NCBI GenBank assembly: GCA_938020525.1
Contig: CALIHW010000083.1
Coordinates: 1 to 60,785 of the forward strand
Length of the DNA: 60,785 nt
Source: an uncultured Granulosicoccaceae bacterium
Lineage (GTDB): Bacteria; Pseudomonadota; Gammaproteobacteria; Granulosicoccales; Granulosicoccaceae
Direction: 5' to 3'
Shown: positions 1 to 60,785 of the stretch, one piece after another
Layout: every line of letters starts with the position of its first letter
Position numbering within the stretch: position 1 is the stretch's first letter
Notes under the pieces: generated by a model
Databases searched by the model: none
What the model saw: only the letters and a program-made list of their open reading frames with translations
Told to the model about the DNA's origin: nothing
Position numbers and translations under genes: made by a program

Positions 1-106
1 GTAGAAGGGTGAACACCACTCTATCTTGAGGTCTGAGATTCATCTGTCGTCGAATCTCAGCCGGAATAGTGATCTGGCCTTTACTGGTTATTGCTGCTTC
101 CGCCAT
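1..106 (-). CDS. AbrB/SpoVT-type antitoxin or regulator, N-terminal part (cut by window edge)
   Basis: The first 35 residues can be read, beginning MAEAAITSKGQITIPAEIR. This is the classic swapped-hairpin AbrB/MazE-like DNA-binding motif (TSKGQITIPxEIRxxL). Such proteins are usually the antitoxin of a toxin-antitoxin pair, often with a PIN-domain toxin just downstream, or small transition-state regulators. The downstream gene would lie outside the window, so the partner cannot be seen. The ATG at 106-104 is preceded by a good AAGGAG ribosome site (113-118 on the plus strand) and by a strong promoter. The family is clear; the toxin-antitoxin role is inference. Confidence 0.85.
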   Translation of the reverse strand, partial: MAEAAITSKGQITIPAEIRRQMNLRPQDRVVFTLL

Positions 107-130
107 AACATTCTCCTTACATTATCTGTT

Positions 131-159
131 ATTGTAAGGCATGAGGCGACGAGAATCAA
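131..159 (-). promoter_or_regulatory. Sigma70-type promoter of the AbrB-like gene
   Basis: Read on the minus strand, a TTGATT -35 box (159-154) is followed after exactly 17 bases by a TACAAT -10 box (136-131). The start codon of the AbrB-like gene is 25 bases further on. Spacing and box quality are near consensus. AbrB-type antitoxins usually repress their own promoter, so the AT-rich sequence around it is a likely operator; that is inference. Confidence 0.6.
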
Positions 160-436
160 TATCGATTACTTTCATTTTGTGACCCGACATAAGCTGAGTG
201 ACAGCTTCAGAGCATTCGAACGTTTTAAATTCAACGAGCGCTGAGAACAGCGACTGGCAGGTTTTGCCCGGTATGCGACCGATGAGCACCGACTAGTTCG
301 ATGACTTCTAACCTTTCTTCCGTATTTTTTCTAAATCTATCTCATGTCCTTGATGAACTGCTATTGCCGAACAAAGCCGAATTAACAAAGCTATCATCGG
401 ATTTTACCGCTCCATTCGGAGTAAAAACTTACTTAA
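160..436. other. Intergenic stretch with no gene recognised
   Basis: The roughly 280 bases between the AbrB promoter and the end of the TPR gene hold no open frame with a ribosome site or recognisable protein. I see nothing else I can support in it. Confidence 0.5.
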
Positions 437-2077
437 CTACAAGCCCCTGCAATAACACGAATACTCGATTTTCACGTCGGCTTTAGCAAGTGCTACGTCA
501 AGACTTGGTTTGAGTAAGATTGCTTCGTCTTCTCTGTGCAGCTTATTCAGGCATTCATGCAAACCGAGAAGGCTCCATACGTTGCCAGGATGCTGGCACG
601 GGCGTGGCAAAGTGTTGTCGAGGCCTAAATCAGCACGATAGACAGCCTCTGCTTCTTCGAAGTGGTTTTGTTCCATCAACAATGCACCAAGTGCGTGTCG
701 TGTTGGTTGCATCCAGCCCCAGGGCTCGTCGTAAGGCAGGTTATCATCAATCTCAACTGAACGACGCAGGTGTGTGAATGCTTTGTCAAAATCACCTTTC
801 CGATAGCTCAATTCACCCTCTAACATTTCATCTGCAACAGCTAATATGTCGGTGCATAGATTGTTGAATATCGTACGTGTTGGAGGCATTGCGGCTTTGG
901 CTTCCAGGTAATCCAGCCTGGCGGCATCAGCTGCTGCTATATCACCTGTCGCTGCGTGCGCCACTGTTTTCGCATAGTGAATAAGCGCAAGCGTAAACGC
1001 ATATAGTTTTGGATCTTCTGGTAGTGATTGCTGTTTTATCTGTTCCCATTCCCCAAATCGAATTAGCACGTGTAGTTTCATGGGGTAAAAACCTTCAACA
1101 AAATCGGCCAACGGCTCTACCACATCTGGAGGTAGGGCAGCGGAAAGTTGATCGGCGGTATCAAGTGCTGTCCGTCGATGACCGAGAAACATTGCGCCAT
1201 AAATCTTGAAATGAAAATTGTGGCAACGGTATAAAGTATAAAAGTTAAAAGGTCCTGACTTCTGCAGGTATTTATTATCTGCCAGAATAGCGCGATGGTT
1301 GCGCTGAATAACGTTCTCGTATCGTCCACATAGAATATCTATATGGGTTGGCATATGCTGCAGATGCCCTGCGTCTGGTACTAGATCGATCAATGCATCA
1401 CTTGCATCCAGGGCCTTTTCAGGATGCGGCGACATTTCCATCAAATGCAGGTACATGTGTAACAATCCGGGGTGGCTTTTAGATCCCTTAGTTGATAACT
1501 GTTCAAATGCAGTCTCGAGTACCGTTACCGCTTCTTTGGTATCAGCACCCTCTGCGGCGGTGCCGCTATGTAAATCCCACAACTCCCAAGGTGTACGATT
1601 CATTAGAGATTCAGCAAATAGCGCGCACACATCTATGTCATCCGGGTATGACTTATAGACTTTACGCATTGCATTCGCATAGGCATCATTCGAAGATTTG
1701 AAATTATCTTCTGTAGGATCGTTAGAATAGCGTTGTATGAGTGCCTCGACTAAAGCGTATTCAGGTTCGCTTGCCTGGTAGCGCTCGCTTTTGCGTAGAT
1801 CTTTTAGTTTGCCGGCAGCATTAATACAAAAAGCCTTCTCGTCTTCTTTCAGATCTCCCCACTGCTTGTTGTAGTTCGGTCCACTTGCGTAAGCTATACC
1901 CCACAGCGCCATCACACATTGTGGATCGTACGTCAGCGCTTTAGCAAAACACTCTATAGCCTCCTCATGATGGAACCCATATGTCCAGTTAAAACCTCTG
2001 TCGAACCACATCTGAGCTTCGGGGCTCGAGGTTGTGATGGTACGTTGAAAATTCCCTAGATCGTAGTAGTCAGACAT
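437..2077 (-). CDS. Tetratricopeptide-repeat protein (546 aa)
   Basis: A cytoplasmic-looking protein without signal peptide or membrane segment. Near residues 40-65 a typical TPR helix pair is visible (HHEEAIECFAKALTYDPQC), and further helical repeats follow through the chain (for example around 430-510: SYRKGDFDKAFTHLRRSVEI, FEEAEAVYRADLG). It resembles the family of about 550-residue TPR proteins annotated only as tetratricopeptide repeat protein; no catalytic motif is apparent. The ATG at 2077 has a GGAG ribosome site about six bases upstream. It stands alone: a palindromic element lies between it and the next gene on the same strand. TPRs imply a protein-binding role, but the partner is unknown. 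Confidence 0.85.
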   Translation of the reverse strand: MSDYYDLGNFQRTITTSSPEAQMWFDRGFNWTYGFHHEEAIECFAKALTYDPQCVMALWGIAYASGPNYNKQWGDLKEDEKAFCINAAGKLKDLRKSERYQASEPEYALVEALIQRYSNDPTEDNFKSSNDAYANAMRKVYKSYPDDIDVCALFAESLMNRTPWELWDLHSGTAAEGADTKEAVTVLETAFEQLSTKGSKSHPGLLHMYLHLMEMSPHPEKALDASDALIDLVPDAGHLQHMPTHIDILCGRYENVIQRNHRAILADNKYLQKSGPFNFYTLYRCHNFHFKIYGAMFLGHRRTALDTADQLSAALPPDVVEPLADFVEGFYPMKLHVLIRFGEWEQIKQQSLPEDPKLYAFTLALIHYAKTVAHAATGDIAAADAARLDYLEAKAAMPPTRTIFNNLCTDILAVADEMLEGELSYRKGDFDKAFTHLRRSVEIDDNLPYDEPWGWMQPTRHALGALLMEQNHFEEAEAVYRADLGLDNTLPRPCQHPGNVWSLLGLHECLNKLHREDEAILLKPSLDVALAKADVKIEYSCYCRGL

Positions 2078-2131
2078 ACTATCTCCGATTTTCGCGTTAC
2101 TGATTCCCTTGGGTGTTTATTGAATGCAGTG

Positions 2132-2213
2132 CTAGTCGGGTTAATTCATCAGGCGTGTCTATTCGACACCAGATTTCCTCTGGAATCGAATCCTCAAGAA
2201 TACACTGGGCTAG
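2132..2213. repeat. Short copy of the CTAG-ended palindromic element (82 bp)
   Basis: The stretch starts with CTAG and TTAATTCATCAGG and ends with CCTCAAGAATACACTGGGCTAG-like sequence, so both ends match the terminal inverted repeats of the full element at 40531-40776. The middle is a near palindrome around ATTCGACACCAGATTTCC and TGGAATCGAAT, which also matches the core of the full element. It looks like an internally deleted relative. It lies between the TPR gene and the SGNH-domain gene. Confidence 0.6.
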
Positions 2214-2230
2214 TGTACTAGATATATGAC

Positions 2231-5200
2231 CTACCGATGTCGATTAGCCTGATACGTATCCCAAGCTACAGTTTGCAATAGCTGTGCATCTTCTTCATTC
2301 AACGTTAACGTTGGTAGCCCAGCCGGATTTTCACCGGTAAGGTAGGCGTATAGCACGTAAGATATTAACGCTTTACCGTGTTGAGTCGGATGCGCATAGT
2401 CGAAGTACAAAGAGAACGGGGGAGATTCATTGTGTAAAGTGTAGAAGTAATCCCATGCTCTGCCAATATGCACGATTGGTGCATTAAAGAAGTTCGCAAT
2501 GTCTTCATAACCGGACATGATCGCTTCAGTTTTGACTGGCTCTCTGTCCTGTAGTCCCCAGGTCTGATAGAAACCCATTTCACTGCCAGCGGCATCAATT
2601 TTCGATTTTAGCGAAGCGACAATCTCATAAGGACTATCGTGAGTGATAACGCCACTGCTTTGTTCTTGTATCAGTGTCAGGTCGTAGCCTTCTGCAATGA
2701 GGTCCAGAGTGTTCTGATTGGTATCGTGCAGATACCACCAGTAGCCACCCGGGTTGGAGGTACCCATTTCAGATGTGAAGCCCTTGCAGACAAGTAACTC
2801 TGTTAGTTTCTGTTGTATCTCGTTCATCAGGCTGTTTCCAACCAGTGCTACACTGATAGTTTGGTTTCTGGAATTAACTGCATCACAACCAGCCGGTGGT
2901 GCAGGTGGTAACAGATTGATGGTGACCGTCGCTTCTGATCTATTGCCCTGTGCGTCTCTTATACCGTAGGTAAAATAGTCGGTAGTAGGGCTGAGCAAGC
3001 CACGCAGGTAAGGTGTGTAGATGACAATCCCGCTGGCCCTTTGTGAAGCATTTACCCAGCCTTTTGAATCAGTACCATCCGTTCCGTAAGTGGCAATATA
3101 GAACGTAGCCGGATCAAAAGTTCCAAGATCATTTGCTGCAAAAAATATCGGTACGGATGCGCTGCCGTCTGTAGCGATGTTGAGGGTTACTTCATCAGCC
3201 AGTGCCTGAAGCACGCCGGCTGGTGGTGCGGCAGATACTGTAACCAGGACGGTATCGGTATCGGTTGCGCCATCGTTATCGGTGACTGTCAACTGGATTG
3301 TATAGTCACCTTCAGTGAGGCCATTCAGAGATGCAATCGCCCCTCTGGCTATTATGGTGTTGTTCTCACGCCATACATAGCCTGTGATGTTGCCATCGCT
3401 ATCGCTGCTTCCAGTGGCATTGAGCGTTACAACCTCACCCTGTTGGATACTATGGTTGCTGCCGGCATCAGCTATTGGAGATGCATTACCAGACTGAGCG
3501 TCATTGACAGTAACGACTACAGTATCTGTGTCTGTTGCTCCATCGTTGTCTGTTACCAACAGAGATATTGCGTAATTACCTGCAGCCAGATTCCTAATAA
3601 CCGGACTAACCCCGGTGCCTATCTGACTGCCTGCCTGGGACCAGATATAACTGACTATACTGCCATCAGTATCTCTGCTGCCGCTACCATCTAGTGTCAC
3701 GTTCAGACCTGCGGTAACAGACTGGTTGGATCCCGCATCTGCTATCGGGGTAACGTTTGGCAGAGGTTGCGGATCAGGATCTGGATCAGGGTCTGGATCT
3801 GGTATACTAGGGCCTGTATCACCGATATTCACTGTGACTGTGGTTGTTGAGGTACCGACACCGGGAATTCTTAGTCGATAGGCAAAGGTATCGGTACCCG
3901 TTCGGCCAGTATACGCCGTGTAGGTGATGGTTCCTGCAACCTGATCAATTCTGCGCCAGCCACTAGTCGGATACGGGCTGACATTAGTTTCTATCGATGC
4001 CCCTTCGGCGCCTGTGTCGTTAGCCAGAATATTTATGGTGACGGAACCACCTTCAGCTACTGTGGCGGTGTCAGGATTTGCAACAAACGGGTCAGCACCA
4101 CCGGGATCATCTTCTGTTACTGTAACTACTACAGTGTCTGTATCTGTAGCGCCGTCATCATCGGTCACTCTTAAGGTAATGGTGTGGTTGCCTGTGGCAA
4201 GATTACTCAGCGTCACATTTTGCGCGCTACCCAATTGAACACCATTCTCGGTCCATCTATAACTTGCAATAGTGCCATCGCTATCGCTGCTGCCGGAGGC
4301 ATTTAATGTGACGGTCTGGCCTGATGCAATAGTTTGGTTTGATCCGGCATCTGCTATTGGCGCTGAGTTAGGGGTTGGGTCCGGGTCCGGATCAGGAGTT
4401 ACCGGGCCCGGATCACCGATAGTTACCGTTACGGTGGTAGTTCTTGTACCGGTGCCGGGAATTCTCAATCGGTAACCGAAAGTATCCGTGCCAGTGCGGC
4501 CTGCATATACATTGTACGTGATGGTTCCCGCTGCCTGATCAACTCTCAACCAACCACTCGAAGCAAACGGGCTAACATTAGTTTCTATCGTTGCACCTTC
4601 AGTTCCGGTGTCGTTAGCCAGAATGTCAATGGTGACTGAACCACCTTCAGCAACATTGGCTGTGTCAGGGTTTGCTGCGAACTGGGTTGTACTATCGCCT
4701 GGTGCATTGACTGTGACTGTTACAGTGTCTGTATCAGTTGCGCCATCGTTGTCGGTGACGCGCAGGGTTATTGTGTAAATGCCAGTACCCCGATTGCTGA
4801 TCACTGGACGAGCGCCAGTGCCAATCTGACTACCACCATTTGACCAGACATAGCTGGCTATACTGCCGTCAGAATCTCTGCTGCCGTTGCCGTTCAGTGT
4901 TACGTTTTCACCGGCTGTAATCGTTTGATTGGGTCCCGCATCTGCGATCGGGGCAGCGTTAGGGTTTGGATCTGGATCAGGATCAGGGTCAGGGTCAGGA
5001 GTTAGCGGGCCAGAGTCACCGATAGTTACCGTGACAGTGGTGGTTGACGTACCAAAACCCGGCACTCTCAAACGGTAGGCAAAAGTATCGGTACCGTTGC
5101 GACCAATATAGGGTGTGTAGGTAATTGTGCCTGCCGTCTGATCCACTCTGAGCCAGCCACTGGTAGCAGAAGGGCTGACGTTGGACTCGATTGTGGCACC

Positions 5201-5377
5201 ATTGGTCCCGGTGTCATTACTAAGCACGTCTATTGTGACCGAACCACTCTCTGCAACAACCGCACTATCCGGGTTTGCAACGGGTGCTGACTGAGCGGAT
5301 GCCTGTGGCGCAATAGCACTTAGTAAAGCGATAACTACAGTGTTTTTTATTAACCGGCGAAGAGAGTGTTTGCACAT
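2231..5377 (-). CDS. Secreted multidomain protein: cadherin-like and PKD repeats with C-terminal SGNH hydrolase domain
   Basis: The precursor begins MCKHSLRRLIKNTVVIALLS and has a signal peptide cleaved near ASAQ. Three cadherin-like/Ig-type repeats follow (each beginning PVANPDSAxVAE-like and carrying VTIxxLxNDTG). They alternate with PKD-type domains (IADAGxNQ...DSDGxIxSYxW...VTDNDGATDTDTV) and Pro-Asp-rich linkers. The last ~220 residues form a SGNH/GDSL-like domain: VGNSLM supplies the nucleophile Ser with Asn in place of the usual GDS Asp, and DYAHPTQHGKAL matches the catalytic Asp-x-x-His block. An extracellular esterase or deacetylase acting on glycans is likely for such domains, but the substrate is unknown. 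A TTG codon at 5401 is in frame, but the ATG at 5377 has an AGGA site seven bases upstream and gives a clean signal peptide. Confidence 0.85.
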   Translation of the reverse strand: MCKHSLRRLIKNTVVIALLSAIAPQASAQSAPVANPDSAVVAESGSVTIDVLSNDTGTNGATIESNVSPSATSGWLRVDQTAGTITYTPYIGRNGTDTFAYRLRVPGFGTSTTTVTVTIGDSGPLTPDPDPDPDPDPNPNAAPIADAGPNQTITAGENVTLNGNGSRDSDGSIASYVWSNGGSQIGTGARPVISNRGTGIYTITLRVTDNDGATDTDTVTVTVNAPGDSTTQFAANPDTANVAEGGSVTIDILANDTGTEGATIETNVSPFASSGWLRVDQAAGTITYNVYAGRTGTDTFGYRLRIPGTGTRTTTVTVTIGDPGPVTPDPDPDPTPNSAPIADAGSNQTIASGQTVTLNASGSSDSDGTIASYRWTENGVQLGSAQNVTLSNLATGNHTITLRVTDDDGATDTDTVVVTVTEDDPGGADPFVANPDTATVAEGGSVTINILANDTGAEGASIETNVSPYPTSGWRRIDQVAGTITYTAYTGRTGTDTFAYRLRIPGVGTSTTTVTVNIGDTGPSIPDPDPDPDPDPQPLPNVTPIADAGSNQSVTAGLNVTLDGSGSRDTDGSIVSYIWSQAGSQIGTGVSPVIRNLAAGNYAISLLVTDNDGATDTDTVVVTVNDAQSGNASPIADAGSNHSIQQGEVVTLNATGSSDSDGNITGYVWRENNTIIARGAIASLNGLTEGDYTIQLTVTDNDGATDTDTVLVTVSAAPPAGVLQALADEVTLNIATDGSASVPIFFAANDLGTFDPATFYIATYGTDGTDSKGWVNASQRASGIVIYTPYLRGLLSPTTDYFTYGIRDAQGNRSEATVTINLLPPAPPAGCDAVNSRNQTISVALVGNSLMNEIQQKLTELLVCKGFTSEMGTSNPGGYWWYLHDTNQNTLDLIAEGYDLTLIQEQSSGVITHDSPYEIVASLKSKIDAAGSEMGFYQTWGLQDREPVKTEAIMSGYEDIANFFNAPIVHIGRAWDYFYTLHNESPPFSLYFDYAHPTQHGKALISYVLYAYLTGENPAGLPTLTLNEEDAQLLQTVAWDTYQANRHR

Positions 5378-5790
5378 ATTTAAATCCTGGGAAATCGACA
5401 ACTTGCTTCTGCGAAGCAGATCATATTGTCGAAGAATAGGCTTTAGCGTGCAAGCCGATTTAACATTTGTAGTGTTAACAAGTGATTCTCGTTTGTCGCT
5501 CGGAGCATACTGATATGCGATAAAGTTGCTTTATTAACATGCTTCTTTTGTTTAAAGTATGCTGCTTAGCATAAGGCACTTCACCTGTTGCACCGAAAAT
5601 CACCCAGGTTGATTGTTGGGTCAATCTTCAATTAAATGTCGGCTACCAGGGAATGCTGGCGTGGTTATACTAAGCGGACAGGTGTAGCGACCCAAGCTTA
5701 TATTAAGGGCTCATATCAAGGGTTCGTGCATCAAGCCGCGTATTCATACCTGAATTCCATAAACTATGCCTAGCCCTAGCAGGAGTCCAC
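5378..5790. other. Divergent intergenic region with a hairpin
   Basis: About 410 bases separate the start of the SGNH-domain gene from the start of the enoyl-CoA-hydratase homologue, so promoters for both directions should lie here. A perfect stem-loop, TATGCT-GCTT-AGCATA, sits at 5558-5573, and a second small hairpin (GCTTC-TGC-GAAGC) at 5405-5417, just before the SGNH-domain gene. I see no coding sequence I can support. Confidence 0.4.
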
Positions 5791-6588
5791 TTGACAGCTG
5801 AACTTTTAAACCGCAAAGATGAAAACGGTGTCGCCGTCCTGACATTAAATGCGCCGCAGTCGATTAATGCACTATCTGAGGCGATGCTGTCTGCGTTATC
5901 AGAAACCCTGGATGACATTGCAGCGGACAACAACGTAAAAGTGGTTATTCTGCGCAGTGCAGGTGAGCACTTCTGTGCAGGCCATAACCTAAAGGAGATG
6001 ACTGAACGTCGCAAAGACAGCGACGGTGGTTTTCAGTACTTTCAGGACTTGTTTGCAAGTTGCTCTGCCATGATGTTGCGCATTGTGCGTTTACCACAAC
6101 CTGTCATTGCAGAAGTCAAAGGTATTGCAACGGCTGCCGGCTGTCAGCTGGTAGCAACTTGTGATTTAGCGGTTGCGTCAGATCAATCCCGCTTCGCGAC
6201 TTCCGGTGTCAACATCGGTCTCTTTTGCTCTACACCTATGGTGGCATTGAGTCGCAATGTTCCTCGTAAACAGGCGATGGAAATGCTGTTGCTTGGTGAG
6301 TTTCTACCAGCTGAGCGGATGGCAGAGATGGGTATGATTAATCGCGTAGTACCGTTAGATAAGCTCGAAGAAACATCGATGCAGCTGGCTCGTATTGTCG
6401 CTGATAAATCTCCGGCTGCAATAAAGATTGGCAAACGAGCCTTCTATGAGCAAGCAGAAATGTCTATTGAAGACGCTTATGCCTACGCGGGTCAAGTGAT
6501 GGCAGAAAACATGATGGCACAGGATGCAGAGGCGGGTATCGGTGCGTTTACCAGAAAAGAAAAAATGCCTGAGTGGGAAGGTAAATGA
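5791..6588 (+). CDS. Enoyl-CoA hydratase/isomerase family protein, ECHDC3-like (265 aa)
   Basis: A crotonase-fold protein of normal length. The oxyanion-hole segment GEHFCAGHNLKEM (near residue 57) and the GIATAAGCQLVATCDLAVAS segment (near 112) are typical. The stretch GLFCSTPMVALSRNVPRKQAMEML is characteristic of the ECHDC3-like subgroup. In true enoyl-CoA hydratases two glutamates do the acid-base chemistry; here the equivalent places read AAGCQ and SGVNIG, so both are replaced. It may therefore bind acyl-CoA without being a classical hydratase. The start is TTG at 5791, supported by AGGAG five bases upstream. Its stop overlaps the start of the acyl-CoA ligase gene by four bases (ATGA), so the two are translationally coupled and probably act on the same acyl-CoA. 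Confidence 0.88.
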   Translation: MTAELLNRKDENGVAVLTLNAPQSINALSEAMLSALSETLDDIAADNNVKVVILRSAGEHFCAGHNLKEMTERRKDSDGGFQYFQDLFASCSAMMLRIVRLPQPVIAEVKGIATAAGCQLVATCDLAVASDQSRFATSGVNIGLFCSTPMVALSRNVPRKQAMEMLLLGEFLPAERMAEMGMINRVVPLDKLEETSMQLARIVADKSPAAIKIGKRAFYEQAEMSIEDAYAYAGQVMAENMMAQDAEAGIGAFTRKEKMPEWEGK

Positions 6589-8213
6589 ACAAGCTATATG
6601 ACGGGTCGGAGCTTAAGCGTTGTGCAGCCAATCATTCACCGTTATCACCAGTCTCAATACTCAAGCGTGTAGAGCGAGTACATCCGGAGCTGCCAGCTCA
6701 GATACACGGTGATATCCGACGTAATTGGGGGCAGGTAGCTGCACGCTGCAAGCGACTCGCCTCCGGACTAAAGCATCACGGAGTAGGTAAGGGAGATACG
6801 GTCGCATTAATCGCCCCGAATATTCCAGAAGCGCTGGAATGTGCATTAGCTGTGCCGATGCTTGGTGCTGTACTCAATGCGAACAATGTAAGACTCGACG
6901 CTGCGACCATCGCTTATATTCTCGATCATGGTGAAGCGAATATTGTGCTTGTCGACACAGAGTTTTCTGACCTGGCAGCTGATGCGGTTCAACAGTGCGG
7001 TCGTGATATTTTAATTGTCGATATAGAAGACAGTCAGGGGCCCGGTGGTAAAAGAATAGGGTCGTTAACCTATGATGAACTGTTAGCTGATGGAACGGAA
7101 GACTTTGCCTACACTTTACCGGATGATGAATGGGATGCACTGGCATTGAACTATACTTCCGGTACTACGGGGCGCCCTAAGGGTGTTGTGTATTCTCATC
7201 GGGGTGCATGGAACAACGCAGTAAACAATGTCATTACCTGGGAGATGCCACATCATCCGGTGTACTTATGGTCTCTGCCTTTGTTTCACTGCAATGGCTG
7301 GTGTTTTCCGTGGACTATAACGCTATTGGCGGGTACGCATGTTTTTATGCGAGCGCCTAGAGCTGATGCAATCTATAGCGCTTTTTCAGAGCACGGTGTG
7401 ACGCATCTTTGCGGTGCACCTATTATCATGTCGATGATCTCCGCTGCTGCACCGGAAGACAAATGTGAGTTTGATCAGAAAATAAAAATGATGACGGCTG
7501 CAGCTCCTCCACCGGCCTCGGTTATCGAAGATATGGAATCGATGGGCATATCTGTTACTCATGTATACGGCTTAACGGAGGTTTATGGACCAGCTGTGGT
7601 TTGTGCGGAAAAACCAGACTGGTCAAACCTACCCGTAGAAGAACAAGCGCAACTTAAGGCGCGGCAGGGTGTTGCCTACGAGTTGGAAGAAGACGTACTG
7701 GTACTAGACCCTGATACCAACCAACCGGTGCCGTGGGATGGTGAAACCTCAGGTGAGATAGCCTTTCGCGGTAACACTGTGATGAAAGGTTATTTAAAAG
7801 CACCGGATGAAACTGCGGAGTCATTTAAAGATGGCTGGTTTTGGTCTGGTGATATAGCAGTACAGCATCCCGACGGCTACATTGAAATACGTGATCGTGC
7901 AAAAGATATTATCATTTCCGGTGGGGAGAATATTTCTTCAATTGAAGTAGAGAATGCACTTTATTCCCACGCGGCAGTTAGCCTCGTTGGAGTCGTCGCA
8001 CTACCGGATGAGAAGTGGGGTGAGGTGCCCTGTGCTTTTGTCGAGCTGGCTGATGGAAGTACCGCAACTGAAGCTGAATTGCTAGAACATGCCCGTGGTA
8101 ATCTGGCAGGTTTCAAACGACCAAAGAAAATAGTCTTTTGTGAGTTACCCAAGACTACAACTGGCAAGATCAGAAAGAACGAGCTAAGAGATTTGGCAAA
8201 ATCGTTGAATTGA
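6585..8213 (+). CDS. Acyl-CoA synthetase, AMP-forming (DmdB/medium-chain ligase-like, 542 aa)
   Basis: An ANL-superfamily ligase that would activate a carboxylic acid with ATP and CoA. Visible motifs in order: the P-loop TSGTTGRPKGVVYSHRG (near 191), AAPPPASV, the aromatic-binding VYGLTEVYGP (near 328), the hinge WSGDIAVQHPDGYIEIRDR (near 424), GGENISSIEVENAL, and the catalytic lysine in KTTTGKIRKNEL near the C-terminus. The overall pattern (HPVYLWSLPLFHCNGWCFPW) matches the ligase group that includes 3-methylmercaptopropionyl-CoA ligase DmdB of marine bacteria and medium-chain fatty acyl-CoA ligases. Substrate cannot be settled by eye. It overlaps the preceding crotonase gene by four bases. 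No other dmd gene is visible in the window. Confidence 0.9.
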   Translation: MNKLYDGSELKRCAANHSPLSPVSILKRVERVHPELPAQIHGDIRRNWGQVAARCKRLASGLKHHGVGKGDTVALIAPNIPEALECALAVPMLGAVLNANNVRLDAATIAYILDHGEANIVLVDTEFSDLAADAVQQCGRDILIVDIEDSQGPGGKRIGSLTYDELLADGTEDFAYTLPDDEWDALALNYTSGTTGRPKGVVYSHRGAWNNAVNNVITWEMPHHPVYLWSLPLFHCNGWCFPWTITLLAGTHVFMRAPRADAIYSAFSEHGVTHLCGAPIIMSMISAAAPEDKCEFDQKIKMMTAAAPPPASVIEDMESMGISVTHVYGLTEVYGPAVVCAEKPDWSNLPVEEQAQLKARQGVAYELEEDVLVLDPDTNQPVPWDGETSGEIAFRGNTVMKGYLKAPDETAESFKDGWFWSGDIAVQHPDGYIEIRDRAKDIIISGGENISSIEVENALYSHAAVSLVGVVALPDEKWGEVPCAFVELADGSTATEAELLEHARGNLAGFKRPKKIVFCELPKTTTGKIRKNELRDLAKSLN

Positions 8214-8371
8214 GACGGGATTAAACCTACTGAGCTGTCATTCTGATGCTATGGAATTCCGTCTTGCTGTGATTTACTCCCTGGGTGTTGAGCGCTGATA
8301 ACACTAGCGCAACCTGCCAGCACATAGTATCGAGATGTATATCTGCAGAGAGTATGACGGTTTGAGTATCG

Positions 8372-11300
8372 TTACTGCCGAACGTTTCGCAGCACGGTTT
8401 TCTGACTTCGTCGCCGCAGAAAGACGCCGCTTGTTGCAGCTAGCAATATTAGCAGGGGATCAACCACCGGTTTGTCGGTAGAGTTTGCAGACCAGCTGCT
8501 GTAAACACTACATCCGCCATTGCCTCGCAGTCCGGTTTTTATGAATGCGCTGGCAGGCTCCACGACGTCATCTGTGCCATTGCCGTTATTGTCGGGTAAC
8601 GCCTCACCGATCGTCAGGCTATTTGATAATACCTCGGTAAAGCCGTCACCATTGGCATCCGGATCAGCAACATCTGTAATGCCATCGGCGTCTATATCTG
8701 ATCCACCGATAACGCTTGTGTCATACAGGTCATCGATGCTGTCTCCATCAGAGTCTTCACCACCGGTTATGTTTGAATCTACGCTATCTGGTATACCATC
8801 GAGGTCCGTGTCCTGCATTGAGTCGACTATACCGTCGTCACTCTGGTCTATCCCACCGGATTCGACCAAGTCGAAAATACCATCGTTGTCGGAATCAAGG
8901 TCTAATCGGTTGTATACACCATCTTCATCTGTGTCACGGCCTGCAGGATCTGTGATTTGGCTTTCATCGTCAGCGCCGTTGTTGTCGTTATCAATGAAGC
9001 TATCTATTCGGCCATTGTTGTCGTTGTCTGTTCCTCCACTTTCCAGAAGATCGGTGAGGCCGTCGTTGTCTGAGTCAAGGTCTTTGAAATCGGCAACCCG
9101 ATCATTGTCTGTGTCCACCAGCTCGAATGGAAATAGCTGCAGTTCATCAGACAAACCGTTGTTATCCTGATCTATAAAATTGTCTACACGGAAGTCATTG
9201 TCGCGGTCTTCACCCATCACCTCGATAATATCTGCTATACCGTCGTTATCACTGTCAAGGTCCAGAAAGTCCGGCAGACCATCGCTGTCTGTGTCGAGCG
9301 CCCCCTCGACCAGATCAGGAATACCATCATTGTCATCATCGAGGTCAACGGAATCGGGCACACCGTCGTTGTCAGAGTCAGCTAGTACAATACTTTGAAT
9401 GATTAAGTCTGCCGGTGTGCCAAGTGAAGTGTTACCGACTGCATCTGTAACTGTTACCTCTATCGGGAAAGTGCCTGCAGACAACGCAACTGGAATGTTT
9501 AGCGTCCAGGTTCCGTCTTCGTTGTCGAATAGATTGCCATCACCCGCAGTGTAACTTACGCCATTAACCGTGACTATTAGTGAGTCACCCGGAGCTGTAT
9601 TTGCGGTTCCTGATAGAGTTGGGGTAGTGTTAGTCGTTGTTAAAGATTCAGCTGTCGGTGGCACCGGTGCCGTGGTATCAATTATAAGCTCTGCTGTACC
9701 AGAATCGTTGGTAGTGTTGCCTGCAATATCCGTCACTGAAACGATTACATCGTAGACGCCTTCTGGTAGCTCTGTTGGCAGCACTAACATCCAGGTGCCG
9801 TCGCCGTTTATAATCAGGTTGCCGTCTCCCGCTGTATATAACACTCTACCCACAGTCACCGTTAATGTGTCTCCCGGGCTCAGTGCCGCGTTGCCGGTTA
9901 TAAGCGGTGTGGTGTCACTAGTTACTAAGGCATTGACTGATGGTGTTGCGGGTGGCGTGATATCAATGACTAGTTGATTGCTGCTGGTGTCAATGGTCTC
10001 GTTGCCTGCTGCGTCGGTCACTGAGACTATGATGTCGTAAATGCCTTCTGCCAGATCGAGTGGAACGGACAGCGCCCACGTGCCGTCACCATTGTCTATC
10101 AGATTCCCGTTTCCGGCAGTGTAAGTGACGCCATCAATAGTCACTGTAAGCAATTCACCCGGGCCGGCATTAGCTGTACCGAATATCACAGGCGTGGTGT
10201 CGTTAGTTTGCTGTGGAGTTACAGTAGGTATAGTCGGTGGGGTGGTATCAATCAACAATTCACCAGAACTCGGATCGGTAGTGCTGTTGCCCGCGATGTC
10301 AGTTATGGTGGCGGTAACATCGTATAAGCCTTCAATGAGTGGAGTAGAGATAGAGAGCATCCATGTGCCATCACCGTTGTCGATCAGGTTGCCATCATCA
10401 GTTGTATAAGTAGTGCCGTTGACGGTAACCGAAAGTGTCTCGCCAGGTGCTACGGTTGCGGTGCCTTCAATCACTGGTGTGGTGTTATTGGTAGTCAGGC
10501 TGGTGACCCCAGGGGCTGAAGGTGCTGTAAGATCTACAACTAAGTCATCGATGCCTGGGTCGCGTGATTGGTTGCCCGCTGCATCGGTCACCATAGCGAC
10601 AACCTGATACAGGTTTTCATCAAGTGAATTTGCAGCGGAGATGGTTAACGACCATGTGCCATCCCCGTTATTGAGCAGATTGCCGTCACCCTCGATATAA
10701 GTGACTCCGTTGACTTCTACGAAAAGCACTTCTCCGGGTTGAGTGATTGCGGTTCCTTCGATAATTGGTGTGGTATTCGTGGTGACTAGGCTGGTTACCC
10801 CGGGTGCGACTGGGGCAGTTAGATCAACTACAAGCTCACCTGCGGTAGTGTCACTGATAGCGTTACCTGCCATGTCGGTCACAGTTGCGATGACATCAGA
10901 TGAACCTTCTGGCAGAGGTGTTGGTATCGACAACGTCCATGTGCCATCACCATTGACGATCAGATTGCCATCGTCGGTGGTATAGGTAACACCATTGACA
11001 GTGACCGTTAGTGTTTCACCCAGATTTATAGTTGCTGTGCCACCAATAACCGGTGTGGTGTTGTTGCTGGTTTGTGCTGTTACTGTGGGGACGTCCGGCT
11101 GGAGTGTGTCAATCACCAGTTCATCAGTAGTGATGTCGACGGCTGTATTTGCTGCAGTATCAATAACGGTGGCAGTAACAGGATAAGTGTTGTTAGCCAA
11201 TGGTACCGGCAGTGTCAGTTCCCAGGTGCCGTCGCCGTTATCTACCAGGTTGCCGTCACCTGTTGAATAAGTGACACCACCAACCGTCACGCTGAGCGTT

Positions 11301-14300
11301 TCATCCGGTGCAACAGTGGCGGTGCCGGATACTATAGGCATAGGGTTATTTGTGATTTGTGTGGCTACCGAAGGAATCACCGGCGGGATAGTATCTACGA
11401 TTAACTCAGAGTTGCTGGTATCTGGGGTTGTATTGCCAGCCAAATCAGTGATGGTTGCTATGATTTCGTAAGTATCGTCTGCCAAAGGGTTAGAAGCAGG
11501 AATGACCAACTCCCACGTGCCATCCGGATTGACAACCAGATTTCCATCACCACTTGAGTAACTTACACCATCAACAGTTACAGTCAGTGTTTCACCGAGC
11601 GCTATTGAAGTAGTACCGGTAATTATCGGTGTTGTGTCACTGGTGGTCTGTGTGTCAACCACAGGTACCGATGGCGCGGTTAGATCTATCACCAGTTCAT
11701 CTGTACTTGAGTCAGTACTGGTGTTACCAGCAGCATCCGTTACAGAAGTAGTCACAGCGTAGGTACCTTCAGCTAACGGAGTTGGAATTGACAGGTCCCA
11801 GGTGCCGTCTCCATTGTCTATCAGATTGCCGTCTCCGGCCGTGTAAGTTATACCGTTTACCGTAACTGTGAGTGTTTCAGCCGGACCTGCGTTGGCAGCG
11901 CCGGAGATGACCGGAGTCGTGTCATTGGTTACCAGTGGTGTAGTAGCAGGAATGACCGGCGCAGTCGTATCGATCAGTAGCTCCAAGGCACTTGGGTCGG
12001 TATTGGAGTTGCCGGCACTGTCTGTAACAGTGGCAGTTACATCGTATGGGCCTTCAGGAATCTGTGTCTGGATAGAGAGAGCCCATGTGCCATTTCCGTT
12101 GTCGATCAAGCTGCCGTCGCCCGCGGCGTAAGTAATTGCATTAACTATAACAGTGAGTGTCTCACCCGATGCAATGATCGCCGTACCTTCTATTGTCGGC
12201 GTGGTGTCGTTTGTAGTCAGGCCGGTAACACCGGGTGTCACGGGGGCAGTGAGATCGACAAGCAAATCATCAACACCCGGATCGACAGCTTGGTTACCGG
12301 CTGCATCTGTTATTGTTGCTATTACCTGGTAGAGATCTTCTGCAAGAGCGTTGCTTGCCGGAACTGTAAGTGTCCAGGTGCCATCGCCGTTATCTGTAAG
12401 ATTGCCGTCACCGGCAGTGTAGGTAATTCCATCCACTGCAACAGTCAGTACTTCACCGGGCTGGACGCTGGCGGTACCCTCAATGACAGGCGTGATGTTA
12501 TTAGTTACCAGGCTGGTAACACCTGGTGCCGCAGGTGCAGTTACATCAATAATCAGCTCACCCGTGGTGGTATCACTGCCGACATTACCTGCCACGTCGG
12601 TGACTGAAACTGCAACATCATATGTTGTTTCAATCAGCGCTAAGGGAATGGAGAGAGACCATGTGCCATCATTGTTGTCGACCAGATTGCCGTCACCTTC
12701 GGTATAGGTGATGCCGTCTATCGTAACCGATAGGGTCTCGCCCGGTGCAACTGTCGCTGTGCCAATGACAAGCGGTGTCGTGTTGCTGGTAATCTGCGAT
12801 TCCACAGTTGGCAATATCGGTGGAGTCGTATCTATGACTAATTCGCCAGGCGTAACGTCGGTGGTTGAATTACCGGCCGGGTCTGTAACCGTGGCAACAA
12901 CTTCATATACACCTTCGTTCAGTGGTGCAGGTATAGAGAGTGTCCAGGTGCCATCACCGTTATCGATCAGGTTGCCATCACCAGCGGAGTAAGTAACGCC
13001 ACCTACGGTAACTGTAAGCGTCTCGCCTGGTGCCACAGTTGCGGTACCCGTAATAACGGGGGTAGTGTTGCTGGTATTTTGTGCAACAACGGTAGGCACA
13101 ACCGGTGCGATTGTGTCGACAACCAGTTCAGCGGAAGTAATATCAATACTGGAATTACCGGCGGCATCCAGTACGGTTACTGTTACAGGATAAGTGTTGT
13201 CAGCCAGTGGCGCAGGTAGTGTTAAATCCCATGTGCCATCACCGTTATCAATAAGATTGCCGTCACCGGCAGTATAGGTAACACCATCAACAGTGACTGT
13301 CAGTGTTTCACCAGGGCCCACAGTTGCGGTACCGGACAACACCGGTGTTGTGTTACTGGTGTTCTGCGATATTACAGTGGGTACTGGCGGTGGCTCGGTA
13401 TCTACAATTAACTCAGAGACAGTATTATCCGTAGTACTGTTACCAGCCAGATCGGTAATGGTGGCTGTAACCTCATAAGTACCATCAACGAGTGCAAGGC
13501 TGGCTGGAATAGTTAAATCCCAGGTGCCATCAGTATTGACTACCAGATTTCCGTCATCTGCCGTGTAAGTAATGCCATTTACTGTGACACTAAGAGTTTC
13601 ACCAGGTGTTGTTGAGGTGGCACCCGAGATCACCGGAGTTGTGTTATTGGTAGTTAATGTATTAACGGTAGGGACAACGGGTGCGGTGATATCTATAGTC
13701 AGTTCGTCCACACTGGTGTCGGTACTCACGTTGCCTGCCGCATCAGTGACAGAAACAGTCACCTCATAGGTGGCCTCTGGCAGCGCGGTCGGTATGATCA
13801 GATCCCATGTTCCGTCGCCATTGTCCACAAGATTTCCATCGCCCGCAGTATAGGTTACGCCACTGACAGTTACCGTAAGCGTTTCACCTGCTAAGACGGT
13901 AGCGGTACCTGTTATCACCGGTGTGGTATTGTTTGTGATTTGCGATACAGAGGTAGGAATAGCTGGTGCAGTAATGTCGACAATTAGTTCTGCAGCTGTT
14001 GCATCATTGCTGGCATTGCCCGCTGCATCTGTAACTGTCGCAACAACCTCAAATGGACCTTCCGCCAACGGTGTAGGTATAGAGAGTGTCCATGTGCCAT
14101 CGCCATTATTGACAAGGTTGCCATCACCAGCAGTGTAAGTTACTCCATCTACAGTTACTGTCAGCGTTTCACCCGGATTTACAGTGGCGGTGCCTGAGAT
14201 GACCGGTGTCGTGTCGTTTGTGATTAGTGGCGTTATACCTGGTGCAACTGGCGCGACTGTGTCGATGACGAGTTCAGCTGAAGTAGTATCGTTACTGGCA

Positions 14301-17300
14301 TTACCCGCAGCATCAAAAACAGTTACTGTCACAGGGTAAGTATTGTCAGCCAGTGCTACAGGCAATGTGAGATTCCACGTGCCATCACCGTTGTCAACCA
14401 GGTTGCTATCTCCTGCGGTGTAGGTGATACCGCCAACTGTGACTGTTAATGTTTCACCTGTATCTACAGTGACCATGCCAGATAATACCGGCATGTTATT
14501 GCTGGTGTTTTGAGAGACCACCGTCGGAACCACTGGCGGTGCTGTATCAATGATTAATTCGGACGCCGTGGTGTCGATTGTTGAATTGCCAGCCAGATCG
14601 GTGATAGTCGCTGTAACTTCATAGGTAGCATCAACGAGTGCATCGGTAGATGGAATAGTTAATTCCCAGGTACCGTCAGCATTGACCACTAGATTCCCGT
14701 CACCAGCAGTATAGGTAGCACTATTCACAACCACGGTCAGAGTTTCACCGGGCACGGTGGAGGTAGTACCCGAGAGTACAGGTGTGGTGTCATTAGTAAT
14801 TAATATATTAACTGTAGGGGTAATGGGTGCAGTGATATCTATAGTCAGCTCATCTACACTGGTATCGGTACTCACGTTGCCTGCCGCATCAGTGACAGTA
14901 GCAGTTACCTCATAGGTAGCTTCTGCCAGTGCAGCCGGTATAGTTAGATCCCAGGTTCCGTCACCATTGTCGAGCAGATCGCCGTCACCGGCTGTATAAG
15001 TTATACCATCGACGATGACAGTAAGTATTTCACCCGGGCCCGCATTAGAGGTACCCGAAATCACTGGTGTGGTATCGCTGGTGTGTTGCGTTGATACGGT
15101 TGGTGTCATTGGCGCTGTAGTATCAATGAGCAATTCACCGGAACTTGGGTCTGTACTCATGTTGCCTGCACCATCAGTAAGGGTGGCGGTAACATCATAC
15201 AAACCTTCGGTCGTGATGGTGGGAATCGAGAGCGTCCAGGTTCCATCACCGTTGTATACAAGATCGCCATTACCAGCTACGTAGATAACTCCATTGACAG
15301 TAACAGACAAGGTCTCACCAAGTGCGACACTAGCTGTACCTTCAACTACCGGTGTGGTGTCATTGGTAGTCAGGCTGGTGACACCCGGTGTGGCAGGTGC
15401 TGTCAAATCTACGAGTAAGTCATCAACACCAGGGTCAACCGCACTGTTACCAGCGGCATCGGTTACAGTTGCTAACACCTGATAGAGATTTTCCGCAAGT
15501 GTATTGGCAGGCGGAATGATCAGGGTCCATGTGCCATCACCATTGTCTGTAAGGTTTCCATCACCTGCGGTGTAGGTCACCCCATTGATCTCGACTGTGA
15601 GCACTTCACCGGCTTGGACCGTAGCAGTACCTTCAACAACAGGTGTGGTGTTTGTTGTAGCAAGACTGGTTACACCCGGCGCGATCGGAGCAGTTAAATC
15701 AATTATCAGTTCGTCAGCTGTGGTGTCATTGGTTGCATTGCCGGCCGGGTCAGTCACTGTGGTAGTGACCTCGTAAATCCCCTCAAGTAAAGCTGCTGGA
15801 ACAGAAAGCGCCCAGGTACCATCACCATTGTCGATAAGATATCCATCACCTGCGGTGTAAGTAACACCGTCAATAGTCACTGTCAGTGTGTCACCGGGGT
15901 TGACGGTAGCTGTGCCAGCGATCACCGGGCTGGGTGAATTAGTAGTCTGTGGAGTAACGCTTGGTGTGACAGGTGGCACGGTATCAATGGTTAATTCAAA
16001 TGCGGTAATATCATCACTGATGTTACCTGCTGCGTCACTGATTGTTGCGTCGACACTGTAGTTTCCATCCAGTAGTGCGGTAGGTATGTCGATATTCCAT
16101 GTGCCGTCACCATTGTCTATCAGAAAACCATCTCCCGTGGTGTAGGTAGTACCACCCACTGTTACAGTTAGCGTCTCTCCCGACCCGACTGTGGCCGTAC
16201 CTGAAATAAGCGGTGTTGGGTCATTGGTCGTTAGAAATGTAACTGTCGGCGTGACGGGTGGAGTGGTATCTATAGTTAATTCAAGTGTGGTTAAATCAAT
16301 TGCTGAATTACCTGCAGCATCAGTAACGGTTGCAGTAATGGTGTATACGTTGTCTGCCATCGCAACTGGAATATTAAGATTCCAGGTGCCATCGGTATTC
16401 AGAACAAGATCGCCACCTGCGGTTGTATACGTAAAATCAACCAGAGTGACGCTGAGGGTTTCACCAGCGCCTACCACTGCGGTTCCAGTAACAATCGGTG
16501 TTGTATCGTTGGTGATTTGTGAAACTACAGTGGGTATCTCAGGTGCAGTAGTGTCAATGGTAAGTTCAGCGGTGGTGACGTCGTCACTGGCATTGCCTGT
16601 CGCATCAACAACAGTCACTGTTATTGGGTATACATTGTCTGCAAGTGCTGCCGGTATTGTTAGATCCCATGTGCCGTCGCCGTTGTCTACCAGACTACCG
16701 TCACCATCCGTGTAGGTGACACCGTCTACAGTGACAGTCAGGGTCTCACCCGCTGCCACTGTAGCCTGGCCTGATAGTATTGGTGTCGTGTTACTGGTGA
16801 TTTGTGCAACTACGGTGGGAATTGCAGGCGGACTGGTATCTACAATTAACTCTGAAGCAGTAGTATCAGTAGAAGTATTGCCTGCTAAATCGGAGATAGT
16901 TGCAACGATTTCATAAGTACCATCAACAAGAGCGTCGCCAGCCGGGATAGTCAAACTCCATGTGCCGTCGGTGTTGACCACCAGTTTGCCGTCACCTGCT
17001 GTGTAGGTCACGCCATTAACGGTCACTGTGAGTGTTTCACCGGGCACAATAGATGTAGTACCTGATATCACGGGTGTGGTGTCATTGGTCGTCAGCGTAT
17101 TAACAACAGGGACAACTGGTACGGTTAAATCAATCACTAGCTCATCAATACCGGTGTCTGTGCTGATATTGCCAGCCGCATCCATTACTGAAGCAGTCAC
17201 TTCATAGATATTTTCAGCAAGCGGCACCGGAAAAGCCAGATCCCAGGTGCCGTCACCATTGTCGAGCAAATCACCGTCGCCTGCGGAATAAGTCACACCA

Positions 17301-20300
17301 TCGACAGTAACAGTTAGTATCTCTCCCGGACCGGCATTGGCTGTGCCGGAGATAACCGGCATAGGGTTATTGGTAACCAGTGGCGTTGTTGTTGGAACTA
17401 GCGGGGCTGTTGTATCAATTAACAGTTCAGTTGAACTCGGATCTGTACTGTTGTTACCTGCGCTATCAATAATTGTCGCAGTGACGTCATACACCCCTTC
17501 GTTTATGGGGGCCGGAATTAGCAGTGACCACGTACCGTCACCGTTGTCTGCCAGGTTGCCGTCACCTGCTGTATATGTTGTGCCGTTTACTGTCACAGTG
17601 AGTGTTTCACCTGGCAGGACAACAGCAGTGCCTTCAATTACGGGGGTCGTGTCGTTAGTGGTCAGGCTGGTAACACCCGGTGTCAGTGGTGCAGTAAGAT
17701 CAACCACCAGGTCATCAATCCCCGGGTCAACTGCGCTGTTACCCGCGGCGTCAGTCACTGTTGCAATGACTTGGTAAAGATTTTCTGCAAGTATATTGGT
17801 CGCAGGTATTGTCAGTGCCCATGTACCATCGCCATTGTCGACGAGATTGCCATCACCCACCATATAGGTAATGCCATCAACTTCGACGCTGAGTACCTCA
17901 CCAGGCTGAAGAGTTGCGGTGCCGTCAATGACCGGCGTTGTATCAGTGGTTGCAAGACTGGTGACTCCCGGTGCCGCGGGAGCAGTTAAATCAATAACTA
18001 ATTCACTGGCAGTAGTGTCATCGGTAGAGTTACCGGCCGGATCTGTGACTGTAGTAGTAACATCATAGGATCCTTCAGCCAGAGGTACCGGTACAGAAAG
18101 TTCCCATGTGCCGTCACCGTTATCTGCAAGATAACCATCACCTGCTGTATAGGTCACGCCATCAACAGTGACTGTCAATGTGTCACCGGGGGCAACTGTT
18201 GCAGTGCCGGTGATCACCGGGATGGTTGAATTGGTGCTCTGAGATGCCACCGTGGGTGTAACTGGTGCGATGGTATCAATGGTGAGTTCAAGAGCAGTGG
18301 TATCGTCGCTGGAATTCCCTGCAGCATCCGTTACAGTTGCTGTTACGCTGAAGTTGCCATCTGACAGTGCTGTTGGAATAGTGAGATCCCAGCTGCCATC
18401 AGTATTGACTAGCAGATTCCCGTCACCGGATGTGTAGGTGATACCGCCAACGGATACGGTCAGCGTTTCTCCTGCACCCACTGTTGCAGACCCTGAGATT
18501 ACTGGTGTGGTATTGCTTGTGGTTTGAAAGGTGACTGTGGGAACAGCGGGTACCGTGGTATCTATGATCAATTCATCGGCAGTACTGTCAGTTGCAGAGT
18601 TACCAGCGGCGTCTGTAACTGTGGCGGTAACACTGTAAGTTGATTCCGCCAGTGGAGCGGGTATGGCTAAATCCCAGTTACCATTGCCATTGTCAACAAG
18701 ATTTCCGTCGCCTGCTGTATAAGTCACACCGTTCACTGTGACGCTAAGCGTCTCTCCCAGCTCCACTGTTGCAGTGCCTGAAACTACCGGTGTCGTGTTA
18801 TTGGTGGTTTGAGCAGTGACTGTTGGAACAACAGGTGCTGTGGTATCGATGACCAGCTCATCACTACTGGTATCTGGAAATGCGTTACCGAAAATGTCGG
18901 TTACAGTCGCTATGACTTCGTAGGTATTGTCTGCCAGAGCTGAAGGTATGCTTAAAGTCCACGTACCACTACTGCTATATATCAGGTTGCCATCACCGGC
19001 TAGATAGGTAACACCGTTTACAGTTACCGTCAGCGTATCACCAGATCCAACCACAGCGTTACCTGTTATAGCAGGGGTCGTATCGCTGGTAGTTAAAAGC
19101 ACAACAGTCGGTGTTGAAAGAGGAATTGCCTGCACCAACAATTCATTAGTAGTGGCGTCGACTGAAACGTTACCAGCCGTATCAGTGACCGTTGCTGTGA
19201 CCTCATAGGTGCCTTCTGCCAAAGGTGTGGAAATAGCCAGAACCCATGTGCCATCACCATTGTCAGTCAGACTTCCATCTCCAGCGGTGTAGCTAATTCC
19301 GTCGACCGTTACGTTTAGCGTTTCACCAGCGGCGACTGTCGCGGTTCCAGATAAGATCGGCGTTGCATCACTGGTGGTTAAAGGTGTTACAACTGGTACG
19401 ATTGGCGGCGATGAATCTATGGTGAGCTCATCCGTAGTGGTATCAGTTCCACTTCCGCTACCGGAATGTATGATGGTGGCAGCGACGCTATAGATGCCAT
19501 CGGCAATGGTGTTAGCGGCCGGTATGGTTAGATCCCAGGTCCCATCACCATTATCGACCAGGTTGCCATCTCCTTCGGTATAGGTAACGCCGTTTACGGC
19601 AACTGTTAGCGTTTCATCAGCACTGACGTTTGCTGTGCCACTGATAACAGGTGTCCCGGTGTTAGCTATTTGCGATGTAACAGTTGGTACGTCGAGAATA
19701 ATCAGGTTAAATGTTTCCTGATAGGTAGCGGTATCCAGTTCATCGACGCCTGCACCATTGTTACTGTCTTCTATGACGCCATCACCATCGAGATCATCCG
19801 TATCGGTGTTTGTGCCGCTGACGGTGACTATGGCGGTGGTTGTCGCTGTGCCCGTTGCAGATAAATCGGCCAGTGCAGCATTGTCAACCTGCCAGTTACC
19901 ACCACCGAAGTTGGTGACTGTTCCAACGCTGGAGGTGAGGATAACGGTGGTTGGAACACCCGCGAGATCCAGGGTTTGCAGTTGTGTTTCTGATCCGTCT
20001 ACATCTGCTGAGTCACCAACACTGATCCCCAGGACTACCGGGTTGCCGATGTAACCAACGGCATTAGTAGCCGTTAACACCGGGGCGTCTACAACCGGTT
20101 CTACATGAACTGTGATCGAATCCTTTTCACCGGTAGATGACAGCAGAAGCTCAAGCAGGAGTTCGCCAGTACCATGTTCATTTGTTGAGATAGTTAACAG
20201 GGGGATGTCTGCGAAGTCCACTTCCCATCCGCCACCACTGATTGGTGAGCCATGTGACAAAACGCCGGTACCTGGAACGCCCTCGACCATGAAAGGTTCG

Positions 20301-22234
20301 CTACCCAACCACGAAACCTGTGTCGTACCGATATAGTCGGCAAACGCCCCTGTGCCTGCATTGGAAGTGGCAGTAAATTCGAGTGTACGTGTTCCGTCTG
20401 GGTTGTCTACTAATGTAAATCGCGCAGTCTCACCATAGTCGTCAGTGAAGTCACCGGCAGCTTTGTTACTTTGGAACAGTGGAATGCCACCGTTGGTAGC
20501 GCCGAACATGGTTGTACCCAGTGGTACACTTTGCCAGGCAACCAGATCCGGGGTTGTAGTTCTTGAGAAAGTGATCGATCCGGCACTTGTGTTGTTGTTA
20601 AGATCAATCACTGCGAAGCCGTAGCCGACGTTCTCGTTGTTCGAACTGCCGGCAAACGTTTGCCACGACATCTGCACGATACCAATCGAAGAGATTGCCG
20701 GCACTGCGAAGGTCTGGATGTTAATCGGCTTGCCGTTGCTGTCTACTCCGTCCGGCGGGTTGGAGTCAAACAGTGTAGTGTCACTTTCAACCCCGACAAA
20801 GCTTGCAATAGAACTCAGCCCGGTGCGGCGATAGTTTTCACTCGTGTACATGGTGGTAAATGCTGCCGCATGGCCGCTTTCACGTTCGACTATCAAATCA
20901 CCTGATGCATCGATGTAGATGGTGGGGTCATCTTCAATGCCGGCTACAGAGGCGGTTTCGTCACCAACACGAGTCGCGGTGCTATCGGTGATAGCTACCG
21001 GAATGGCCGCTGGTGTATCTCTTAAATCGATTAGCGGATAATCCAGAAAAGCCCAGGTAGTCACTCTTGAATCAAGCTCTCCACGTTCAGATGCTATGGC
21101 TCCTGAGACCGTGTCTGCTTGAAGGTCAATAACCAGTCGGCTGAAGCCCTTGTGTTCTTCTGCAAAGTGAGACCCGTCTGCAGCGCTGTTACCGGTCAGT
21201 ACGAGATAACCGTGCTTCGAGCCATCGGTCGGCTCGAGTGCTGCCGGTATGACAAAAGTGGATACAGATTCCCCCGGGTTTTGTACATCACCGGAACCAC
21301 TGACAAAGTCTGTGCTGTCGCCATCGGCTGTCATGTATTGTACGTGGTAGGCGATCTGCAGCGGAATGGTCTCGGTAATACGGAGTTGCCCGGCAACTAT
21401 CTCGATTAGCAGATCCGCAGCACCGGTCCAGTTGCCGCTGACAAAACTGGTATCGGTCAATACCGACTGACCCAAGGGAACGTTCAGCCAGGTGTACTGA
21501 TCAATGGTTCCGTTGTTTAAGTTAGGTGCGATGCTGTAGGTTAGGCGGCCGCTATAAGTGCCTTCACGCAAATCAACCGTTACATTTGACAACTCGTAGT
21601 CGTCGTTTTGCACGTCATTCTGATTTGTACCGACGTTACGTGTTGCGAAGCCGGTGATATTGATACCGGTTGAGCCGGATGGAATAATCGACGCGACTGC
21701 TGTGTCACTGCCATTTTCATCGCGATACAGTGCATCAACACCAATGATGTCCTGCAGCGTACCACCGAATTCAAGACTGGCGTCAACAGACAGATTTAAC
21801 GGTGTCGGTATATCTTCCTGTCCGATAATAAAATTATTGGCTGGTGTCAGAAAGTCGCTTGTAAGGACTACTTCAAAAGTGACTGTGGCTGTATCAATTC
21901 CGCCAGCTCCGTCATCAACCGAGTAAGTCAGCGTGTCTAAACTGGCGAAACCAATATTAGGCGTGTAATCGAGAAGCCCGTCAGGTGAGAGCGTCGCCGT
22001 GCCGTTAGACGGTTGTACGGTTATTAAATAGGTGTCAGTCGGCAGGTTTGTGTCATTCGCTGCCAGATCGTTTGCAAATACAGTCGTGTTGGATGGAACC
22101 AGCACATTGTCGTCAACCGCGATAGGTGCGGCCATCACCGCCATCGGTACGAGTAAGGCCAATACCACGAAATACCAGCGGAGTTTTAGAGCTGAGGTTC
22201 CGCTTCTATCTGCCGGGCATAAGTGGTTTGACAT
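8372..22234 (-). CDS. Giant secreted adhesin: 36 tandem Ig-like repeats, thrombospondin type-3 repeats, C-terminal sorting signal (4620 aa)
   Basis: A signal peptide (hydrophobic core YFVVLALLVPMAVMAA, residues ~20-36) is followed by a cadherin/VCBS-like domain (APIAVDDN...DYTPN...DTLTYSVDDG) and a ~700-residue N-terminal region of unknown fold. Residues ~845-4280 are 36 tandem ~95-residue Ig-like domains with the consensus TPVISGTATVxPGETLTV, VTYTAGDGNLVDNGDGTW and VTATVTDAAGN. Next, to ~4560, come aspartate-rich thrombospondin type-3/calcium-binding repeats (DSDNDGVPDSVDLDDDNDG). The tail carries GGCS, then DPLLILLAATSGVF, then RRR. This is the architecture of a CTERM sorting signal, closest to the JDVT-CTERM type, which implies processing by an intramembrane protease and surface anchoring or release. 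ATG at 22234 has AAGGA eight bases upstream. The likely role is a Ca-stiffened surface adhesin or biofilm matrix protein. Repeats are diverged enough in DNA to be stable, but show block duplications. Confidence 0.9.
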   Translation of the reverse strand: MSNHLCPADRSGTSALKLRWYFVVLALLVPMAVMAAPIAVDDNVLVPSNTTVFANDLAANDTNLPTDTYLITVQPSNGTATLSPDGLLDYTPNIGFASLDTLTYSVDDGAGGIDTATVTFEVVLTSDFLTPANNFIIGQEDIPTPLNLSVDASLEFGGTLQDIIGVDALYRDENGSDTAVASIIPSGSTGINITGFATRNVGTNQNDVQNDDYELSNVTVDLREGTYSGRLTYSIAPNLNNGTIDQYTWLNVPLGQSVLTDTSFVSGNWTGAADLLIEIVAGQLRITETIPLQIAYHVQYMTADGDSTDFVSGSGDVQNPGESVSTFVIPAALEPTDGSKHGYLVLTGNSAADGSHFAEEHKGFSRLVIDLQADTVSGAIASERGELDSRVTTWAFLDYPLIDLRDTPAAIPVAITDSTATRVGDETASVAGIEDDPTIYIDASGDLIVERESGHAAAFTTMYTSENYRRTGLSSIASFVGVESDTTLFDSNPPDGVDSNGKPINIQTFAVPAISSIGIVQMSWQTFAGSSNNENVGYGFAVIDLNNNTSAGSITFSRTTTPDLVAWQSVPLGTTMFGATNGGIPLFQSNKAAGDFTDDYGETARFTLVDNPDGTRTLEFTATSNAGTGAFADYIGTTQVSWLGSEPFMVEGVPGTGVLSHGSPISGGGWEVDFADIPLLTISTNEHGTGELLLELLLSSTGEKDSITVHVEPVVDAPVLTATNAVGYIGNPVVLGISVGDSADVDGSETQLQTLDLAGVPTTVILTSSVGTVTNFGGGNWQVDNAALADLSATGTATTTAIVTVSGTNTDTDDLDGDGVIEDSNNGAGVDELDTATYQETFNLIILDVPTVTSQIANTGTPVISGTANVSADETLTVAVNGVTYTEGDGNLVDNGDGTWDLTIPAANTIADGIYSVAATIIHSGSGSGTDTTTDELTIDSSPPIVPVVTPLTTSDATPILSGTATVAAGETLNVTVDGISYTAGDGSLTDNGDGTWVLAISTPLAEGTYEVTATVTDTAGNVSVDATTNELLVQAIPLSTPTVVLLTTSDTTPAITGNAVVGSGDTLTVTVNGVTYLAGDGNLIYSSSGTWTLSIPSALADNTYEVIATVTDIFGNAFPDTSSDELVIDTTAPVVPTVTAQTTNNTTPVVSGTATVELGETLSVTVNGVTYTAGDGNLVDNGNGNWDLAIPAPLAESTYSVTATVTDAAGNSATDSTADELIIDTTVPAVPTVTFQTTSNTTPVISGSATVGAGETLTVSVGGITYTSGDGNLLVNTDGSWDLTIPTALSDGNFSVTATVTDAAGNSSDDTTALELTIDTIAPVTPTVASQSTNSTIPVITGTATVAPGDTLTVTVDGVTYTAGDGYLADNGDGTWELSVPVPLAEGSYDVTTTVTDPAGNSTDDTTASELVIDLTAPAAPGVTSLATTDTTPVIDGTATLQPGEVLSVEVDGITYMVGDGNLVDNGDGTWALTIPATNILAENLYQVIATVTDAAGNSAVDPGIDDLVVDLTAPLTPGVTSLTTNDTTPVIEGTAVVLPGETLTVTVNGTTYTAGDGNLADNGDGTWSLLIPAPINEGVYDVTATIIDSAGNNSTDPSSTELLIDTTAPLVPTTTPLVTNNPMPVISGTANAGPGEILTVTVDGVTYSAGDGDLLDNGDGTWDLAFPVPLAENIYEVTASVMDAAGNISTDTGIDELVIDLTVPVVPVVNTLTTNDTTPVISGTTSIVPGETLTVTVNGVTYTAGDGKLVVNTDGTWSLTIPAGDALVDGTYEIVATISDLAGNTSTDTTASELIVDTSPPAIPTVVAQITSNTTPILSGQATVAAGETLTVTVDGVTYTDGDGSLVDNGDGTWDLTIPAALADNVYPITVTVVDATGNASDDVTTAELTIDTTAPEIPTVVSQITNDTTPIVTGTAVVGAGETLSVTLVDFTYTTAGGDLVLNTDGTWNLNIPVAMADNVYTITATVTDAAGNSAIDLTTLELTIDTTPPVTPTVTFLTTNDPTPLISGTATVGSGETLTVTVGGTTYTTGDGFLIDNGDGTWNIDIPTALLDGNYSVDATISDAAGNISDDITAFELTIDTVPPVTPSVTPQTTNSPSPVIAGTATVNPGDTLTVTIDGVTYTAGDGYLIDNGDGTWALSVPAALLEGIYEVTTTVTDPAGNATNDTTADELIIDLTAPIAPGVTSLATTNTTPVVEGTATVQAGEVLTVEINGVTYTAGDGNLTDNGDGTWTLIIPPANTLAENLYQVLATVTDAAGNSAVDPGVDDLLVDLTAPATPGVTSLTTNDTTPVVEGTASVALGETLSVTVNGVIYVAGNGDLVYNGDGTWTLSIPTITTEGLYDVTATLTDGAGNMSTDPSSGELLIDTTAPMTPTVSTQHTSDTTPVISGTSNAGPGEILTVIVDGITYTAGDGDLLDNGDGTWDLTIPAALAEATYEVTATVTDAAGNVSTDTSVDELTIDITAPITPTVNILITNDTTPVLSGTTSTVPGETLTVVVNSATYTAGDGNLVVNADGTWELTIPSTDALVDATYEVTATITDLAGNSTIDTTASELIIDTAPPVVPTVVSQNTSNNMPVLSGMVTVDTGETLTVTVGGITYTAGDSNLVDNGDGTWNLTLPVALADNTYPVTVTVFDAAGNASNDTTSAELVIDTVAPVAPGITPLITNDTTPVISGTATVNPGETLTVTVDGVTYTAGDGNLVNNGDGTWTLSIPTPLAEGPFEVVATVTDAAGNASNDATAAELIVDITAPAIPTSVSQITNNTTPVITGTATVLAGETLTVTVSGVTYTAGDGNLVDNGDGTWDLIIPTALPEATYEVTVSVTDAAGNVSTDTSVDELTIDITAPVVPTVNTLTTNNTTPVISGATSTTPGETLSVTVNGITYTADDGNLVVNTDGTWDLTIPASLALVDGTYEVTATITDLAGNSTTDNTVSELIVDTEPPPVPTVISQNTSNTTPVLSGTATVGPGETLTVTVDGVTYTAGDGNLIDNGDGTWDLTLPAPLADNTYPVTVTVLDAAGNSSIDITSAELVVDTIAPVVPTVVAQNTSNTTPVITGTATVAPGETLTVTVGGVTYSAGDGNLIDNGDGTWTLSIPAPLNEGVYEVVATVTDPAGNSTTDVTPGELVIDTTPPILPTVESQITSNTTPLVIGTATVAPGETLSVTIDGITYTEGDGNLVDNNDGTWSLSIPLALIETTYDVAVSVTDVAGNVGSDTTTGELIIDVTAPAAPGVTSLVTNNITPVIEGTASVQPGEVLTVAVDGITYTAGDGNLTDNGDGTWTLTVPASNALAEDLYQVIATITDAAGNQAVDPGVDDLLVDLTAPVTPGVTGLTTNDTTPTIEGTAIIASGETLTVIVNAITYAAGDGSLIDNGNGTWALSIQTQIPEGPYDVTATVTDSAGNSNTDPSALELLIDTTAPVIPATTPLVTNDTTPVISGAANAGPAETLTVTVNGITYTAGDGNLIDNGDGTWDLSIPTPLAEGTYAVTTSVTDAAGNTSTDSSTDELVIDLTAPSVPVVDTQTTSDTTPIITGTTSIALGETLTVTVDGVSYSSGDGNLVVNPDGTWELVIPASNPLADDTYEIIATITDLAGNTTPDTSNSELIVDTIPPVIPSVATQITNNPMPIVSGTATVAPDETLSVTVGGVTYSTGDGNLVDNGDGTWELTLPVPLANNTYPVTATVIDTAANTAVDITTDELVIDTLQPDVPTVTAQTSNNTTPVIGGTATINLGETLTVTVNGVTYTTDDGNLIVNGDGTWTLSIPTPLPEGSSDVIATVTDMAGNAISDTTAGELVVDLTAPVAPGVTSLVTTNTTPIIEGTAITQPGEVLFVEVNGVTYIEGDGNLLNNGDGTWSLTISAANSLDENLYQVVAMVTDAAGNQSRDPGIDDLVVDLTAPSAPGVTSLTTNNTTPVIEGTATVAPGETLSVTVNGTTYTTDDGNLIDNGDGTWMLSISTPLIEGLYDVTATITDIAGNSTTDPSSGELLIDTTPPTIPTVTPQQTNDTTPVIFGTANAGPGELLTVTIDGVTYTAGNGNLIDNGDGTWALSVPLDLAEGIYDIIVSVTDAAGNETIDTSSNQLVIDITPPATPSVNALVTSDTTPLITGNAALSPGDTLTVTVGRVLYTAGDGNLIINGDGTWMLVLPTELPEGVYDVIVSVTDIAGNTTNDSGTAELIIDTTAPVPPTAESLTTTNTTPTLSGTANTAPGDSLIVTVNGVSYTAGDGNLFDNEDGTWTLNIPVALSAGTFPIEVTVTDAVGNTSLGTPADLIIQSIVLADSDNDGVPDSVDLDDDNDGIPDLVEGALDTDSDGLPDFLDLDSDNDGIADIIEVMGEDRDNDFRVDNFIDQDNNGLSDELQLFPFELVDTDNDRVADFKDLDSDNDGLTDLLESGGTDNDNNGRIDSFIDNDNNGADDESQITDPAGRDTDEDGVYNRLDLDSDNDGIFDLVESGGIDQSDDGIVDSMQDTDLDGIPDSVDSNITGGEDSDGDSIDDLYDTSVIGGSDIDADGITDVADPDANGDGFTEVLSNSLTIGEALPDNNGNGTDDVVEPASAFIKTGLRGNGGCSVYSSWSANSTDKPVVDPLLILLAATSGVFLRRRSQKTVLRNVRQ
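9395..19700 (-). repeat. 36 tandem ~286-bp repeats within the giant adhesin gene
   Basis: Each unit encodes one ~95-residue Ig-like domain; I counted 36. The units are not all equivalent. A run of recognisable subtypes recurs in order. One type begins APGVTSLATT and carries AVDPGxDDL; the next begins TPGVTSLTTNDTTP and carries STDPSSxELL; the next has GTANAGPGE; the next GTTSxxPGE; the next is of the PTVVxQxTSN type. This run appears four times, at domains 7-11, 15-19, 26-30 and 32-34. Domains 5-6 also resemble domains 13-14. The array therefore grew by duplication of multi-domain blocks of roughly 2 kb as well as single units. Confidence 0.85.
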
Positions 22235-22803
22235 AAGGGGGATCCTTTAAGCAGCAACCTCTATTAACTGGTAGGGCGCGCCGGTTCTGCCAAATTTTTG
22301 AAAATTTTAAGGTGGAATACACTGCTTGCTGCACCGGGCTTTAGTGCCTGTGTAGCGAGGTCCGTGTCTGAAACATCCGTCTGGAGAATAAATCCGGGTT
22401 TATGGATGTGAACTAAAACTCCTAGCAATTGCTGCACCAACAGTTGGTGGTTTTTAGCGGGCATAAAGGAGGAGAAAGTGCTTGGCATCCTTGCGATAGT
22501 TGTTGCGTTTTTGATGAATTTTTGGAATCGAAAAAACGCCATACTCACCGCTTTTTGACTGCGTAGACTGATACAATCTGGCCTTTTTTCGCCAATCGAA
22601 TCCATTCCATCACCCATTCCTTTTCGGAGTCACTGATTCTTGCGCCAAAAACCAGTTCACAAATAGTGTCTTGTTCCAGTATTTCTGGTACATGGCGAAA
22701 TAGAAACCATGGAGGTCCTACAAAGAAAATTAAGAGATAATCTGAACGCGCCCGCTCACATCGCACACATGCGGGAAAACGATTGATTTAGAAAAACATC
22801 TCC
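22235..22803. other. Region upstream of the adhesin gene, mostly without recognisable genes
   Basis: It holds the promoter side of the giant adhesin gene, including an AT-rich patch (TTAAAATTTTCAAAAATTT on the minus strand, ~22288-22310) and a GGCGCGCC palindrome at 22276-22283. I looked for a c-di-GMP riboswitch, often found before adhesin genes, and did not recognise one. One weak small open frame is listed separately. Confidence 0.4.
22545..22766 (-). CDS. Small hypothetical protein (73 aa), doubtful
   Basis: A GTG-started frame whose C-terminal half (ELVFGARISDSEKEWVMEW, then a basic tail ending VYAVKKR) has protein-like composition: alternating charged and hydrophobic residues and no low-complexity sequence. 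No ribosome site is visible and no family was recognised. It lies between the adhesin gene and the tandem-repeat tract. It could be a real small gene, a gene fragment, or chance. Confidence 0.25.
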   Translation of the reverse strand: MRCERARSDYLLIFFVGPPWFLFRHVPEILEQDTICELVFGARISDSEKEWVMEWIRLAKKGQIVSVYAVKKR

Positions 22804-22873
22804 CAGTAACCAGTAACCAGTAACCAGTAACCAGTAACCAGTAACCAGTAACCAGTAACCAGTAACCAGTAAC
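22804..22873 (+). repeat. Ten perfect tandem copies of the heptamer CAGTAAC
   Basis: Seventy bases are exactly ten head-to-tail CAGTAAC units with no mismatch. The tract ends 23 bases before the start codon of the epimerase gene. Because seven is not a multiple of three and the tract lies in the upstream region, changes in copy number would alter promoter or leader spacing rather than the protein. Perfect short tandem repeats at such a position are typical of slippage-prone, phase-variable sites. Confidence 0.95.
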
Positions 22874-22896
22874 GATTCGAACTTTGTGAGACAAAG

Positions 22897-23787
22897 ATGG
22901 CAAAAATCGCGGTAACCGGTGCTTCCGGTTTGATTGGACGAGAACTAGTTAAACAACTCTCCCCTCAGCACGAACTGGTTAAAATTGACATTGCTATAGA
23001 TGTACAGGCGCATGATATCGGTAATGCTAATAACGCCTTTAAGCTCACAGAAAATTGCGAAGGAATTATCCATCTTGCCGCTGTATCACGAGTTGCAGAG
23101 GCGCAGGAGTTCCCGCTACGCACCTGGTCAAGCAATGTCTCGGGCACTCACCACATACTTGACGCGGCCCTGCAAAGTAAAAACAAGCCTTGGGTAATTC
23201 ACGCCAGCAGTCGAGAGGTCTATGGCAATCAACCGAGAGAGGCGATTCCAGAAGATACGCCAATGACACCCCTAAATATTTATGGTTGTTCTAAAGCCGC
23301 GGGTGAAGGCATGGTGTATGGAGCACAGGATGCAGGTGCTAACGTTGCCATTCTACGCTTCGCAAATGTGTACGGTGATATTTACGACTATCCCGATCGG
23401 GTCATTCCAGCGTTTTCCAGAGCAACCGTTAACGGGTCTACCTTGCGAGTAGATGATGCATCTGTCTGTATGGACTTTACCCACGTTATCGATGTATCAA
23501 AGGGTATTGTCAAAGTGGTTGACCTGCTCCTCGATGGCGAAAAGAATCTCCCTCCTATTCATTTTGCTACCGGCACCGGCACAACACTGGGCGAGCTGGC
23601 GCGAATCGCTATAGCTGCAAGTAACGGTTCTTGTGAGTTGAACGAAGTTGAGAAACGCGAAGCCAGCGTCAGCTGCTTTATTGGTGATCCCGCAAGAGCA
23701 AAATCGCTTCTCGGCTGGTCTCATGAAACGCCACTGGACTCTGGCTTTAAAATGATGGTGGAAGCCTTTAGAAATTCCTCCAGTTGA
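22897..23787 (+). CDS. NAD-dependent sugar-nucleotide epimerase/dehydratase (extended SDR, 296 aa)
   Basis: A Rossmann-fold extended short-chain dehydrogenase. The NAD-binding motif TGASGLIG is at residues ~7-14, HLAAVS near 59, the catalytic Ser in HASSREVYG near 103, and the YGCSK pair (Tyr and Lys) near 128. Length and motifs fit UDP-sugar 4-epimerases and dehydratases; the exact sugar cannot be told. It would act in the cytoplasm on nucleotide sugars feeding surface glycans, in keeping with the glycan operon just beyond. The ATG at 22897 has only a weak ribosome site. The heptamer tract lies directly upstream and may tune its expression. Confidence 0.88.
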   Translation: MAKIAVTGASGLIGRELVKQLSPQHELVKIDIAIDVQAHDIGNANNAFKLTENCEGIIHLAAVSRVAEAQEFPLRTWSSNVSGTHHILDAALQSKNKPWVIHASSREVYGNQPREAIPEDTPMTPLNIYGCSKAAGEGMVYGAQDAGANVAILRFANVYGDIYDYPDRVIPAFSRATVNGSTLRVDDASVCMDFTHVIDVSKGIVKVVDLLLDGEKNLPPIHFATGTGTTLGELARIAIAASNGSCELNEVEKREASVSCFIGDPARAKSLLGWSHETPLDSGFKMMVEAFRNSSS

Positions 23788-23821
23788 CTACTTACTTTAG
23801 TGTGCCAATAGGTCTCTAAGC

Positions 23822-24057
23822 AAGTACAGTCCGGGAAAGTGGGTTCTAAATACAAGGTGAGCTGGCTTCCTTGGCTCTCATCTGACAGAAAAACTTTTGA
23901 ATGATGGACGTGAAGTTATTTGTGCGGATAGTCTTTTCACTGGTACTAAAAGACAATATTGCTGCGCTTAAAAATAATCCCCATCGACGTATCGAATTCG
24001 TACCTAAGCCCCGTCTACGGTGATACCGATCAGCTCACAGTGAATAGATCAGGCCGC
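23822..24057 (+). pseudogene. Relic of a UDP-glucuronate decarboxylase-like (NAD-dependent epimerase) gene
   Basis: Read in the frame starting at 23822, the translation runs KYSPGKWVLNTR, a stop, then [20 protein letters not shown] and [10 protein letters not shown]. This is the N-terminal NAD-binding part of UDP-xylose synthase/UDP-glucuronate decarboxylase (family pattern [14 protein letters not shown]...LLNDGHEVICVDNFFTG). After a +1 frameshift near 23950 it continues [11 protein letters not shown] and IEFV; a last scrap reads SPVYGDTDQ. Stops, frameshift and loss of about two thirds of the gene show that it is dead. It lies between the intact epimerase gene and the ABC exporter, tail to tail with the glycan operon. 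The family call is firm for the first 45 residues; the last scrap is less sure. Confidence 0.75.
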
Positions 24058-25848
24058 TAAATCAGTCGTTCCCAGCTGCATTTCGCAAAGCGCATGATAT
24101 GCACCTTTGCTAGACAGCAGCTCTGCATGGGTGCCTACCTCGATTATTCTACCCTCGTCCAGAACAGCTATACGATCGGCACTTTTTATTGTGGAGAGTC
24201 GGTGGGCGATAATAAATGAAGTGCGACCCTCTTTTAAGCGGTTGAGTGCTTCAAAAAACAAAGCTTCTGTGTTTACGTCCAGTGCAGATGTTGGCTCATC
24301 GAGAATTAGAATCGGTGCGTCTTTGAGTATGGCTCTGGCAATGGCTAAGCGTTGGCGTTGTCCACCGGATAAATCACTGCCATGCTCACTTATAACTGTG
24401 TCATAACCCAACGGTAGCTTGTTCACAAACTCATGTGCGTTAGATGCTTTCGCGGCATGAACAATAGATTCCATGTCTGCATCCGGATTGCCGTAGGCGA
24501 TATTTTCGGCGATGGTCAGTGGCAATAAATACGCGTCCTGCAGGACCATCGAAATATTGCTTCTAACACTCTCGAGCGTCGCTTCTTTTAGATCGACACC
24601 ATTGATTTTTACGCAGCCCTTGTCGGGGTCATAGAATCGCGGGATCAATGACACCAGTGTAGACTTGCCAGATCCGGTGGTGCCTACGAAGGCGATGGTC
24701 TCTCCCGCCGACACTGACAGGTTTATACCTTTAAGTATCTGCTGATCTGCTGTGTAGCCAAACCCGATGTCACTGAACTCTACTGCTGGAATCGAGCCTT
24801 CGATCGCAACAGGTATTTGTTTTTTTCCAGAGTTAATCACAGACGGAACTTCATCGAGTACCTCAAACACCCGCTGCACTCGCGCCATTGCTGTTGCATA
24901 GGTGGAGGATACGTAGGCGAGAACTTCAATCGGTCCGTAAAGTGAAGCTACGTAGCTTAGAAATACTAACAACTCACCCAGAGTGAGGGATCCTTTGAGT
25001 ACAGCATAACCGCCTATCAGCATCATGACGGCAGAACCAATAGCGGTGGACGAGCTCACCCCGACACTGAATTCCAGCTGCGCCTTAACTGATTTGAGAT
25101 AGTCTTTCTTACTGCGCTCGCTTAATTGTTTAAAATGAGTGTGCTGGCGTTCTTCCTGTCCGAACGCCTGTATAACCGGTAAACCGGTGAGGGTTTGTTC
25201 GGCCAGGGACATCACGCGGCCTTCGCTTTCCTGATGGTTGTAGGTATGGCGGGTCATGCGTGGAGACAATGCGCGTATCAGGAAAGGTATCGGTAATGCG
25301 GCGCATAATGCTACCAGTGTCAGTGTGGAATCCACTTGCCACATGATTAAAAACATCATCAACAAGGTGGCAGTAGAAGTTAATACCGGCACGCAAACAC
25401 CGAGTACAATTTCCTGCAAGCACTGAGTATCTGTGGTGACTCTGCGAATCAAATCACCGCTTGGATGTTGGCCGTGATAGAACAGTGAGAGTTTCTGAAG
25501 TTTTTGCAGCATCTCTTCACCGAGGCTATACAGCAGCTTCTCACCGACACCGGTTTCGACCCAGCCCTGAAGCATTTGTACAGCACGCTGCATAATGTGC
25601 AAAAGCAAACCTGCGACGGCCAGTAATACTAAGATGATGACTCCACCGTTGATGGAAGTCGTATCGATTAGATGACTAATTTGTGCGGTTAACGGTTCAC
25701 CGTGAAATACACTGTCGACGATCAACTTCATCGGCCACGGCAGCAACGATGCGATCACCGCACCGACAAATACCAACACCACAATACACCCAATCTGAGC
25801 ATAGGAGCTTTTTAGGTGAGGTAACAAACGGTTCCAGATGATGCTCAT
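24049..25848 (-). CDS. ABC exporter, fused membrane and ATPase domains (599 aa), second of pair
   Basis: A half-transporter of the MsbA/NdvA type. Six membrane helices occupy about residues 15-300. The ATPase domain carries Walker A VGTTGSGKSTL (near 388), signature LSGGQRQRLAIARA (near 492) and Walker B PILILDEPTSALD. It would export a lipid-linked or soluble glycan or a lipid across the inner membrane. Its ATG overlaps the stop of the other ABC gene by four bases, and the two sequences are clear paralogues, so a heterodimer is likely. It is the last gene of the six-gene operon and runs tail to tail into the epimerase relic. Confidence 0.93.
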   Translation of the reverse strand: MSIIWNRLLPHLKSSYAQIGCIVVLVFVGAVIASLLPWPMKLIVDSVFHGEPLTAQISHLIDTTSINGGVIILVLLAVAGLLLHIMQRAVQMLQGWVETGVGEKLLYSLGEEMLQKLQKLSLFYHGQHPSGDLIRRVTTDTQCLQEIVLGVCVPVLTSTATLLMMFLIMWQVDSTLTLVALCAALPIPFLIRALSPRMTRHTYNHQESEGRVMSLAEQTLTGLPVIQAFGQEERQHTHFKQLSERSKKDYLKSVKAQLEFSVGVSSSTAIGSAVMMLIGGYAVLKGSLTLGELLVFLSYVASLYGPIEVLAYVSSTYATAMARVQRVFEVLDEVPSVINSGKKQIPVAIEGSIPAVEFSDIGFGYTADQQILKGINLSVSAGETIAFVGTTGSGKSTLVSLIPRFYDPDKGCVKINGVDLKEATLESVRSNISMVLQDAYLLPLTIAENIAYGNPDADMESIVHAAKASNAHEFVNKLPLGYDTVISEHGSDLSGGQRQRLAIARAILKDAPILILDEPTSALDVNTEALFFEALNRLKEGRTSFIIAHRLSTIKSADRIAVLDEGRIIEVGTHAELLSSKGAYHALCEMQLGTTDLAA

Positions 25849-27638
25849 GCGGCCTCCTTTTCAAGTTCCGTTGATTGCAAACGGATCATCTCTGCGTAGA
25901 TGCCATTTAATGCCATTAGCTCTGCATGGTTTCCGGATTCTGCTACCTGACCTTTGTCAATAACAACTATTTTGTCGGCATCGCGTATGGTCGACAGCCG
26001 GTGAGCAACGATGATTGTTGTACGTCCCTGCATCAGCTTGCTGAGGGCTTCAAAAAACAGTGTTTCGGTGCGTGCATCGAGCGCTGATGTAGGTTCGTCC
26101 AATATCAAAACAGGTGCGTTCTTTAATATGGCTCTTGCAATCGCCAGTCGTTGACGTTGGCCGCCGGAAATATTCGCCCCTTTTTCGCCAATCATCGTAT
26201 CGTAACCGTTAGGAAGTTTACTGATGAAGGCGGCCGCACTGGCCGTTGTTGCAGCGCGGATGATTTCTTCGCGAGTGGCGTCCGGTGTGCCGTAGGCAAT
26301 GTTCTCGGCAACGGTGAGTGGCAGTAAGAATGGATCTTGAAGAACTACTGAAATTCTGTCTCTCAGACTTTTGAGGTCTATGTCGTAGATGTCTTCATCG
26401 CCTATGTATATTTTGCCGCTGTCCCAGTCGAAAAATCGCATGATGAGGGATGCAAGTGTCGACTTGCCGCTGCCGCTTTTGCCGACAAACGCAACTGTCT
26501 CACCCGGTTTGATTTCCAGGCTTATGTTGTTTAATACCGGTCTGTTCTCTTCATAAGCAAAAGATACGTTTTCAAAGCGTATGCCGACAGGATTATGCAG
26601 GCCCTCTTTTGGCAGTGCCCGGGCTCCCCAGTGATCGGTGATTTCTTCATCCGCATCGAGTACTTCTAATACGCGATCGAGATTGGCCTCTGCCGACTTA
26701 ACGTTTTTGTAGGTCAACAGCAGGGACTCGGTTTCTCCCTGTAGGGTATGCAGATAGCCCAGAAATACCAGCAGGCTGCCGACGGTGATTGTGCCATCAA
26801 GCACGCGTTGTCCACCGGCAATCAGCACTATGGTGAGTCCGGCGCTTAGAGTGACCGCGTTTACAAAGGTAAATCCATTGTCAAACAATGAGCTGATTTT
26901 GGCAGACTTGACCGCTTCATTTGAGAGGTTTCTAAACTTCGCACAGTTGGCCTGTTCTCTGCCAAAGGCCTGCACCAGAGGAATCGCAGTGATAGTTTGA
27001 TGCACAAATGACATCACTCTGGACTGTGCTTCTCTTTGCAGTTGCGAGCGCGCACGCAGCTTCTCGCCAAAGTAGATAGTTGATGCAGCGAGCAGCGGTG
27101 ACAACAGCAGTGACAGTACAGCCAGAAACGGATCGATCTGCCAGGCAACCAGGCCGATGACCAATAGCGTAATGAGATTCTGCACCGGTGTGATCAGCAG
27201 CGCCTGCGCAATGGTGAATACGCACCAGGAGTCAACCGTGAGGCGGCCAAGTGAGTCTGCTACCGGGTGTTTGGTATGGAATATCTTCGACAGGCGTTGC
27301 AGCTTGTTGAACATAATCATCGACAGATCGATCACCATCTGCTGACCAATCTTGCTCCACAGCCAGCTGCTGGCAACGCTGATTGCACTGGATAAGGCAA
27401 AAAACAGGACACTTGCAAGTGCTGCAATTGCGATCAATACAGCGGGATTGGTAAAAATACTGTTGTCAGATACAAGCGATGGTTGCTCAACAAGTGCGTA
27501 GTCCACCAATAGTTTAATCGGCCAGGGCATCAGTGCGGTAACACAAGCTGCCAGCAGTGCCAGAACTAGAAGTTTAGTCAGGCCTTTTTTCTGTTGCCAG
27601 ATGACTGGTGTAATACTACGGTAGCGGCGAATATTCAT
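25845..27638 (-). CDS. ABC exporter, fused membrane and ATPase domains (597 aa), first of pair
   Basis: Same architecture as its downstream neighbour: a membrane domain with several helices in residues ~20-310, then an ATPase domain with Walker A VGKSGSGKSTLASL (near 392), ISGGQRQRLAIARA and Walker B PVLILDEPTSALD. Both half-transporters keep all catalytic residues, including the Glu after Walker B and the H-loop His (AHRLSTI). It overlaps the genes on either side by four bases (ATGA). With two glycosyltransferases directly upstream, the most likely cargo is the glycan or glycolipid the operon makes; this is inference from context. Confidence 0.93.
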   Translation of the reverse strand: MNIRRYRSITPVIWQQKKGLTKLLVLALLAACVTALMPWPIKLLVDYALVEQPSLVSDNSIFTNPAVLIAIAALASVLFFALSSAISVASSWLWSKIGQQMVIDLSMIMFNKLQRLSKIFHTKHPVADSLGRLTVDSWCVFTIAQALLITPVQNLITLLVIGLVAWQIDPFLAVLSLLLSPLLAASTIYFGEKLRARSQLQREAQSRVMSFVHQTITAIPLVQAFGREQANCAKFRNLSNEAVKSAKISSLFDNGFTFVNAVTLSAGLTIVLIAGGQRVLDGTITVGSLLVFLGYLHTLQGETESLLLTYKNVKSAEANLDRVLEVLDADEEITDHWGARALPKEGLHNPVGIRFENVSFAYEENRPVLNNISLEIKPGETVAFVGKSGSGKSTLASLIMRFFDWDSGKIYIGDEDIYDIDLKSLRDRISVVLQDPFLLPLTVAENIAYGTPDATREEIIRAATTASAAAFISKLPNGYDTMIGEKGANISGGQRQRLAIARAILKNAPVLILDEPTSALDARTETLFFEALSKLMQGRTTIIVAHRLSTIRDADKIVVIDKGQVAESGNHAELMALNGIYAEMIRLQSTELEKEAA

Positions 27639-28852
27639 ACATTGGCCACCAACTTGGTTGTTGCGTTGGAAACATAGAGCGTATCCAACAGGTTGTTCAG
27701 TACGTGTTTGTAGTCAAAGTACTCATGGCAAATCTCTAACGCTGCCTGGCAATGAGCAGAGTAGTTCTGCTTCACTTCATCTAAAGCATGGCGAGCTTCA
27801 TCGAGATTTTCGAACTTCAGTACGCCTCTGTCTGTCCCCAGCCAGTTTTGAAAGCCGGTGTCCTGCACGACGACGGGTTTACCGCAGGCGAGATAGTTAA
27901 TACTGCGTTCGCTAAACCAGCCGGAGTGAGTTGATACATAGCCGTGTTTGCTGATACCGAACTCGGCACTTGAGTGCTGCAGGTAGTCGCGATAGCTCTG
28001 AATGGTTTTGGTTACCTGCAGAGAATCGCGCAAGACCCAACCGAGTGACTTCAGGTGTTCTCTGGGGGCTGAATCGCTGCCCAGCGCAATTTCAAGGTGA
28101 TGATCGCTCTGCAGGGGGAGCTCTAGAAATTGTGTAAACGACTCTGACTTCATCCCATAGGTCTTGCCGTTGTGTTCTCTTGGCGGGTAGCTGTCCCACT
28201 GAGCAATGCTGGTAAACCTGAACTTGTCTGGATGATTGTGATCGCCAGCCCAGCATTCTGATACGACGGGTTGGCGAGTTGGCAGCCAGGTAAATCCATC
28301 GTCAGGGATGGTGCAACCGGCCTGGTGAATATTCTCGCCGAAGCTCAGGTAGTGGGAGTGTTGTCTGGCATGTTCTGCGGCACCTTTATTTTGCAGGTGT
28401 TTTAGCTGGGTGAATACCGGATCGGTATCGATCAGTGCACGAACACTAATCAGTAGCATCCACTCTCTTAGTGGATTCACCGCAGACAAGTTAAGCAGAA
28501 TGTCAGCTTCATTGCAGCGGCTTATTGCATCTTCGGCTCTCGGTCCGTGCCATTGCCTGTTGTGAGCATCGTGGTAGGCCCAACAGTCACCGATTCCAAT
28601 CGTGTTAAAAGCATTGCGTGCAAACTCCAATCCGTAGGATGCATCTTTACCGGTGGCGCCAGTGGCCGGGTCGTAGCAGGAGTCGTAATCGTCACTGTCT
28701 TCTATGAAGGTGACGTTGTGGCCCAGTAGAGATAATCCAAGAACATACTGAAGGTGATGCCATGCGAGACCACCCAGCGGACCCCTGATGATATATCCGA
28801 GTACGATGATATTGAGTTTCTGCGAGGAACCGGTAACAGGTTTGATGATCAT
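27635..28852 (-). CDS. GT-B-like glycosyltransferase (405 aa), paralogue of the preceding gene
   Basis: The N-terminus (LNIIVLGYIIRGPLGGLAW) looks like the start of a GT-B glycosyltransferase. The C-terminal part carries SGWFSERSINYLACGKPVVV followed by QDTGF, the pattern of CgeB/GT4-like transferases in which the Glu/Arg-Ser region binds the nucleotide sugar. No signal peptide, so it would act in the cytoplasm. It is about 30-40% similar by eye to the 393-residue product of the upstream gene over its whole length (shared HHLQYVLGLSLLGH/DYLQYVLGLSKMGH, WLPTRQPVV, SYRDYLxHSxAE). ATGA overlaps join it to both neighbours. Donor and acceptor are unknown. Confidence 0.8.
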   Translation of the reverse strand: MIIKPVTGSSQKLNIIVLGYIIRGPLGGLAWHHLQYVLGLSLLGHNVTFIEDSDDYDSCYDPATGATGKDASYGLEFARNAFNTIGIGDCWAYHDAHNRQWHGPRAEDAISRCNEADILLNLSAVNPLREWMLLISVRALIDTDPVFTQLKHLQNKGAAEHARQHSHYLSFGENIHQAGCTIPDDGFTWLPTRQPVVSECWAGDHNHPDKFRFTSIAQWDSYPPREHNGKTYGMKSESFTQFLELPLQSDHHLEIALGSDSAPREHLKSLGWVLRDSLQVTKTIQSYRDYLQHSSAEFGISKHGYVSTHSGWFSERSINYLACGKPVVVQDTGFQNWLGTDRGVLKFENLDEARHALDEVKQNYSAHCQAALEICHEYFDYKHVLNNLLDTLYVSNATTKLVANV

Positions 28853-30030
28853 GCGGCCTGTTCCTCCGGCACCTTATTTAGTGCACGATCAATTAAACTT
28901 GTAAGTACGGTTGTGGAGTCAAAGTAAGTTTCTGCAAGTGCCCTGGCTGCATTGATGTGCAGGTCTGGATTGCTGCGGATTGACTCGATTCCTGCCAGCG
29001 CCTGTTCGAAATTGTTAAACGCAATGAGTCCGTCACCTGTCGGAATAACGTTTGAGAAACCTGTATCCTGAACAATGACGGGACGGGCTGAGGCCAGGTA
29101 ACAGGCAGAGCGACAACTGAACCAGCCGGACTGACCCTTAACGTATCCCTGCTTTGCAACACTCCATTCAGCGCGTGAGTGGCGTATATAATCACGGTAG
29201 CTGTTCATATCGGCGCATACAGAGTCCGGTGAGACAAGCCCCCAGCCTGCAGACTGCAGTTGATCTTTTGGTGTTCTCGTTGTTTTGCCATCGTTCACTG
29301 CTAACTCGAGTGTTCCTTTCGGTAGCGAGGCTGGCAAATCCAGATAAGGTATAAACTCCACGTCTTTCTGTCCGTACTTCTCACCGTCGTGTTCCAGTGA
29401 GTCATAGCTTGTCCAGTTCATAACCGTGGTAAATGTTTGTCTGTATGTTTTAACCGGTTGCCATTCGTCGAGTACGATCGGTTGCCTGGTCGGTAGCCAT
29501 TGATCACCTGTTGCGGGAATGTTATGCGATGGATTTTCCGCAAAGCTGAATAGAATATCGTGATGATCAATCTGATCACGGAAACTCTGGTAGCCCAGTA
29601 ACAGCTTTATTTGCGTAAAGACGGGATCGGAATCAATAAATGCCATGTGTTTGATGCTTCGGTATCTTTCGGGATACGCGAGGCAACCGGAAACATTGAT
29701 AAGCAGATCTGCTGTAGCAATAGTCGTTTTGCGTTGGTTCTCACTCAGCCCGTACCACTGATCTGTGTAGTCGTGTCGGTACATCCATTTGTCCTGCAGA
29801 TCAAACTGCTCCATCACCGACTTTAAATAGGCTACGTTGTAGCTACATCCGTCTTCGCTCAGCCCGCCTGTTGCAGGGTTGTACGGCCAGAACCCGGTAT
29901 CTTCAAGGTAATAGACATCGTGGCCCATTTTTGAAAGGCCTAAGACATACTGCAGGTAGTCCCAGCTCACACCACCAAGAGGGTACTGGGCGACTAAACC
30001 GCTAACAATAATTTTTAGCCGTGAGCTCAC
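28849..30030 (-). CDS. GT-B-like glycosyltransferase (393 aa)
   Basis: Paralogue of the next gene. It has the N-terminal GT-B-like start (LKIIVSGLVAQYPLGGVSWD) and the C-terminal donor-site block SGWFSCRSACYLASARPVIV followed by QDTGF. In the place where the sister has SERS (Glu) this one has SCRS, so the two may differ in donor or one may be regulatory. Start is GTG at 30030 with a GGGGA ribosome site six bases upstream. The stop overlaps the next start by four bases. Having two related transferases side by side suggests that they make alternating or successive linkages in one glycan. Confidence 0.78.
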   Translation of the reverse strand: MSSRLKIIVSGLVAQYPLGGVSWDYLQYVLGLSKMGHDVYYLEDTGFWPYNPATGGLSEDGCSYNVAYLKSVMEQFDLQDKWMYRHDYTDQWYGLSENQRKTTIATADLLINVSGCLAYPERYRSIKHMAFIDSDPVFTQIKLLLGYQSFRDQIDHHDILFSFAENPSHNIPATGDQWLPTRQPIVLDEWQPVKTYRQTFTTVMNWTSYDSLEHDGEKYGQKDVEFIPYLDLPASLPKGTLELAVNDGKTTRTPKDQLQSAGWGLVSPDSVCADMNSYRDYIRHSRAEWSVAKQGYVKGQSGWFSCRSACYLASARPVIVQDTGFSNVIPTGDGLIAFNNFEQALAGIESIRSNPDLHINAARALAETYFDSTTVLTSLIDRALNKVPEEQAA

Positions 30031-30073
30031 CAGCTGTCCCCTGTTTTAAGTCGCGGTGCAGGTGAGAAAATCA

Positions 30074-32767
30074 CTAGAATGTCCAGACAAATTTACCGGC
30101 GTACTCGTCCTTGATTTCGGTTTGTTTTTGGTAGGATAAAAACACGTCTATGCCGGAGCTTACTTTGCGTCTGTAAGCGAGACGTAGTTGTTCAAAGGAA
30201 TCCCCTTTTGAGAATCTGGTGATTAACCCATCGTTTCTTGAAAAATCCCATCCACCGCTAATGGTGGTTTGTCTGAAGCGACCGAAGCTTGTCAGATCTT
30301 CAGTAGAGATTTTCAAGTTGGTTGAGTTAGTCGGGTTAAACCAGACATAGCCGGACAAATAGCGATAGTCCCCGCCGCCCAGGGTACCGTCGGCTGCAAA
30401 ACCTCCGTAGCCAAAGCGTGAGCTGTATATATTGAAGTCGAGATTGGTAGACCAGAATCTGTCGTTGTTGGCGGTGTCCTGGAATACGCCCGGTGCCTCA
30501 GCAAGTGGTCTGTAGTCGTAATCACTGTAAGAAAACTGCAGGCGTGTTTTACCGGAAACTTCAAAATCGGCCGACAGATACACGCCGTTTGATTGCTCCT
30601 CTCCATCGAGTGTATCGCGGCTGGTGTAGGTAGCATTGCCGTTTATCTCTTTTACTAAACCGTATCCTTCTTTGTAGATACTGGCGTAAACACCGTTAGC
30701 ACGAGTCCCCGGCAGATCGCTTCGTAATAACGCGGTCGGAGGGTTGTAGTCGGCTGTATACAGGTCGGAGTTGACACCAACCTCCCATGAATTTTTAGAT
30801 AATCCAAAAAGGATTTTACGGCTTTTGGCGGTTTGCTCTGACTCATCCAAACCATTTTCAGACCAGGCGTTTTTAATATCAAAGAAGATTCCAGAGCCAA
30901 ATCTCTTGTCGATACCTGCCGCGATCAGGCTGGCGCTGGACTCCTGCTGATCTCCCCGAACCGCAGATAAAGTCAGGCCCGCGTTGCCGGGCAGGTTTCT
31001 TCTGTATCGTGCATGAAAATCGCGTCTGCCATCGTCGCTGGTCGTTGCCAGTAGGCCCAGAGCATTGCGATCATTTTGCATGAATGTTTTTACACCAACG
31101 TCGAAGTCTGGTATGCGTGGACTATAAAAATATTCGCTGTCGGGTTCGAAATTTGAATTGCCTTCCTGAAAGAAAGTTCGGGTGTCGTCTACTTCTTTTT
31201 CGTTATAACTAAAATCAATATCCGAGATCTGTGACTCTACCTGTGAGAAGTCTGGAAAAATTTCCATGAGGCCGGTCAGGTTATTGAGTGGTTCGTAACG
31301 TAGCGTTACACCGCCGTGTACTGACTTGTCTTTAACTTCACCGTCTCTGTTTACAGTGTTCCTTCCGGCGACAAGGTACGGCATCATTGTCCATACACGG
31401 CTGGTCTTGGTTTGTGGCAAAGAAAAGCCTGCCAGCAGTCCGAATGGTACAGCTTGTTTTTCTGTGGTCGGCTTAACCCAGTAGCTGGTTTCCTGAGTTC
31501 GGTGCTGATACCTAGAGAAGTTTATGCCAAAAGATTCTGCATCTGGGCTGAACTTTAGAATTTCAAAAGGAATTGCAATTTCTGCAGACCAGCCATAGTC
31601 GGTCTTTTTAACCGCACTTTGCCAGTCGCCTTTCCATTGTATCTTCCTGTTACCACCGGGAAGCTCGTCGTTCTTTGTGCCTATTGCGTTGACAGAGTAG
31701 ATAGCTGCGTTCTTATGATTCTTATAGGAATCGATGCTTATCGATATCGCGTCATCCGTGCCGAGACCGCCATCGCGAAGTGTTTTTATGGCAGTGACAA
31801 GCTCGGGGTTGGTATCAAGGCATCTGAAAGCGAAGTAGAGGTATTTATCGTCACTCAATACTCGCACTTCTGTATCAGACGACGGGCTAAGCCGCTGTTC
31901 GCTTACTCTGAAATCATTCGCAATTTCAGCGGTGTGCCATGCAGCTTCGGTTATCGATCCGTCTATTGTCAGCTCGTGTTTGTATACAGCGCTTGCGGAT
32001 CGCAGGTTCAGTACCCGGCGGGCACCGGCTCTGCCAGGGATTGCGGCTGCAATCTCTGGTTCTTTTCCGTCTGAAGCCAGGTCTTCAGTCTGCGACTGAT
32101 TTGCAGGTGTTAGCGGATCGTTTGTACCATTGTGATTATTGTTGTTGTGGTTTTCGGAATACTGGTTGATCACTGTTTCAGAAGACGAATGAGGATTAAG
32201 CGTAAACCCGGATATCTCACCATTACCCTTAACCAGTACCAAAGATATTGCCTTAATTCTATTTGCCGGTTCAATGCGTTTAAGGTCGTCGCTCAGGTTG
32301 CTTTTAATTCTCTGCAACCTTCCTGTGTTGCTTTTCGGTCCCAGCCCGAAGGTGTATATATTTTTAGCCGGGTCGACTGAATTACTATTTGATGATGTGT
32401 AGCTAATCTGTCTTCGGCCGCTTTCTGTGTCTAGCAAAAAGCTGATTTGAAACCCTGGTGATAACTTCATGCGCCACGAAGCAGTAACGGGTTCTGAGTT
32501 GTCAGCGACTATCTGGAGTGGTTGGTTTTTAGATCTTGCGATTAGCCCGGCTACGCCGTTTACAGTAATCACGTCAGTATTTATGGGTGTTGTGCCGGTT
32601 TTTACTAACTTTCCATCCGCTCTTATTGTGCCGTGCGTCCAGACACCGGTTTGCAGATCCGTCCGGTTCTTCACTAGCTCGTCGCCGACGGCATTGATCT
32701 GCCAGAGCAGCAGGGCACTGAACAGACTGCCGGTCATTGCTGAACAAATATGTTTGTCAGGCAACAT
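30074..32767 (-). CDS. Outer-membrane protein with CBM9/DOMON-like domain and DUF5916-like beta barrel (897 aa)
   Basis: A hydrophobic N-terminus (SLFSALLLWQINAVG) serves as a signal peptide. Residues ~30-210 are a beta-rich domain I do not recognise. Residues ~265-455 match the CBM9-like carbohydrate-binding fold found before DUF5916 (LTIDGSITEAAWHTAEIAND, YLYFAFRCLDTNP, WSAEIAIPFEILKF). The remaining ~440 residues are alternating beta strands with aromatic ends and close on a terminal phenylalanine (KFVWTF), the signal for outer-membrane barrel assembly. It probably binds or passes a glycan at the outer membrane, the last step of the operon's pathway. ATG at 32767 overlaps the upstream gene by 11 bases and has GAGG before it. 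Confidence 0.82.
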   Translation of the reverse strand: MLPDKHICSAMTGSLFSALLLWQINAVGDELVKNRTDLQTGVWTHGTIRADGKLVKTGTTPINTDVITVNGVAGLIARSKNQPLQIVADNSEPVTASWRMKLSPGFQISFLLDTESGRRQISYTSSNSNSVDPAKNIYTFGLGPKSNTGRLQRIKSNLSDDLKRIEPANRIKAISLVLVKGNGEISGFTLNPHSSSETVINQYSENHNNNNHNGTNDPLTPANQSQTEDLASDGKEPEIAAAIPGRAGARRVLNLRSASAVYKHELTIDGSITEAAWHTAEIANDFRVSEQRLSPSSDTEVRVLSDDKYLYFAFRCLDTNPELVTAIKTLRDGGLGTDDAISISIDSYKNHKNAAIYSVNAIGTKNDELPGGNRKIQWKGDWQSAVKKTDYGWSAEIAIPFEILKFSPDAESFGINFSRYQHRTQETSYWVKPTTEKQAVPFGLLAGFSLPQTKTSRVWTMMPYLVAGRNTVNRDGEVKDKSVHGGVTLRYEPLNNLTGLMEIFPDFSQVESQISDIDFSYNEKEVDDTRTFFQEGNSNFEPDSEYFYSPRIPDFDVGVKTFMQNDRNALGLLATTSDDGRRDFHARYRRNLPGNAGLTLSAVRGDQQESSASLIAAGIDKRFGSGIFFDIKNAWSENGLDESEQTAKSRKILFGLSKNSWEVGVNSDLYTADYNPPTALLRSDLPGTRANGVYASIYKEGYGLVKEINGNATYTSRDTLDGEEQSNGVYLSADFEVSGKTRLQFSYSDYDYRPLAEAPGVFQDTANNDRFWSTNLDFNIYSSRFGYGGFAADGTLGGGDYRYLSGYVWFNPTNSTNLKISTEDLTSFGRFRQTTISGGWDFSRNDGLITRFSKGDSFEQLRLAYRRKVSSGIDVFLSYQKQTEIKDEYAGKFVWTF

Positions 32768-35330
32768 TCAACACCTCTTCGAGCAGGTCACTATCTGTGG
32801 TCGTTGCGGGTAACTCAGTTAATTCTTCCGCAACGTTTCTGGCGATTGCATCTTCGGTCAATCCAATAGCAAGTGCGCCATCGTTAAAAGATTTCCAGGC
32901 GATCAGCACGATACAAAGTAGTGAAAAACCAACTGCGATATAGGACTTTGCCAATAGTGTGGTCAATGCAAACAATGCGAATACGCCTGTAAAGATAAAA
33001 CTCCATACAGACCAGCGCTGGGAAACCCGATACCTGACAAATTCGCTGTTTTCGCCATGGTGCTCGACCATCAGGCTTAGCTTTGCCGACGCAAAAGCAC
33101 CGCCATAGACTTGTAAGTCCCAGTTATCGAACTGATTGCCGGTAACGCATCTGGTGCGCGACGAGACAAATGATCTGACGTAGTTAAGTCGATCTATCGC
33201 GCTCTGGTATTTGCCATCCCAGAGGCCATGTTTTCTATACAAGGCATTCGTTTTTACTTCTGACTGAATCCCTGTTTTCAAACCCATTGGGTGCAGTCCG
33301 TTGCCTATTCGACCGCGTAATCTCATAACAGGCTGAGCTATGTGTAAAAATGAAGTAAGCAGTACTCTCTTGGCATAGGCGGTGTTTAGTTTTGTTCTGA
33401 GTTGGTACTTTCCTTTTATGGCACTGTAAAACGCCTGCCCAACATAAACTCCAACTGCCAGCACAAGTGGCAAAAACGCCCATAGAGATGCGCCAAGCAG
33501 GGCTGTGACACCTGCTCCGACTGCGAGCATGGTTATTACAATCAACCATTCGGGCATTAGCGGCATGCTTAAGAATCCAGGTGAGTGAGAATGGTAGAGC
33601 CTTTGAAACGGCGAGCATCCCCATACTCCCTGGTATATACGGCTGCGTGTTTTAAGTAGTTGTCGGGTTACTCCTTGTCCGTACAAGCGTCCATGCCAGA
33701 TGGCCTGGCCCTGATGGTTATATTTCTCGGGCCATTTCTTTTCCAGCATGGCTTCCGCTTTGCCGTATCCATATTGTTGTTTCAGATATCCCTTTATCGT
33801 TCCTCTGCGATGGTGCCAGTTGAACGCCGCAGGCTGAAAACCGATGTCACCGAGTTGTTGTACACGCCAACAAATATCAACATCATCGCCAGCGCTTGTA
33901 AACTGTGTGTCGAATCCGCCGACGTCATCGAGAGCGCTGCGTTTAAAAGACATATTGCAGCCAGGAATGTGTTCGGCCAGCTCGTCAGTTAGCATGACTT
34001 CCATCGGACTGCCCGGGGCGTTTGCCACACAATCTGCAATCCATCCGTCATTCGGCACCGGATAGTTCGGTCCACCTACCGCCACAACATCTTTTTGAAT
34101 GTATCCAAGAGCAAGGTATCTAAGCCATTCTTGCGCAGGATATGCATCGTCATCTATATAAGCCACGATACTCCCACTACCAGCACGATACCCGGTGTTC
34201 CTGGCACTTGATAAACCCATGTTAGGGGTACTGATCAGTTTTACCGGGTAACGTGCGGCGATGTCTGCCGTATTATCAGTTGAACCATCATTGACCACGA
34301 TGATTTCGTAGTGCGGATAGTCCAGATTGGTCAGTGCTTCGAGGGTGGTTTCTATTGTTGCTGAACCATTGTAACTACAGACAACCACCGTGAATGTTGG
34401 CCATGGCAGAGATTCTCTGAACGGCAGTGCGCCATAGGCGTGCTTAACGCCATTAAGGGCAGGTTTTGCAGTGCGATTTTCTGTTGTTAGCCCAAACTTC
34501 CAGTCTTCGATGGTTTTGCCGCCAACAAACCACTCGTCTGTCCATGCATATACAAAACAACCGGCTGCTCCACACTCGTAGATTGCAGCCAATTGCCACT
34601 GTAACGATTGGCTTTGAGAGATTTCTCCGTTGCGTAAACTGTCTAGCCCCACTTCTGCCAGTACCAACGGTTTGTCAGCTGCCAGTGTTTGAAGTCGGGC
34701 AAGATAGGAACGCAGATTATCTTCGTTCTCCAGATAGACATTAAAGCTGTAAAAATCTACAAAGTCTAAATTCAAGTACTCAGTGGTCGGGAAATTTACA
34801 TAGGTAACGAGAGTGTTTGGATCTTCCGCTTTTACCAGTTCATAGAGGTTTTTGAGAAATTTTTCTATCTTCCGATGGCCGTGCCAGCGCACGACATTGG
34901 CGGGTATTTCATTGCCCAGTGAGTAGCAAAGAATGGACGGGTGATGATCACAAGAGCGGATGGCCTGCCTAAACCGTTGCTGTATATCTCGAACGAGACC
35001 AGGATCATCCAGGATCGCAATGTGTTGCTCCCATGGAATACCCACCATCAGGTATAAGCCATGTTCCAGTGCGAGATTCATTAACCATGCAGGTGGCACG
35101 GTATAGACACGTACCGTATTGATGCCGGCAGCCGCCATGCGATGAAAGTCTTCCGCCACGGTTTTGGCAGCCGGAAACTGATGGCCGTTTAACGGAGAAA
35201 AAGTGCCGTAGGTGACACCTTTTATATAGAAAGTTTGATTGTTGAGTTGCAGTTGTTTGCCGACAACATTTGGTTTTGTTGCTGATAGTGGTTGTGATTG
35301 TGGCAATTTACTGACAGACGAACTTCGCAA
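32757..35330 (-). CDS. Fusion of a GH2-like TIM barrel and a GT2 glycosyltransferase, membrane protein (857 aa)
   Basis: Residues ~30-300 form a glycoside-hydrolase barrel of clan A type: IKGVTYGTF, INTVRVYTVPP, the acid/base Glu in YSLGNEIP (near 153) and the nucleophile Glu in PLVLAEVGLDS (near 225). Residues ~310-560 are a family-2 glycosyltransferase: VVVCSYNGSATIETTL, VNDGSTDNT, AYIDDDAYP (metal-binding Asp) and the acceptor block SAGDDVDICWRVQQLG. Two hydrophobic regions follow near 600-640 and 775-810, so the C-terminus is membrane-bound. All catalytic residues are present in both halves. It heads the operon. The start is uncertain: the frame opens after a TAA and has only TTG (35330) as a usual start codon, without a clear ribosome site. 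Confidence 0.85.
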   Translation of the reverse strand: MRSSSVSKLPQSQPLSATKPNVVGKQLQLNNQTFYIKGVTYGTFSPLNGHQFPAAKTVAEDFHRMAAAGINTVRVYTVPPAWLMNLALEHGLYLMVGIPWEQHIAILDDPGLVRDIQQRFRQAIRSCDHHPSILCYSLGNEIPANVVRWHGHRKIEKFLKNLYELVKAEDPNTLVTYVNFPTTEYLNLDFVDFYSFNVYLENEDNLRSYLARLQTLAADKPLVLAEVGLDSLRNGEISQSQSLQWQLAAIYECGAAGCFVYAWTDEWFVGGKTIEDWKFGLTTENRTAKPALNGVKHAYGALPFRESLPWPTFTVVVCSYNGSATIETTLEALTNLDYPHYEIIVVNDGSTDNTADIAARYPVKLISTPNMGLSSARNTGYRAGSGSIVAYIDDDAYPAQEWLRYLALGYIQKDVVAVGGPNYPVPNDGWIADCVANAPGSPMEVMLTDELAEHIPGCNMSFKRSALDDVGGFDTQFTSAGDDVDICWRVQQLGDIGFQPAAFNWHHRRGTIKGYLKQQYGYGKAEAMLEKKWPEKYNHQGQAIWHGRLYGQGVTRQLLKTRSRIYQGVWGCSPFQRLYHSHSPGFLSMPLMPEWLIVITMLAVGAGVTALLGASLWAFLPLVLAVGVYVGQAFYSAIKGKYQLRTKLNTAYAKRVLLTSFLHIAQPVMRLRGRIGNGLHPMGLKTGIQSEVKTNALYRKHGLWDGKYQSAIDRLNYVRSFVSSRTRCVTGNQFDNWDLQVYGGAFASAKLSLMVEHHGENSEFVRYRVSQRWSVWSFIFTGVFALFALTTLLAKSYIAVGFSLLCIVLIAWKSFNDGALAIGLTEDAIARNVAEELTELPATTTDSDLLEEVLNVA

Positions 35331-35592
35331 AATACAGGCTCTGATTGCAAACTGGGAGTTGAAGTAGCAATTACACTGCCATTATCAGTGTTTTGGACAA
35401 GATCTTGCCTGTAGGACATATTGCGATAAAAAGTTTCCTTAGGATTACTGGCTCTTCAAGTGGTGTCCTTTTGTGACGACGGAGTCAACAAACCGCGGTG
35501 CGACGGTCATGCGAAATGCCTCTGTAATTTTCGCTTGCACCTGAACATTTTATTGTTCATGCTCGGCGCAATTTCAATCGCAGCTAATAGTT
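35331..35592. promoter_or_regulatory. Divergent intergenic region between the glycan operon and the iolG-like gene
   Basis: At 35542-35559 lies a perfect palindrome TGAACA-N6-TGTTCA, 34 bases before the start of the dehydrogenase gene. Its size and symmetry fit a repressor operator. On the minus strand an ATG at 35419, preceded by AAGGAA at a long spacing, opens a 65-residue frame that overlaps the start of the operon's first gene in another frame; whether it is translated is unknown. Confidence 0.45.
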
Positions 35593-36591
35593 ATGTTAAA
35601 AGTAGGTTTGATAGGTGCCGGGCGCATCGGAAAAATACACGCCAGTTCCATTGCACTACATTCTGGTAGTCAGCTCGTGTCTGTTGCTGACGTCATCGAG
35701 GAGAATGCCACAGCTCTGGCAGCGGAATTCAACGCGGCAGTAGTTTCAACCGAGCAGATGATGGAGGATTCCTCGATCAATGCCGTGTTAGTCGCATCAT
35801 CAACTGATACCCACTGTGACCTTATAGAGGCAGCAACATCCGCCGGTAAGGCCGTTTTATGCGAGAAGCCTGTTGACCTTAGCCTTACCCGTGCAAGCGC
35901 ATGCTTAAAGAAAGTAGAGGCTAAAGGGGTGCCGGTGATGATGGGATTTAATCGTCGATTCGATAGCAACTTCGCCGCAGTGAAAGCAGCGGCTGACGCC
36001 GGTGAAATCGGTGCAAAAGAAATGTTGTCAATTACCTCACTTGATCCGGCGCCACCACCTATCGAATATGTACGTGTTTCTGGTGGATTGTATCGCGACA
36101 TGATGATTCATGATTTTGATATGGCTAATTTCCTGATGAAGGATCTGCCTGAAACCGTATCTGCTACTGGAGCATGTATGGTTGATTCTGCTATTGGTAA
36201 AGAGGGCGATGTTGACACGGCAGTGGTAACCCTTTCTTATAGTGATGGAAGAATCGCGGTCATTAAAAATTCGCGTCGGGCTGTTTATGGATACGAGCAG
36301 AGACTGGAATTGTTTGGTAGTGATGGTATGTTGCGGGTCGACAACGTTAACGAAAGTACGGTGGTAAAATCGACGGCAGATGGCGTAAGCAGTGCCAAGC
36401 CAATGTATTTCTTTCTTGAGCGATACATGCCAGCTTACGCTGCAGTATGGTCAGCATTTGTCAGCGCGTTAGAAACCGGTGGTGAGGTTCCGGTCTCTCT
36501 GGCAGACGGCGTGAATGCGCTGGCAATGGCTGAAGCGGCGACTCAGTCATCTCAGAGTGGGCAGCGAGTCCGTTTGCAAGATATTGTCTAG
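35593..36591 (+). CDS. iolG: Inositol 2-dehydrogenase-like Gfo/Idh/MocA oxidoreductase (332 aa)
   Basis: NAD-dependent oxidation of myo-inositol to 2-keto-inositol is the usual reaction of this group. The NAD motif GLIGAGRIGKIHA opens the protein, CEKPVDLS (catalytic Lys, near 97) and GFNRRFDSNF (near 120) follow, and GLYRDMMIHDFDMANFLM (near 165) holds the Asp and His of the active site in the arrangement typical of IolG. Length is normal. No other iol gene is next to it, so in this setting it could equally oxidise a related sugar or scyllo-inositol. A palindrome 34 bases upstream may be its operator. It is transcribed away from the glycan operon. Confidence 0.85.
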   Translation: MLKVGLIGAGRIGKIHASSIALHSGSQLVSVADVIEENATALAAEFNAAVVSTEQMMEDSSINAVLVASSTDTHCDLIEAATSAGKAVLCEKPVDLSLTRASACLKKVEAKGVPVMMGFNRRFDSNFAAVKAAADAGEIGAKEMLSITSLDPAPPPIEYVRVSGGLYRDMMIHDFDMANFLMKDLPETVSATGACMVDSAIGKEGDVDTAVVTLSYSDGRIAVIKNSRRAVYGYEQRLELFGSDGMLRVDNVNESTVVKSTADGVSSAKPMYFFLERYMPAYAAVWSAFVSALETGGEVPVSLADGVNALAMAEAATQSSQSGQRVRLQDIV

Positions 36592-36953
36592 TCAGGTTTT
36601 GGCTGAACGGTTCCTTAATTCAAGAGTTTGGATCAGATAAAATAGCAGGACAGCGCAATAAATTACCTGGAGATAACGTTTCTGCAAGAACCTTGAGAAG
36701 CGATGCCACTGCAGGCGGTATAGGTACGGTGGTGCGACCAGGCAAGCACCATCGTCCTGCCCGGATGATGGTGATGGCGGTGTAGTAATTCGTGTTGTAT
36801 CTTTCCGCCAAGCTGTCATGTGGCGCGGGCGCGGGTTCCGGCCTTTAATGACTTTCTTCCTAGTATTATTGCAATAGTACAAATAATGTAAAAATCATGG
36901 ATTTAGGTTAACCTGCGGAGATAAAACTTTGATTTTAAAGATGGAGGCCACCG
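36592..36953. other. Intergenic stretch with a hairpin
   Basis: At 36747-36773 an inverted repeat has ten-base arms with one mismatch (CACCATCGTC and GATGATGGTG) around a seven-base loop. It has no T tract, so it is not a clear terminator. The rest holds no gene I can support. Confidence 0.4.
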
Positions 36954-37568
36954 ATGAACGGTGACAATCGTTTTATTGTAAACATTCTGAAGGGCGGTCT
37001 GGTTGCCGCCATGTTGTTTATGCTGCAGGCATGCGCTTCAAGTGTTGTTGAGCCTGCCGGTGACATAGAGGGTGGCACTGTCGTTGGTGCGCCATCACAG
37101 CCACTGAGCACTGAATATGTCTTGCAGTCTGGTGATGAAATCTTCATTCAGGTTTTCAATGATGATGAATTGACCATGAATGCCACGGTCTCGCAGGCGG
37201 GTACGATCAACTACTCCTATGTCGGAACTTTACAGGTTGCAGGGTTGACGGCAGACGAGCTAACCGAATCTATTACAGATCAGCTTAGTGGTGCTTACCT
37301 TAAAAACCCCTCTGTAAATGTCACCGTTCAACAGTACCGTGCTTTTTTTATCGATGGCGAGGTGAGAAGCCCGGGCAGCTACGCGTATGAGCCGGGTTTG
37401 ACGCTTGCCAAAGCGGTTTCGTTGGCGGGTGGTATGACAGACAGAGGTTCAAAGAGAAAGATGAATCTGCTGCGAGAAATAGACGGTGTCAGGAAAAACT
37501 ATCGAGTAGATTTTTCGCAAAACATTCTGCCAGGTGATGTAGTCACTATCGGTGAAGGTGTTTTCTAG
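36954..37568 (+). CDS. Wza-type polysaccharide export lipoprotein (204 aa)
   Basis: An outer-membrane or periplasmic secretin-like protein for capsule or exopolysaccharide export. A signal peptide ends in the lipobox LQAC (Cys near 26). The polysaccharide export domain follows (EYVLQSGDEIFIQVFNDDEL, VSQAGTINYSYVGTLQVAG), then a SLBB domain (FFIDGEVRSPGSYAYEPGLT). It is shorter than E. coli Wza (~360 residues) and has no C-terminal helix. Its usual partner, a Wzc-type kinase, is not next to it. GGAGG lies six bases before the ATG. The stop codon TAG sits inside the CTAG end of a palindromic element, so the element may have set the 3' end of the gene. It may work with the glycan operon 1.6 kb away. 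Confidence 0.88.
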   Translation: MNGDNRFIVNILKGGLVAAMLFMLQACASSVVEPAGDIEGGTVVGAPSQPLSTEYVLQSGDEIFIQVFNDDELTMNATVSQAGTINYSYVGTLQVAGLTADELTESITDQLSGAYLKNPSVNVTVQQYRAFFIDGEVRSPGSYAYEPGLTLAKAVSLAGGMTDRGSKRKMNLLREIDGVRKNYRVDFSQNILPGDVVTIGEGVF

Positions 37569-37638
37569 CCTGATTCATGAGCCTAATTGCTAACGACATG
37601 TGACGCCAGATTTTCTTCTGGCGTCGAATAGACACACT
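37565..37638. repeat. Internally deleted copy of the CTAG-ended palindromic element (reverse orientation)
   Basis: It begins CTAGCCTG-ATTCATGAG, like the right end of the full element at 40531-40776, and 37601-37638 is identical over 38 bases to the reverse complement of 40626-40663, including the hairpin GCCAGA-TTTTCT-TCTGGC. The middle has been lost and the other end cannot be recognised. On the plus strand, just after the export lipoprotein gene, the hairpin could act as a weak terminator. Confidence 0.65.
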
Positions 37639-37692
37639 CAGAGGCTGGCGCATCCGCAGGCACCCTGCGTGATGAGGGTGTTAAACCCGGTG

Positions 37693-38667
37693 TCAGCCTT
37701 GCCCGATTAGTATCCCTGCTGCCAGAACAAGTACCCCGCCAAGAATAATCTGCAACATCGCTTTCACCCACGGTGTTTCCATATATTTGTGTTGTATCCA
37801 TGTGATCACAAATAGTTCGAGCGCAACAATAACGAATGCTACGTAAGTTGCTGTCCAGAAGTCAGGGATCAAATATGGCAGTGCATGTCCCAGGCCGCCA
37901 ATAGTTGTCATGACGCCGGTAACGATACCGCGAGTGATAGGAGAGCCGCGCCCGGAGATCACGCCATCATCTGAGGCAACCTCTGTGAAGCCCATTGATA
38001 TACCAGCACCGACTGAAGCCGCCACACCAACCAGGAATGTAGTCCAGGTATTTTGTGTCGCGAAGGCGGTGGCAAATATTGGTGCGAGCGTCGAGATCGA
38101 ACCGTCAATCAATCCTGCAAGACCGGGTTGTACGTAAGTTAAAACAAATTGCCTGTGAGCGGCTGCTTGTTCGGATTCAAGTGCACCGCCAGTCTTTTGT
38201 TCTTCGGCAAGTGAGTTCGACATTTCCTTGTGTTCTGCTTCCGCCGCTGCGAGATCGCCCAGCAGTTTTCGGGTTCCAGCATCCGTGCTGGTTCGGGCTG
38301 CACGCTCATAAAAAGCCTGCGCAACAGTTTCCATGGCCTCAGCTTCTGCACGCATTTGTGCAAGACCCAGATTTTCAGCAAGCCATGTTGGCTTGCGGGC
38401 ATAGAATCCGGAAACATGTTCACGTCTGATAAGGGGTACTACTTCACCAAACCGCTCTGCGTGCTGGTCAAGCAGAACACGACGATGCTCATCCTCCTCG
38501 GCAGCCATTTCTTCAAACATGGTTGCCGACTCCGGGAAGTCCTGCCGGAGTGACTGTGCAAAGCCTCGGTAGATACGCGCGTCGTCCTCTTCAGAGGAGA
38601 TGGCGAGGGCCAGAACCTGCTGTTCGCTCAGGTCTGAAAAGCGTCTGCGGGATGCGAAAGAGAACAA
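37693..38667 (-). CDS. mbfA: MbfA-type membrane-bound ferritin: rubrerythrin domain fused to a VIT1/CCC1 iron transporter
   Basis: The N-terminal ~150 residues are a ferritin-like four-helix domain with di-iron ligands (SSEEDDARIY, MAAEEDEHRRVL, AEAEAMETVAQAFYERAA, AAAEAEHKEM). The C-terminal half (residues ~175-325) is a CCC1/VIT1-type transporter (PGLAGLIDGSISTLAPIFA, GAGISMGFTEV) with about five membrane helices. The family exports ferrous iron from the cytoplasm, and in rhizobia protects against iron and peroxide stress under Irr control. I place the start at the TTG at 38667, which has AGGA seven bases upstream; a TTG two codons earlier would sit too close to that site. It stands alone on its strand. 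Confidence 0.88.
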   Translation of the reverse strand: MFSFASRRRFSDLSEQQVLALAISSEEDDARIYRGFAQSLRQDFPESATMFEEMAAEEDEHRRVLLDQHAERFGEVVPLIRREHVSGFYARKPTWLAENLGLAQMRAEAEAMETVAQAFYERAARTSTDAGTRKLLGDLAAAEAEHKEMSNSLAEEQKTGGALESEQAAAHRQFVLTYVQPGLAGLIDGSISTLAPIFATAFATQNTWTTFLVGVAASVGAGISMGFTEVASDDGVISGRGSPITRGIVTGVMTTIGGLGHALPYLIPDFWTATYVAFVIVALELFVITWIQHKYMETPWVKAMLQIILGGVLVLAAGILIGQG

Positions 38668-38837
38668 ATGCAATTCCTGTTAATTTTTTTTTGATAAGTG
38701 CAGTGGCTGCTACGTGCTTAAGGGTACTCGCCGTGCGTATTAGCGAGCTGGTAAGATGAGTGTTATCTTGTCTGAACTTTACGAGCTTGCAGTAAAAGTA
38801 TACAGCAAAAATCTGAATTTAATTTGCAGAGGAATCC

Positions 38838-39455
38838 ATGCACATAACGCTCTATCACTCACCAGGCGCCTGCTCAATGGCCACCTATGTATCGCTTCTT
38901 GAAGCGGGAGCTGATTTTGATGTCAAGTTTATTCTGCTGAAGAACAACGAACAAACCAGCCCGGAATACGCCGCAATCAACCCGAAGCAGAAGGTGCCCT
39001 TTCTTACAGTAGACGGCGAGGGCCTGACTGAAAATGTAGCTATGCAGTCCTGGATTGCAGAAACGTATCCCAAAGCCAACTTGTTGCCGTCAGATAGCTG
39101 GGATCACAAATTGGCGTTGTCTTACATGGGTTGGTTCGGTTCGGGTATTCATCAGCACCTGACCCGCCATTTCAAGCCGATAAAGTTCTGCACCGATGTG
39201 AATTCCCACGCTGATATAAAAGCAAAATCATTAGATATGTATATGGAACAACTGGCATTAGTAGATGCAGAGTTAGCAGGTAAAACCTGGTTCTTTGATC
39301 ACTACACGGTATGTGATTCGTATTTCTTCTGGATCTACAACCGTGGTCTTGGGGAAGATTTTGATCTTAGTGGACTGAAGAATTGCACGGGGCATTATAA
39401 TCGTATGCTGGAACGTGACAGTGTTAAGAAGGTATTAGCGCATCTGCCGGGCTAG
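38838..39455 (+). CDS. Glutathione S-transferase (205 aa)
   Basis: A cytosolic transferase of standard length. The thioredoxin-fold half carries LYHSPGACSMATYV with the beta-class Cys (near 12), KQKVPFLTVDG with the cis-proline, and LTENVAMQSWIAETYP for the gamma-glutamyl contact. The C-terminal half is helical. The beta class conjugates or reduces with glutathione through the Cys. AGAGGA lies just before the ATG. The MBL-fold gene starts eight bases after its stop, so the two are probably cotranscribed. Confidence 0.9.
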   Translation: MHITLYHSPGACSMATYVSLLEAGADFDVKFILLKNNEQTSPEYAAINPKQKVPFLTVDGEGLTENVAMQSWIAETYPKANLLPSDSWDHKLALSYMGWFGSGIHQHLTRHFKPIKFCTDVNSHADIKAKSLDMYMEQLALVDAELAGKTWFFDHYTVCDSYFFWIYNRGLGEDFDLSGLKNCTGHYNRMLERDSVKKVLAHLPG

Positions 39456-39462
39456 AAAATCA

Positions 39463-40491
39463 TTGGTGTCTTCAACGTTAAAAAACAAGCGAATCTTTAT
39501 ATGCCTGGCAGGTGTGTTGGTAGCGTGTTCTCCATCGATCAAAATGAATAGCAACGCCCCGGCACATCATAAGCCAGACGGTACGTTTGTTAACACAAAC
39601 GGTGAGGCCATCAATAAGCCATTCAGGGACTTACTCAAATGGCAGCGAGAGGCACCGGACGTAGCGCCGCTAACCTTGCCGAGTGTAACTCCGCAGTTGG
39701 AGATTTTAGCAAACCCGGGCTCTGTGCAACTGACCTGGATCGGTCACAGTACCTTTTTGCTACAGGTTGACGGGCTGAATATTCTTACTGACCCAATATT
39801 TACCAGACGTGCTTCTCCGGTAAGCTTTGCTGGTCCTAAGCGAACAACACCGCCAGCATTATCCATTGATCAGTTACCACCCATTGATATCGTGTTGATA
39901 TCGCATAACCATTACGACCATCTGGATAAGGGCAGTATTAAGGAGCTACGAGCCAAACAACCAGACAATCCACCGCAGTATTTCGTGCCATTAAATCAAA
40001 AGCCGTTTTTCGATAAGTTAGGCATCAAAAAAGTTACCGAACTGGATTGGTGGGATAGTGCAAAAGTGCAGGGCACCACCGTGCATGCGGTGCCGGTACA
40101 GCACTGGAGTAGCAGAAGCCCTTTTGATCGCAACAAAGTTCTATGGGCGGGTTTCCTTATTGATTCACCAAGTCACCGAACTTTGTTTGTCGGTGATAGC
40201 GGTTACTCCGATGATTTCAAAACCATCGCACAGCGGTTAGGACCAGTTGATCTTGCTTTGGTGCCAATCGGTGCCTACGACCCGCGCTGGTTTATGAAAA
40301 GCGCTCACATGGATCCCGAAGAAGCTTTGCAAGTGGTAAAAGATGTTGGTGCTACCAGAGCGATTGGAATGCATTGGGGAACTTTCTCATTGACCGATGA
40401 GCCAATGGCTGAGCCCGGTGAGCGTGCTGATGCTACGGGAGTTATTGAGACGCCCGCTCCGGGTCAGATCATTGATCTGACTAATCCGTAG
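39463..40491 (+). CDS. MBL-fold metallo-hydrolase, NAPE-PLD/UlaG-like lipoprotein (342 aa)
   Basis: The N-terminus has a lipobox (GVLVAC, Cys near 22), so the protein is probably anchored in a membrane facing the periplasm. The zinc-binding motif SHNHYDHLD (near 145), the bridging Asp in FVGDSGYSD, and GMHWGTFSLTDEP at the end match the beta-lactamase-fold phosphodiesterases of the NAPE-PLD group; TWIGHSTFLLQ and LTDPIFTRRASP are also typical. Substrate may be a phospholipid. No ribosome site was clear; TTG 39463 or GTG 39466 could serve. It follows the GST gene closely. Confidence 0.87.
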   Translation: MVSSTLKNKRIFICLAGVLVACSPSIKMNSNAPAHHKPDGTFVNTNGEAINKPFRDLLKWQREAPDVAPLTLPSVTPQLEILANPGSVQLTWIGHSTFLLQVDGLNILTDPIFTRRASPVSFAGPKRTTPPALSIDQLPPIDIVLISHNHYDHLDKGSIKELRAKQPDNPPQYFVPLNQKPFFDKLGIKKVTELDWWDSAKVQGTTVHAVPVQHWSSRSPFDRNKVLWAGFLIDSPSHRTLFVGDSGYSDDFKTIAQRLGPVDLALVPIGAYDPRWFMKSAHMDPEEALQVVKDVGATRAIGMHWGTFSLTDEPMAEPGERADATGVIETPAPGQIIDLTNP

Positions 40492-40530
40492 CAATGCCCG
40501 ACTTTTAATAGGCATTGTTAATCGGTGGGG

Positions 40531-40776
40531 CTAGCCTGGATAATTCATCAGGCCACAGGTAAATAATGGCGAAATACTACATATACAGTTCCAAACCACT
40601 TTATTAGCACCTTTTTCAAAATAGCAGTGTGTCTATTCGACGCCAGAAGAAAATCTGGCGTCACGTCTCGGCCGATCCTCTTCGGCACGTGGCGAGCCAC
40701 GTTTCTCAGACGATTGGCCGACCTGTTTAGCCAGATTTCCTCCGGACGCCGAATCCTCATGAATAATCCAGGCTAG
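40531..40776. mobile_element. MITE-like palindromic element with CTAG ends, full-length copy (246 bp)
   Basis: The ends are inverted repeats: CTAG plus CCTGGATAATTCATCAGG on the left (40531-40552) and its near-perfect reverse complement on the right (40755-40776), 20 of 22 bases matching. Inside, 40638-40663 forms a hairpin GACGCCAGA-AGAAAA-TCTGGCGTC, and a second, diverged copy of the same palindrome lies near the right end. CTAG is either part of the ends or a duplicated palindromic target. It carries no gene, so it would depend on a transposase elsewhere. Related copies are at 2132-2213, 37565-37638 and 46527-46675. Confidence 0.8.
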
Positions 40777-40826
40777 AAGTCCTTCGCAAGACGGGTAAAT
40801 ACAATCGGTTAATCCAAAAGCGGTTG

Positions 40827-40856
40827 TTGACCTCGTATCCGTTACTTGAGTAAAGT
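40827..40856 (+). promoter_or_regulatory. Possible sigma70 promoter of the DsrE-like gene
   Basis: TTGACC (40827-40832) and TAAAGT (40851-40856) are 18 bases apart, 56 bases before the ATG of the DsrE-like gene. Confidence 0.4.
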
Positions 40857-40911
40857 TATAGGGTATTAATCCAACATAAGTTCTTAATTCAACCATATAT
40901 AGGAAATAACC

Positions 40912-41361
40912 ATGACTCGTCTGTCAGCAATATTTGTATTGGTCGTAACAGCAATATTTGTAAGTGTTAGCGGTTTTGCCAGTGACTCTGATACAGATCA
41001 CCGTGTGGCGATTCATGTGGATGAGAATGACCCGGCAACAATGAATCTGGCGCTAAACAACATTGCCAATATCAAAAAATACTATGACTCAAAGGGTGAA
41101 ACGATAGCAATAGAGCTGGTTGCCTATGGGCCAGGTCTGCATATGTTTCGTTCAGATACTTCGCCAGTGAAAGACAGGCTATCAGTTATGTCTCTTGAAT
41201 TTGATAATCTGACATTCTCAGCATGTGGCAACACGCATCACAATATGTCCAAGAAAGCAGGTAAAGATATCGAGCTGGTAGAGGAAGTGACTATGGTGCC
41301 TTCAGGTGTGGTTCAGTTAATAGAATTGCAAGAGGAAGGCTACGCATACGTAAGACCTTAA
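40912..41361 (+). CDS. Periplasmic DsrE/DsrF-like protein (149 aa)
   Basis: A signal peptide (LSAIFVLVVTAIFVSVSGFA) is followed by a DsrE-fold domain: RVAIHVDENDPATMNLALNN, IELVAYGPGLHMF, and FSACGNTHHNM with the conserved Cys (near 103) used for sulfur or thiol chemistry in this family. It ends with VPSGVVQLIELQEEGYAYVRP, the usual closing strand and helix. Single-domain secreted DsrE-like proteins are common near thioredoxin or sulfur-redox genes, and the gene beside it, in convergent orientation, encodes a thioredoxin-like protein. AGGAAA stands eight bases before the ATG. Role in periplasmic sulfur or thiol transfer is inference. Confidence 0.82.
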   Translation: MTRLSAIFVLVVTAIFVSVSGFASDSDTDHRVAIHVDENDPATMNLALNNIANIKKYYDSKGETIAIELVAYGPGLHMFRSDTSPVKDRLSVMSLEFDNLTFSACGNTHHNMSKKAGKDIELVEEVTMVPSGVVQLIELQEEGYAYVRP

Positions 41362-41421
41362 TTTTGATTGATTGTATTAGAAAAGGGGATGCTCGACAGG
41401 GGTTGAAAAAACCGGAGTATC

Positions 41422-41443
41422 GACGAGGCACGATTGCCTCGTC
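41422..41443. terminator. Bidirectional terminator-like hairpin between convergent genes
   Basis: A perfect nine-base stem GACGAGGCA-CGAT-TGCCTCGTC sits between the convergent DsrE-like and thioredoxin-like genes. On the minus strand a run of six T follows about ten bases later. Confidence 0.55.
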
Positions 41444-41475
41444 TGCCTGATTAAGTAACCATTGTAGTATGCTGC

Positions 41476-41883
41476 TTAGCTTGCAGCTACTGCTGCAAAT
41501 AATGCTTCAATGGCTTGTGTGGACGTCTGCGCGATCACACGATCTACTTCTTTGCCTTCGTTAAACATGATAAGTGTTGATCTTCTTCGAATACCGAGTT
41601 CAGATACAATTTCATCACGCTTGTGGTCGTCCCAGTTCACTTTCATGACTGTGACATTCTGGTACTTAGGGTTACCTTCTATTAGTGCACTCACGGTGCG
41701 CTCTTGAGCTCGGCAAGTCCCTCACCAGGGGGCAAAAAAATCGAGCAGCAAAGGCTCGCCACTCGCGAGCGCTTCTTCATACGCCTCCCGAGAGTAGTCC
41801 ACGAATTTGCCTTCTCCAGCCCAGCTGGTAGCCGGGGCAGCGATAGCAATTGCGGACAGTGTCAGGAACTGTCGTCTTTTCAT
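41476..41883 (-). CDS. Thioredoxin-like exported protein with in-frame TGA at the first active-site Cys: candidate selenoprotein (135 aa)
   Basis: From the ATG at 41883 (GAGGA six bases upstream) the protein starts MKRRQFLTLSAIAIA, a Tat-like signal peptide. It reads EPLLLDFFAPW, then TGA (41724-41722, codon 54), then GTCRAQERTVSALI and on in the same frame to a natural stop at 41476. The thioredoxin active site is W-C-x-x-C; here the first Cys position is the TGA, giving W-Sec-G-T-C if read as selenocysteine. The part after the TGA stays intact for 81 codons with a good thioredoxin fold (VTVMKVNWDDHKRDEI, IRRRSTLIMFNEGKEV). Just downstream of the TGA in the mRNA (41702-41684) a stem AGCGCAC/GTGCACT with one mismatch closes a five-base CGTGA loop, at the distance expected for a bacterial SECIS. 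A nonsense mutation (TGC to TGA) or sequence error is the alternative. Confidence 0.65.
41684..41702 (-). promoter_or_regulatory. Candidate bacterial SECIS stem-loop
   Basis: In mRNA sense the arms are AGCGCAC and GTGCACT (six of seven pairs) and the loop is CGTGA. The loop starts 27 bases after the TGA and has G as its second base. Known bacterial SECIS elements have a short apical loop with a G in its first two positions about 16-37 bases after the UGA. The stem is short, so this is only suggestive. Confidence 0.4.
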
Positions 41884-42234
41884 AATGATCCTCTTGAATG
41901 ATCCTGTGGGGTTACATTTCAAAAATCAGACCCGCTGTATGCGGGCTTAGCTCAATAATAACTCAAAATCAGCCATTTTTACTCGAATGGTTGTAAAGAG
42001 TGGTGTCTCTGACCGCTGGATTCACAGTTAGTGCCACCTCGAGGCGTCAATTGGTCCGCTGCCTTGGTTGTAGAAACTATAAAAGATAAGGCGCTTGACT
42101 TTGCAGTCGGTGACTTTGTCACAGACAAATTTCTGACAAAGCTAGGCCGTTAACATCTGTCTGATTTGTTATACAGGTTAGGCTTCGTTAAACCAAAAAA
42201 CTGGTGTGGCTTAAATTGTAGATTGACAATATAA
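41884..42234. other. Intergenic stretch with a possible gene tail
   Basis: On the plus strand, about 42016-42153, an open frame without a proper start ends in DKALDFAVGDFVTDKFLTKL and a stop. Its composition is protein-like, so it may be the tail of a lost gene, but I do not recognise it. The promoter of the thioredoxin-like gene should also lie here. Confidence 0.3.
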
Positions 42235-42555
42235 AAGCAAATCGCATTTGATGACTTTGGAACCGGGTATTCAAATCTGGTCTATCTGCATCACTATCCC
42301 ATCCGGTGTTTGAAAATAGATCGCTCGTTCATTATGCGGCTGGAGACAGCCAAACCTATCGTTGAGCTGATCATCTCTATGGCGCGGCTTTTCAAGCTTG
42401 ATGTTGTGGCAGAGGGAGTTGAAACACAGGAGCAGCTTGATGTACTGAAAAGTCACGATTGTCAGGAGTATCAGGGCTACTTTTTTGAAAAGCCCATAGA
42501 ATTTTCCGCATTCTCGAATTTGCTGCTGAGTTTGGTAACGAAGCAAGCTGCCTGA
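42235..42555 (+). pseudogene. C-terminal relic of an EAL-domain (c-di-GMP phosphodiesterase) gene
   Basis: Directly after a TAA at 42232, the frame reads QIAFDDFGTGYSNLVYLHHY, then KIDRSFIMRL, VVAEGVETQEQLDVL and YQGYFFEKPIEFS. These are the conserved second-half motifs of the EAL fold: the metal-binding DD, the catalytic Lys of KID, the Glu of AEGVET and QGY. The N-terminal half with the EAL motif itself, and any sensor domains, are missing, so it cannot be an active enzyme. An ATG at 42310 would give an 81-residue fragment. It is probably a remnant left by a deletion. Confidence 0.8.
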
Positions 42556-42647
42556 TAGCAATCGCGGTAGATTGATTTGTTAGTATCGAACTAACATAAT
42601 GATCTGTAAAACTTACACGTGAGTCATGGGAATGGCTGCGATACCAA

Positions 42648-43934
42648 ATGACGTTAATCGAGAAACTTCTTCAATTATACTTAGGCGGCTCGGCCGGTAT
42701 TCCACGTCACGTCCTGGCTGTAGCCAGGTTGTCTCTGTTTGACTGGGTTGTTTGTGGCATGGGGGGACTCGATGAGCCGGTATCCCGAAGAATAAGAGAC
42801 TATGTAGCCGGGGAGTATGCTACTGGTAGATGTGCTGTTTTCGGTTGCATTCAATCAGGTGCAGCAGGAGCCGCTTTAGCAAACGGTGCGATCTCACATG
42901 CCCTCGATTATGACGACACACATTTTGCACACATTGGTCATTTATCTGTAGGGATTTTTCCCGCAGCGATGGCGGCAGCCGAGGACACAGATTCCAGCCT
43001 GCAAGAATTGCTTGAAGCATTCGTGCTGGGTGCTGAAGCTGCGATTAAGGTGGGCAAAGTTCTCGGGCCTAAACACTATGATCATGGTTACCATCAGACC
43101 GCGACTGCTGGTGCATTTGGAGCAACAGTTGCTGCTGCGTATTTGTATCAATTATCAGCAATTGAATTACGGGCGGCATTAGGGTTGTGCTCTACGCGTG
43201 CCAGTGGCTTAAAAAACCAGTTTGGTACCATGGGAAAACCGCTAAACGCCGGATACGCTGCATCTAATGGCGTGGAGTGTGCGAAGTTGGCGAAGCTGGG
43301 CGTTACCTCTGCCGAAGACGGCCTTGAGGGTCCGCAAGGATTTATTCAAACACATAGCGACGAACCGGCAACTGAAGCAGTATTCGATAATTTTCTTTTT
43401 GATGAAATTTCTTTTAAGTTGCATGCCTGCTGTCACGGGACACATGCAATGATCGAGGCGATTTTAAAGGCCAAAAGACAAACTGTATTTACACTGAAAG
43501 ATGTTGCATCACTCGAAGTCCGTACTCATCCGAAATGGTTGCGCGTCTGTGATATCAAAAAGCCGTCTACCGGACTTGAGGCAAAGTTTAGCTATTCATG
43601 GCTTGCAGGTATGACAGTACAAGGTTTATCAACAGCGAACCCTGAATCTTACTCAGATAATATTTGCACCAATATGGGCTTGCATGACTTCGCCGATAAA
43701 GTCACTGTTGTTGCTGACAATATTCCGGATACCGCAGCCAAAATTGTATTCACGCTTAATAATGGTACTGAATGCGCTGCTGACTATGATTTGTCAGATA
43801 AGCTTGACGAGAATGATCTCAGTGCAAGGCTACGCGACAAAGCTAAAGCCGTGATTGGAGAAAGTTCAAGCGAGCTGTGGGCGAAGATACAACAAGATGG
43901 CAATTTGTCTGCTCGCTCTTTGAAATTGTTTTGA
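42648..43934 (+). CDS. MmgE/PrpD family protein (428 aa)
   Basis: Members dehydrate 2-methylcitrate or decarboxylate cis-aconitate, among other reactions. Typical segments are visible: RLSLFDWVVCGMGG near 28, ANGAISHALDYDDTHF near 78 with the Asp-rich active-site loop, YDHGYHQTATAGAFGATVAA near 148, and FKLHACCHGTHAMIEA near 258. Length is a little under the usual 450. No methylcitrate-cycle genes accompany it, so the substrate is open. The ATG at 42648 has no clear ribosome site. Confidence 0.85.
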   Translation: MTLIEKLLQLYLGGSAGIPRHVLAVARLSLFDWVVCGMGGLDEPVSRRIRDYVAGEYATGRCAVFGCIQSGAAGAALANGAISHALDYDDTHFAHIGHLSVGIFPAAMAAAEDTDSSLQELLEAFVLGAEAAIKVGKVLGPKHYDHGYHQTATAGAFGATVAAAYLYQLSAIELRAALGLCSTRASGLKNQFGTMGKPLNAGYAASNGVECAKLAKLGVTSAEDGLEGPQGFIQTHSDEPATEAVFDNFLFDEISFKLHACCHGTHAMIEAILKAKRQTVFTLKDVASLEVRTHPKWLRVCDIKKPSTGLEAKFSYSWLAGMTVQGLSTANPESYSDNICTNMGLHDFADKVTVVADNIPDTAAKIVFTLNNGTECAADYDLSDKLDENDLSARLRDKAKAVIGESSSELWAKIQQDGNLSARSLKLF

Positions 43935-43966
43935 TCTACTTTTAGAGTAAAAAAGAAGAAATATCG

Positions 43967-44020
43967 ATGTACCAATGTCCACATTGTGGAGCTAATACTA
44001 TAAGTATTTGGGAGAAGTAG
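43967..44020 (+). pseudogene. Possible N-terminal fragment of a small zinc-ribbon protein gene
   Basis: Right after an A-rich stretch with GAAGAA, an ATG opens MYQCPHCGANTISIWEK and a stop. A CxxC zinc knuckle followed by ISIW is how a family of small bacterial zinc-ribbon membrane proteins begins, so this may be the head of such a gene cut by a stop. With 17 codons it could also be chance. Confidence 0.35.
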
Positions 44021-44116
44021 GTAATTGTCTTTCGCACCGCCTCTATAGCAGACGTTCGATCAGGAAGATCTACGCCTCTAAGAGTATATCGTGTCCTTAT
44101 TTCTAATTTGTTTATT

Positions 44117-45439
44117 CTAAGTATTACTAAGGGTGCTTTTTTGTTGATGTTCTTTGGCGCGTTTTATCAGATAATTGAACAGCATCTGCAAACCAATACC
44201 GGTGCGAATTTCAAATAGCTCGTAATGAAAACGACGACGCGAAAGACCGTGATTTGGAAGTTCTTTGATCAGGCTATCACGCAGAGCCGATGGGCCGCAG
44301 TAAAGAACATGCTTGTCTTTGAGGCTTTCGCTCTGCGCGGCAATTAACTCTGCATTCAGTCTGCCTTGTTTGCTGGTTTCCCATAGTGTCAGTGTAAAGT
44401 TTGGGTTGGCGTTGGCAATATTTTCCAATTCTTCAAGGTGTACAGCTTTACTGCGATCTTTGATAGAGTAAATCAATTTAACTGGACCGGAATCCGCCGA
44501 TAAGCTGCCTGCCATTGCTGCAAAAGGGGTAATGCCAATGCCTGCTGCTACCCAGGTTTGAGGGCCACGAGCTAAAGCAAATTCACCAAAGGGACCTTCT
44601 ACTTGCGCCGTTGTGCCAACCTCCAAGCGTGACATTAGTCTTATTGTGTAGTCACCCAAGGGGCCAATAGTCATCCTCAACTGGCCATTTTCTTGGGGTG
44701 CCGCGCTTAAGGTGAAAGGATGGGGCTCACGTAATCCCAAGTCCGAAAAACTAATGAAAGCAAATTGCCCGGCCTTGTGGCGCAGGGTACGTTTTTGTGG
44801 AGAAAGGGTGACACTTAGTGCATCACCTTGTTTGTCGAGTTCGGTTACGGTATAACGAAACGATGGTCTTAGTCGTCTTGGAGCAGATGTGTAAAGGTAG
44901 GCTATAAATCCAACCCCACAAATAAAAAGCATGTATAAGCCCAGCGGGCCTGTATTTGGGAACGGCTTCAAGATAAACATATAGTGAAATACAGATAGCA
45001 CAAAGAACACGCCAATGAAGCGGTGCGTCCACTTCCATAGATGATAAGGGATAAAGGTTGCAACAGTTACGGCAACCAGTATCAGCATGCCGTTCAATCC
45101 AATTTCACCCGCAGTTTCTGCAACATCGGATAGAAACGTCTCTTTACCTCCCTCTACATCGGCGTCTATAGTGTCGTGCAGAAATGTGGCTGCTAACGCC
45201 CATAAGCCAAGCCATTTATGTAGGCGGTAAGACTGATCCAATGGTCCAAAGATCCATTCAACGCCTGGCCAACGCGTTGCGATGAACTGTAATATTGCCA
45301 TTGAGATTAACGCAGTCAGCCCTAGATATTGACTGAATATTGCCAACGTATCTCTACCCGATGCAATGCCGGGTAACCAAAAGAGTGGAACCAACATGGC
45401 GGCGGCAATGAAGAATAATCCAGTAATCTTTAGTTTCAT
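44117..45439 (-). CDS. Ferric-reductase-like transmembrane flavoprotein (about 440 aa)
   Basis: About six membrane helices in the first 210 residues carry the ferric-reductase domain; paired His for b-type haem are in SYRLHKWLGLWALAATFLHD and KWTHRFIGVFFVLSVFHYMF. The cytoplasmic half is a ferredoxin-reductase module: FAD site EPHPFTLSA, then GPLGDYTIRL, the NAD(P) site VAAGIGITPFAAM and a C-terminal YCGPSALRD. It would move electrons from NAD(P)H across the membrane, for example to ferric iron or an oxidised partner. The ATG at 45439 gives a natural N-terminus before the first helix; an in-frame GTG at 45532 would add 31 residues without obvious value. Confidence 0.87.
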   Translation of the reverse strand: MKLKITGLFFIAAAMLVPLFWLPGIASGRDTLAIFSQYLGLTALISMAILQFIATRWPGVEWIFGPLDQSYRLHKWLGLWALAATFLHDTIDADVEGGKETFLSDVAETAGEIGLNGMLILVAVTVATFIPYHLWKWTHRFIGVFFVLSVFHYMFILKPFPNTGPLGLYMLFICGVGFIAYLYTSAPRRLRPSFRYTVTELDKQGDALSVTLSPQKRTLRHKAGQFAFISFSDLGLREPHPFTLSAAPQENGQLRMTIGPLGDYTIRLMSRLEVGTTAQVEGPFGEFALARGPQTWVAAGIGITPFAAMAGSLSADSGPVKLIYSIKDRSKAVHLEELENIANANPNFTLTLWETSKQGRLNAELIAAQSESLKDKHVLYCGPSALRDSLIKELPNHGLSRRRFHYELFEIRTGIGLQMLFNYLIKRAKEHQQKSTLSNT

Positions 45440-45614
45440 GATGGCTAAAATAACATAAATATGCCAATTTACCCGTCTGCTAAACCGAGCTAAGTCGCTG
45501 TGTGAGCCATGTAGGGAAAGATTAAGGGTCACTGATTAGACATTTCCGGTTCTAGTACAGTGACAATCAGTCAATTCCGGACAGTCGCAATTGATATTGT
45601 TGGAGCTGACCCAC

Positions 45615-45710
45615 CTAGGAGCTTGTCCGAGAATGAATGATCTACTGCGAAAGCGATCTTTTGGCCAGCTATTACGACGCTACGACCCTCATTCTCGGAC
45701 AAGCTCCTAG
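45615..45710. mobile_element. Small MITE-like element with perfect 22-bp inverted ends (96 bp)
   Basis: The two ends, 45615-45636 and 45689-45710, are perfect inverted repeats of 22 bases starting CTAGGAGCTTGTCC. The 52 bases between carry no gene. The whole is far too short for an insertion sequence and looks like a non-autonomous derivative. The ends differ from the other element family, but both begin with CTAG. It lies between the ferric-reductase-like and GNAT genes, both on the minus strand. Confidence 0.75.
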
Positions 45711-45736
45711 AAGATGGGCCGCCCCATGCTTACAAC

Positions 45737-46201
45737 TCACAAATACTTGTGGAAAGTAATTTTGTCGTCTCCGACGCCATAGTATTCGCGTATACGCGCT
45801 TCTTCGGTATAGCCCAGCTTTGAATAGAAACTCCTGGTTTTGATGAAGTCGTCAGTACCAGATGTCTCCACCAGTAGTATGCGAATGCCTTTTGCTGACA
45901 GTCTTTCTTCAACGTAGGACATTATCTGCGCACCAATTCCTTCACTTTGGCGATCGGGATGTACGGCAATTAGTAACAAATTCCACGTACCGTCAGCCAT
46001 CGGTTCAGGCGCACAGTAAGCAATTGCCACTGGAAAGCTGTCGTCGTAAGTAAGCCAAAAGTCAGTCTGACTTTGATCATTTGAACTGGCGCAGAACATA
46101 TCATCTAGTAACTCTGACGGAAATAATCTGACAGCGTCGATTATTTCCTTCGCAGCTGTTAAATCACTAGAGATAGACGGTCGAATGCTTGATTTATTCA
46201 A
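45737..46201 (-). CDS. GNAT-family N-acetyltransferase (154 aa)
   Basis: A single GNAT domain of standard length. The acetyl-CoA binding stretch LLIAVHPDRQSEGIGAQIMSYVEE (residues ~77-100) has the Q/RxxGxG/A pattern, and the final FYSKLGYTEEARIREYYGVGDDKI matches the C-terminal strands. It would transfer an acetyl group to an unknown amine. The small inverted-repeat element lies just after its stop. Confidence 0.9.
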   Translation of the reverse strand: MNKSSIRPSISSDLTAAKEIIDAVRLFPSELLDDMFCASSNDQSQTDFWLTYDDSFPVAIAYCAPEPMADGTWNLLLIAVHPDRQSEGIGAQIMSYVEERLSAKGIRILLVETSGTDDFIKTRSFYSKLGYTEEARIREYYGVGDDKITFHKYL

Positions 46202-46526
46202 TGTTTTTTACTCGAAATTTAGACAAAATAATGCTGATGGCCTGAATGTAGAAATTCAGACTCAACTGCTGTTCAGGGTGTTTCCTCTCGGAAACCCTTC
46301 AGCAGGTGGTGCAATACCTCAACATAAAAACTCCGAATAATTGAAGTGACGGGGTTCCGACACTCACATCTAATATAGCCGCATACGGACTTATATGAAA
46401 GAGAGGTATTGTCGCACTGGGTGAGTCTGCTTGGGCATGCTTGCGTCTGTTGTGTGGCAATGGCAGGTTGACAAATCTGTATTCTAATTGCGTTGTCAAA
46501 TCGAGTGTACCGACGGTCCACTCTGG
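46202..46526. other. Intergenic stretch with an imperfect hairpin
   Basis: At 46265-46304 an imperfect inverted repeat runs CTGCTG...CAGGGTGTTTCC-TCTC-GGAAACCCT...CAGCAG. It could be a terminator-like or attenuator hairpin ahead of the GNAT gene on the minus strand. No gene can be supported. Confidence 0.35.
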
Positions 46527-46675
46527 CCTGGATAATTCATCAGGCGACAGGTAAATATTGGCGAAATACTATGTATACAGTTCCAAACCACTTTATTAGC
46601 ACATTTTTCAAAATAGCAGTGTGGTGTCTATTCGACGCCAGAAGAAAATCTGGCGTCACATCTCGGCCGATCCTC
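46527..46675. repeat. Truncated copy of the CTAG-ended palindromic element
   Basis: From CCTGGATAATTCATCAGG at 46527 to CTCGGCCGATCCTC at ~46675 this stretch follows the left 145 bases of the full element at 40531-40776 with only a few substitutions and one three-base insertion. The right end is absent: the match stops 12 bases before the stop codon of the SDR gene. The preceding bases read CTGG rather than CTAG. Confidence 0.75.
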
Positions 46676-46687
46676 GCAAACAGTTAT

Positions 46688-47455
46688 CTATGGTACTGGC
46701 AAGCCTACACGTTGCCGTCCCTCAACAGTTTTTATCGAAAAATCAGTGCCATCAAACTCTCTGGCTTCATCACAACACAGGAAAGCGACGGCTTCACCAG
46801 CCCACTCGGCGGGTATGTGGGTAGACCAATCCAGTTGACTGACCGAGTTGATGCCTGAGTTTTTAATGGTTTCCATCATATTGGTGGCCACTGTTCCCGG
46901 ACTGAGGCCAACAATACGAATGCCTTTTTCGGCCAGTTCTTTGTGTGCACATTCGGTGAGCTTTTTCACTGCAGCTTTGGACGCACAATAGTGACTCCAT
47001 CCCTCAAGTGCACTGTTTGCGGCGCCAGAACTCATATTTACTATAACGCCATTGCCTTGCGCTTCCATAAGAGGAAGAACAGCACGCATACCGAAATAGA
47101 CACCCTTCACATTGACATCTATAGCGTTTGCCCAGGCATAGGCGTCGCCATCGGTAAGTCGGGCGATTGGATCAATCGTACCAGCGTTGTTTACAAGTAT
47201 GTCCAGTGAGCCCCAGGCATCTGTGCATATTTTTACTGCATGTTCCAGGTCATGATATTGCGAGACATCACACTGAATCGCGATAGCGTCTGCACCAGCC
47301 CTCTTTAACTCCCTCACCTTTATTTCAATTTGATCGATGTTGCGAGAAGCCAATGCTACCAAAGCGCCATATTCAGATAGCTTCTTCGCGATCGCAAAAC
47401 CGATTCCGCCACTTGCACCGGTAACAAGAGCGCGCTTACCTTTCAATTCATTCAT
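46688..47455 (-). CDS. Short-chain dehydrogenase/reductase (255 aa)
   Basis: A classical SDR: TGASGGIGFAIAKKL (cofactor motif), NNAGTIDPIAR, the catalytic Ser in NMSSGAANSALE and YCASKAAVKKLTE with the Tyr-Lys pair, then LSPGTVATNMM. Substrate is unknown. The ATG at 47455 overlaps the end of the YceI-like gene by eight bases (ATGAATGA), so the two are translationally coupled. Its C-terminus ends right beside the truncated palindromic element, which may have replaced the original downstream sequence. The LysR gene upstream in divergent orientation is the likely regulator of both. Confidence 0.9.
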   Translation of the reverse strand: MNELKGKRALVTGASGGIGFAIAKKLSEYGALVALASRNIDQIEIKVRELKRAGADAIAIQCDVSQYHDLEHAVKICTDAWGSLDILVNNAGTIDPIARLTDGDAYAWANAIDVNVKGVYFGMRAVLPLMEAQGNGVIVNMSSGAANSALEGWSHYCASKAAVKKLTECAHKELAEKGIRIVGLSPGTVATNMMETIKNSGINSVSQLDWSTHIPAEWAGEAVAFLCCDEAREFDGTDFSIKTVEGRQRVGLPVP

Positions 47456-48137
47456 TGGGAAACTCCAGATCATCGTTACGGCCGTATTGGCAAGGGATAT
47501 TGTTTGCCGGCGCTTCATTGCAATCGACTAAATCGAAGTGAATATTCAAGTCGATAAATTGGCCCAGCGGAGACCCTGGGAAATTTAGTGCATCCAGTCC
47601 ATGCGCCACTCGATCAAACCGACCGGTCGCTTCTACCCCAATGGCACTAAGTTCATCATAACGAGGCAGGAAAGCAGCATACTTCGCAATATCTGTGATG
47701 TTAAATGTCAGCTCGAGGGGTTCTGTGGTCCCCATGAATGTGAGGTCACCGATGATAGTTCCGGACTTCTCATCACTCATGTTGATATTGGTACTGACAA
47801 ACTTAATGGTGGAAAATGTTTCTACATTAAGAATATCCTCGGCGCGCAAATGGTTGTCTCTTCCCACGTGGTTACTGTCGATGCTGCTTACATCTATTGT
47901 GAAAGTGACCAGGCTATTTTCAAAATCAGTGTCATCAATCAGAAAATCGCCATCAAACTGCCTGAATTGCCCAACCGTGTTTGAATAGCCGAAGTGATCA
48001 ATTTCCCAACCTATGTACGCATGCCCGAGGTCAAGCGTGTACGGAATTTGTGCAGCGTTTGCAGCATTCGATGCAAACATGCCTGCAGCGATCAGAGTGT
48101 GGAATATCACAGTGGTCTTCAAGGTTTCAATCTCCAT
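47448..48137 (-). CDS. YceI-family periplasmic protein (229 aa)
   Basis: After a signal peptide (VIFHTLIAAGMFASNAANA) comes the YceI lipocalin-like fold: YTLDLGHAYIGWEIDHFGYS (matching the usual D..HS.i.F...H), VTFTIDVSSIDSNHVGRDNHL, FSTIKFVSTNI, GDLTFMGTTEPLELTF and DRVAHGLDA. Known YceI proteins bind polyprenoid or other lipids. A C-terminal extension carries two Cys (VDCNE, NIPCQYG) that may form a disulfide. The start at 48137 is chosen because the signal peptide begins there. It is the first gene of the pair with the SDR and is divergent from LysR. Confidence 0.88.
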   Translation of the reverse strand: MEIETLKTTVIFHTLIAAGMFASNAANAAQIPYTLDLGHAYIGWEIDHFGYSNTVGQFRQFDGDFLIDDTDFENSLVTFTIDVSSIDSNHVGRDNHLRAEDILNVETFSTIKFVSTNINMSDEKSGTIIGDLTFMGTTEPLELTFNITDIAKYAAFLPRYDELSAIGVEATGRFDRVAHGLDALNFPGSPLGQFIDLNIHFDLVDCNEAPANNIPCQYGRNDDLEFPNE

Positions 48138-48212
48138 TGTTTCGTTCAACTGAAGGTCGTGTAGCTTTCCAGAAATACCATGGACAATAAATATCTCGTA
48201 GTGCACTTGTTT

Positions 48213-48229
48213 ATTGCATAATGTGCAAT
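48213..48229. promoter_or_regulatory. LysR-type operator at the lysR start
   Basis: ATTGCA-TAATG-TGCAAT is a perfect palindrome with the T-N11-A core of LysR binding sites. It ends one base before the ATG of the LysR gene and lies 76 bases upstream of the YceI-like start, so it could control both directions. A GTGCAC sequence ten bases before it may be a second half site. Confidence 0.6.
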
Positions 48230-48230
48230 T

Positions 48231-49124
48231 ATGGAAATCTCTCAATTAAGGGCATTCATCGCCGTTGCAGAAACCGGTGGCTTTACATCTGCAGCATCAG
48301 CTATGGATGTAGCACCGTCGTCTATCACGCGAGCGGTTGCCAAACTGGAAGATTCGCTGGGCGTGCGTCTGTTTCAGCGTACAACCCGATCCGTATCGCT
48401 CACCGAAGCCGGCGTTCGCTTTCTTAATCGCATTGGCCCGGCTTTGTCCGAGATCGAGGCAGCGGTGGATCACATCGGTGAATCGGGTATGAGCGTTTCA
48501 GGGCAAATTAGAGTAGCGGCGTCTGTGTCATTTGGACAAAAGGTGATAGCCCCGGCACTACCGGCGTTTGCCAACCAGTACCCGGACCTTCGGGTTGAAC
48601 TGGTTTTGTCAGATTCTGTCACTGATATTATCGCCGAACGAATAGATGTTGCTGTCAGGCATGGTGTACTACCAGACAGCTCATTGATTGCTCGACGCTT
48701 AAGCGATGTTCGCTATCGACTGGTAGCAGCCCCTGAATTTTTGAAGAAAACGAAGAAGCCTAATTCACCGCAAGATCTTTCGCAGCATCGCTGTTTGACT
48801 TTCCCATACGCATCTTTTAAGTCTCAGTGGAGATTTTCAAAAAAAAACAGGGAAGTGCTTGTTCCTATTGAACCGTTCATAACCATATCAAACCCGATAG
48901 CACTTTCAACATGTGTACAGTCAGGGATGGGCTATGGCTTGTTAGCCGATTGGCTTGTTAATGATGATATAAAGAATGGCAGTTTGGTAGAGGTGTTGCC
49001 TTCCTGGAATGCAACAGGTGCCGACGTTGAGCAAGACGCCGCTTTATGGGTAGTAATGCCAAGTCGGCAATTTGTGCCGTTGAAGTCCAATGTATTTGTG
49101 AGCTTTTTGGAGGGTGTTATTTAG
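48231..49124 (+). CDS. LysR-family transcriptional regulator (297 aa)
   Basis: The N-terminal winged helix is clear: ISQLRAFIAVAETGGFTSAA, then PSSITRAVAKLEDSLGVRLF, QRTTRSVSLTEAG. The remainder is a periplasmic-binding-protein-like effector domain (IRVAASVSFGQKVIAPALP, DSVTDIIAERIDVAVRHGVL). This type of LysR (CrgA/AaeR-like subgroup) commonly regulates a divergently transcribed oxidoreductase gene; here that is the YceI-SDR pair. The ATG follows the operator palindrome directly, so self-repression is likely. Confidence 0.92.
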   Translation: MEISQLRAFIAVAETGGFTSAASAMDVAPSSITRAVAKLEDSLGVRLFQRTTRSVSLTEAGVRFLNRIGPALSEIEAAVDHIGESGMSVSGQIRVAASVSFGQKVIAPALPAFANQYPDLRVELVLSDSVTDIIAERIDVAVRHGVLPDSSLIARRLSDVRYRLVAAPEFLKKTKKPNSPQDLSQHRCLTFPYASFKSQWRFSKKNREVLVPIEPFITISNPIALSTCVQSGMGYGLLADWLVNDDIKNGSLVEVLPSWNATGADVEQDAALWVVMPSRQFVPLKSNVFVSFLEGVI

Positions 49125-49144
49125 ACTGCTGCCACAGTCCAAGC

Positions 49145-49157
49145 ACAGTTTAACTGT
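49145..49157. terminator. Possible weak terminator after the LysR gene
   Basis: ACAGTT-T-AACTGT, flanked by further partial pairing (GC and GC), lies 20 bases after the LysR stop and is followed by CTTTCTTAATTTG. Confidence 0.3.
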
Positions 49158-49282
49158 CTGCTTTCTTAATTTGTAGCTAACGAGTGATAGTCAGTCTACG
49201 GAAGCGCTGACCGTCAGCAAAGGGCAACGATCTTGCAGTAGGCATTAAATTATTTAGTAATTGTTGATGAAACGACTAGTTT

Positions 49283-49801
49283 TCAGCATCGGCTATATAT
49301 GTGTGCCAGCAAGTAACGATTGGGCAGAGGATCAGTGGCGTGGCGCAGGCGTAAGTATTGACCTCCTAGTGAATACGCTTCTTTTTCCCCTGCAGATGGA
49401 CACTTAAACTGTTCTGCAGCGCCAGATTGAAATTGCACATGGTGGATCAGCTCATGAAGTAGCTGTTCTTGGAAGACAGGATTCTCCAACCAGTCGTTGT
49501 GTAATGGCTTGGTTAGGTCTCTGAGAGAAGTATCATCGGCGGATTCGGATTCCAGCTCATCGTTTAGTCTAGGATCGATTAAAAAGATAATTCCGTTATC
49601 TGCGTCTTCATTATTGTACAAGGCGTAAATACGTGAGTCTATTCCGCCAGACACGGGGACTGATATGTCTGTACCGGAATAATACTCCTGAGTCATCTCA
49701 GCAGGACTGACTAGCCGCACTTCCGGTGACGGTATGTCTCCAACATTGTAGCTGGTGTGAGTGCCAATCCAGACCATCAATGTTGCTATCAGATTTTCCA
49801 T
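49283..49801 (-). CDS. HExxH zinc-protease-like protein, DUF6647-like (172 aa)
   Basis: The motif LLHELIHHVQFQSG carries HExxH, and about 20 residues later GEKEAYSLGGQYL offers a Glu as third zinc ligand. That arrangement fits a small gluzincin-like peptidase domain as in DUF6647. The conserved opening LMVWIGTHTSYN and the middle IFLIDPRLNDE agree with that family as I remember it. Catalysis is not shown. I chose the ATG at 49801; an in-frame TTG at 49921 would add 40 residues but has no ribosome site. It is divergent from the CadC-like fusion gene. Confidence 0.65.
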   Translation of the reverse strand: MENLIATLMVWIGTHTSYNVGDIPSPEVRLVSPAEMTQEYYSGTDISVPVSGGIDSRIYALYNNEDADNGIIFLIDPRLNDELESESADDTSLRDLTKPLHNDWLENPVFQEQLLHELIHHVQFQSGAAEQFKCPSAGEKEAYSLGGQYLRLRHATDPLPNRYLLAHIYSRC

Positions 49802-49987
49802 TTGGTTCTCATCTAGCTTGGAATTTTTAAGCGTGTGTGAGAGCGTCCTGAGTGTCCTGAAAAAAACCTTAAATATTTCGGAAAAATTCCTAAAATCAAT
49901 AGCTTGTTTGACTTCTTGCAAGATTTATCGATATAAGGGCACGTGGTAAACTGACAAATGAGGAAAACGGATACACAGGAGTTTGTG

Positions 49988-52660
49988 ATGCATCAAGGGT
50001 CACCACAGGACGAAAACAGAGTCACGCCTCAAGATTTGGAGCGGCTGAGCTTCAATCAGTACCGCTATTTGTCAGGTAAAAGGAGTCTGGTTTCACCCAC
50101 AGGTGTAGAAACGCGCTTGCGCTCTAAAACCCGGCAGGTATTTGAGATTCTTGCGTCTCAGGCTGACGGGATTGTCAGCAAAGATGAACTGATAAATCTG
50201 GTGTGGGGTGATGTCATTGTTACCGATGACACGTTGAATCAAAGCATTCGCGAAATTCGCAAAGCCCTGGGTGATACCGAGCGCAAGGTGTTGGAAACAG
50301 TGTCTCGCCAAGGCTACATATTGCACGCAGTCAAAAAATCTGCTGCAGAGGAGACTAATCCAACTGCAGCGCAAAAGAAGCGCCTGCAAAATAGGCCAGT
50401 CTTACCACTAATTGCTGCGGCAGTATTGTGTGTTCTCGGTATCAGCTACGGACTGATGCATCAATCTACTGATACAGAAGATACAACTGTTGCCTCTGCC
50501 ACAACTGCATCCAACTCCATAGATAATACTCTGAACAACAATACAGAAATTGTCACACCCCAGGCATTGCCAATTGCTGTAGCAGATAGCAGTCTTTCCC
50601 AATCGGTTCGGGAAAATCTGGAGGTATCAGTAGAACTTACCGGCAGTATAAAGAGTGAGCGAGCGGAAGATCTTGTGAGATCAGTTGTTAGTGAGTTGTC
50701 GCGTTACAGCAACATAGACCCGACACAGTCGCAAAGTACTAACACTGATTATAAGCTTGAGCTTTATTTACACCGTGTCGATTCTGATGCAGTTAACCTT
50801 CAGCTTCACTACTTGCCATCTAATGAGCTGGTGCTGTCAGAGAATATTACTTTTGAGCAAAAAAATATTGCAAGTGCAATGCTTATGGCGGGAAGAGTTG
50901 CTGCATTAATAGGTTCACCAGCTGGCGGTGCAATTGGTCATCATTTGATGAAGGTGTCGCGCAGCAAATCGGCGCAGGAATTAAGTCGCCCTGAGTGTCT
51001 GGCGCATGGGTATGGTTGTACTTCCTGTTCTGGTGAGTTTGACACTATCTCGCAAAAAGCAGTTCAGTGCATTGCGAGGATACTTGAAAATGACCCTACC
51101 GACCCGGATGCCTGGGCACTGCAAAGTACTATCCTCTCACGACAGTATCTTTGGGGCTCATCGTTGCAAGAACCTCTGCGAACCAACAAAGATAAACGGC
51201 ACCACTTAAAATCCAAAGCTATAGAGGCAGCTACGCGTGCGGAGGCATTAGCTGATGGCAACAACCCAAGTGTGTACTGGGGAATGGTTCAGGCATATCT
51301 TGCGAGTTGCGACGCAGATAAAGCGCAAGTGGCTATCGAGCGCGGGCTAAATATAAATCCTAATGATCCGAATATGCTGGCTGTCTATGGAAACTTTCTA
51401 TCCTATGTTGGCAAGTGGGACCAAGGCAAAGAGTTGGTACAGCAAGCGCAGCATTCCGACCTTCGATTCTTCAAGAATTGGTGGTACATGGCAGAAGCCA
51501 AATGGTACTACAGAAGAGGTGAGTACCAACAGGCATACGATATCTTTATTAAATCATTCAACGAAAGAAACTGGCTTAGTCATCTGCAATTAGCCTACAC
51601 ACTGCCGCATTTGGGACGCATAGAAGAAGCAAAGCAAGCGCTGGAAGATTTCATGCGTGTAGCGCCAGCAATGACACGTGAACACGTGTATGAGTTCTAT
51701 AATTCCTACTGCTTTGACGATGAATTTCTAAATCGGGTTAAAACAGCGTTTGACTTAATAGACATGCCTTCACGTGGGTCGGGAGACAATTTTGATGAGA
51801 TACGTCCCATCAGTGCCTCTGTAGAGAGAATTGCTGATCGAACAGTAGAATATGTAGATGTTGGTGACGGCATCCCGTTGTTATTTGTGCACGGTTCGAT
51901 GTCTGATTATCGAACGTGGGGATACATGTTGTTGCCAATGTCCGAACGTCATCGATTTTTGTCATACTCATTGCGCTACTTCGGCACGCTTGATTGGCCA
52001 GAAGGAAAAATTCAGTTTGATGAAAATGTCGATGCTCAGGATTTGATTAGCTTTATCGAACACAAAAACCTGGGACCCGTATATCTTGTGGGATGGTCCA
52101 GGAGTGGTTCCATTACCAGTATGGTTGCTCGGGCGAGACCTGATCTTGTAAAAGGGTTAATAGTCTATGAGCCTGTGCTTAATGAATTACTTGATCCAGA
52201 AACCAATCCTGATGCCGTAACCGAAGGACGTTTGAATTTTTCACGAGTCGCAGATTACGTAGAGAAAGGTGATCCTGAATCTGCGGTTAAAGTATTCTTT
52301 GAAACAGCATTGGAACGGAAGCCGGGGGAGTTTTTTGCCGAGCCGACAGCGCTACAGCGAGTACTGCTGGACAACGCCAGAACAGTACCATTGAACTTTA
52401 GTGAACCTGCACCCAATCAACCGGTAGTAAATTGTGACTATATAAAAGAAATAAAAGTCCCTGGGCTAATTTTGTACGGTGAAAATACAAATCCACCGTG
52501 GCAATACATGTCGACCAGATTTGCCGAGTGTATGCCGCAAGGTCAGGCATTAGCCGTTAGAGATGCAAATCACGATGGCCCTTTGTCGCAGCCACGTTTG
52601 GTGACAGACCATATAAATCGCTTTATAGATTCTGTGGAAATTACAGCTCCCGAAAAATAG
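49988..52660 (+). CDS. Membrane-bound CadC-like regulator fused to TPR region and alpha/beta hydrolase (890 aa)
   Basis: Residues ~25-115 are an OmpR/CadC-type winged helix (RSKTRQVFEILASQADGIVS, DDTLNQSIREIRKALGD, VETVSRQGYIL). One membrane helix follows (VLPLIAAAVLCVLGISYGLM, near 137-156), then a ~250-residue sensor-like region, TPR-type helices (~400-590), and a complete alpha/beta hydrolase domain (~610-890) with LLFVHGSMSDYRTWG for the oxyanion hole, nucleophile elbow VGWSRSG, and the catalytic His in RDANHDGP. The DNA-binding part is cytoplasmic and the rest should face the periplasm. The ATG at 49988 is favoured over that at 49958 because AGGAG lies seven bases before it. Linking hydrolase to regulator suggests sensing of a small ester or signal, which is inference. 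Confidence 0.85.
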   Translation: MHQGSPQDENRVTPQDLERLSFNQYRYLSGKRSLVSPTGVETRLRSKTRQVFEILASQADGIVSKDELINLVWGDVIVTDDTLNQSIREIRKALGDTERKVLETVSRQGYILHAVKKSAAEETNPTAAQKKRLQNRPVLPLIAAAVLCVLGISYGLMHQSTDTEDTTVASATTASNSIDNTLNNNTEIVTPQALPIAVADSSLSQSVRENLEVSVELTGSIKSERAEDLVRSVVSELSRYSNIDPTQSQSTNTDYKLELYLHRVDSDAVNLQLHYLPSNELVLSENITFEQKNIASAMLMAGRVAALIGSPAGGAIGHHLMKVSRSKSAQELSRPECLAHGYGCTSCSGEFDTISQKAVQCIARILENDPTDPDAWALQSTILSRQYLWGSSLQEPLRTNKDKRHHLKSKAIEAATRAEALADGNNPSVYWGMVQAYLASCDADKAQVAIERGLNINPNDPNMLAVYGNFLSYVGKWDQGKELVQQAQHSDLRFFKNWWYMAEAKWYYRRGEYQQAYDIFIKSFNERNWLSHLQLAYTLPHLGRIEEAKQALEDFMRVAPAMTREHVYEFYNSYCFDDEFLNRVKTAFDLIDMPSRGSGDNFDEIRPISASVERIADRTVEYVDVGDGIPLLFVHGSMSDYRTWGYMLLPMSERHRFLSYSLRYFGTLDWPEGKIQFDENVDAQDLISFIEHKNLGPVYLVGWSRSGSITSMVARARPDLVKGLIVYEPVLNELLDPETNPDAVTEGRLNFSRVADYVEKGDPESAVKVFFETALERKPGEFFAEPTALQRVLLDNARTVPLNFSEPAPNQPVVNCDYIKEIKVPGLILYGENTNPPWQYMSTRFAECMPQGQALAVRDANHDGPLSQPRLVTDHINRFIDSVEITAPEK

Positions 52661-53283
52661 AAGGCCAAGGGGGCGGTACCACTCTGGATGAAAGAACTGA
52701 TATTTCTGGTTTGGCGTGCCAGACTGTAAAGACCCAAGGTGCGTAATACACCTTACTGACAGTCCTGTTTCTTGCATTTCTAGGAGATAATCTCCTGAGA
52801 TATTGAATGGTCGAATGACAGCAAAGGGTCCAGTCTCGTAGACCATCCAGATGTGTGGTTATGTTTCCGGCCATTAGGTTCGGGACTGTACCGTTTGCAG
52901 AATATTTGATATCGACATCACTTTGGGTTAACCACTGGTGGCAGTATCGGTGCAGAGTCCGGTATACGCTCGAAGAAGCTCCGGCGCTCACGGATGCCTG
53001 GGGCAAGGCAGCTTTAGATTTGAATAAAGACGTGATCGTACTTGTCCACGGGGCCTGTGTCCTCTCCGTCTGGCGCACAGTTTGTTTTAGAAAACACAAA
53101 ATACTGCCATGGATTCTATGGCGCATGCTCAATGGAACGCTTGCCGACTGATATTGCTATAACGGCACAAACTATAGAAATTAAGGCCATAGGTCGCAAG
53201 TCATGAGCAACACTACTGTATGGCTGGCATTACAGTGGTAGTATCCTCGTGCGTTACACCTGTCGTGCCCGTGAGAGGAATCC
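52661..53283. other. Long intergenic stretch without a recognisable gene
   Basis: Over 600 bases follow the CadC-like gene. Open frames exist on both strands (about 98 codons on plus at 52855-53151, about 163 on minus at 52641-53132), but neither has a convincing ribosome site or recognisable domain and they overlap each other. A palindrome AGGAGAT-A-ATCTCCT lies at 52782-52796. The region may be a decayed gene. Confidence 0.4.
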
Positions 53284-53355
53284 ATGGCAACAATCGTGCT
53301 AAAGGTGGGTTATCTAGAAATTGGTGGTGGGCAAGCCATATTTTTTACAGGATGA
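53284..53355 (+). CDS. Possible 23-residue leader peptide before the Crp/Fnr gene
   Basis: An ATG at 53284, with GAGAGGAA just upstream, opens MATIVLKVGYLEIGGGQAIF, three further residues and a stop whose last base is three bases before the ATG of the Crp/Fnr gene. Such spacing would couple translation of the two. There is no independent evidence that the peptide is made. Confidence 0.35.
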   Translation: MATIVLKVGYLEIGGGQAIFFTG

Positions 53356-53358
53356 AAA

Positions 53359-54069
53359 ATGCTTGATAGCGATGCATCTGGAGATGTCTCTGGGACCGTA
53401 CTGGGCACGTTTGATATTTTTCGCGGTTTAAATATCGCTAAACGTGAACTTATTGCCCGTGAGCTTCGCATGAGCCAGATAAATAAAGGCCAGTTTATAA
53501 TTACTAACAACAGTGCTGGCGATGATGTGTATTTTCTAATTTCAGGGAGGGTTCGAGTCTGTACCCTTTCACAGGCCGGTAAGCAGGTTCATTTCGAGGA
53601 ACTGTTGCCAGGGATGATGTTCGGGGAGTTATCCGCGATTGATGGATTGCAAAGGAGTAGTGACTGTCTTTCAATGGAGGATTGCAATCTCGTGCTTATG
53701 TCCAGTGAACAGTTTAATAATGTGATAAGAAAGTACGCTGAAGTGCAGCAATATGTTTTGTTACGACTGGCTTCAATGGTGCGTGGCAATATGCAAAAAG
53801 TATTTGAATTCAGTACTCTCTCGGTAGTTCAGAGAATTCACTGCGAACTTTTGCGTCTTGCTTCAGATGCCAATGCAGATACGTCTGAAATTGTGCTTAT
53901 TAGTGCGCCGACACATGCAGAGATAGCATCCAGAGTCAGTACTCACCGGGAAGCAGTGACCCGTGAACTCAAGTCACTCGAGTCCAGTGGTCTAATCACC
54001 TGGAAGAAAAATGATTATGTAATTCACGACGTCGTAAAGCTTTCCGAGCTGGCTTTTAGCAAACAGTGA
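53359..54069 (+). CDS. Crp/Fnr-family transcriptional regulator (236 aa)
   Basis: The cyclic-nucleotide-binding fold spans residues ~20-130 (FLISGRVRVCTLSQAGKQVH, LLPGMMFGELSAIDG), then the dimer helix, and the DNA-binding helix-turn-helix THAEIASRVSTHREAVTREL near 192-211. The FGELSAIDG segment, with Glu, is like the cAMP-binding pocket of Crp, although the following Arg-Ser is RSS with the usual spacing (LQRSSDC). The N-terminal four-Cys cluster of Fnr is absent. Possible effector: cAMP, perhaps supplied by the class III cyclase encoded 0.6 kb downstream; that is inference. AGGA lies six bases before the ATG. Confidence 0.92.
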   Translation: MLDSDASGDVSGTVLGTFDIFRGLNIAKRELIARELRMSQINKGQFIITNNSAGDDVYFLISGRVRVCTLSQAGKQVHFEELLPGMMFGELSAIDGLQRSSDCLSMEDCNLVLMSSEQFNNVIRKYAEVQQYVLLRLASMVRGNMQKVFEFSTLSVVQRIHCELLRLASDANADTSEIVLISAPTHAEIASRVSTHREAVTRELKSLESSGLITWKKNDYVIHDVVKLSELAFSKQ

Positions 54070-54073
54070 GTAT

Positions 54074-54331
54074 CTACCAGGTTCTATTCGATGGTATATC
54101 AAACATTGAGCGGCGGGACTCTCGGTCCGCGATGTGGCGCTCGACGCCAATGTCTTTTAGGCTGCTTGCACTCAGACTCTGGAGTTCCCGCCGTTCCTGT
54201 CGGATCTGAAGGGCCAGAGTCAGTCTGCGGCCTGCTTCGCGACCAGCATTGACAAGTAGATCAGAAAGACTATCGCGAATGTCAAATATGGATCGTGAGT
54301 CAAGCTCAAGTCTTGTTGTAGCAAGCATCAT
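54074..54331 (-). CDS. DUF1127-containing small protein (85 aa)
   Basis: The C-terminal part fits DUF1127: RQERRELQSLSASSLKDIGV followed by ERHIADRES (family pattern RxxRxxLxxLxxxxLxDIGlxRxxxxxE). The N-terminal 40 residues are not part of the domain. Several DUF1127 proteins bind RNA or affect phosphate and carbon metabolism; the role here is unknown. ATGATG at 54331 has AAGGGA five bases upstream. It is convergent with the Crp/Fnr gene, with four bases between the two stops. Confidence 0.75.
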   Translation of the reverse strand: MMLATTRLELDSRSIFDIRDSLSDLLVNAGREAGRRLTLALQIRQERRELQSLSASSLKDIGVERHIADRESRRSMFDIPSNRTW

Positions 54332-54638
54332 TACATTCCCTTGTTGTTATCTCGCGGACCGTCCATGGTCCGCTCGACAAATAGTGCCATCCTTGGCATA
54401 CCACTTCCGTTTGACAAGTCATCGATGTTGCTGATGGCTTGATATAATAATCGACCATCAGTTGAATGCTCTCAATCTAAAAACTCGCGCTCGTGTGAGT
54501 TTTGCCACAAACGAGCAAAAGCTCTGTTGTGACACTTAATCTGGCGGACTCACTTTGACTGAGACTAAATGCGGATTACTTGTGTATTAGGGGGAATGGA
54601 TCTACTATCAGTGGGATTACGGATCATGCGGCTATTCA
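54332..54638 (+). promoter_or_regulatory. Intergenic region with an extended -10 promoter
   Basis: About 300 bases lie between the divergent DUF1127 and cyclase genes. TGATATAAT at 54440-54448 is an extended -10 element on the plus strand, about 190 bases before the cyclase ATG, which would leave a long leader. TTGACA occurs at 54411-54416, too far for a normal -35. No gene is seen. Confidence 0.35.
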
Positions 54639-57600
54639 ATGGAATGCGGGGCTTGTGGTTTCAAAAATCGGGAGGGAGCTAATTTTTGTTCCGAGTGTGG
54701 TAACAAACTCGAGTCCCGTTGCAGCAATTGCGATAATGTCAATTTAGCCTCGGCGAAATTTTGCGACAGCTGCGGAAATTCCCTAAAAAAACAGCCGCTT
54801 ACGAATCCCATTCCAGCCGACCCACCAGCCACTGTCTCTGTCAGGAAGGTTGCTGCTGCCAGAAATCCCAATGATCCTCCAGCGCTATCCCGTGCGAGTC
54901 CCGTGCAACCAGAGGTTAGCACCGCCTCGGGTGCTGCAAATTTTTCCGCTAAAAATCATGACACGAATCCCGCGGATGGCACGACCGAAAGCCAATTTGA
55001 TCAGCAGATCGATCATGCAGCAGAGCGGCGGCAACTGACCGTTGTTTTCTGTGACCTGGTCGGCTCTACCGAGATGTCACAGAGAGTCGATGCTGAAGAG
55101 ATGAGACAGCTGCTTGGTGGCTATCAGGCGATGGTAAGAGGTGTCATCGACCGATATGCAGGCCTTGTCGCACGCTATATAGGTGATGGCATATTAATTT
55201 ACTTTGGCTACCCGATTGCGTACGAAGATTCAACAGAACGAGCGCTGAATGCAGCTCTTGAAATTGCCTCGAGCACTCCAGGGTTAGCTAAGAGTTCCGG
55301 TGTACCTGACATAGAGATGCAGGTCCGCATCGGTATCAACACAGGTAGCGTTGTGGTGGGTGATATCGGTACCGGTGGTGCAAGAGAGCATATGGCCGCT
55401 GTTGGCGATGTACCTAATATCGCAGCCAGAATTCAAGCCTGTGCTGACCCGGGTGAAGTTCTAATTGGCAAAAGCACCAGAGCGATTGTGGCCGATAAGT
55501 TCGAATTTGAATCTCTGGGCGACCATTCGTTAAAGGGTATCTCCCAGCCAATCGAACTGTTTAAACTACTTAAAGCTGCAGATGAGCACAGTAAGATTGA
55601 AGCGAGTATTCGACGTTTCTCAAGTACTGTCATTGGCAGAGACGCGGAGTTGGCGCTGTTCAGTAATCGCATGGAAAGAGTGCTGGATGGCGATGGTCAG
55701 GCCTTATTGATCAGTGGTGAGGCCGGTATTGGTAAATCGCATGTTGTACAACGTTTTCGTGAAACGCAAACAGATACACCATTGCGTGAACTTGCTATTT
55801 ATGCATCTGCACAGCATCTTAGCAGCGTGTTCTTTCCTATTATCAATATGCTTGAACGCGAGATCGGTTTTGATTCAAATGATGATATAACTACCAGAAG
55901 AATCAAGCTTGAGTCGCATCTTGAGAGATGCGGACAGTCTGACCAGATTCAGATCTATGCATGGCTGCTGGATCTTAAGATCTTCGATACTGAAATATCA
56001 TCAACAATGGCACCGGACCAGTTAAAAGCACGGGCCATGCATTGCCTGACAGATTACTTTAAAAGTATAACCAGGCAAGTGCCGCTTGTCCTAATAGCCG
56101 AGGATGTCCATTGGGCTGATCCATCAACGTTAGAATTAATAAATTCGTGGATGGATCAGCTGCACACTGTAAGGTGTTTGACGATACTGACATTCAGGCC
56201 CGAGTTTGAACCCAGCTGGCCACACCGGGACCACCTGAGTGCACTGGAGCTGTCAAGGCTTAGCCGCACAGAAACAAAAACCATGGTGACTCGTCTCACC
56301 GAAAAGAAACCTCTGCCAGACGAGGTGATGAATCAGATCATCCGAAAAACTGATGGAGTTCCATTGTTCGTAGAAGAACTGACCAAAATGGTGATCAATT
56401 CGGGGCTGCTGGTTGAAGAGGCAGATCAATATGTATTGAAAGGGCATCTGCCATCTCTCGCCATTCCGGAATCTCTGCAGGATTCTTTGATGGCAAGACT
56501 TGATCAGTTGTCATCCGTTAAAGAGATCGCGCAGCTTGCGTCGACGCTCGGCCGCAACTTCAGCCACAGTTTGCTAGAGGCCGCCAGTCAGATGCCGACG
56601 GCTGAATTCGAGACAGCTATAGACACGCTGCTCGATGCCGAGTTGATATTCAAGTCCGGCCAACCACCGGATGTGCAGTATGAGTTTAAGCATGCACTGG
56701 TTCAGGAAACTGCTTATAACAATCTGCTTAATGCCACCAGAATTCAGTATCACCGACGGTTTGCGCTGTTGCTGGCGCGAGATTTCCCGGAGAGTGTTGC
56801 TAAAAACCCGGAGTCTCTGGCATATCACTACTCAAAAGCCTCTATGCCAAAAGAGGCAATTCCGTACTGGCTACAGGCCGGCGATATAGCAATGAACCGT
56901 TCTGCCAATATAGAGGCAGTCGCGGAATTTGAACAAGCACTTAAGGATATAGCCAAACTGACAGATGGCCAGGGCAAGGATGAACAGGAACTTGGCGTAC
57001 AGATAAAGCTGGCCGTGCCACAGACCTCTTTGCATGGTTATGCATCTTCGGTGGTTGAAAAAACCTACACCCGTGCTCGTCATCTAAGCCGTAAGGTCGG
57101 ACATATCCGGCTGCTGTTTCCGTCAATATATGGTATGTGGCGCTTCTATCTGCTCGGCGCGCAATACTCAATGGCTGATGAACTCAGTCGAGAGTTAGTC
57201 ATGCTCTCTAATCAAACTGACGATCCAGTATTTGAGACCGCTGCCCACCGTTCCCGCGGGGCTACCTTGTTTTATATGGGGCACCTGGTTGAAGCGCGTG
57301 ATCATCTTGAGAAAGTAGTCAATACCCCGCCAAGTGAAGCTGATCGAACCCGCGCATTGTCGTACGATGTGGTAGATGCTGTTGTTGCATCGCACGCTTA
57401 TTTAAGCTGGACGCTTTGGTTATTGGGGTATCCTGATGCCGCCAGAAGAGAAAGTAATAACGCTGTGGCTGCCGCGCATAGTATCGAACATCAATTCAGC
57501 ATTGCATTAGCAAATTGCTTTGGCTCATGGACACATCAGTTTTGTCGTGATGAGTTGCTAACAAAACAAACTGCAAGTGATGCTTTGAATCTTTCCACCG

Positions 57601-58190
57601 ATAAAACATTTAGGTTCTGGATTGGCTGGGCAAGAATAATGGAGGCTTGGGCAGAGAAGGATCAGCTGTCACCGCAGACGCGGCTTGAGAATTCCAATCG
57701 CGGTATGGAAGAGTGGTTGAGTACCGGCTCCAGGCTGGGGCAAAGTTATTTTCTGCAATTGCTTGCTTCTATTCCGGGAGCAAAACAATCTGCCAATCAC
57801 AACCAGCACTTAGTTGATGCTTTAGCATTCTGTGATGAGTCACGCGAACAATTCTGGCAGGCGGAAATACTCCGCGTAAAAGGCGAGCAACTATTGCTTG
57901 CAGGACCATCCAATTTTACTGCGATTGAAAAGAATTACAAAGAAGCATTAGATCTTGCAAAACAACAGGGCGCGCTTTCATTGCAACTGCGTATTGCAAT
58001 GAGTCACTATAGATTAATGATCGAGTTTGGTGGTATCGAAGATCAAGTAAATAGTAAATCTGTACTCAGTGAAGTGTTTGCCACCTTTTCTGAAGGTTAT
58101 GACACGCGAGATCTTATAGAAGCTGAAGAACTACTTACCCGTAACACGCCACACTCGCCCCAAGGTCCAGAGAACACGCTATTGTCTTAG
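54639..58190 (+). CDS. Class III adenylate/guanylate cyclase with zinc ribbons, AAA ATPase and TPR region (1183 aa)
   Basis: Two CxxC...CxxC zinc ribbons open the protein (CGACGFKNREGANFCSECG and CSNCDNV...FCDSCG). The cyclase domain (~130-310) has VVFCDLVGSTEMSQRV with a metal Asp, RYIGDGILIYFGYP with the second, and VRIGINTGSVVVGDIGTG. A STAND/AAA-type ATPase follows (~340-620): Walker A ISGEAGIGKSHVV and Walker B VLIAEDVHWAD. The last ~450 residues are helical, TPR-like. It should make cAMP in the cytoplasm in response to a partner bound by the TPR or ribbon parts. The ATG has no strong ribosome site. Confidence 0.9.
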   Translation: MECGACGFKNREGANFCSECGNKLESRCSNCDNVNLASAKFCDSCGNSLKKQPLTNPIPADPPATVSVRKVAAARNPNDPPALSRASPVQPEVSTASGAANFSAKNHDTNPADGTTESQFDQQIDHAAERRQLTVVFCDLVGSTEMSQRVDAEEMRQLLGGYQAMVRGVIDRYAGLVARYIGDGILIYFGYPIAYEDSTERALNAALEIASSTPGLAKSSGVPDIEMQVRIGINTGSVVVGDIGTGGAREHMAAVGDVPNIAARIQACADPGEVLIGKSTRAIVADKFEFESLGDHSLKGISQPIELFKLLKAADEHSKIEASIRRFSSTVIGRDAELALFSNRMERVLDGDGQALLISGEAGIGKSHVVQRFRETQTDTPLRELAIYASAQHLSSVFFPIINMLEREIGFDSNDDITTRRIKLESHLERCGQSDQIQIYAWLLDLKIFDTEISSTMAPDQLKARAMHCLTDYFKSITRQVPLVLIAEDVHWADPSTLELINSWMDQLHTVRCLTILTFRPEFEPSWPHRDHLSALELSRLSRTETKTMVTRLTEKKPLPDEVMNQIIRKTDGVPLFVEELTKMVINSGLLVEEADQYVLKGHLPSLAIPESLQDSLMARLDQLSSVKEIAQLASTLGRNFSHSLLEAASQMPTAEFETAIDTLLDAELIFKSGQPPDVQYEFKHALVQETAYNNLLNATRIQYHRRFALLLARDFPESVAKNPESLAYHYSKASMPKEAIPYWLQAGDIAMNRSANIEAVAEFEQALKDIAKLTDGQGKDEQELGVQIKLAVPQTSLHGYASSVVEKTYTRARHLSRKVGHIRLLFPSIYGMWRFYLLGAQYSMADELSRELVMLSNQTDDPVFETAAHRSRGATLFYMGHLVEARDHLEKVVNTPPSEADRTRALSYDVVDAVVASHAYLSWTLWLLGYPDAARRESNNAVAAAHSIEHQFSIALANCFGSWTHQFCRDELLTKQTASDALNLSTDKTFRFWIGWARIMEAWAEKDQLSPQTRLENSNRGMEEWLSTGSRLGQSYFLQLLASIPGAKQSANHNQHLVDALAFCDESREQFWQAEILRVKGEQLLLAGPSNFTAIEKNYKEALDLAKQQGALSLQLRIAMSHYRLMIEFGGIEDQVNSKSVLSEVFATFSEGYDTRDLIEAEELLTRNTPHSPQGPENTLLS

Positions 58191-58258
58191 GACGTATATA
58201 TAGTTGCTGTTTTTTTTGTGAATAAGACAATACAACCGACATATCAATGAGGAAAATT

Positions 58259-59185
58259 ATGTCAAACACTATGCCCCCGCTGCCTGAGAACGATCCCTTT
58301 GCAACACCGTGTTTTTATTATGGAGCTGTATCGGTCGTCTGGTGTTGGTACGAAGTTGAGCTGGTTGTATTAAATGGGTATCTGGATGCACTAGGCATGC
58401 GTGCCGGAGAATTCAACGGCAAGGGACTGGTTAATTTTTCATTCATGAGTGCCGCCTCCCTGTTCGGTTCCGGTTCGCTATCAGAAGTGAATAAAGATCC
58501 GGCCAAAAGCCGCCCCTATAATCCTGGAGGATCGGCTTTTAACGAGACCGAGTTGAACATTGTGGCCTATTCCACCGCAAGGAAGAACGACGTCCCAACC
58601 GATCTTACTGGAAAGGATTTTATCTTTGGAGCAGATCAGTCAAAAAATCTTGGCGTGTATCGTGTTCATGTTGCTTGCGATAACCCAATGGCAATTGCAG
58701 CAGGCCGGGCATACTACTACGAGAACAAATTTCTGTCCTTTTACAAATATCAATCTCCATCGTTAAACAGAACGGTTGAGGATCAGATTAAAACCAATGA
58801 CCAGTGGGACATTGAATGCATGGATGCAGACTCTTCTGATGCGTCAAAGCTTTATAGCGCCGTAATTGATGCCAGAAATCTCACTTTTCATCCTGCTAAT
58901 GCCTCTGAGTTAATTGACTTAAGTTATGACAAAAAAAGTGGTCGGGTACTGGGTTCTCGTCGTAACTTTCTGGGCATGCATCAGGTTGCGATGCTGGATA
59001 AAGATCTCGCCGCCAGAGTATCAGTGAAAGTAGGCAAGGGCGGCGGCAAGACGTCTAAGGATGGACAGCAATTAATCAATGATATGAATCAGTTGGTCAA
59101 TGGCAGATCTGCTATCGCTATTCAGAAGTTCGATAGTCCGCCGTGTATTGCTGAGGCAATACCGTATTACATGGATCAAATATAA
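58259..59185 (+). CDS. Unrecognised protein heading the sugar-dehydrogenase-type operon (308 aa)
   Basis: I do not recognise this protein. There is no signal peptide or membrane helix. Segments that look conserved are YYGAVSVVWCWYEVELVVLN near 20, GRAYYYENKFLSFYKYQSPS near 140 and a Gly/Lys-rich KVGKGGGKTSK near 265. The general outline (a beta-rich protein of about 300 residues with RVHVACDNP and AAGRAYYYENK) is reminiscent of acetoacetate-decarboxylase-like folds, but I cannot place the Schiff-base lysine, so no function is proposed. The ATG at 58259, with GAGGA six bases upstream, is chosen over 58247. The next gene starts 13 bases after its stop, so it is in one operon with the oxidoreductase subunits. 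Confidence 0.7.
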   Translation: MSNTMPPLPENDPFATPCFYYGAVSVVWCWYEVELVVLNGYLDALGMRAGEFNGKGLVNFSFMSAASLFGSGSLSEVNKDPAKSRPYNPGGSAFNETELNIVAYSTARKNDVPTDLTGKDFIFGADQSKNLGVYRVHVACDNPMAIAAGRAYYYENKFLSFYKYQSPSLNRTVEDQIKTNDQWDIECMDADSSDASKLYSAVIDARNLTFHPANASELIDLSYDKKSGRVLGSRRNFLGMHQVAMLDKDLAARVSVKVGKGGGKTSKDGQQLINDMNQLVNGRSAIAIQKFDSPPCIAEAIPYYMDQI

Positions 59186-59198
59186 AGGAGGCGGCTTC

Positions 59199-59705
59199 AT
59201 GTCTACCAGTGCCAGACAGACCTTTCTGGAGCTTTCGTCAGCAGCCACAGGCTTTAGTGTTGCCGAATTGCAGACAACCGGTGTACAGGATACTTACTAT
59301 GACTGCATAGCAAAGATATTTGGTGCCGGTTTATTAGGAGAGCTGTTTGCCGCGTGGGATGAACTGCGGATCAAAGCCACAGGTGTTAAAGTCACTGGTG
59401 TTAAAGCCACCAGCGTTAATGTATCAAGCGAGACTGACTTGCCAGATCAGCAGTTTGAAAAAACGCTGGTGACTGACAACAAATATGGCCCCATGATAAA
59501 GAACATTATTTCGCTCTGGTATCTTGGTCAATGGAATCAAATGCCTGCTGCATGGCGCAATGCTTATGGAGCTTCAGCGCACGACGTTACGTATATCGTC
59601 TCCACTGCTGCTTATCGCGAAGGGCTGGTATGGCCATCTATCGGTGCACACCCAATGGGGGCGAAACAACCAGGATATGCCTCCTGGTCTATTGCGCCAA
59701 GGTAG
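59199..59705 (+). CDS. Small subunit of a membrane-bound sugar dehydrogenase (FAD-SLDH type, 168 aa)
   Basis: The C-terminal segments IISLWYLGQWNQMP, VSTAAYREGLVWPSIGAHPM and GAKQPGYASWSIAP are the hallmarks of the sorbitol/fructose dehydrogenase small subunit (PF12318). This subunit helps maturation or export of the large flavoprotein subunit. A near-tandem stretch TGVKVTGVKATSVNVSS near 62-78 is an unusual low-complexity linker. No Tat motif is seen at its start, unlike many members, which carry one for co-export. AAAGGAGG seven bases before the ATG decides the start. It sits between the unrecognised gene and the GMC oxidoreductase gene. Confidence 0.85.
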   Translation: MSTSARQTFLELSSAATGFSVAELQTTGVQDTYYDCIAKIFGAGLLGELFAAWDELRIKATGVKVTGVKATSVNVSSETDLPDQQFEKTLVTDNKYGPMIKNIISLWYLGQWNQMPAAWRNAYGASAHDVTYIVSTAAYREGLVWPSIGAHPMGAKQPGYASWSIAPR

Positions 59706-59778
59706 CGAAGTACAACTTCATTCAACAACGAAGCACAGTGTTCAAAACCGCTTATGGATAAACAATCAAGGAACGTGA

Positions 59779-60785
59779 ATGCCTGAAACTGAGTTCGATG
59801 TAGTGATTGTTGGTGCGGGAATCATTGGTGCATTGGTAGCTAAAGAACTAACCCATGCCAGAAAACGGGTGTTAATTCTGGAAGCCGGTACCACGTCTGG
59901 TATAGACAGTAGTGATTCGCAGGCGTTTAAAACCTACAGCTCTTTTGTAGATCAATACCAAACGGCTTTGATGAAGATACCCAATTCACCGTACCCGCAT
60001 AATCCGAATGCACCATCTCCATATGCGACTGACAATGTACAGATAAAGTCCGGTGAAGTGAGCAGTGCAGGCTACACGGTACAGACCGGGCCGTATCCGT
60101 TCATGAGTAGCTACTTACGGCAGCAAGGCGGTACTACATTGCACTGGATGGCAAGTTGTCCCCGGCTACTTCCCGACGATTTTCGAATACAGCGGGAATA
60201 TGGCGTAGGGTTGGACTGGCCAATTGGCTACACAGATCTTGAGCGCGACTATGCGAAGGCCGAGTGGGAGATCGGTGTATCCGGTAACGTAGAGGATCAG
60301 CGTTATGAAGGAAAGACTTTTGCCAAAGGATATGATTATCCAATGGAGGGGTTGCCAGCAAGTTATGTTGACCAATGGATAGGGGAAAGAGTCAATGGTT
60401 CATTGTTTAGTATAGACGGTTTTGATTTTAAACCGTCTGTAGTCGGTCTGCCTTTGGCTCGAAATGGCATACCCAGGAAATTTCCGCTGAGTAAGAAGCA
60501 GGACGGGTTCCCGTGGAGTGAGAATTCCATGGTGGATGAAATTGCAGGCGGGCTCTACTATCGCAGCAAGGGAGCGGTTGGTGCGCCGCATTTGGGATTG
60601 CGATGCGAGGGTAACTCAAGCTGCACACCAATCTGTCCGGTTCAGGCCAAATACACTGCATTAAAAACGCTGGCTGAACTAAACCCTGCGCTGTGCGAAA
60701 TTCGGAATCAATGCGTTGTCAGCACACTTGACCGTGATGAGAATGGTCGCATTACTCGAATTAACTATCTTGATTATGGCAGCAA
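59779..60785 (+). CDS. GMC-family oxidoreductase, large FAD subunit (cut by window edge)
   Basis: The first 335 residues are present. FAD-binding motif VVIVGAGIIGALVAKEL opens it, GGTTLHWMASCPRLLPDDFR (near 120) is the typical flavin-loop segment, and GNSSCTPICPVQAKYTA (near 278) is the Cys-bearing segment of gluconate/sorbitol dehydrogenase-type GMC enzymes. It should oxidise a sugar, polyol or sugar acid and pass electrons to a cytochrome c subunit that would lie further downstream. AAGGA is six bases before the ATG. Substrate cannot be told. Confidence 0.9.
   Translation, partial: MPETEFDVVIVGAGIIGALVAKELTHARKRVLILEAGTTSGIDSSDSQAFKTYSSFVDQYQTALMKIPNSPYPHNPNAPSPYATDNVQIKSGEVSSAGYTVQTGPYPFMSSYLRQQGGTTLHWMASCPRLLPDDFRIQREYGVGLDWPIGYTDLERDYAKAEWEIGVSGNVEDQRYEGKTFAKGYDYPMEGLPASYVDQWIGERVNGSLFSIDGFDFKPSVVGLPLARNGIPRKFPLSKKQDGFPWSENSMVDEIAGGLYYRSKGAVGAPHLGLRCEGNSSCTPICPVQAKYTALKTLAELNPALCEIRNQCVVSTLDRDENGRITRINYLDYGS

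What the first reader, a model, noticed from the sequence alone, without database searches (positions are those of the whole stretch)
41476..41883. Candidate selenoprotein: Tat-exported thioredoxin with W-Sec-G-T-C active site
Seen: one frame runs from ATG 41883 to a stop at 41476, broken only by TGA at 41724-41722, exactly where the first Cys of WCxxC should be. The 81 codons after it keep a thioredoxin fold and no other lesion. A stem-loop with a CGTGA loop lies 20-38 bases downstream of the TGA. Known: UxxC thioredoxin-like selenoproteins exist in bacteria and need SelA/B/C/D. Inferred: the TGA is decoded as selenocysteine. A Cys-to-TGA point mutation is the rival explanation.
Basis: partly seen in the sequence, partly recalled or inferred. 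Interest (0 to 1): 0.85.

Follow-up and report, generated by a model that had tools for sequence, protein, structure and literature searches.

The report
Exported selenium-containing thioredoxin-like redox protein
A bacterium very probably reads a stop codon inside this gene as the rare amino acid selenocysteine, making an exported thioredoxin-like redox protein; the trick is known, but this protein group, with hints of a later return to ordinary cysteine, was not found in the papers searched.

Summary
Observation confirmed; interpretation supported. Window 41883-41476 (-) is one frame broken only by TGA 41724-41722, at the first Cys of W-C-x-x-C. The assembly has selA, selB, selD, tRNA-Sec and a paralogue with TGA at the same codon. 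Of 48 family genomes, 17 carry TGA-type genes (23 genes) and 15 only Cys types; selA is in 15 of 17 versus 1 of 15. The loop CGTG[AC] begins 26 nt after the TGA in 23 of 23; synonymous codons there are frozen in TGA genes, free in Cys homologues. Six of 23 also end with TGA, against a general code change. The product has a Thioredoxin fold, a twin-arginine start and Ser where thioredoxins have cis-Pro. A CcdA-type membrane carrier accompanies the gene (30 of 32 genomes with it, 0 of 16 without) but was not found in the window's own assembly. Three Cys members fall inside the TGA clade, hinting at Sec-to-Cys reversion (AU p 0.065, 0.36, 0.067: not decisive). Sec-thioredoxins are known; this is a new member of that kind. 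Selenium insertion itself is inferred.

The parts
41476..41883 (-). Sec-thioredoxin-like CDS, 135 residues with TGA read as Sec
41722..41724 (-). In-frame TGA, read as Sec (residue 54), aligned with the first Cys of CxxC in 22 homologues
41713..41715 (-). Second active-site Cys (residue 57), invariant in the 44-row alignment
41684..41702 (-). SECIS-like hairpin: 7-position stem (one C.A mismatch here), loop CGTGA at 41695-41691
41818..41883 (-). Predicted Tat signal peptide MKRRQFLTLSAIAIAAPATSWA (RR at residues 3-4)
   Evidence: no signal predictor run, cleavage site judged by eye
41575..41589 (-). R-R-R-S-T loop (residues 99-103); Ser102 stands where thioredoxins have cis-Pro
41889..41894 (-). 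AGAGGA, Shine-Dalgarno-like, 5 nt before the ATG
   Evidence: read by eye

Best explanation
The gene encodes a selenoprotein: UGA at codon 54 is decoded as selenocysteine by SelB and tRNA-Sec, directed by a short hairpin whose loop begins 26 nt downstream. The protein is exported folded by the Tat route and works in the periplasm as a thioredoxin-fold thiol-disulfide (selenenylsulfide) reductant with a U-x-x-C site. In most of its family it is kept reduced by a small CcdA-type membrane carrier. In the window's genome, where no such carrier was found in a 93%-complete assembly, the full-length DsbD (contig C127) or an unassembled CcdA would do this. Shown computationally: the frame, the conservation, the RNA-level constraint, the decoding machinery, the fold, and the CcdA linkage. 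Inferred: that selenium is inserted, that Tat exports it, the direction of electron flow, and the substrates.
For: Machinery in the same assembly: selA (C48:67323-68420, E 2e-151), selB (C48:70224-72149, 385 bits), tRNA-Sec (C161, 73 bits, anticodon TCA), selD (C222, 234 bits). Second own paralogue with TGA at the same codon, 60% identical. 23 TGA genes in 17 of 48 family genomes; selA in 15/17 TGA genomes vs 1/15 Cys genomes, selB over cut-off 15/17 vs 0/15, tRNA-Sec 16/17 vs 2/15. Loop CGTG[AC] starting 26 nt after TGA in 23 of 23. Codons +9, +10, +11 identical in every same-residue pair of TGA genes (expected 0.30, 0.26, 0.18); mean excess at +6..+13 0.509 (8 columns) vs 0.069 (79 other columns), and 0.043 at the same stretch in Cys homologues. 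A model of the hairpin finds only the two own Trx genes in the genome at E<=10 (150 of 1836 candidates scored). Six of 23 genes end with TGA. Fold: mean pLDDT 88, block means 95-98 over residues 31-130; PDB matches are thioredoxins and thioredoxin-like proteins. RR near the start in every gene. CcdA-type gene in 30 of 32 genomes with a close Trx homologue and 0 of 16 without, next ORF on the same strand at 18 of 22 Cys loci.
Against: Two TGA genomes lack selA and a selB over cut-off (G003, G012; G012 has tRNA-Sec, G003 has a sub-cut-off selB-like piece and no tRNA-Sec found); both are draft assemblies. The hairpin is thermodynamically ordinary, its minimal 19-nt form only -5.0 kcal/mol. Covariation is thin: one pair with 4 double changes; the number of such pairs and of pair types do not exceed shuffles (308/500 and 500/500). 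The CcdA-type gene was not found in the window's own genome, and in genus g1 it is not next to the Trx gene. No expression or selenium data.
Confidence: 0.87

Rival explanations
1. The TGA is an ordinary stop from a Cys-to-TGA point mutation or a sequencing error, leaving a dead or truncated gene.
For: A single in-frame stop is what one base change would give.
Against: The same TGA occurs in 23 distinct genes of 17 genomes; coding after it stays under purifying selection; the synonymous-site freeze after it is seen in TGA genes and not in Cys genes; a paralogue in the same genome has it too.
Confidence: 0.02
2. TGA is read through as tryptophan or another ordinary residue (changed code or plain readthrough).
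For: The downstream frame is maintained.
Against: Six of 23 genes use TGA as their own terminal stop; the residue is Cys in the 22 non-TGA homologues, never Trp; genomes of the TGA type mostly have the Sec machinery and the others mostly do not.
Confidence: 0.02
3. Sec is inserted, but the protein is not a CcdA/DsbD-fed periplasmic reductase: for instance it acts on the oxidising side or handles metal.
For: Ser replaces cis-Pro in 43 of 45 members, with Arg two places before it in 44 of 45; cis-Pro is thought to help keep metals off CxxC (PMC2757866 passage). No CcdA-type gene found in the window's genome. In a Paracoccus plasmid a Cys homologue lies in a gene run with DUF2282, DUF692 and a sigma-70 family factor; bufferins, made by DUF692/MNIO enzymes, chelate copper (abstract starts; that DUF2282 is a bufferin precursor is recalled).
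Against: Co-occurrence with the CcdA-type gene in 30 of 32 against 0 of 16 genomes; the two-residue redox site is kept in every member collected.
Confidence: 0.2

Closest known systems
Sec-containing thioredoxins, UxxC, Pfam PF00085 (listed as experimentally verified in PMC13188914, passages seen)
   Same: Thioredoxin fold, Sec at the first position of the CxxC motif, bacterial SECIS-type hairpin just after the UGA.
   Different: This one has a Tat-type signal peptide and no cis-Pro, and scores 57.9 bits against the 96.8 cut-off of the thioredoxin equivalog TIGR01068. The listed representative was not compared by sequence.
Trx-like 1/2/3 selenoproteins of the GOS metagenomes (PMC2398784, passages seen)
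   Same: UxxC Trx-fold selenoproteins from marine metagenomes; 321, 22 and 212 sequences.
CcdA-partnered thiol oxidoreductases such as CcmG/ResA (PMC4491210, passages seen)
   Same: Exported Trx-fold protein; a small DsbD_TM-type membrane protein as likely reductant.
   Different: No cytochrome-maturation gene recognised beside it among the neighbours scanned (most neighbours were not scanned); Tat-type start; Sec; Ser for cis-Pro.
Cys-type 'thioredoxin family protein' beside 'cytochrome c biogenesis protein CcdA' in Methylobacterium indicum (L192)
   Same: W-C-x-x-C, S-T-L after the loop, RR near the start, CcdA directly downstream.
   Different: Cys instead of Sec; 36% identical.

Membership tests
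Bacterial selenoprotein | In-frame TGA aligned with a redox Cys in homologues | tested here: met
   23 TGA and 22 TGC/TGT genes at one column
Bacterial selenoprotein | bSECIS model: loop 3-9 nt, stem 4-16 bp, G in the first two loop positions, 16-37 nt from UGA (criteria from PMC13188914 passage) | tested here: met
   Loop CGTGA (5 nt, G second), 26 nt spacing in 23 of 23; in L147 and L148 a local scan prefers another fold
Bacterial selenoprotein | SECIS energy at or below -7.5 kcal/mol (same source) | tested here: inconclusive
   -9.1 for the 43-nt form, -5.0 for the minimal 19-nt hairpin
Bacterial selenoprotein | SelA, SelB, SelC, SelD in the genome | tested here: met
Bacterial selenoprotein | Selenium present in the product | not testable with these tools
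   needs 75Se labelling or mass spectrometry
Thioredoxin (TrxA-type) | Thioredoxin fold / Pfam PF00085 | tested here: met
   7e-15; model and PDB matches
Thioredoxin (TrxA-type) | cis-Pro before the third core strand | tested here: not met
   Ser in 43, Gly in 1, Ala in 1 of 45 members
Thioredoxin (TrxA-type) | Curated equivalog score (TIGR01068, 96.8 bits) | tested here: not met
   57.9 bits; so it is a Trx-fold protein, not filed as TrxA
Tat substrate | Twin-arginine signal peptide | tested here: met
   KRRQFLTLS here; RR in all 45 collected genes. The script preferred start codons that give RR near the start, and the motif is recalled; no predictor run
Tat substrate | Export through TatABC | not testable with these tools
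   needs an export assay; tat genes were not searched for
CcdA-dependent periplasmic thioredoxin | Genetic link to a CcdA-type carrier across the family | tested here: met
   30 of 32 with, 0 of 16 without
CcdA-dependent periplasmic thioredoxin | Carrier in the window's own genome | tested here: not met
   no match at E<=1e-15 in G000; an 838-aa DsbD-like protein is present

The most novel reading that the evidence does not exclude
A periplasmic selenolate-thiolate protein without the cis-Pro guard, whose conserved R-R-S-T loop lets the Sec-Cys pair bind or hand over a soft metal (for example copper) or a metal cluster under oxidative or metal stress, rather than only reducing disulfides. Its lineage gained Sec once and then lost it again by Sec-to-Cys reversion in at least one branch.
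Probability: 0.12. Interest if true: 0.72.

Novelty: new member of a known kind. Interest (0 to 1): 0.45.

Why it matters
It adds an exported, Tat-signalled branch to the Sec-thioredoxins in a gammaproteobacterial family (probably Granulosicoccaceae), with duplicate copies and close Cys relatives side by side. That makes the question 'why Sec rather than Cys' testable on natural pairs. The possible Sec-to-Cys reversion would be a case outside FdhA and SelD, to which PMC13188914 (passage) says documented cases are primarily limited. The frozen synonymous codons give a clean comparative signature of a SECIS element, and genes like this are easily annotated as two fragments.

Tried and rejected
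Rfam at gathering threshold found nothing in the window, so no curated family reached its score for this hairpin. Folding energy against shuffles gave no support. Covariation is weak because the element is almost invariant; two of five measures do not exceed shuffles. A hairpin-model search of the own genome for further selenoproteins gave only the two genes already known; 150 of 1836 candidates were scored and the model's 17 sequences include both. A class-wide sample of 369 genomes found homologues in 8 (own included) at E<=1e-15; none of the other 7 had a TGA. Of 80 loci kept (120 found) I used 8 (L045-L052); the other 72, weaker matches, were not examined for TGA. Of 76 plasmid records matched (15 listed) I looked at 2. 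The window copy's neighbourhood shares no gene cluster with the other loci; the larA-containing block is beside other copies, which I took as synteny, not function. AU tests for one TGA clade: p 0.065 (Trx), 0.36 (CcdA), 0.067 (joined), so reversion is favoured, not proven. Rejected: point mutation, sequencing error, general TGA reassignment. The codon stretch +6..+13 was chosen after seeing the alignment; the Cys homologues at the same columns are the control. The E 1e-20 line that sorts genomes into TGA, Cys and none was mine; G023 (partial match, 1e-11, with a TAG) falls under none.

Full report
Observation. On the minus strand, 41883-41476 is a single frame of 135 codons plus stop, interrupted only by TGA at 41724-41722. 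With the TGA read through, Pfam finds Thioredoxin at 7e-15 over residues 29-127.

Machinery. The window is contig C83 of a 4.53-Mb, 224-contig assembly estimated 93% complete. The same assembly has SelA (C48:67323-68420, 504 bits), SelB (C48:70224-72149, 385 bits), SelD (C222:16504-17421, 234 bits) and tRNA-Sec (C161, 73 bits; ARAGORN calls it tRNA-SeC, anticodon TCA). It also holds a second paralogue, 60% identical, with TGA at the same codon (C72:28444-28833).

Relatives. The 48 genomes returned for the taxonomic family (own included) were searched. Counting matches better than 1e-20 (my line), 17 genomes carry a TGA-type gene, 15 only a Cys type, and 16 no close homologue. SelA is in 15/17, 1/15 and 1/16 of these; SelB over cut-off in 15/17, 0/15, 1/16; tRNA-Sec in 16/17, 2/15, 1/16. 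Counts and Fisher tests are (TGA against Cys: 7e-6, 2e-7, 5e-6; the genomes are related, so these are not independent trials). The exceptions among TGA genomes are G003 (no selA, no tRNA-Sec, selB only below the cut-off) and G012 (no selA, no selB over cut-off, tRNA-Sec present); both are drafts.

SECIS. I collected 23 distinct TGA genes and 22 Cys genes: 15 Cys genes from the family and 7 from the 80 loci; L045, a duplicate of L131, was dropped from the counts. One TGA gene (G008, L143) was flagged with an extra TAA, which is its own final stop. The loop CGTG[AC] begins 26 nt after the TGA in 23 of 23, inside the 16-37 nt of the published model, with G second in a 5-nt loop (model: passage of PMC13188914). 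In the structure count over 21 distinct rows, one stem pair changes on both sides (G-C to A-U, 4 rows), two others on one side only, three never vary, and the C.A mismatch of the window's version is C-G in 6 rows. Percentage paired, cells with a double change and covariation score exceed all 500 shuffles; the number of doubly changed pairs and of pair types do not. In L147 and L148 a local scan preferred another hairpin. The strongest evidence is at synonymous sites. Where two TGA genes share an amino acid at codons +9, +10 or +11 they always share the codon (expected 0.30, 0.26, 0.18). Mean excess identity at +6..+13 is 0.509 against 0.069 elsewhere (rank test 1.5e-7), while Cys homologues show 0.043 at the same stretch. 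The stretch was picked after seeing the alignment; the Cys genes are the control. Energy alone does not distinguish the hairpin from shuffles.

Not another code. Six of 23 TGA genes also end with TGA. The 22 homologues without TGA have Cys there. pN/pS after the TGA is 0.41 (0.34 before it in the mature part; synonymous sites near saturation), so the downstream part is under purifying selection.

The protein. The AlphaFold model from 44 aligned sequences has mean pLDDT 88, with block means of 95-98 over residues 31-130. The listed PDB matches are thioredoxins or thioredoxin-like proteins. RR occurs near the start of every collected gene; start codons were chosen by a script that preferred RR near the start, and the Tat motif is recalled, so export is an inference. 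At the position of the thioredoxin cis-Pro there is Ser in 43 of 45, Gly in 1, Ala in 1, with Arg two places before in 44 of 45 and one place before in 37 of 45. That proline is thought to form part of the substrate site and may keep metals off the CxxC site (passage of PMC2757866). No NCBIfam model reaches its cut-off. It is therefore a Trx-fold selenoprotein, not a TrxA.

Partner. A 237-aa DsbD_TM/CcdA-type protein (Pfam on the L149 copy) is the next ORF on the same strand at 18 of 22 Cys loci and 3 of 24 TGA rows. Across genomes it is present in 15/17 TGA, 15/15 Cys and 0/16 without the Trx. In the 12 fetched loci of the genera g1 and g2 it sits elsewhere, in 10 of 12 on the same strand as a VIT/VWA-type protein and a sortase (Pfam on the L165 copies). 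In the window's own genome it was not found; a full DsbD-like protein is present. A Methylobacterium plasmid shows the Cys-type Trx and CcdA as neighbours. [quoted passage not shown] substrates are unknown.

Evolution. All 23 TGA genes and three Cys genes (G038, G039, G041) form one group (100/99, midpoint-rooted). In the Trx tree the three Cys genes lie in an eight-row clade (99/96) with five TGA genes, four of genus g4 and one of G008; inner forks are weaker (88/51, 92/75). In the CcdA tree they group with G003 (93/91), and in the joined tree too (99/95; long-branch warning for L049). Holding the TGA genes together is not rejected (p 0.065, 0.36, 0.067). Since both TGA groups share one near-identical hairpin, one gain of Sec and a later return to Cys is the simplest reading; G041 still has selA and tRNA-Sec. 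A 2026 review says documented Sec-to-Cys cases are primarily FdhA and SelD (passage of PMC13188914).

Literature. Sec-thioredoxins (UxxC, PF00085) and several Trx-like UxxC selenoprotein groups are in print (passages of PMC13188914, PMC2398784, PMC1088965). Searches for Granulosicoccus with selenocysteine gave 0 papers; twin-arginine with selenoprotein and thioredoxin gave 2, CcdA with selenoprotein and periplasmic gave 6, judged from listings and abstract starts not to concern this. Neither PMC13188914 nor the deep-Sep paper PMC12013277 holds the word Granulosicocc-. The library is open-licence papers only, and the Trx-like sequence sets of the metagenome papers were not seen, so absence is not proof.

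Verdict. A real selenoprotein gene, about 0.96 likely to be Sec-decoded; its role as a CcdA/DsbD-fed periplasmic reductant about 0.65. A new member of a known kind.

Noticed in passing
L007, L130, L133-L138, L140, L141: Ten other Sec-Trx loci, including the own C72 copy, lie in a shared block with a LarA gene and a FAD/NAD reductase (Pfam) and three further clusters that I recognise from recall as LarB/C/E-like; a GFA-domain gene lies nearby in many. The window copy is outside this block.
   Followed up: partly
L165-L176: The CcdA-type gene is on the same strand as a VIT/VWA-type gene and a sortase gene in 10 of 12 fetched loci.
   Followed up: partly
L191 (Paracoccus plasmid) 792-5612: A Cys homologue lies in a run with DUF2282, DUF692, DoxX, sigma-70 family and DUF1109 genes, which from recall resembles copper-linked bufferin clusters.
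   Followed up: no
40912-41361 (+): DsrE-family protein (1.8e-5) with a hydrophobic start, convergent with the Sec-Trx gene.
   Followed up: no
41422-41443: Inverted repeat GACGAGGCA-ATCG-TGCCTCGTC between the two convergent genes, a T-run a little further on; the terminator scan did not list it.
   Followed up: no
42310-42555 (+): 81-aa ORF matching only the end of an EAL domain (profile 173-236 of 236), probably a gene remnant.
   Followed up: no
8372-22234 (-): A 4620-aa ORF with 28 matched stretches of a bacterial Ig-like domain (Big_13) and a cadherin-like domain near its start, a giant adhesin-like protein.
   Followed up: no
37693-38673 (-): Protein with an N-terminal Rubrerythrin match and a VIT1-family match near its end.
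   Followed up: no
G022 and G017: G022 (Cys type) has tRNA-Sec but no selA and no selB over cut-off; G017 has selA, selB and tRNA-Sec but no close Trx homologue, so other selenoproteins may exist in these genomes.
   Followed up: no
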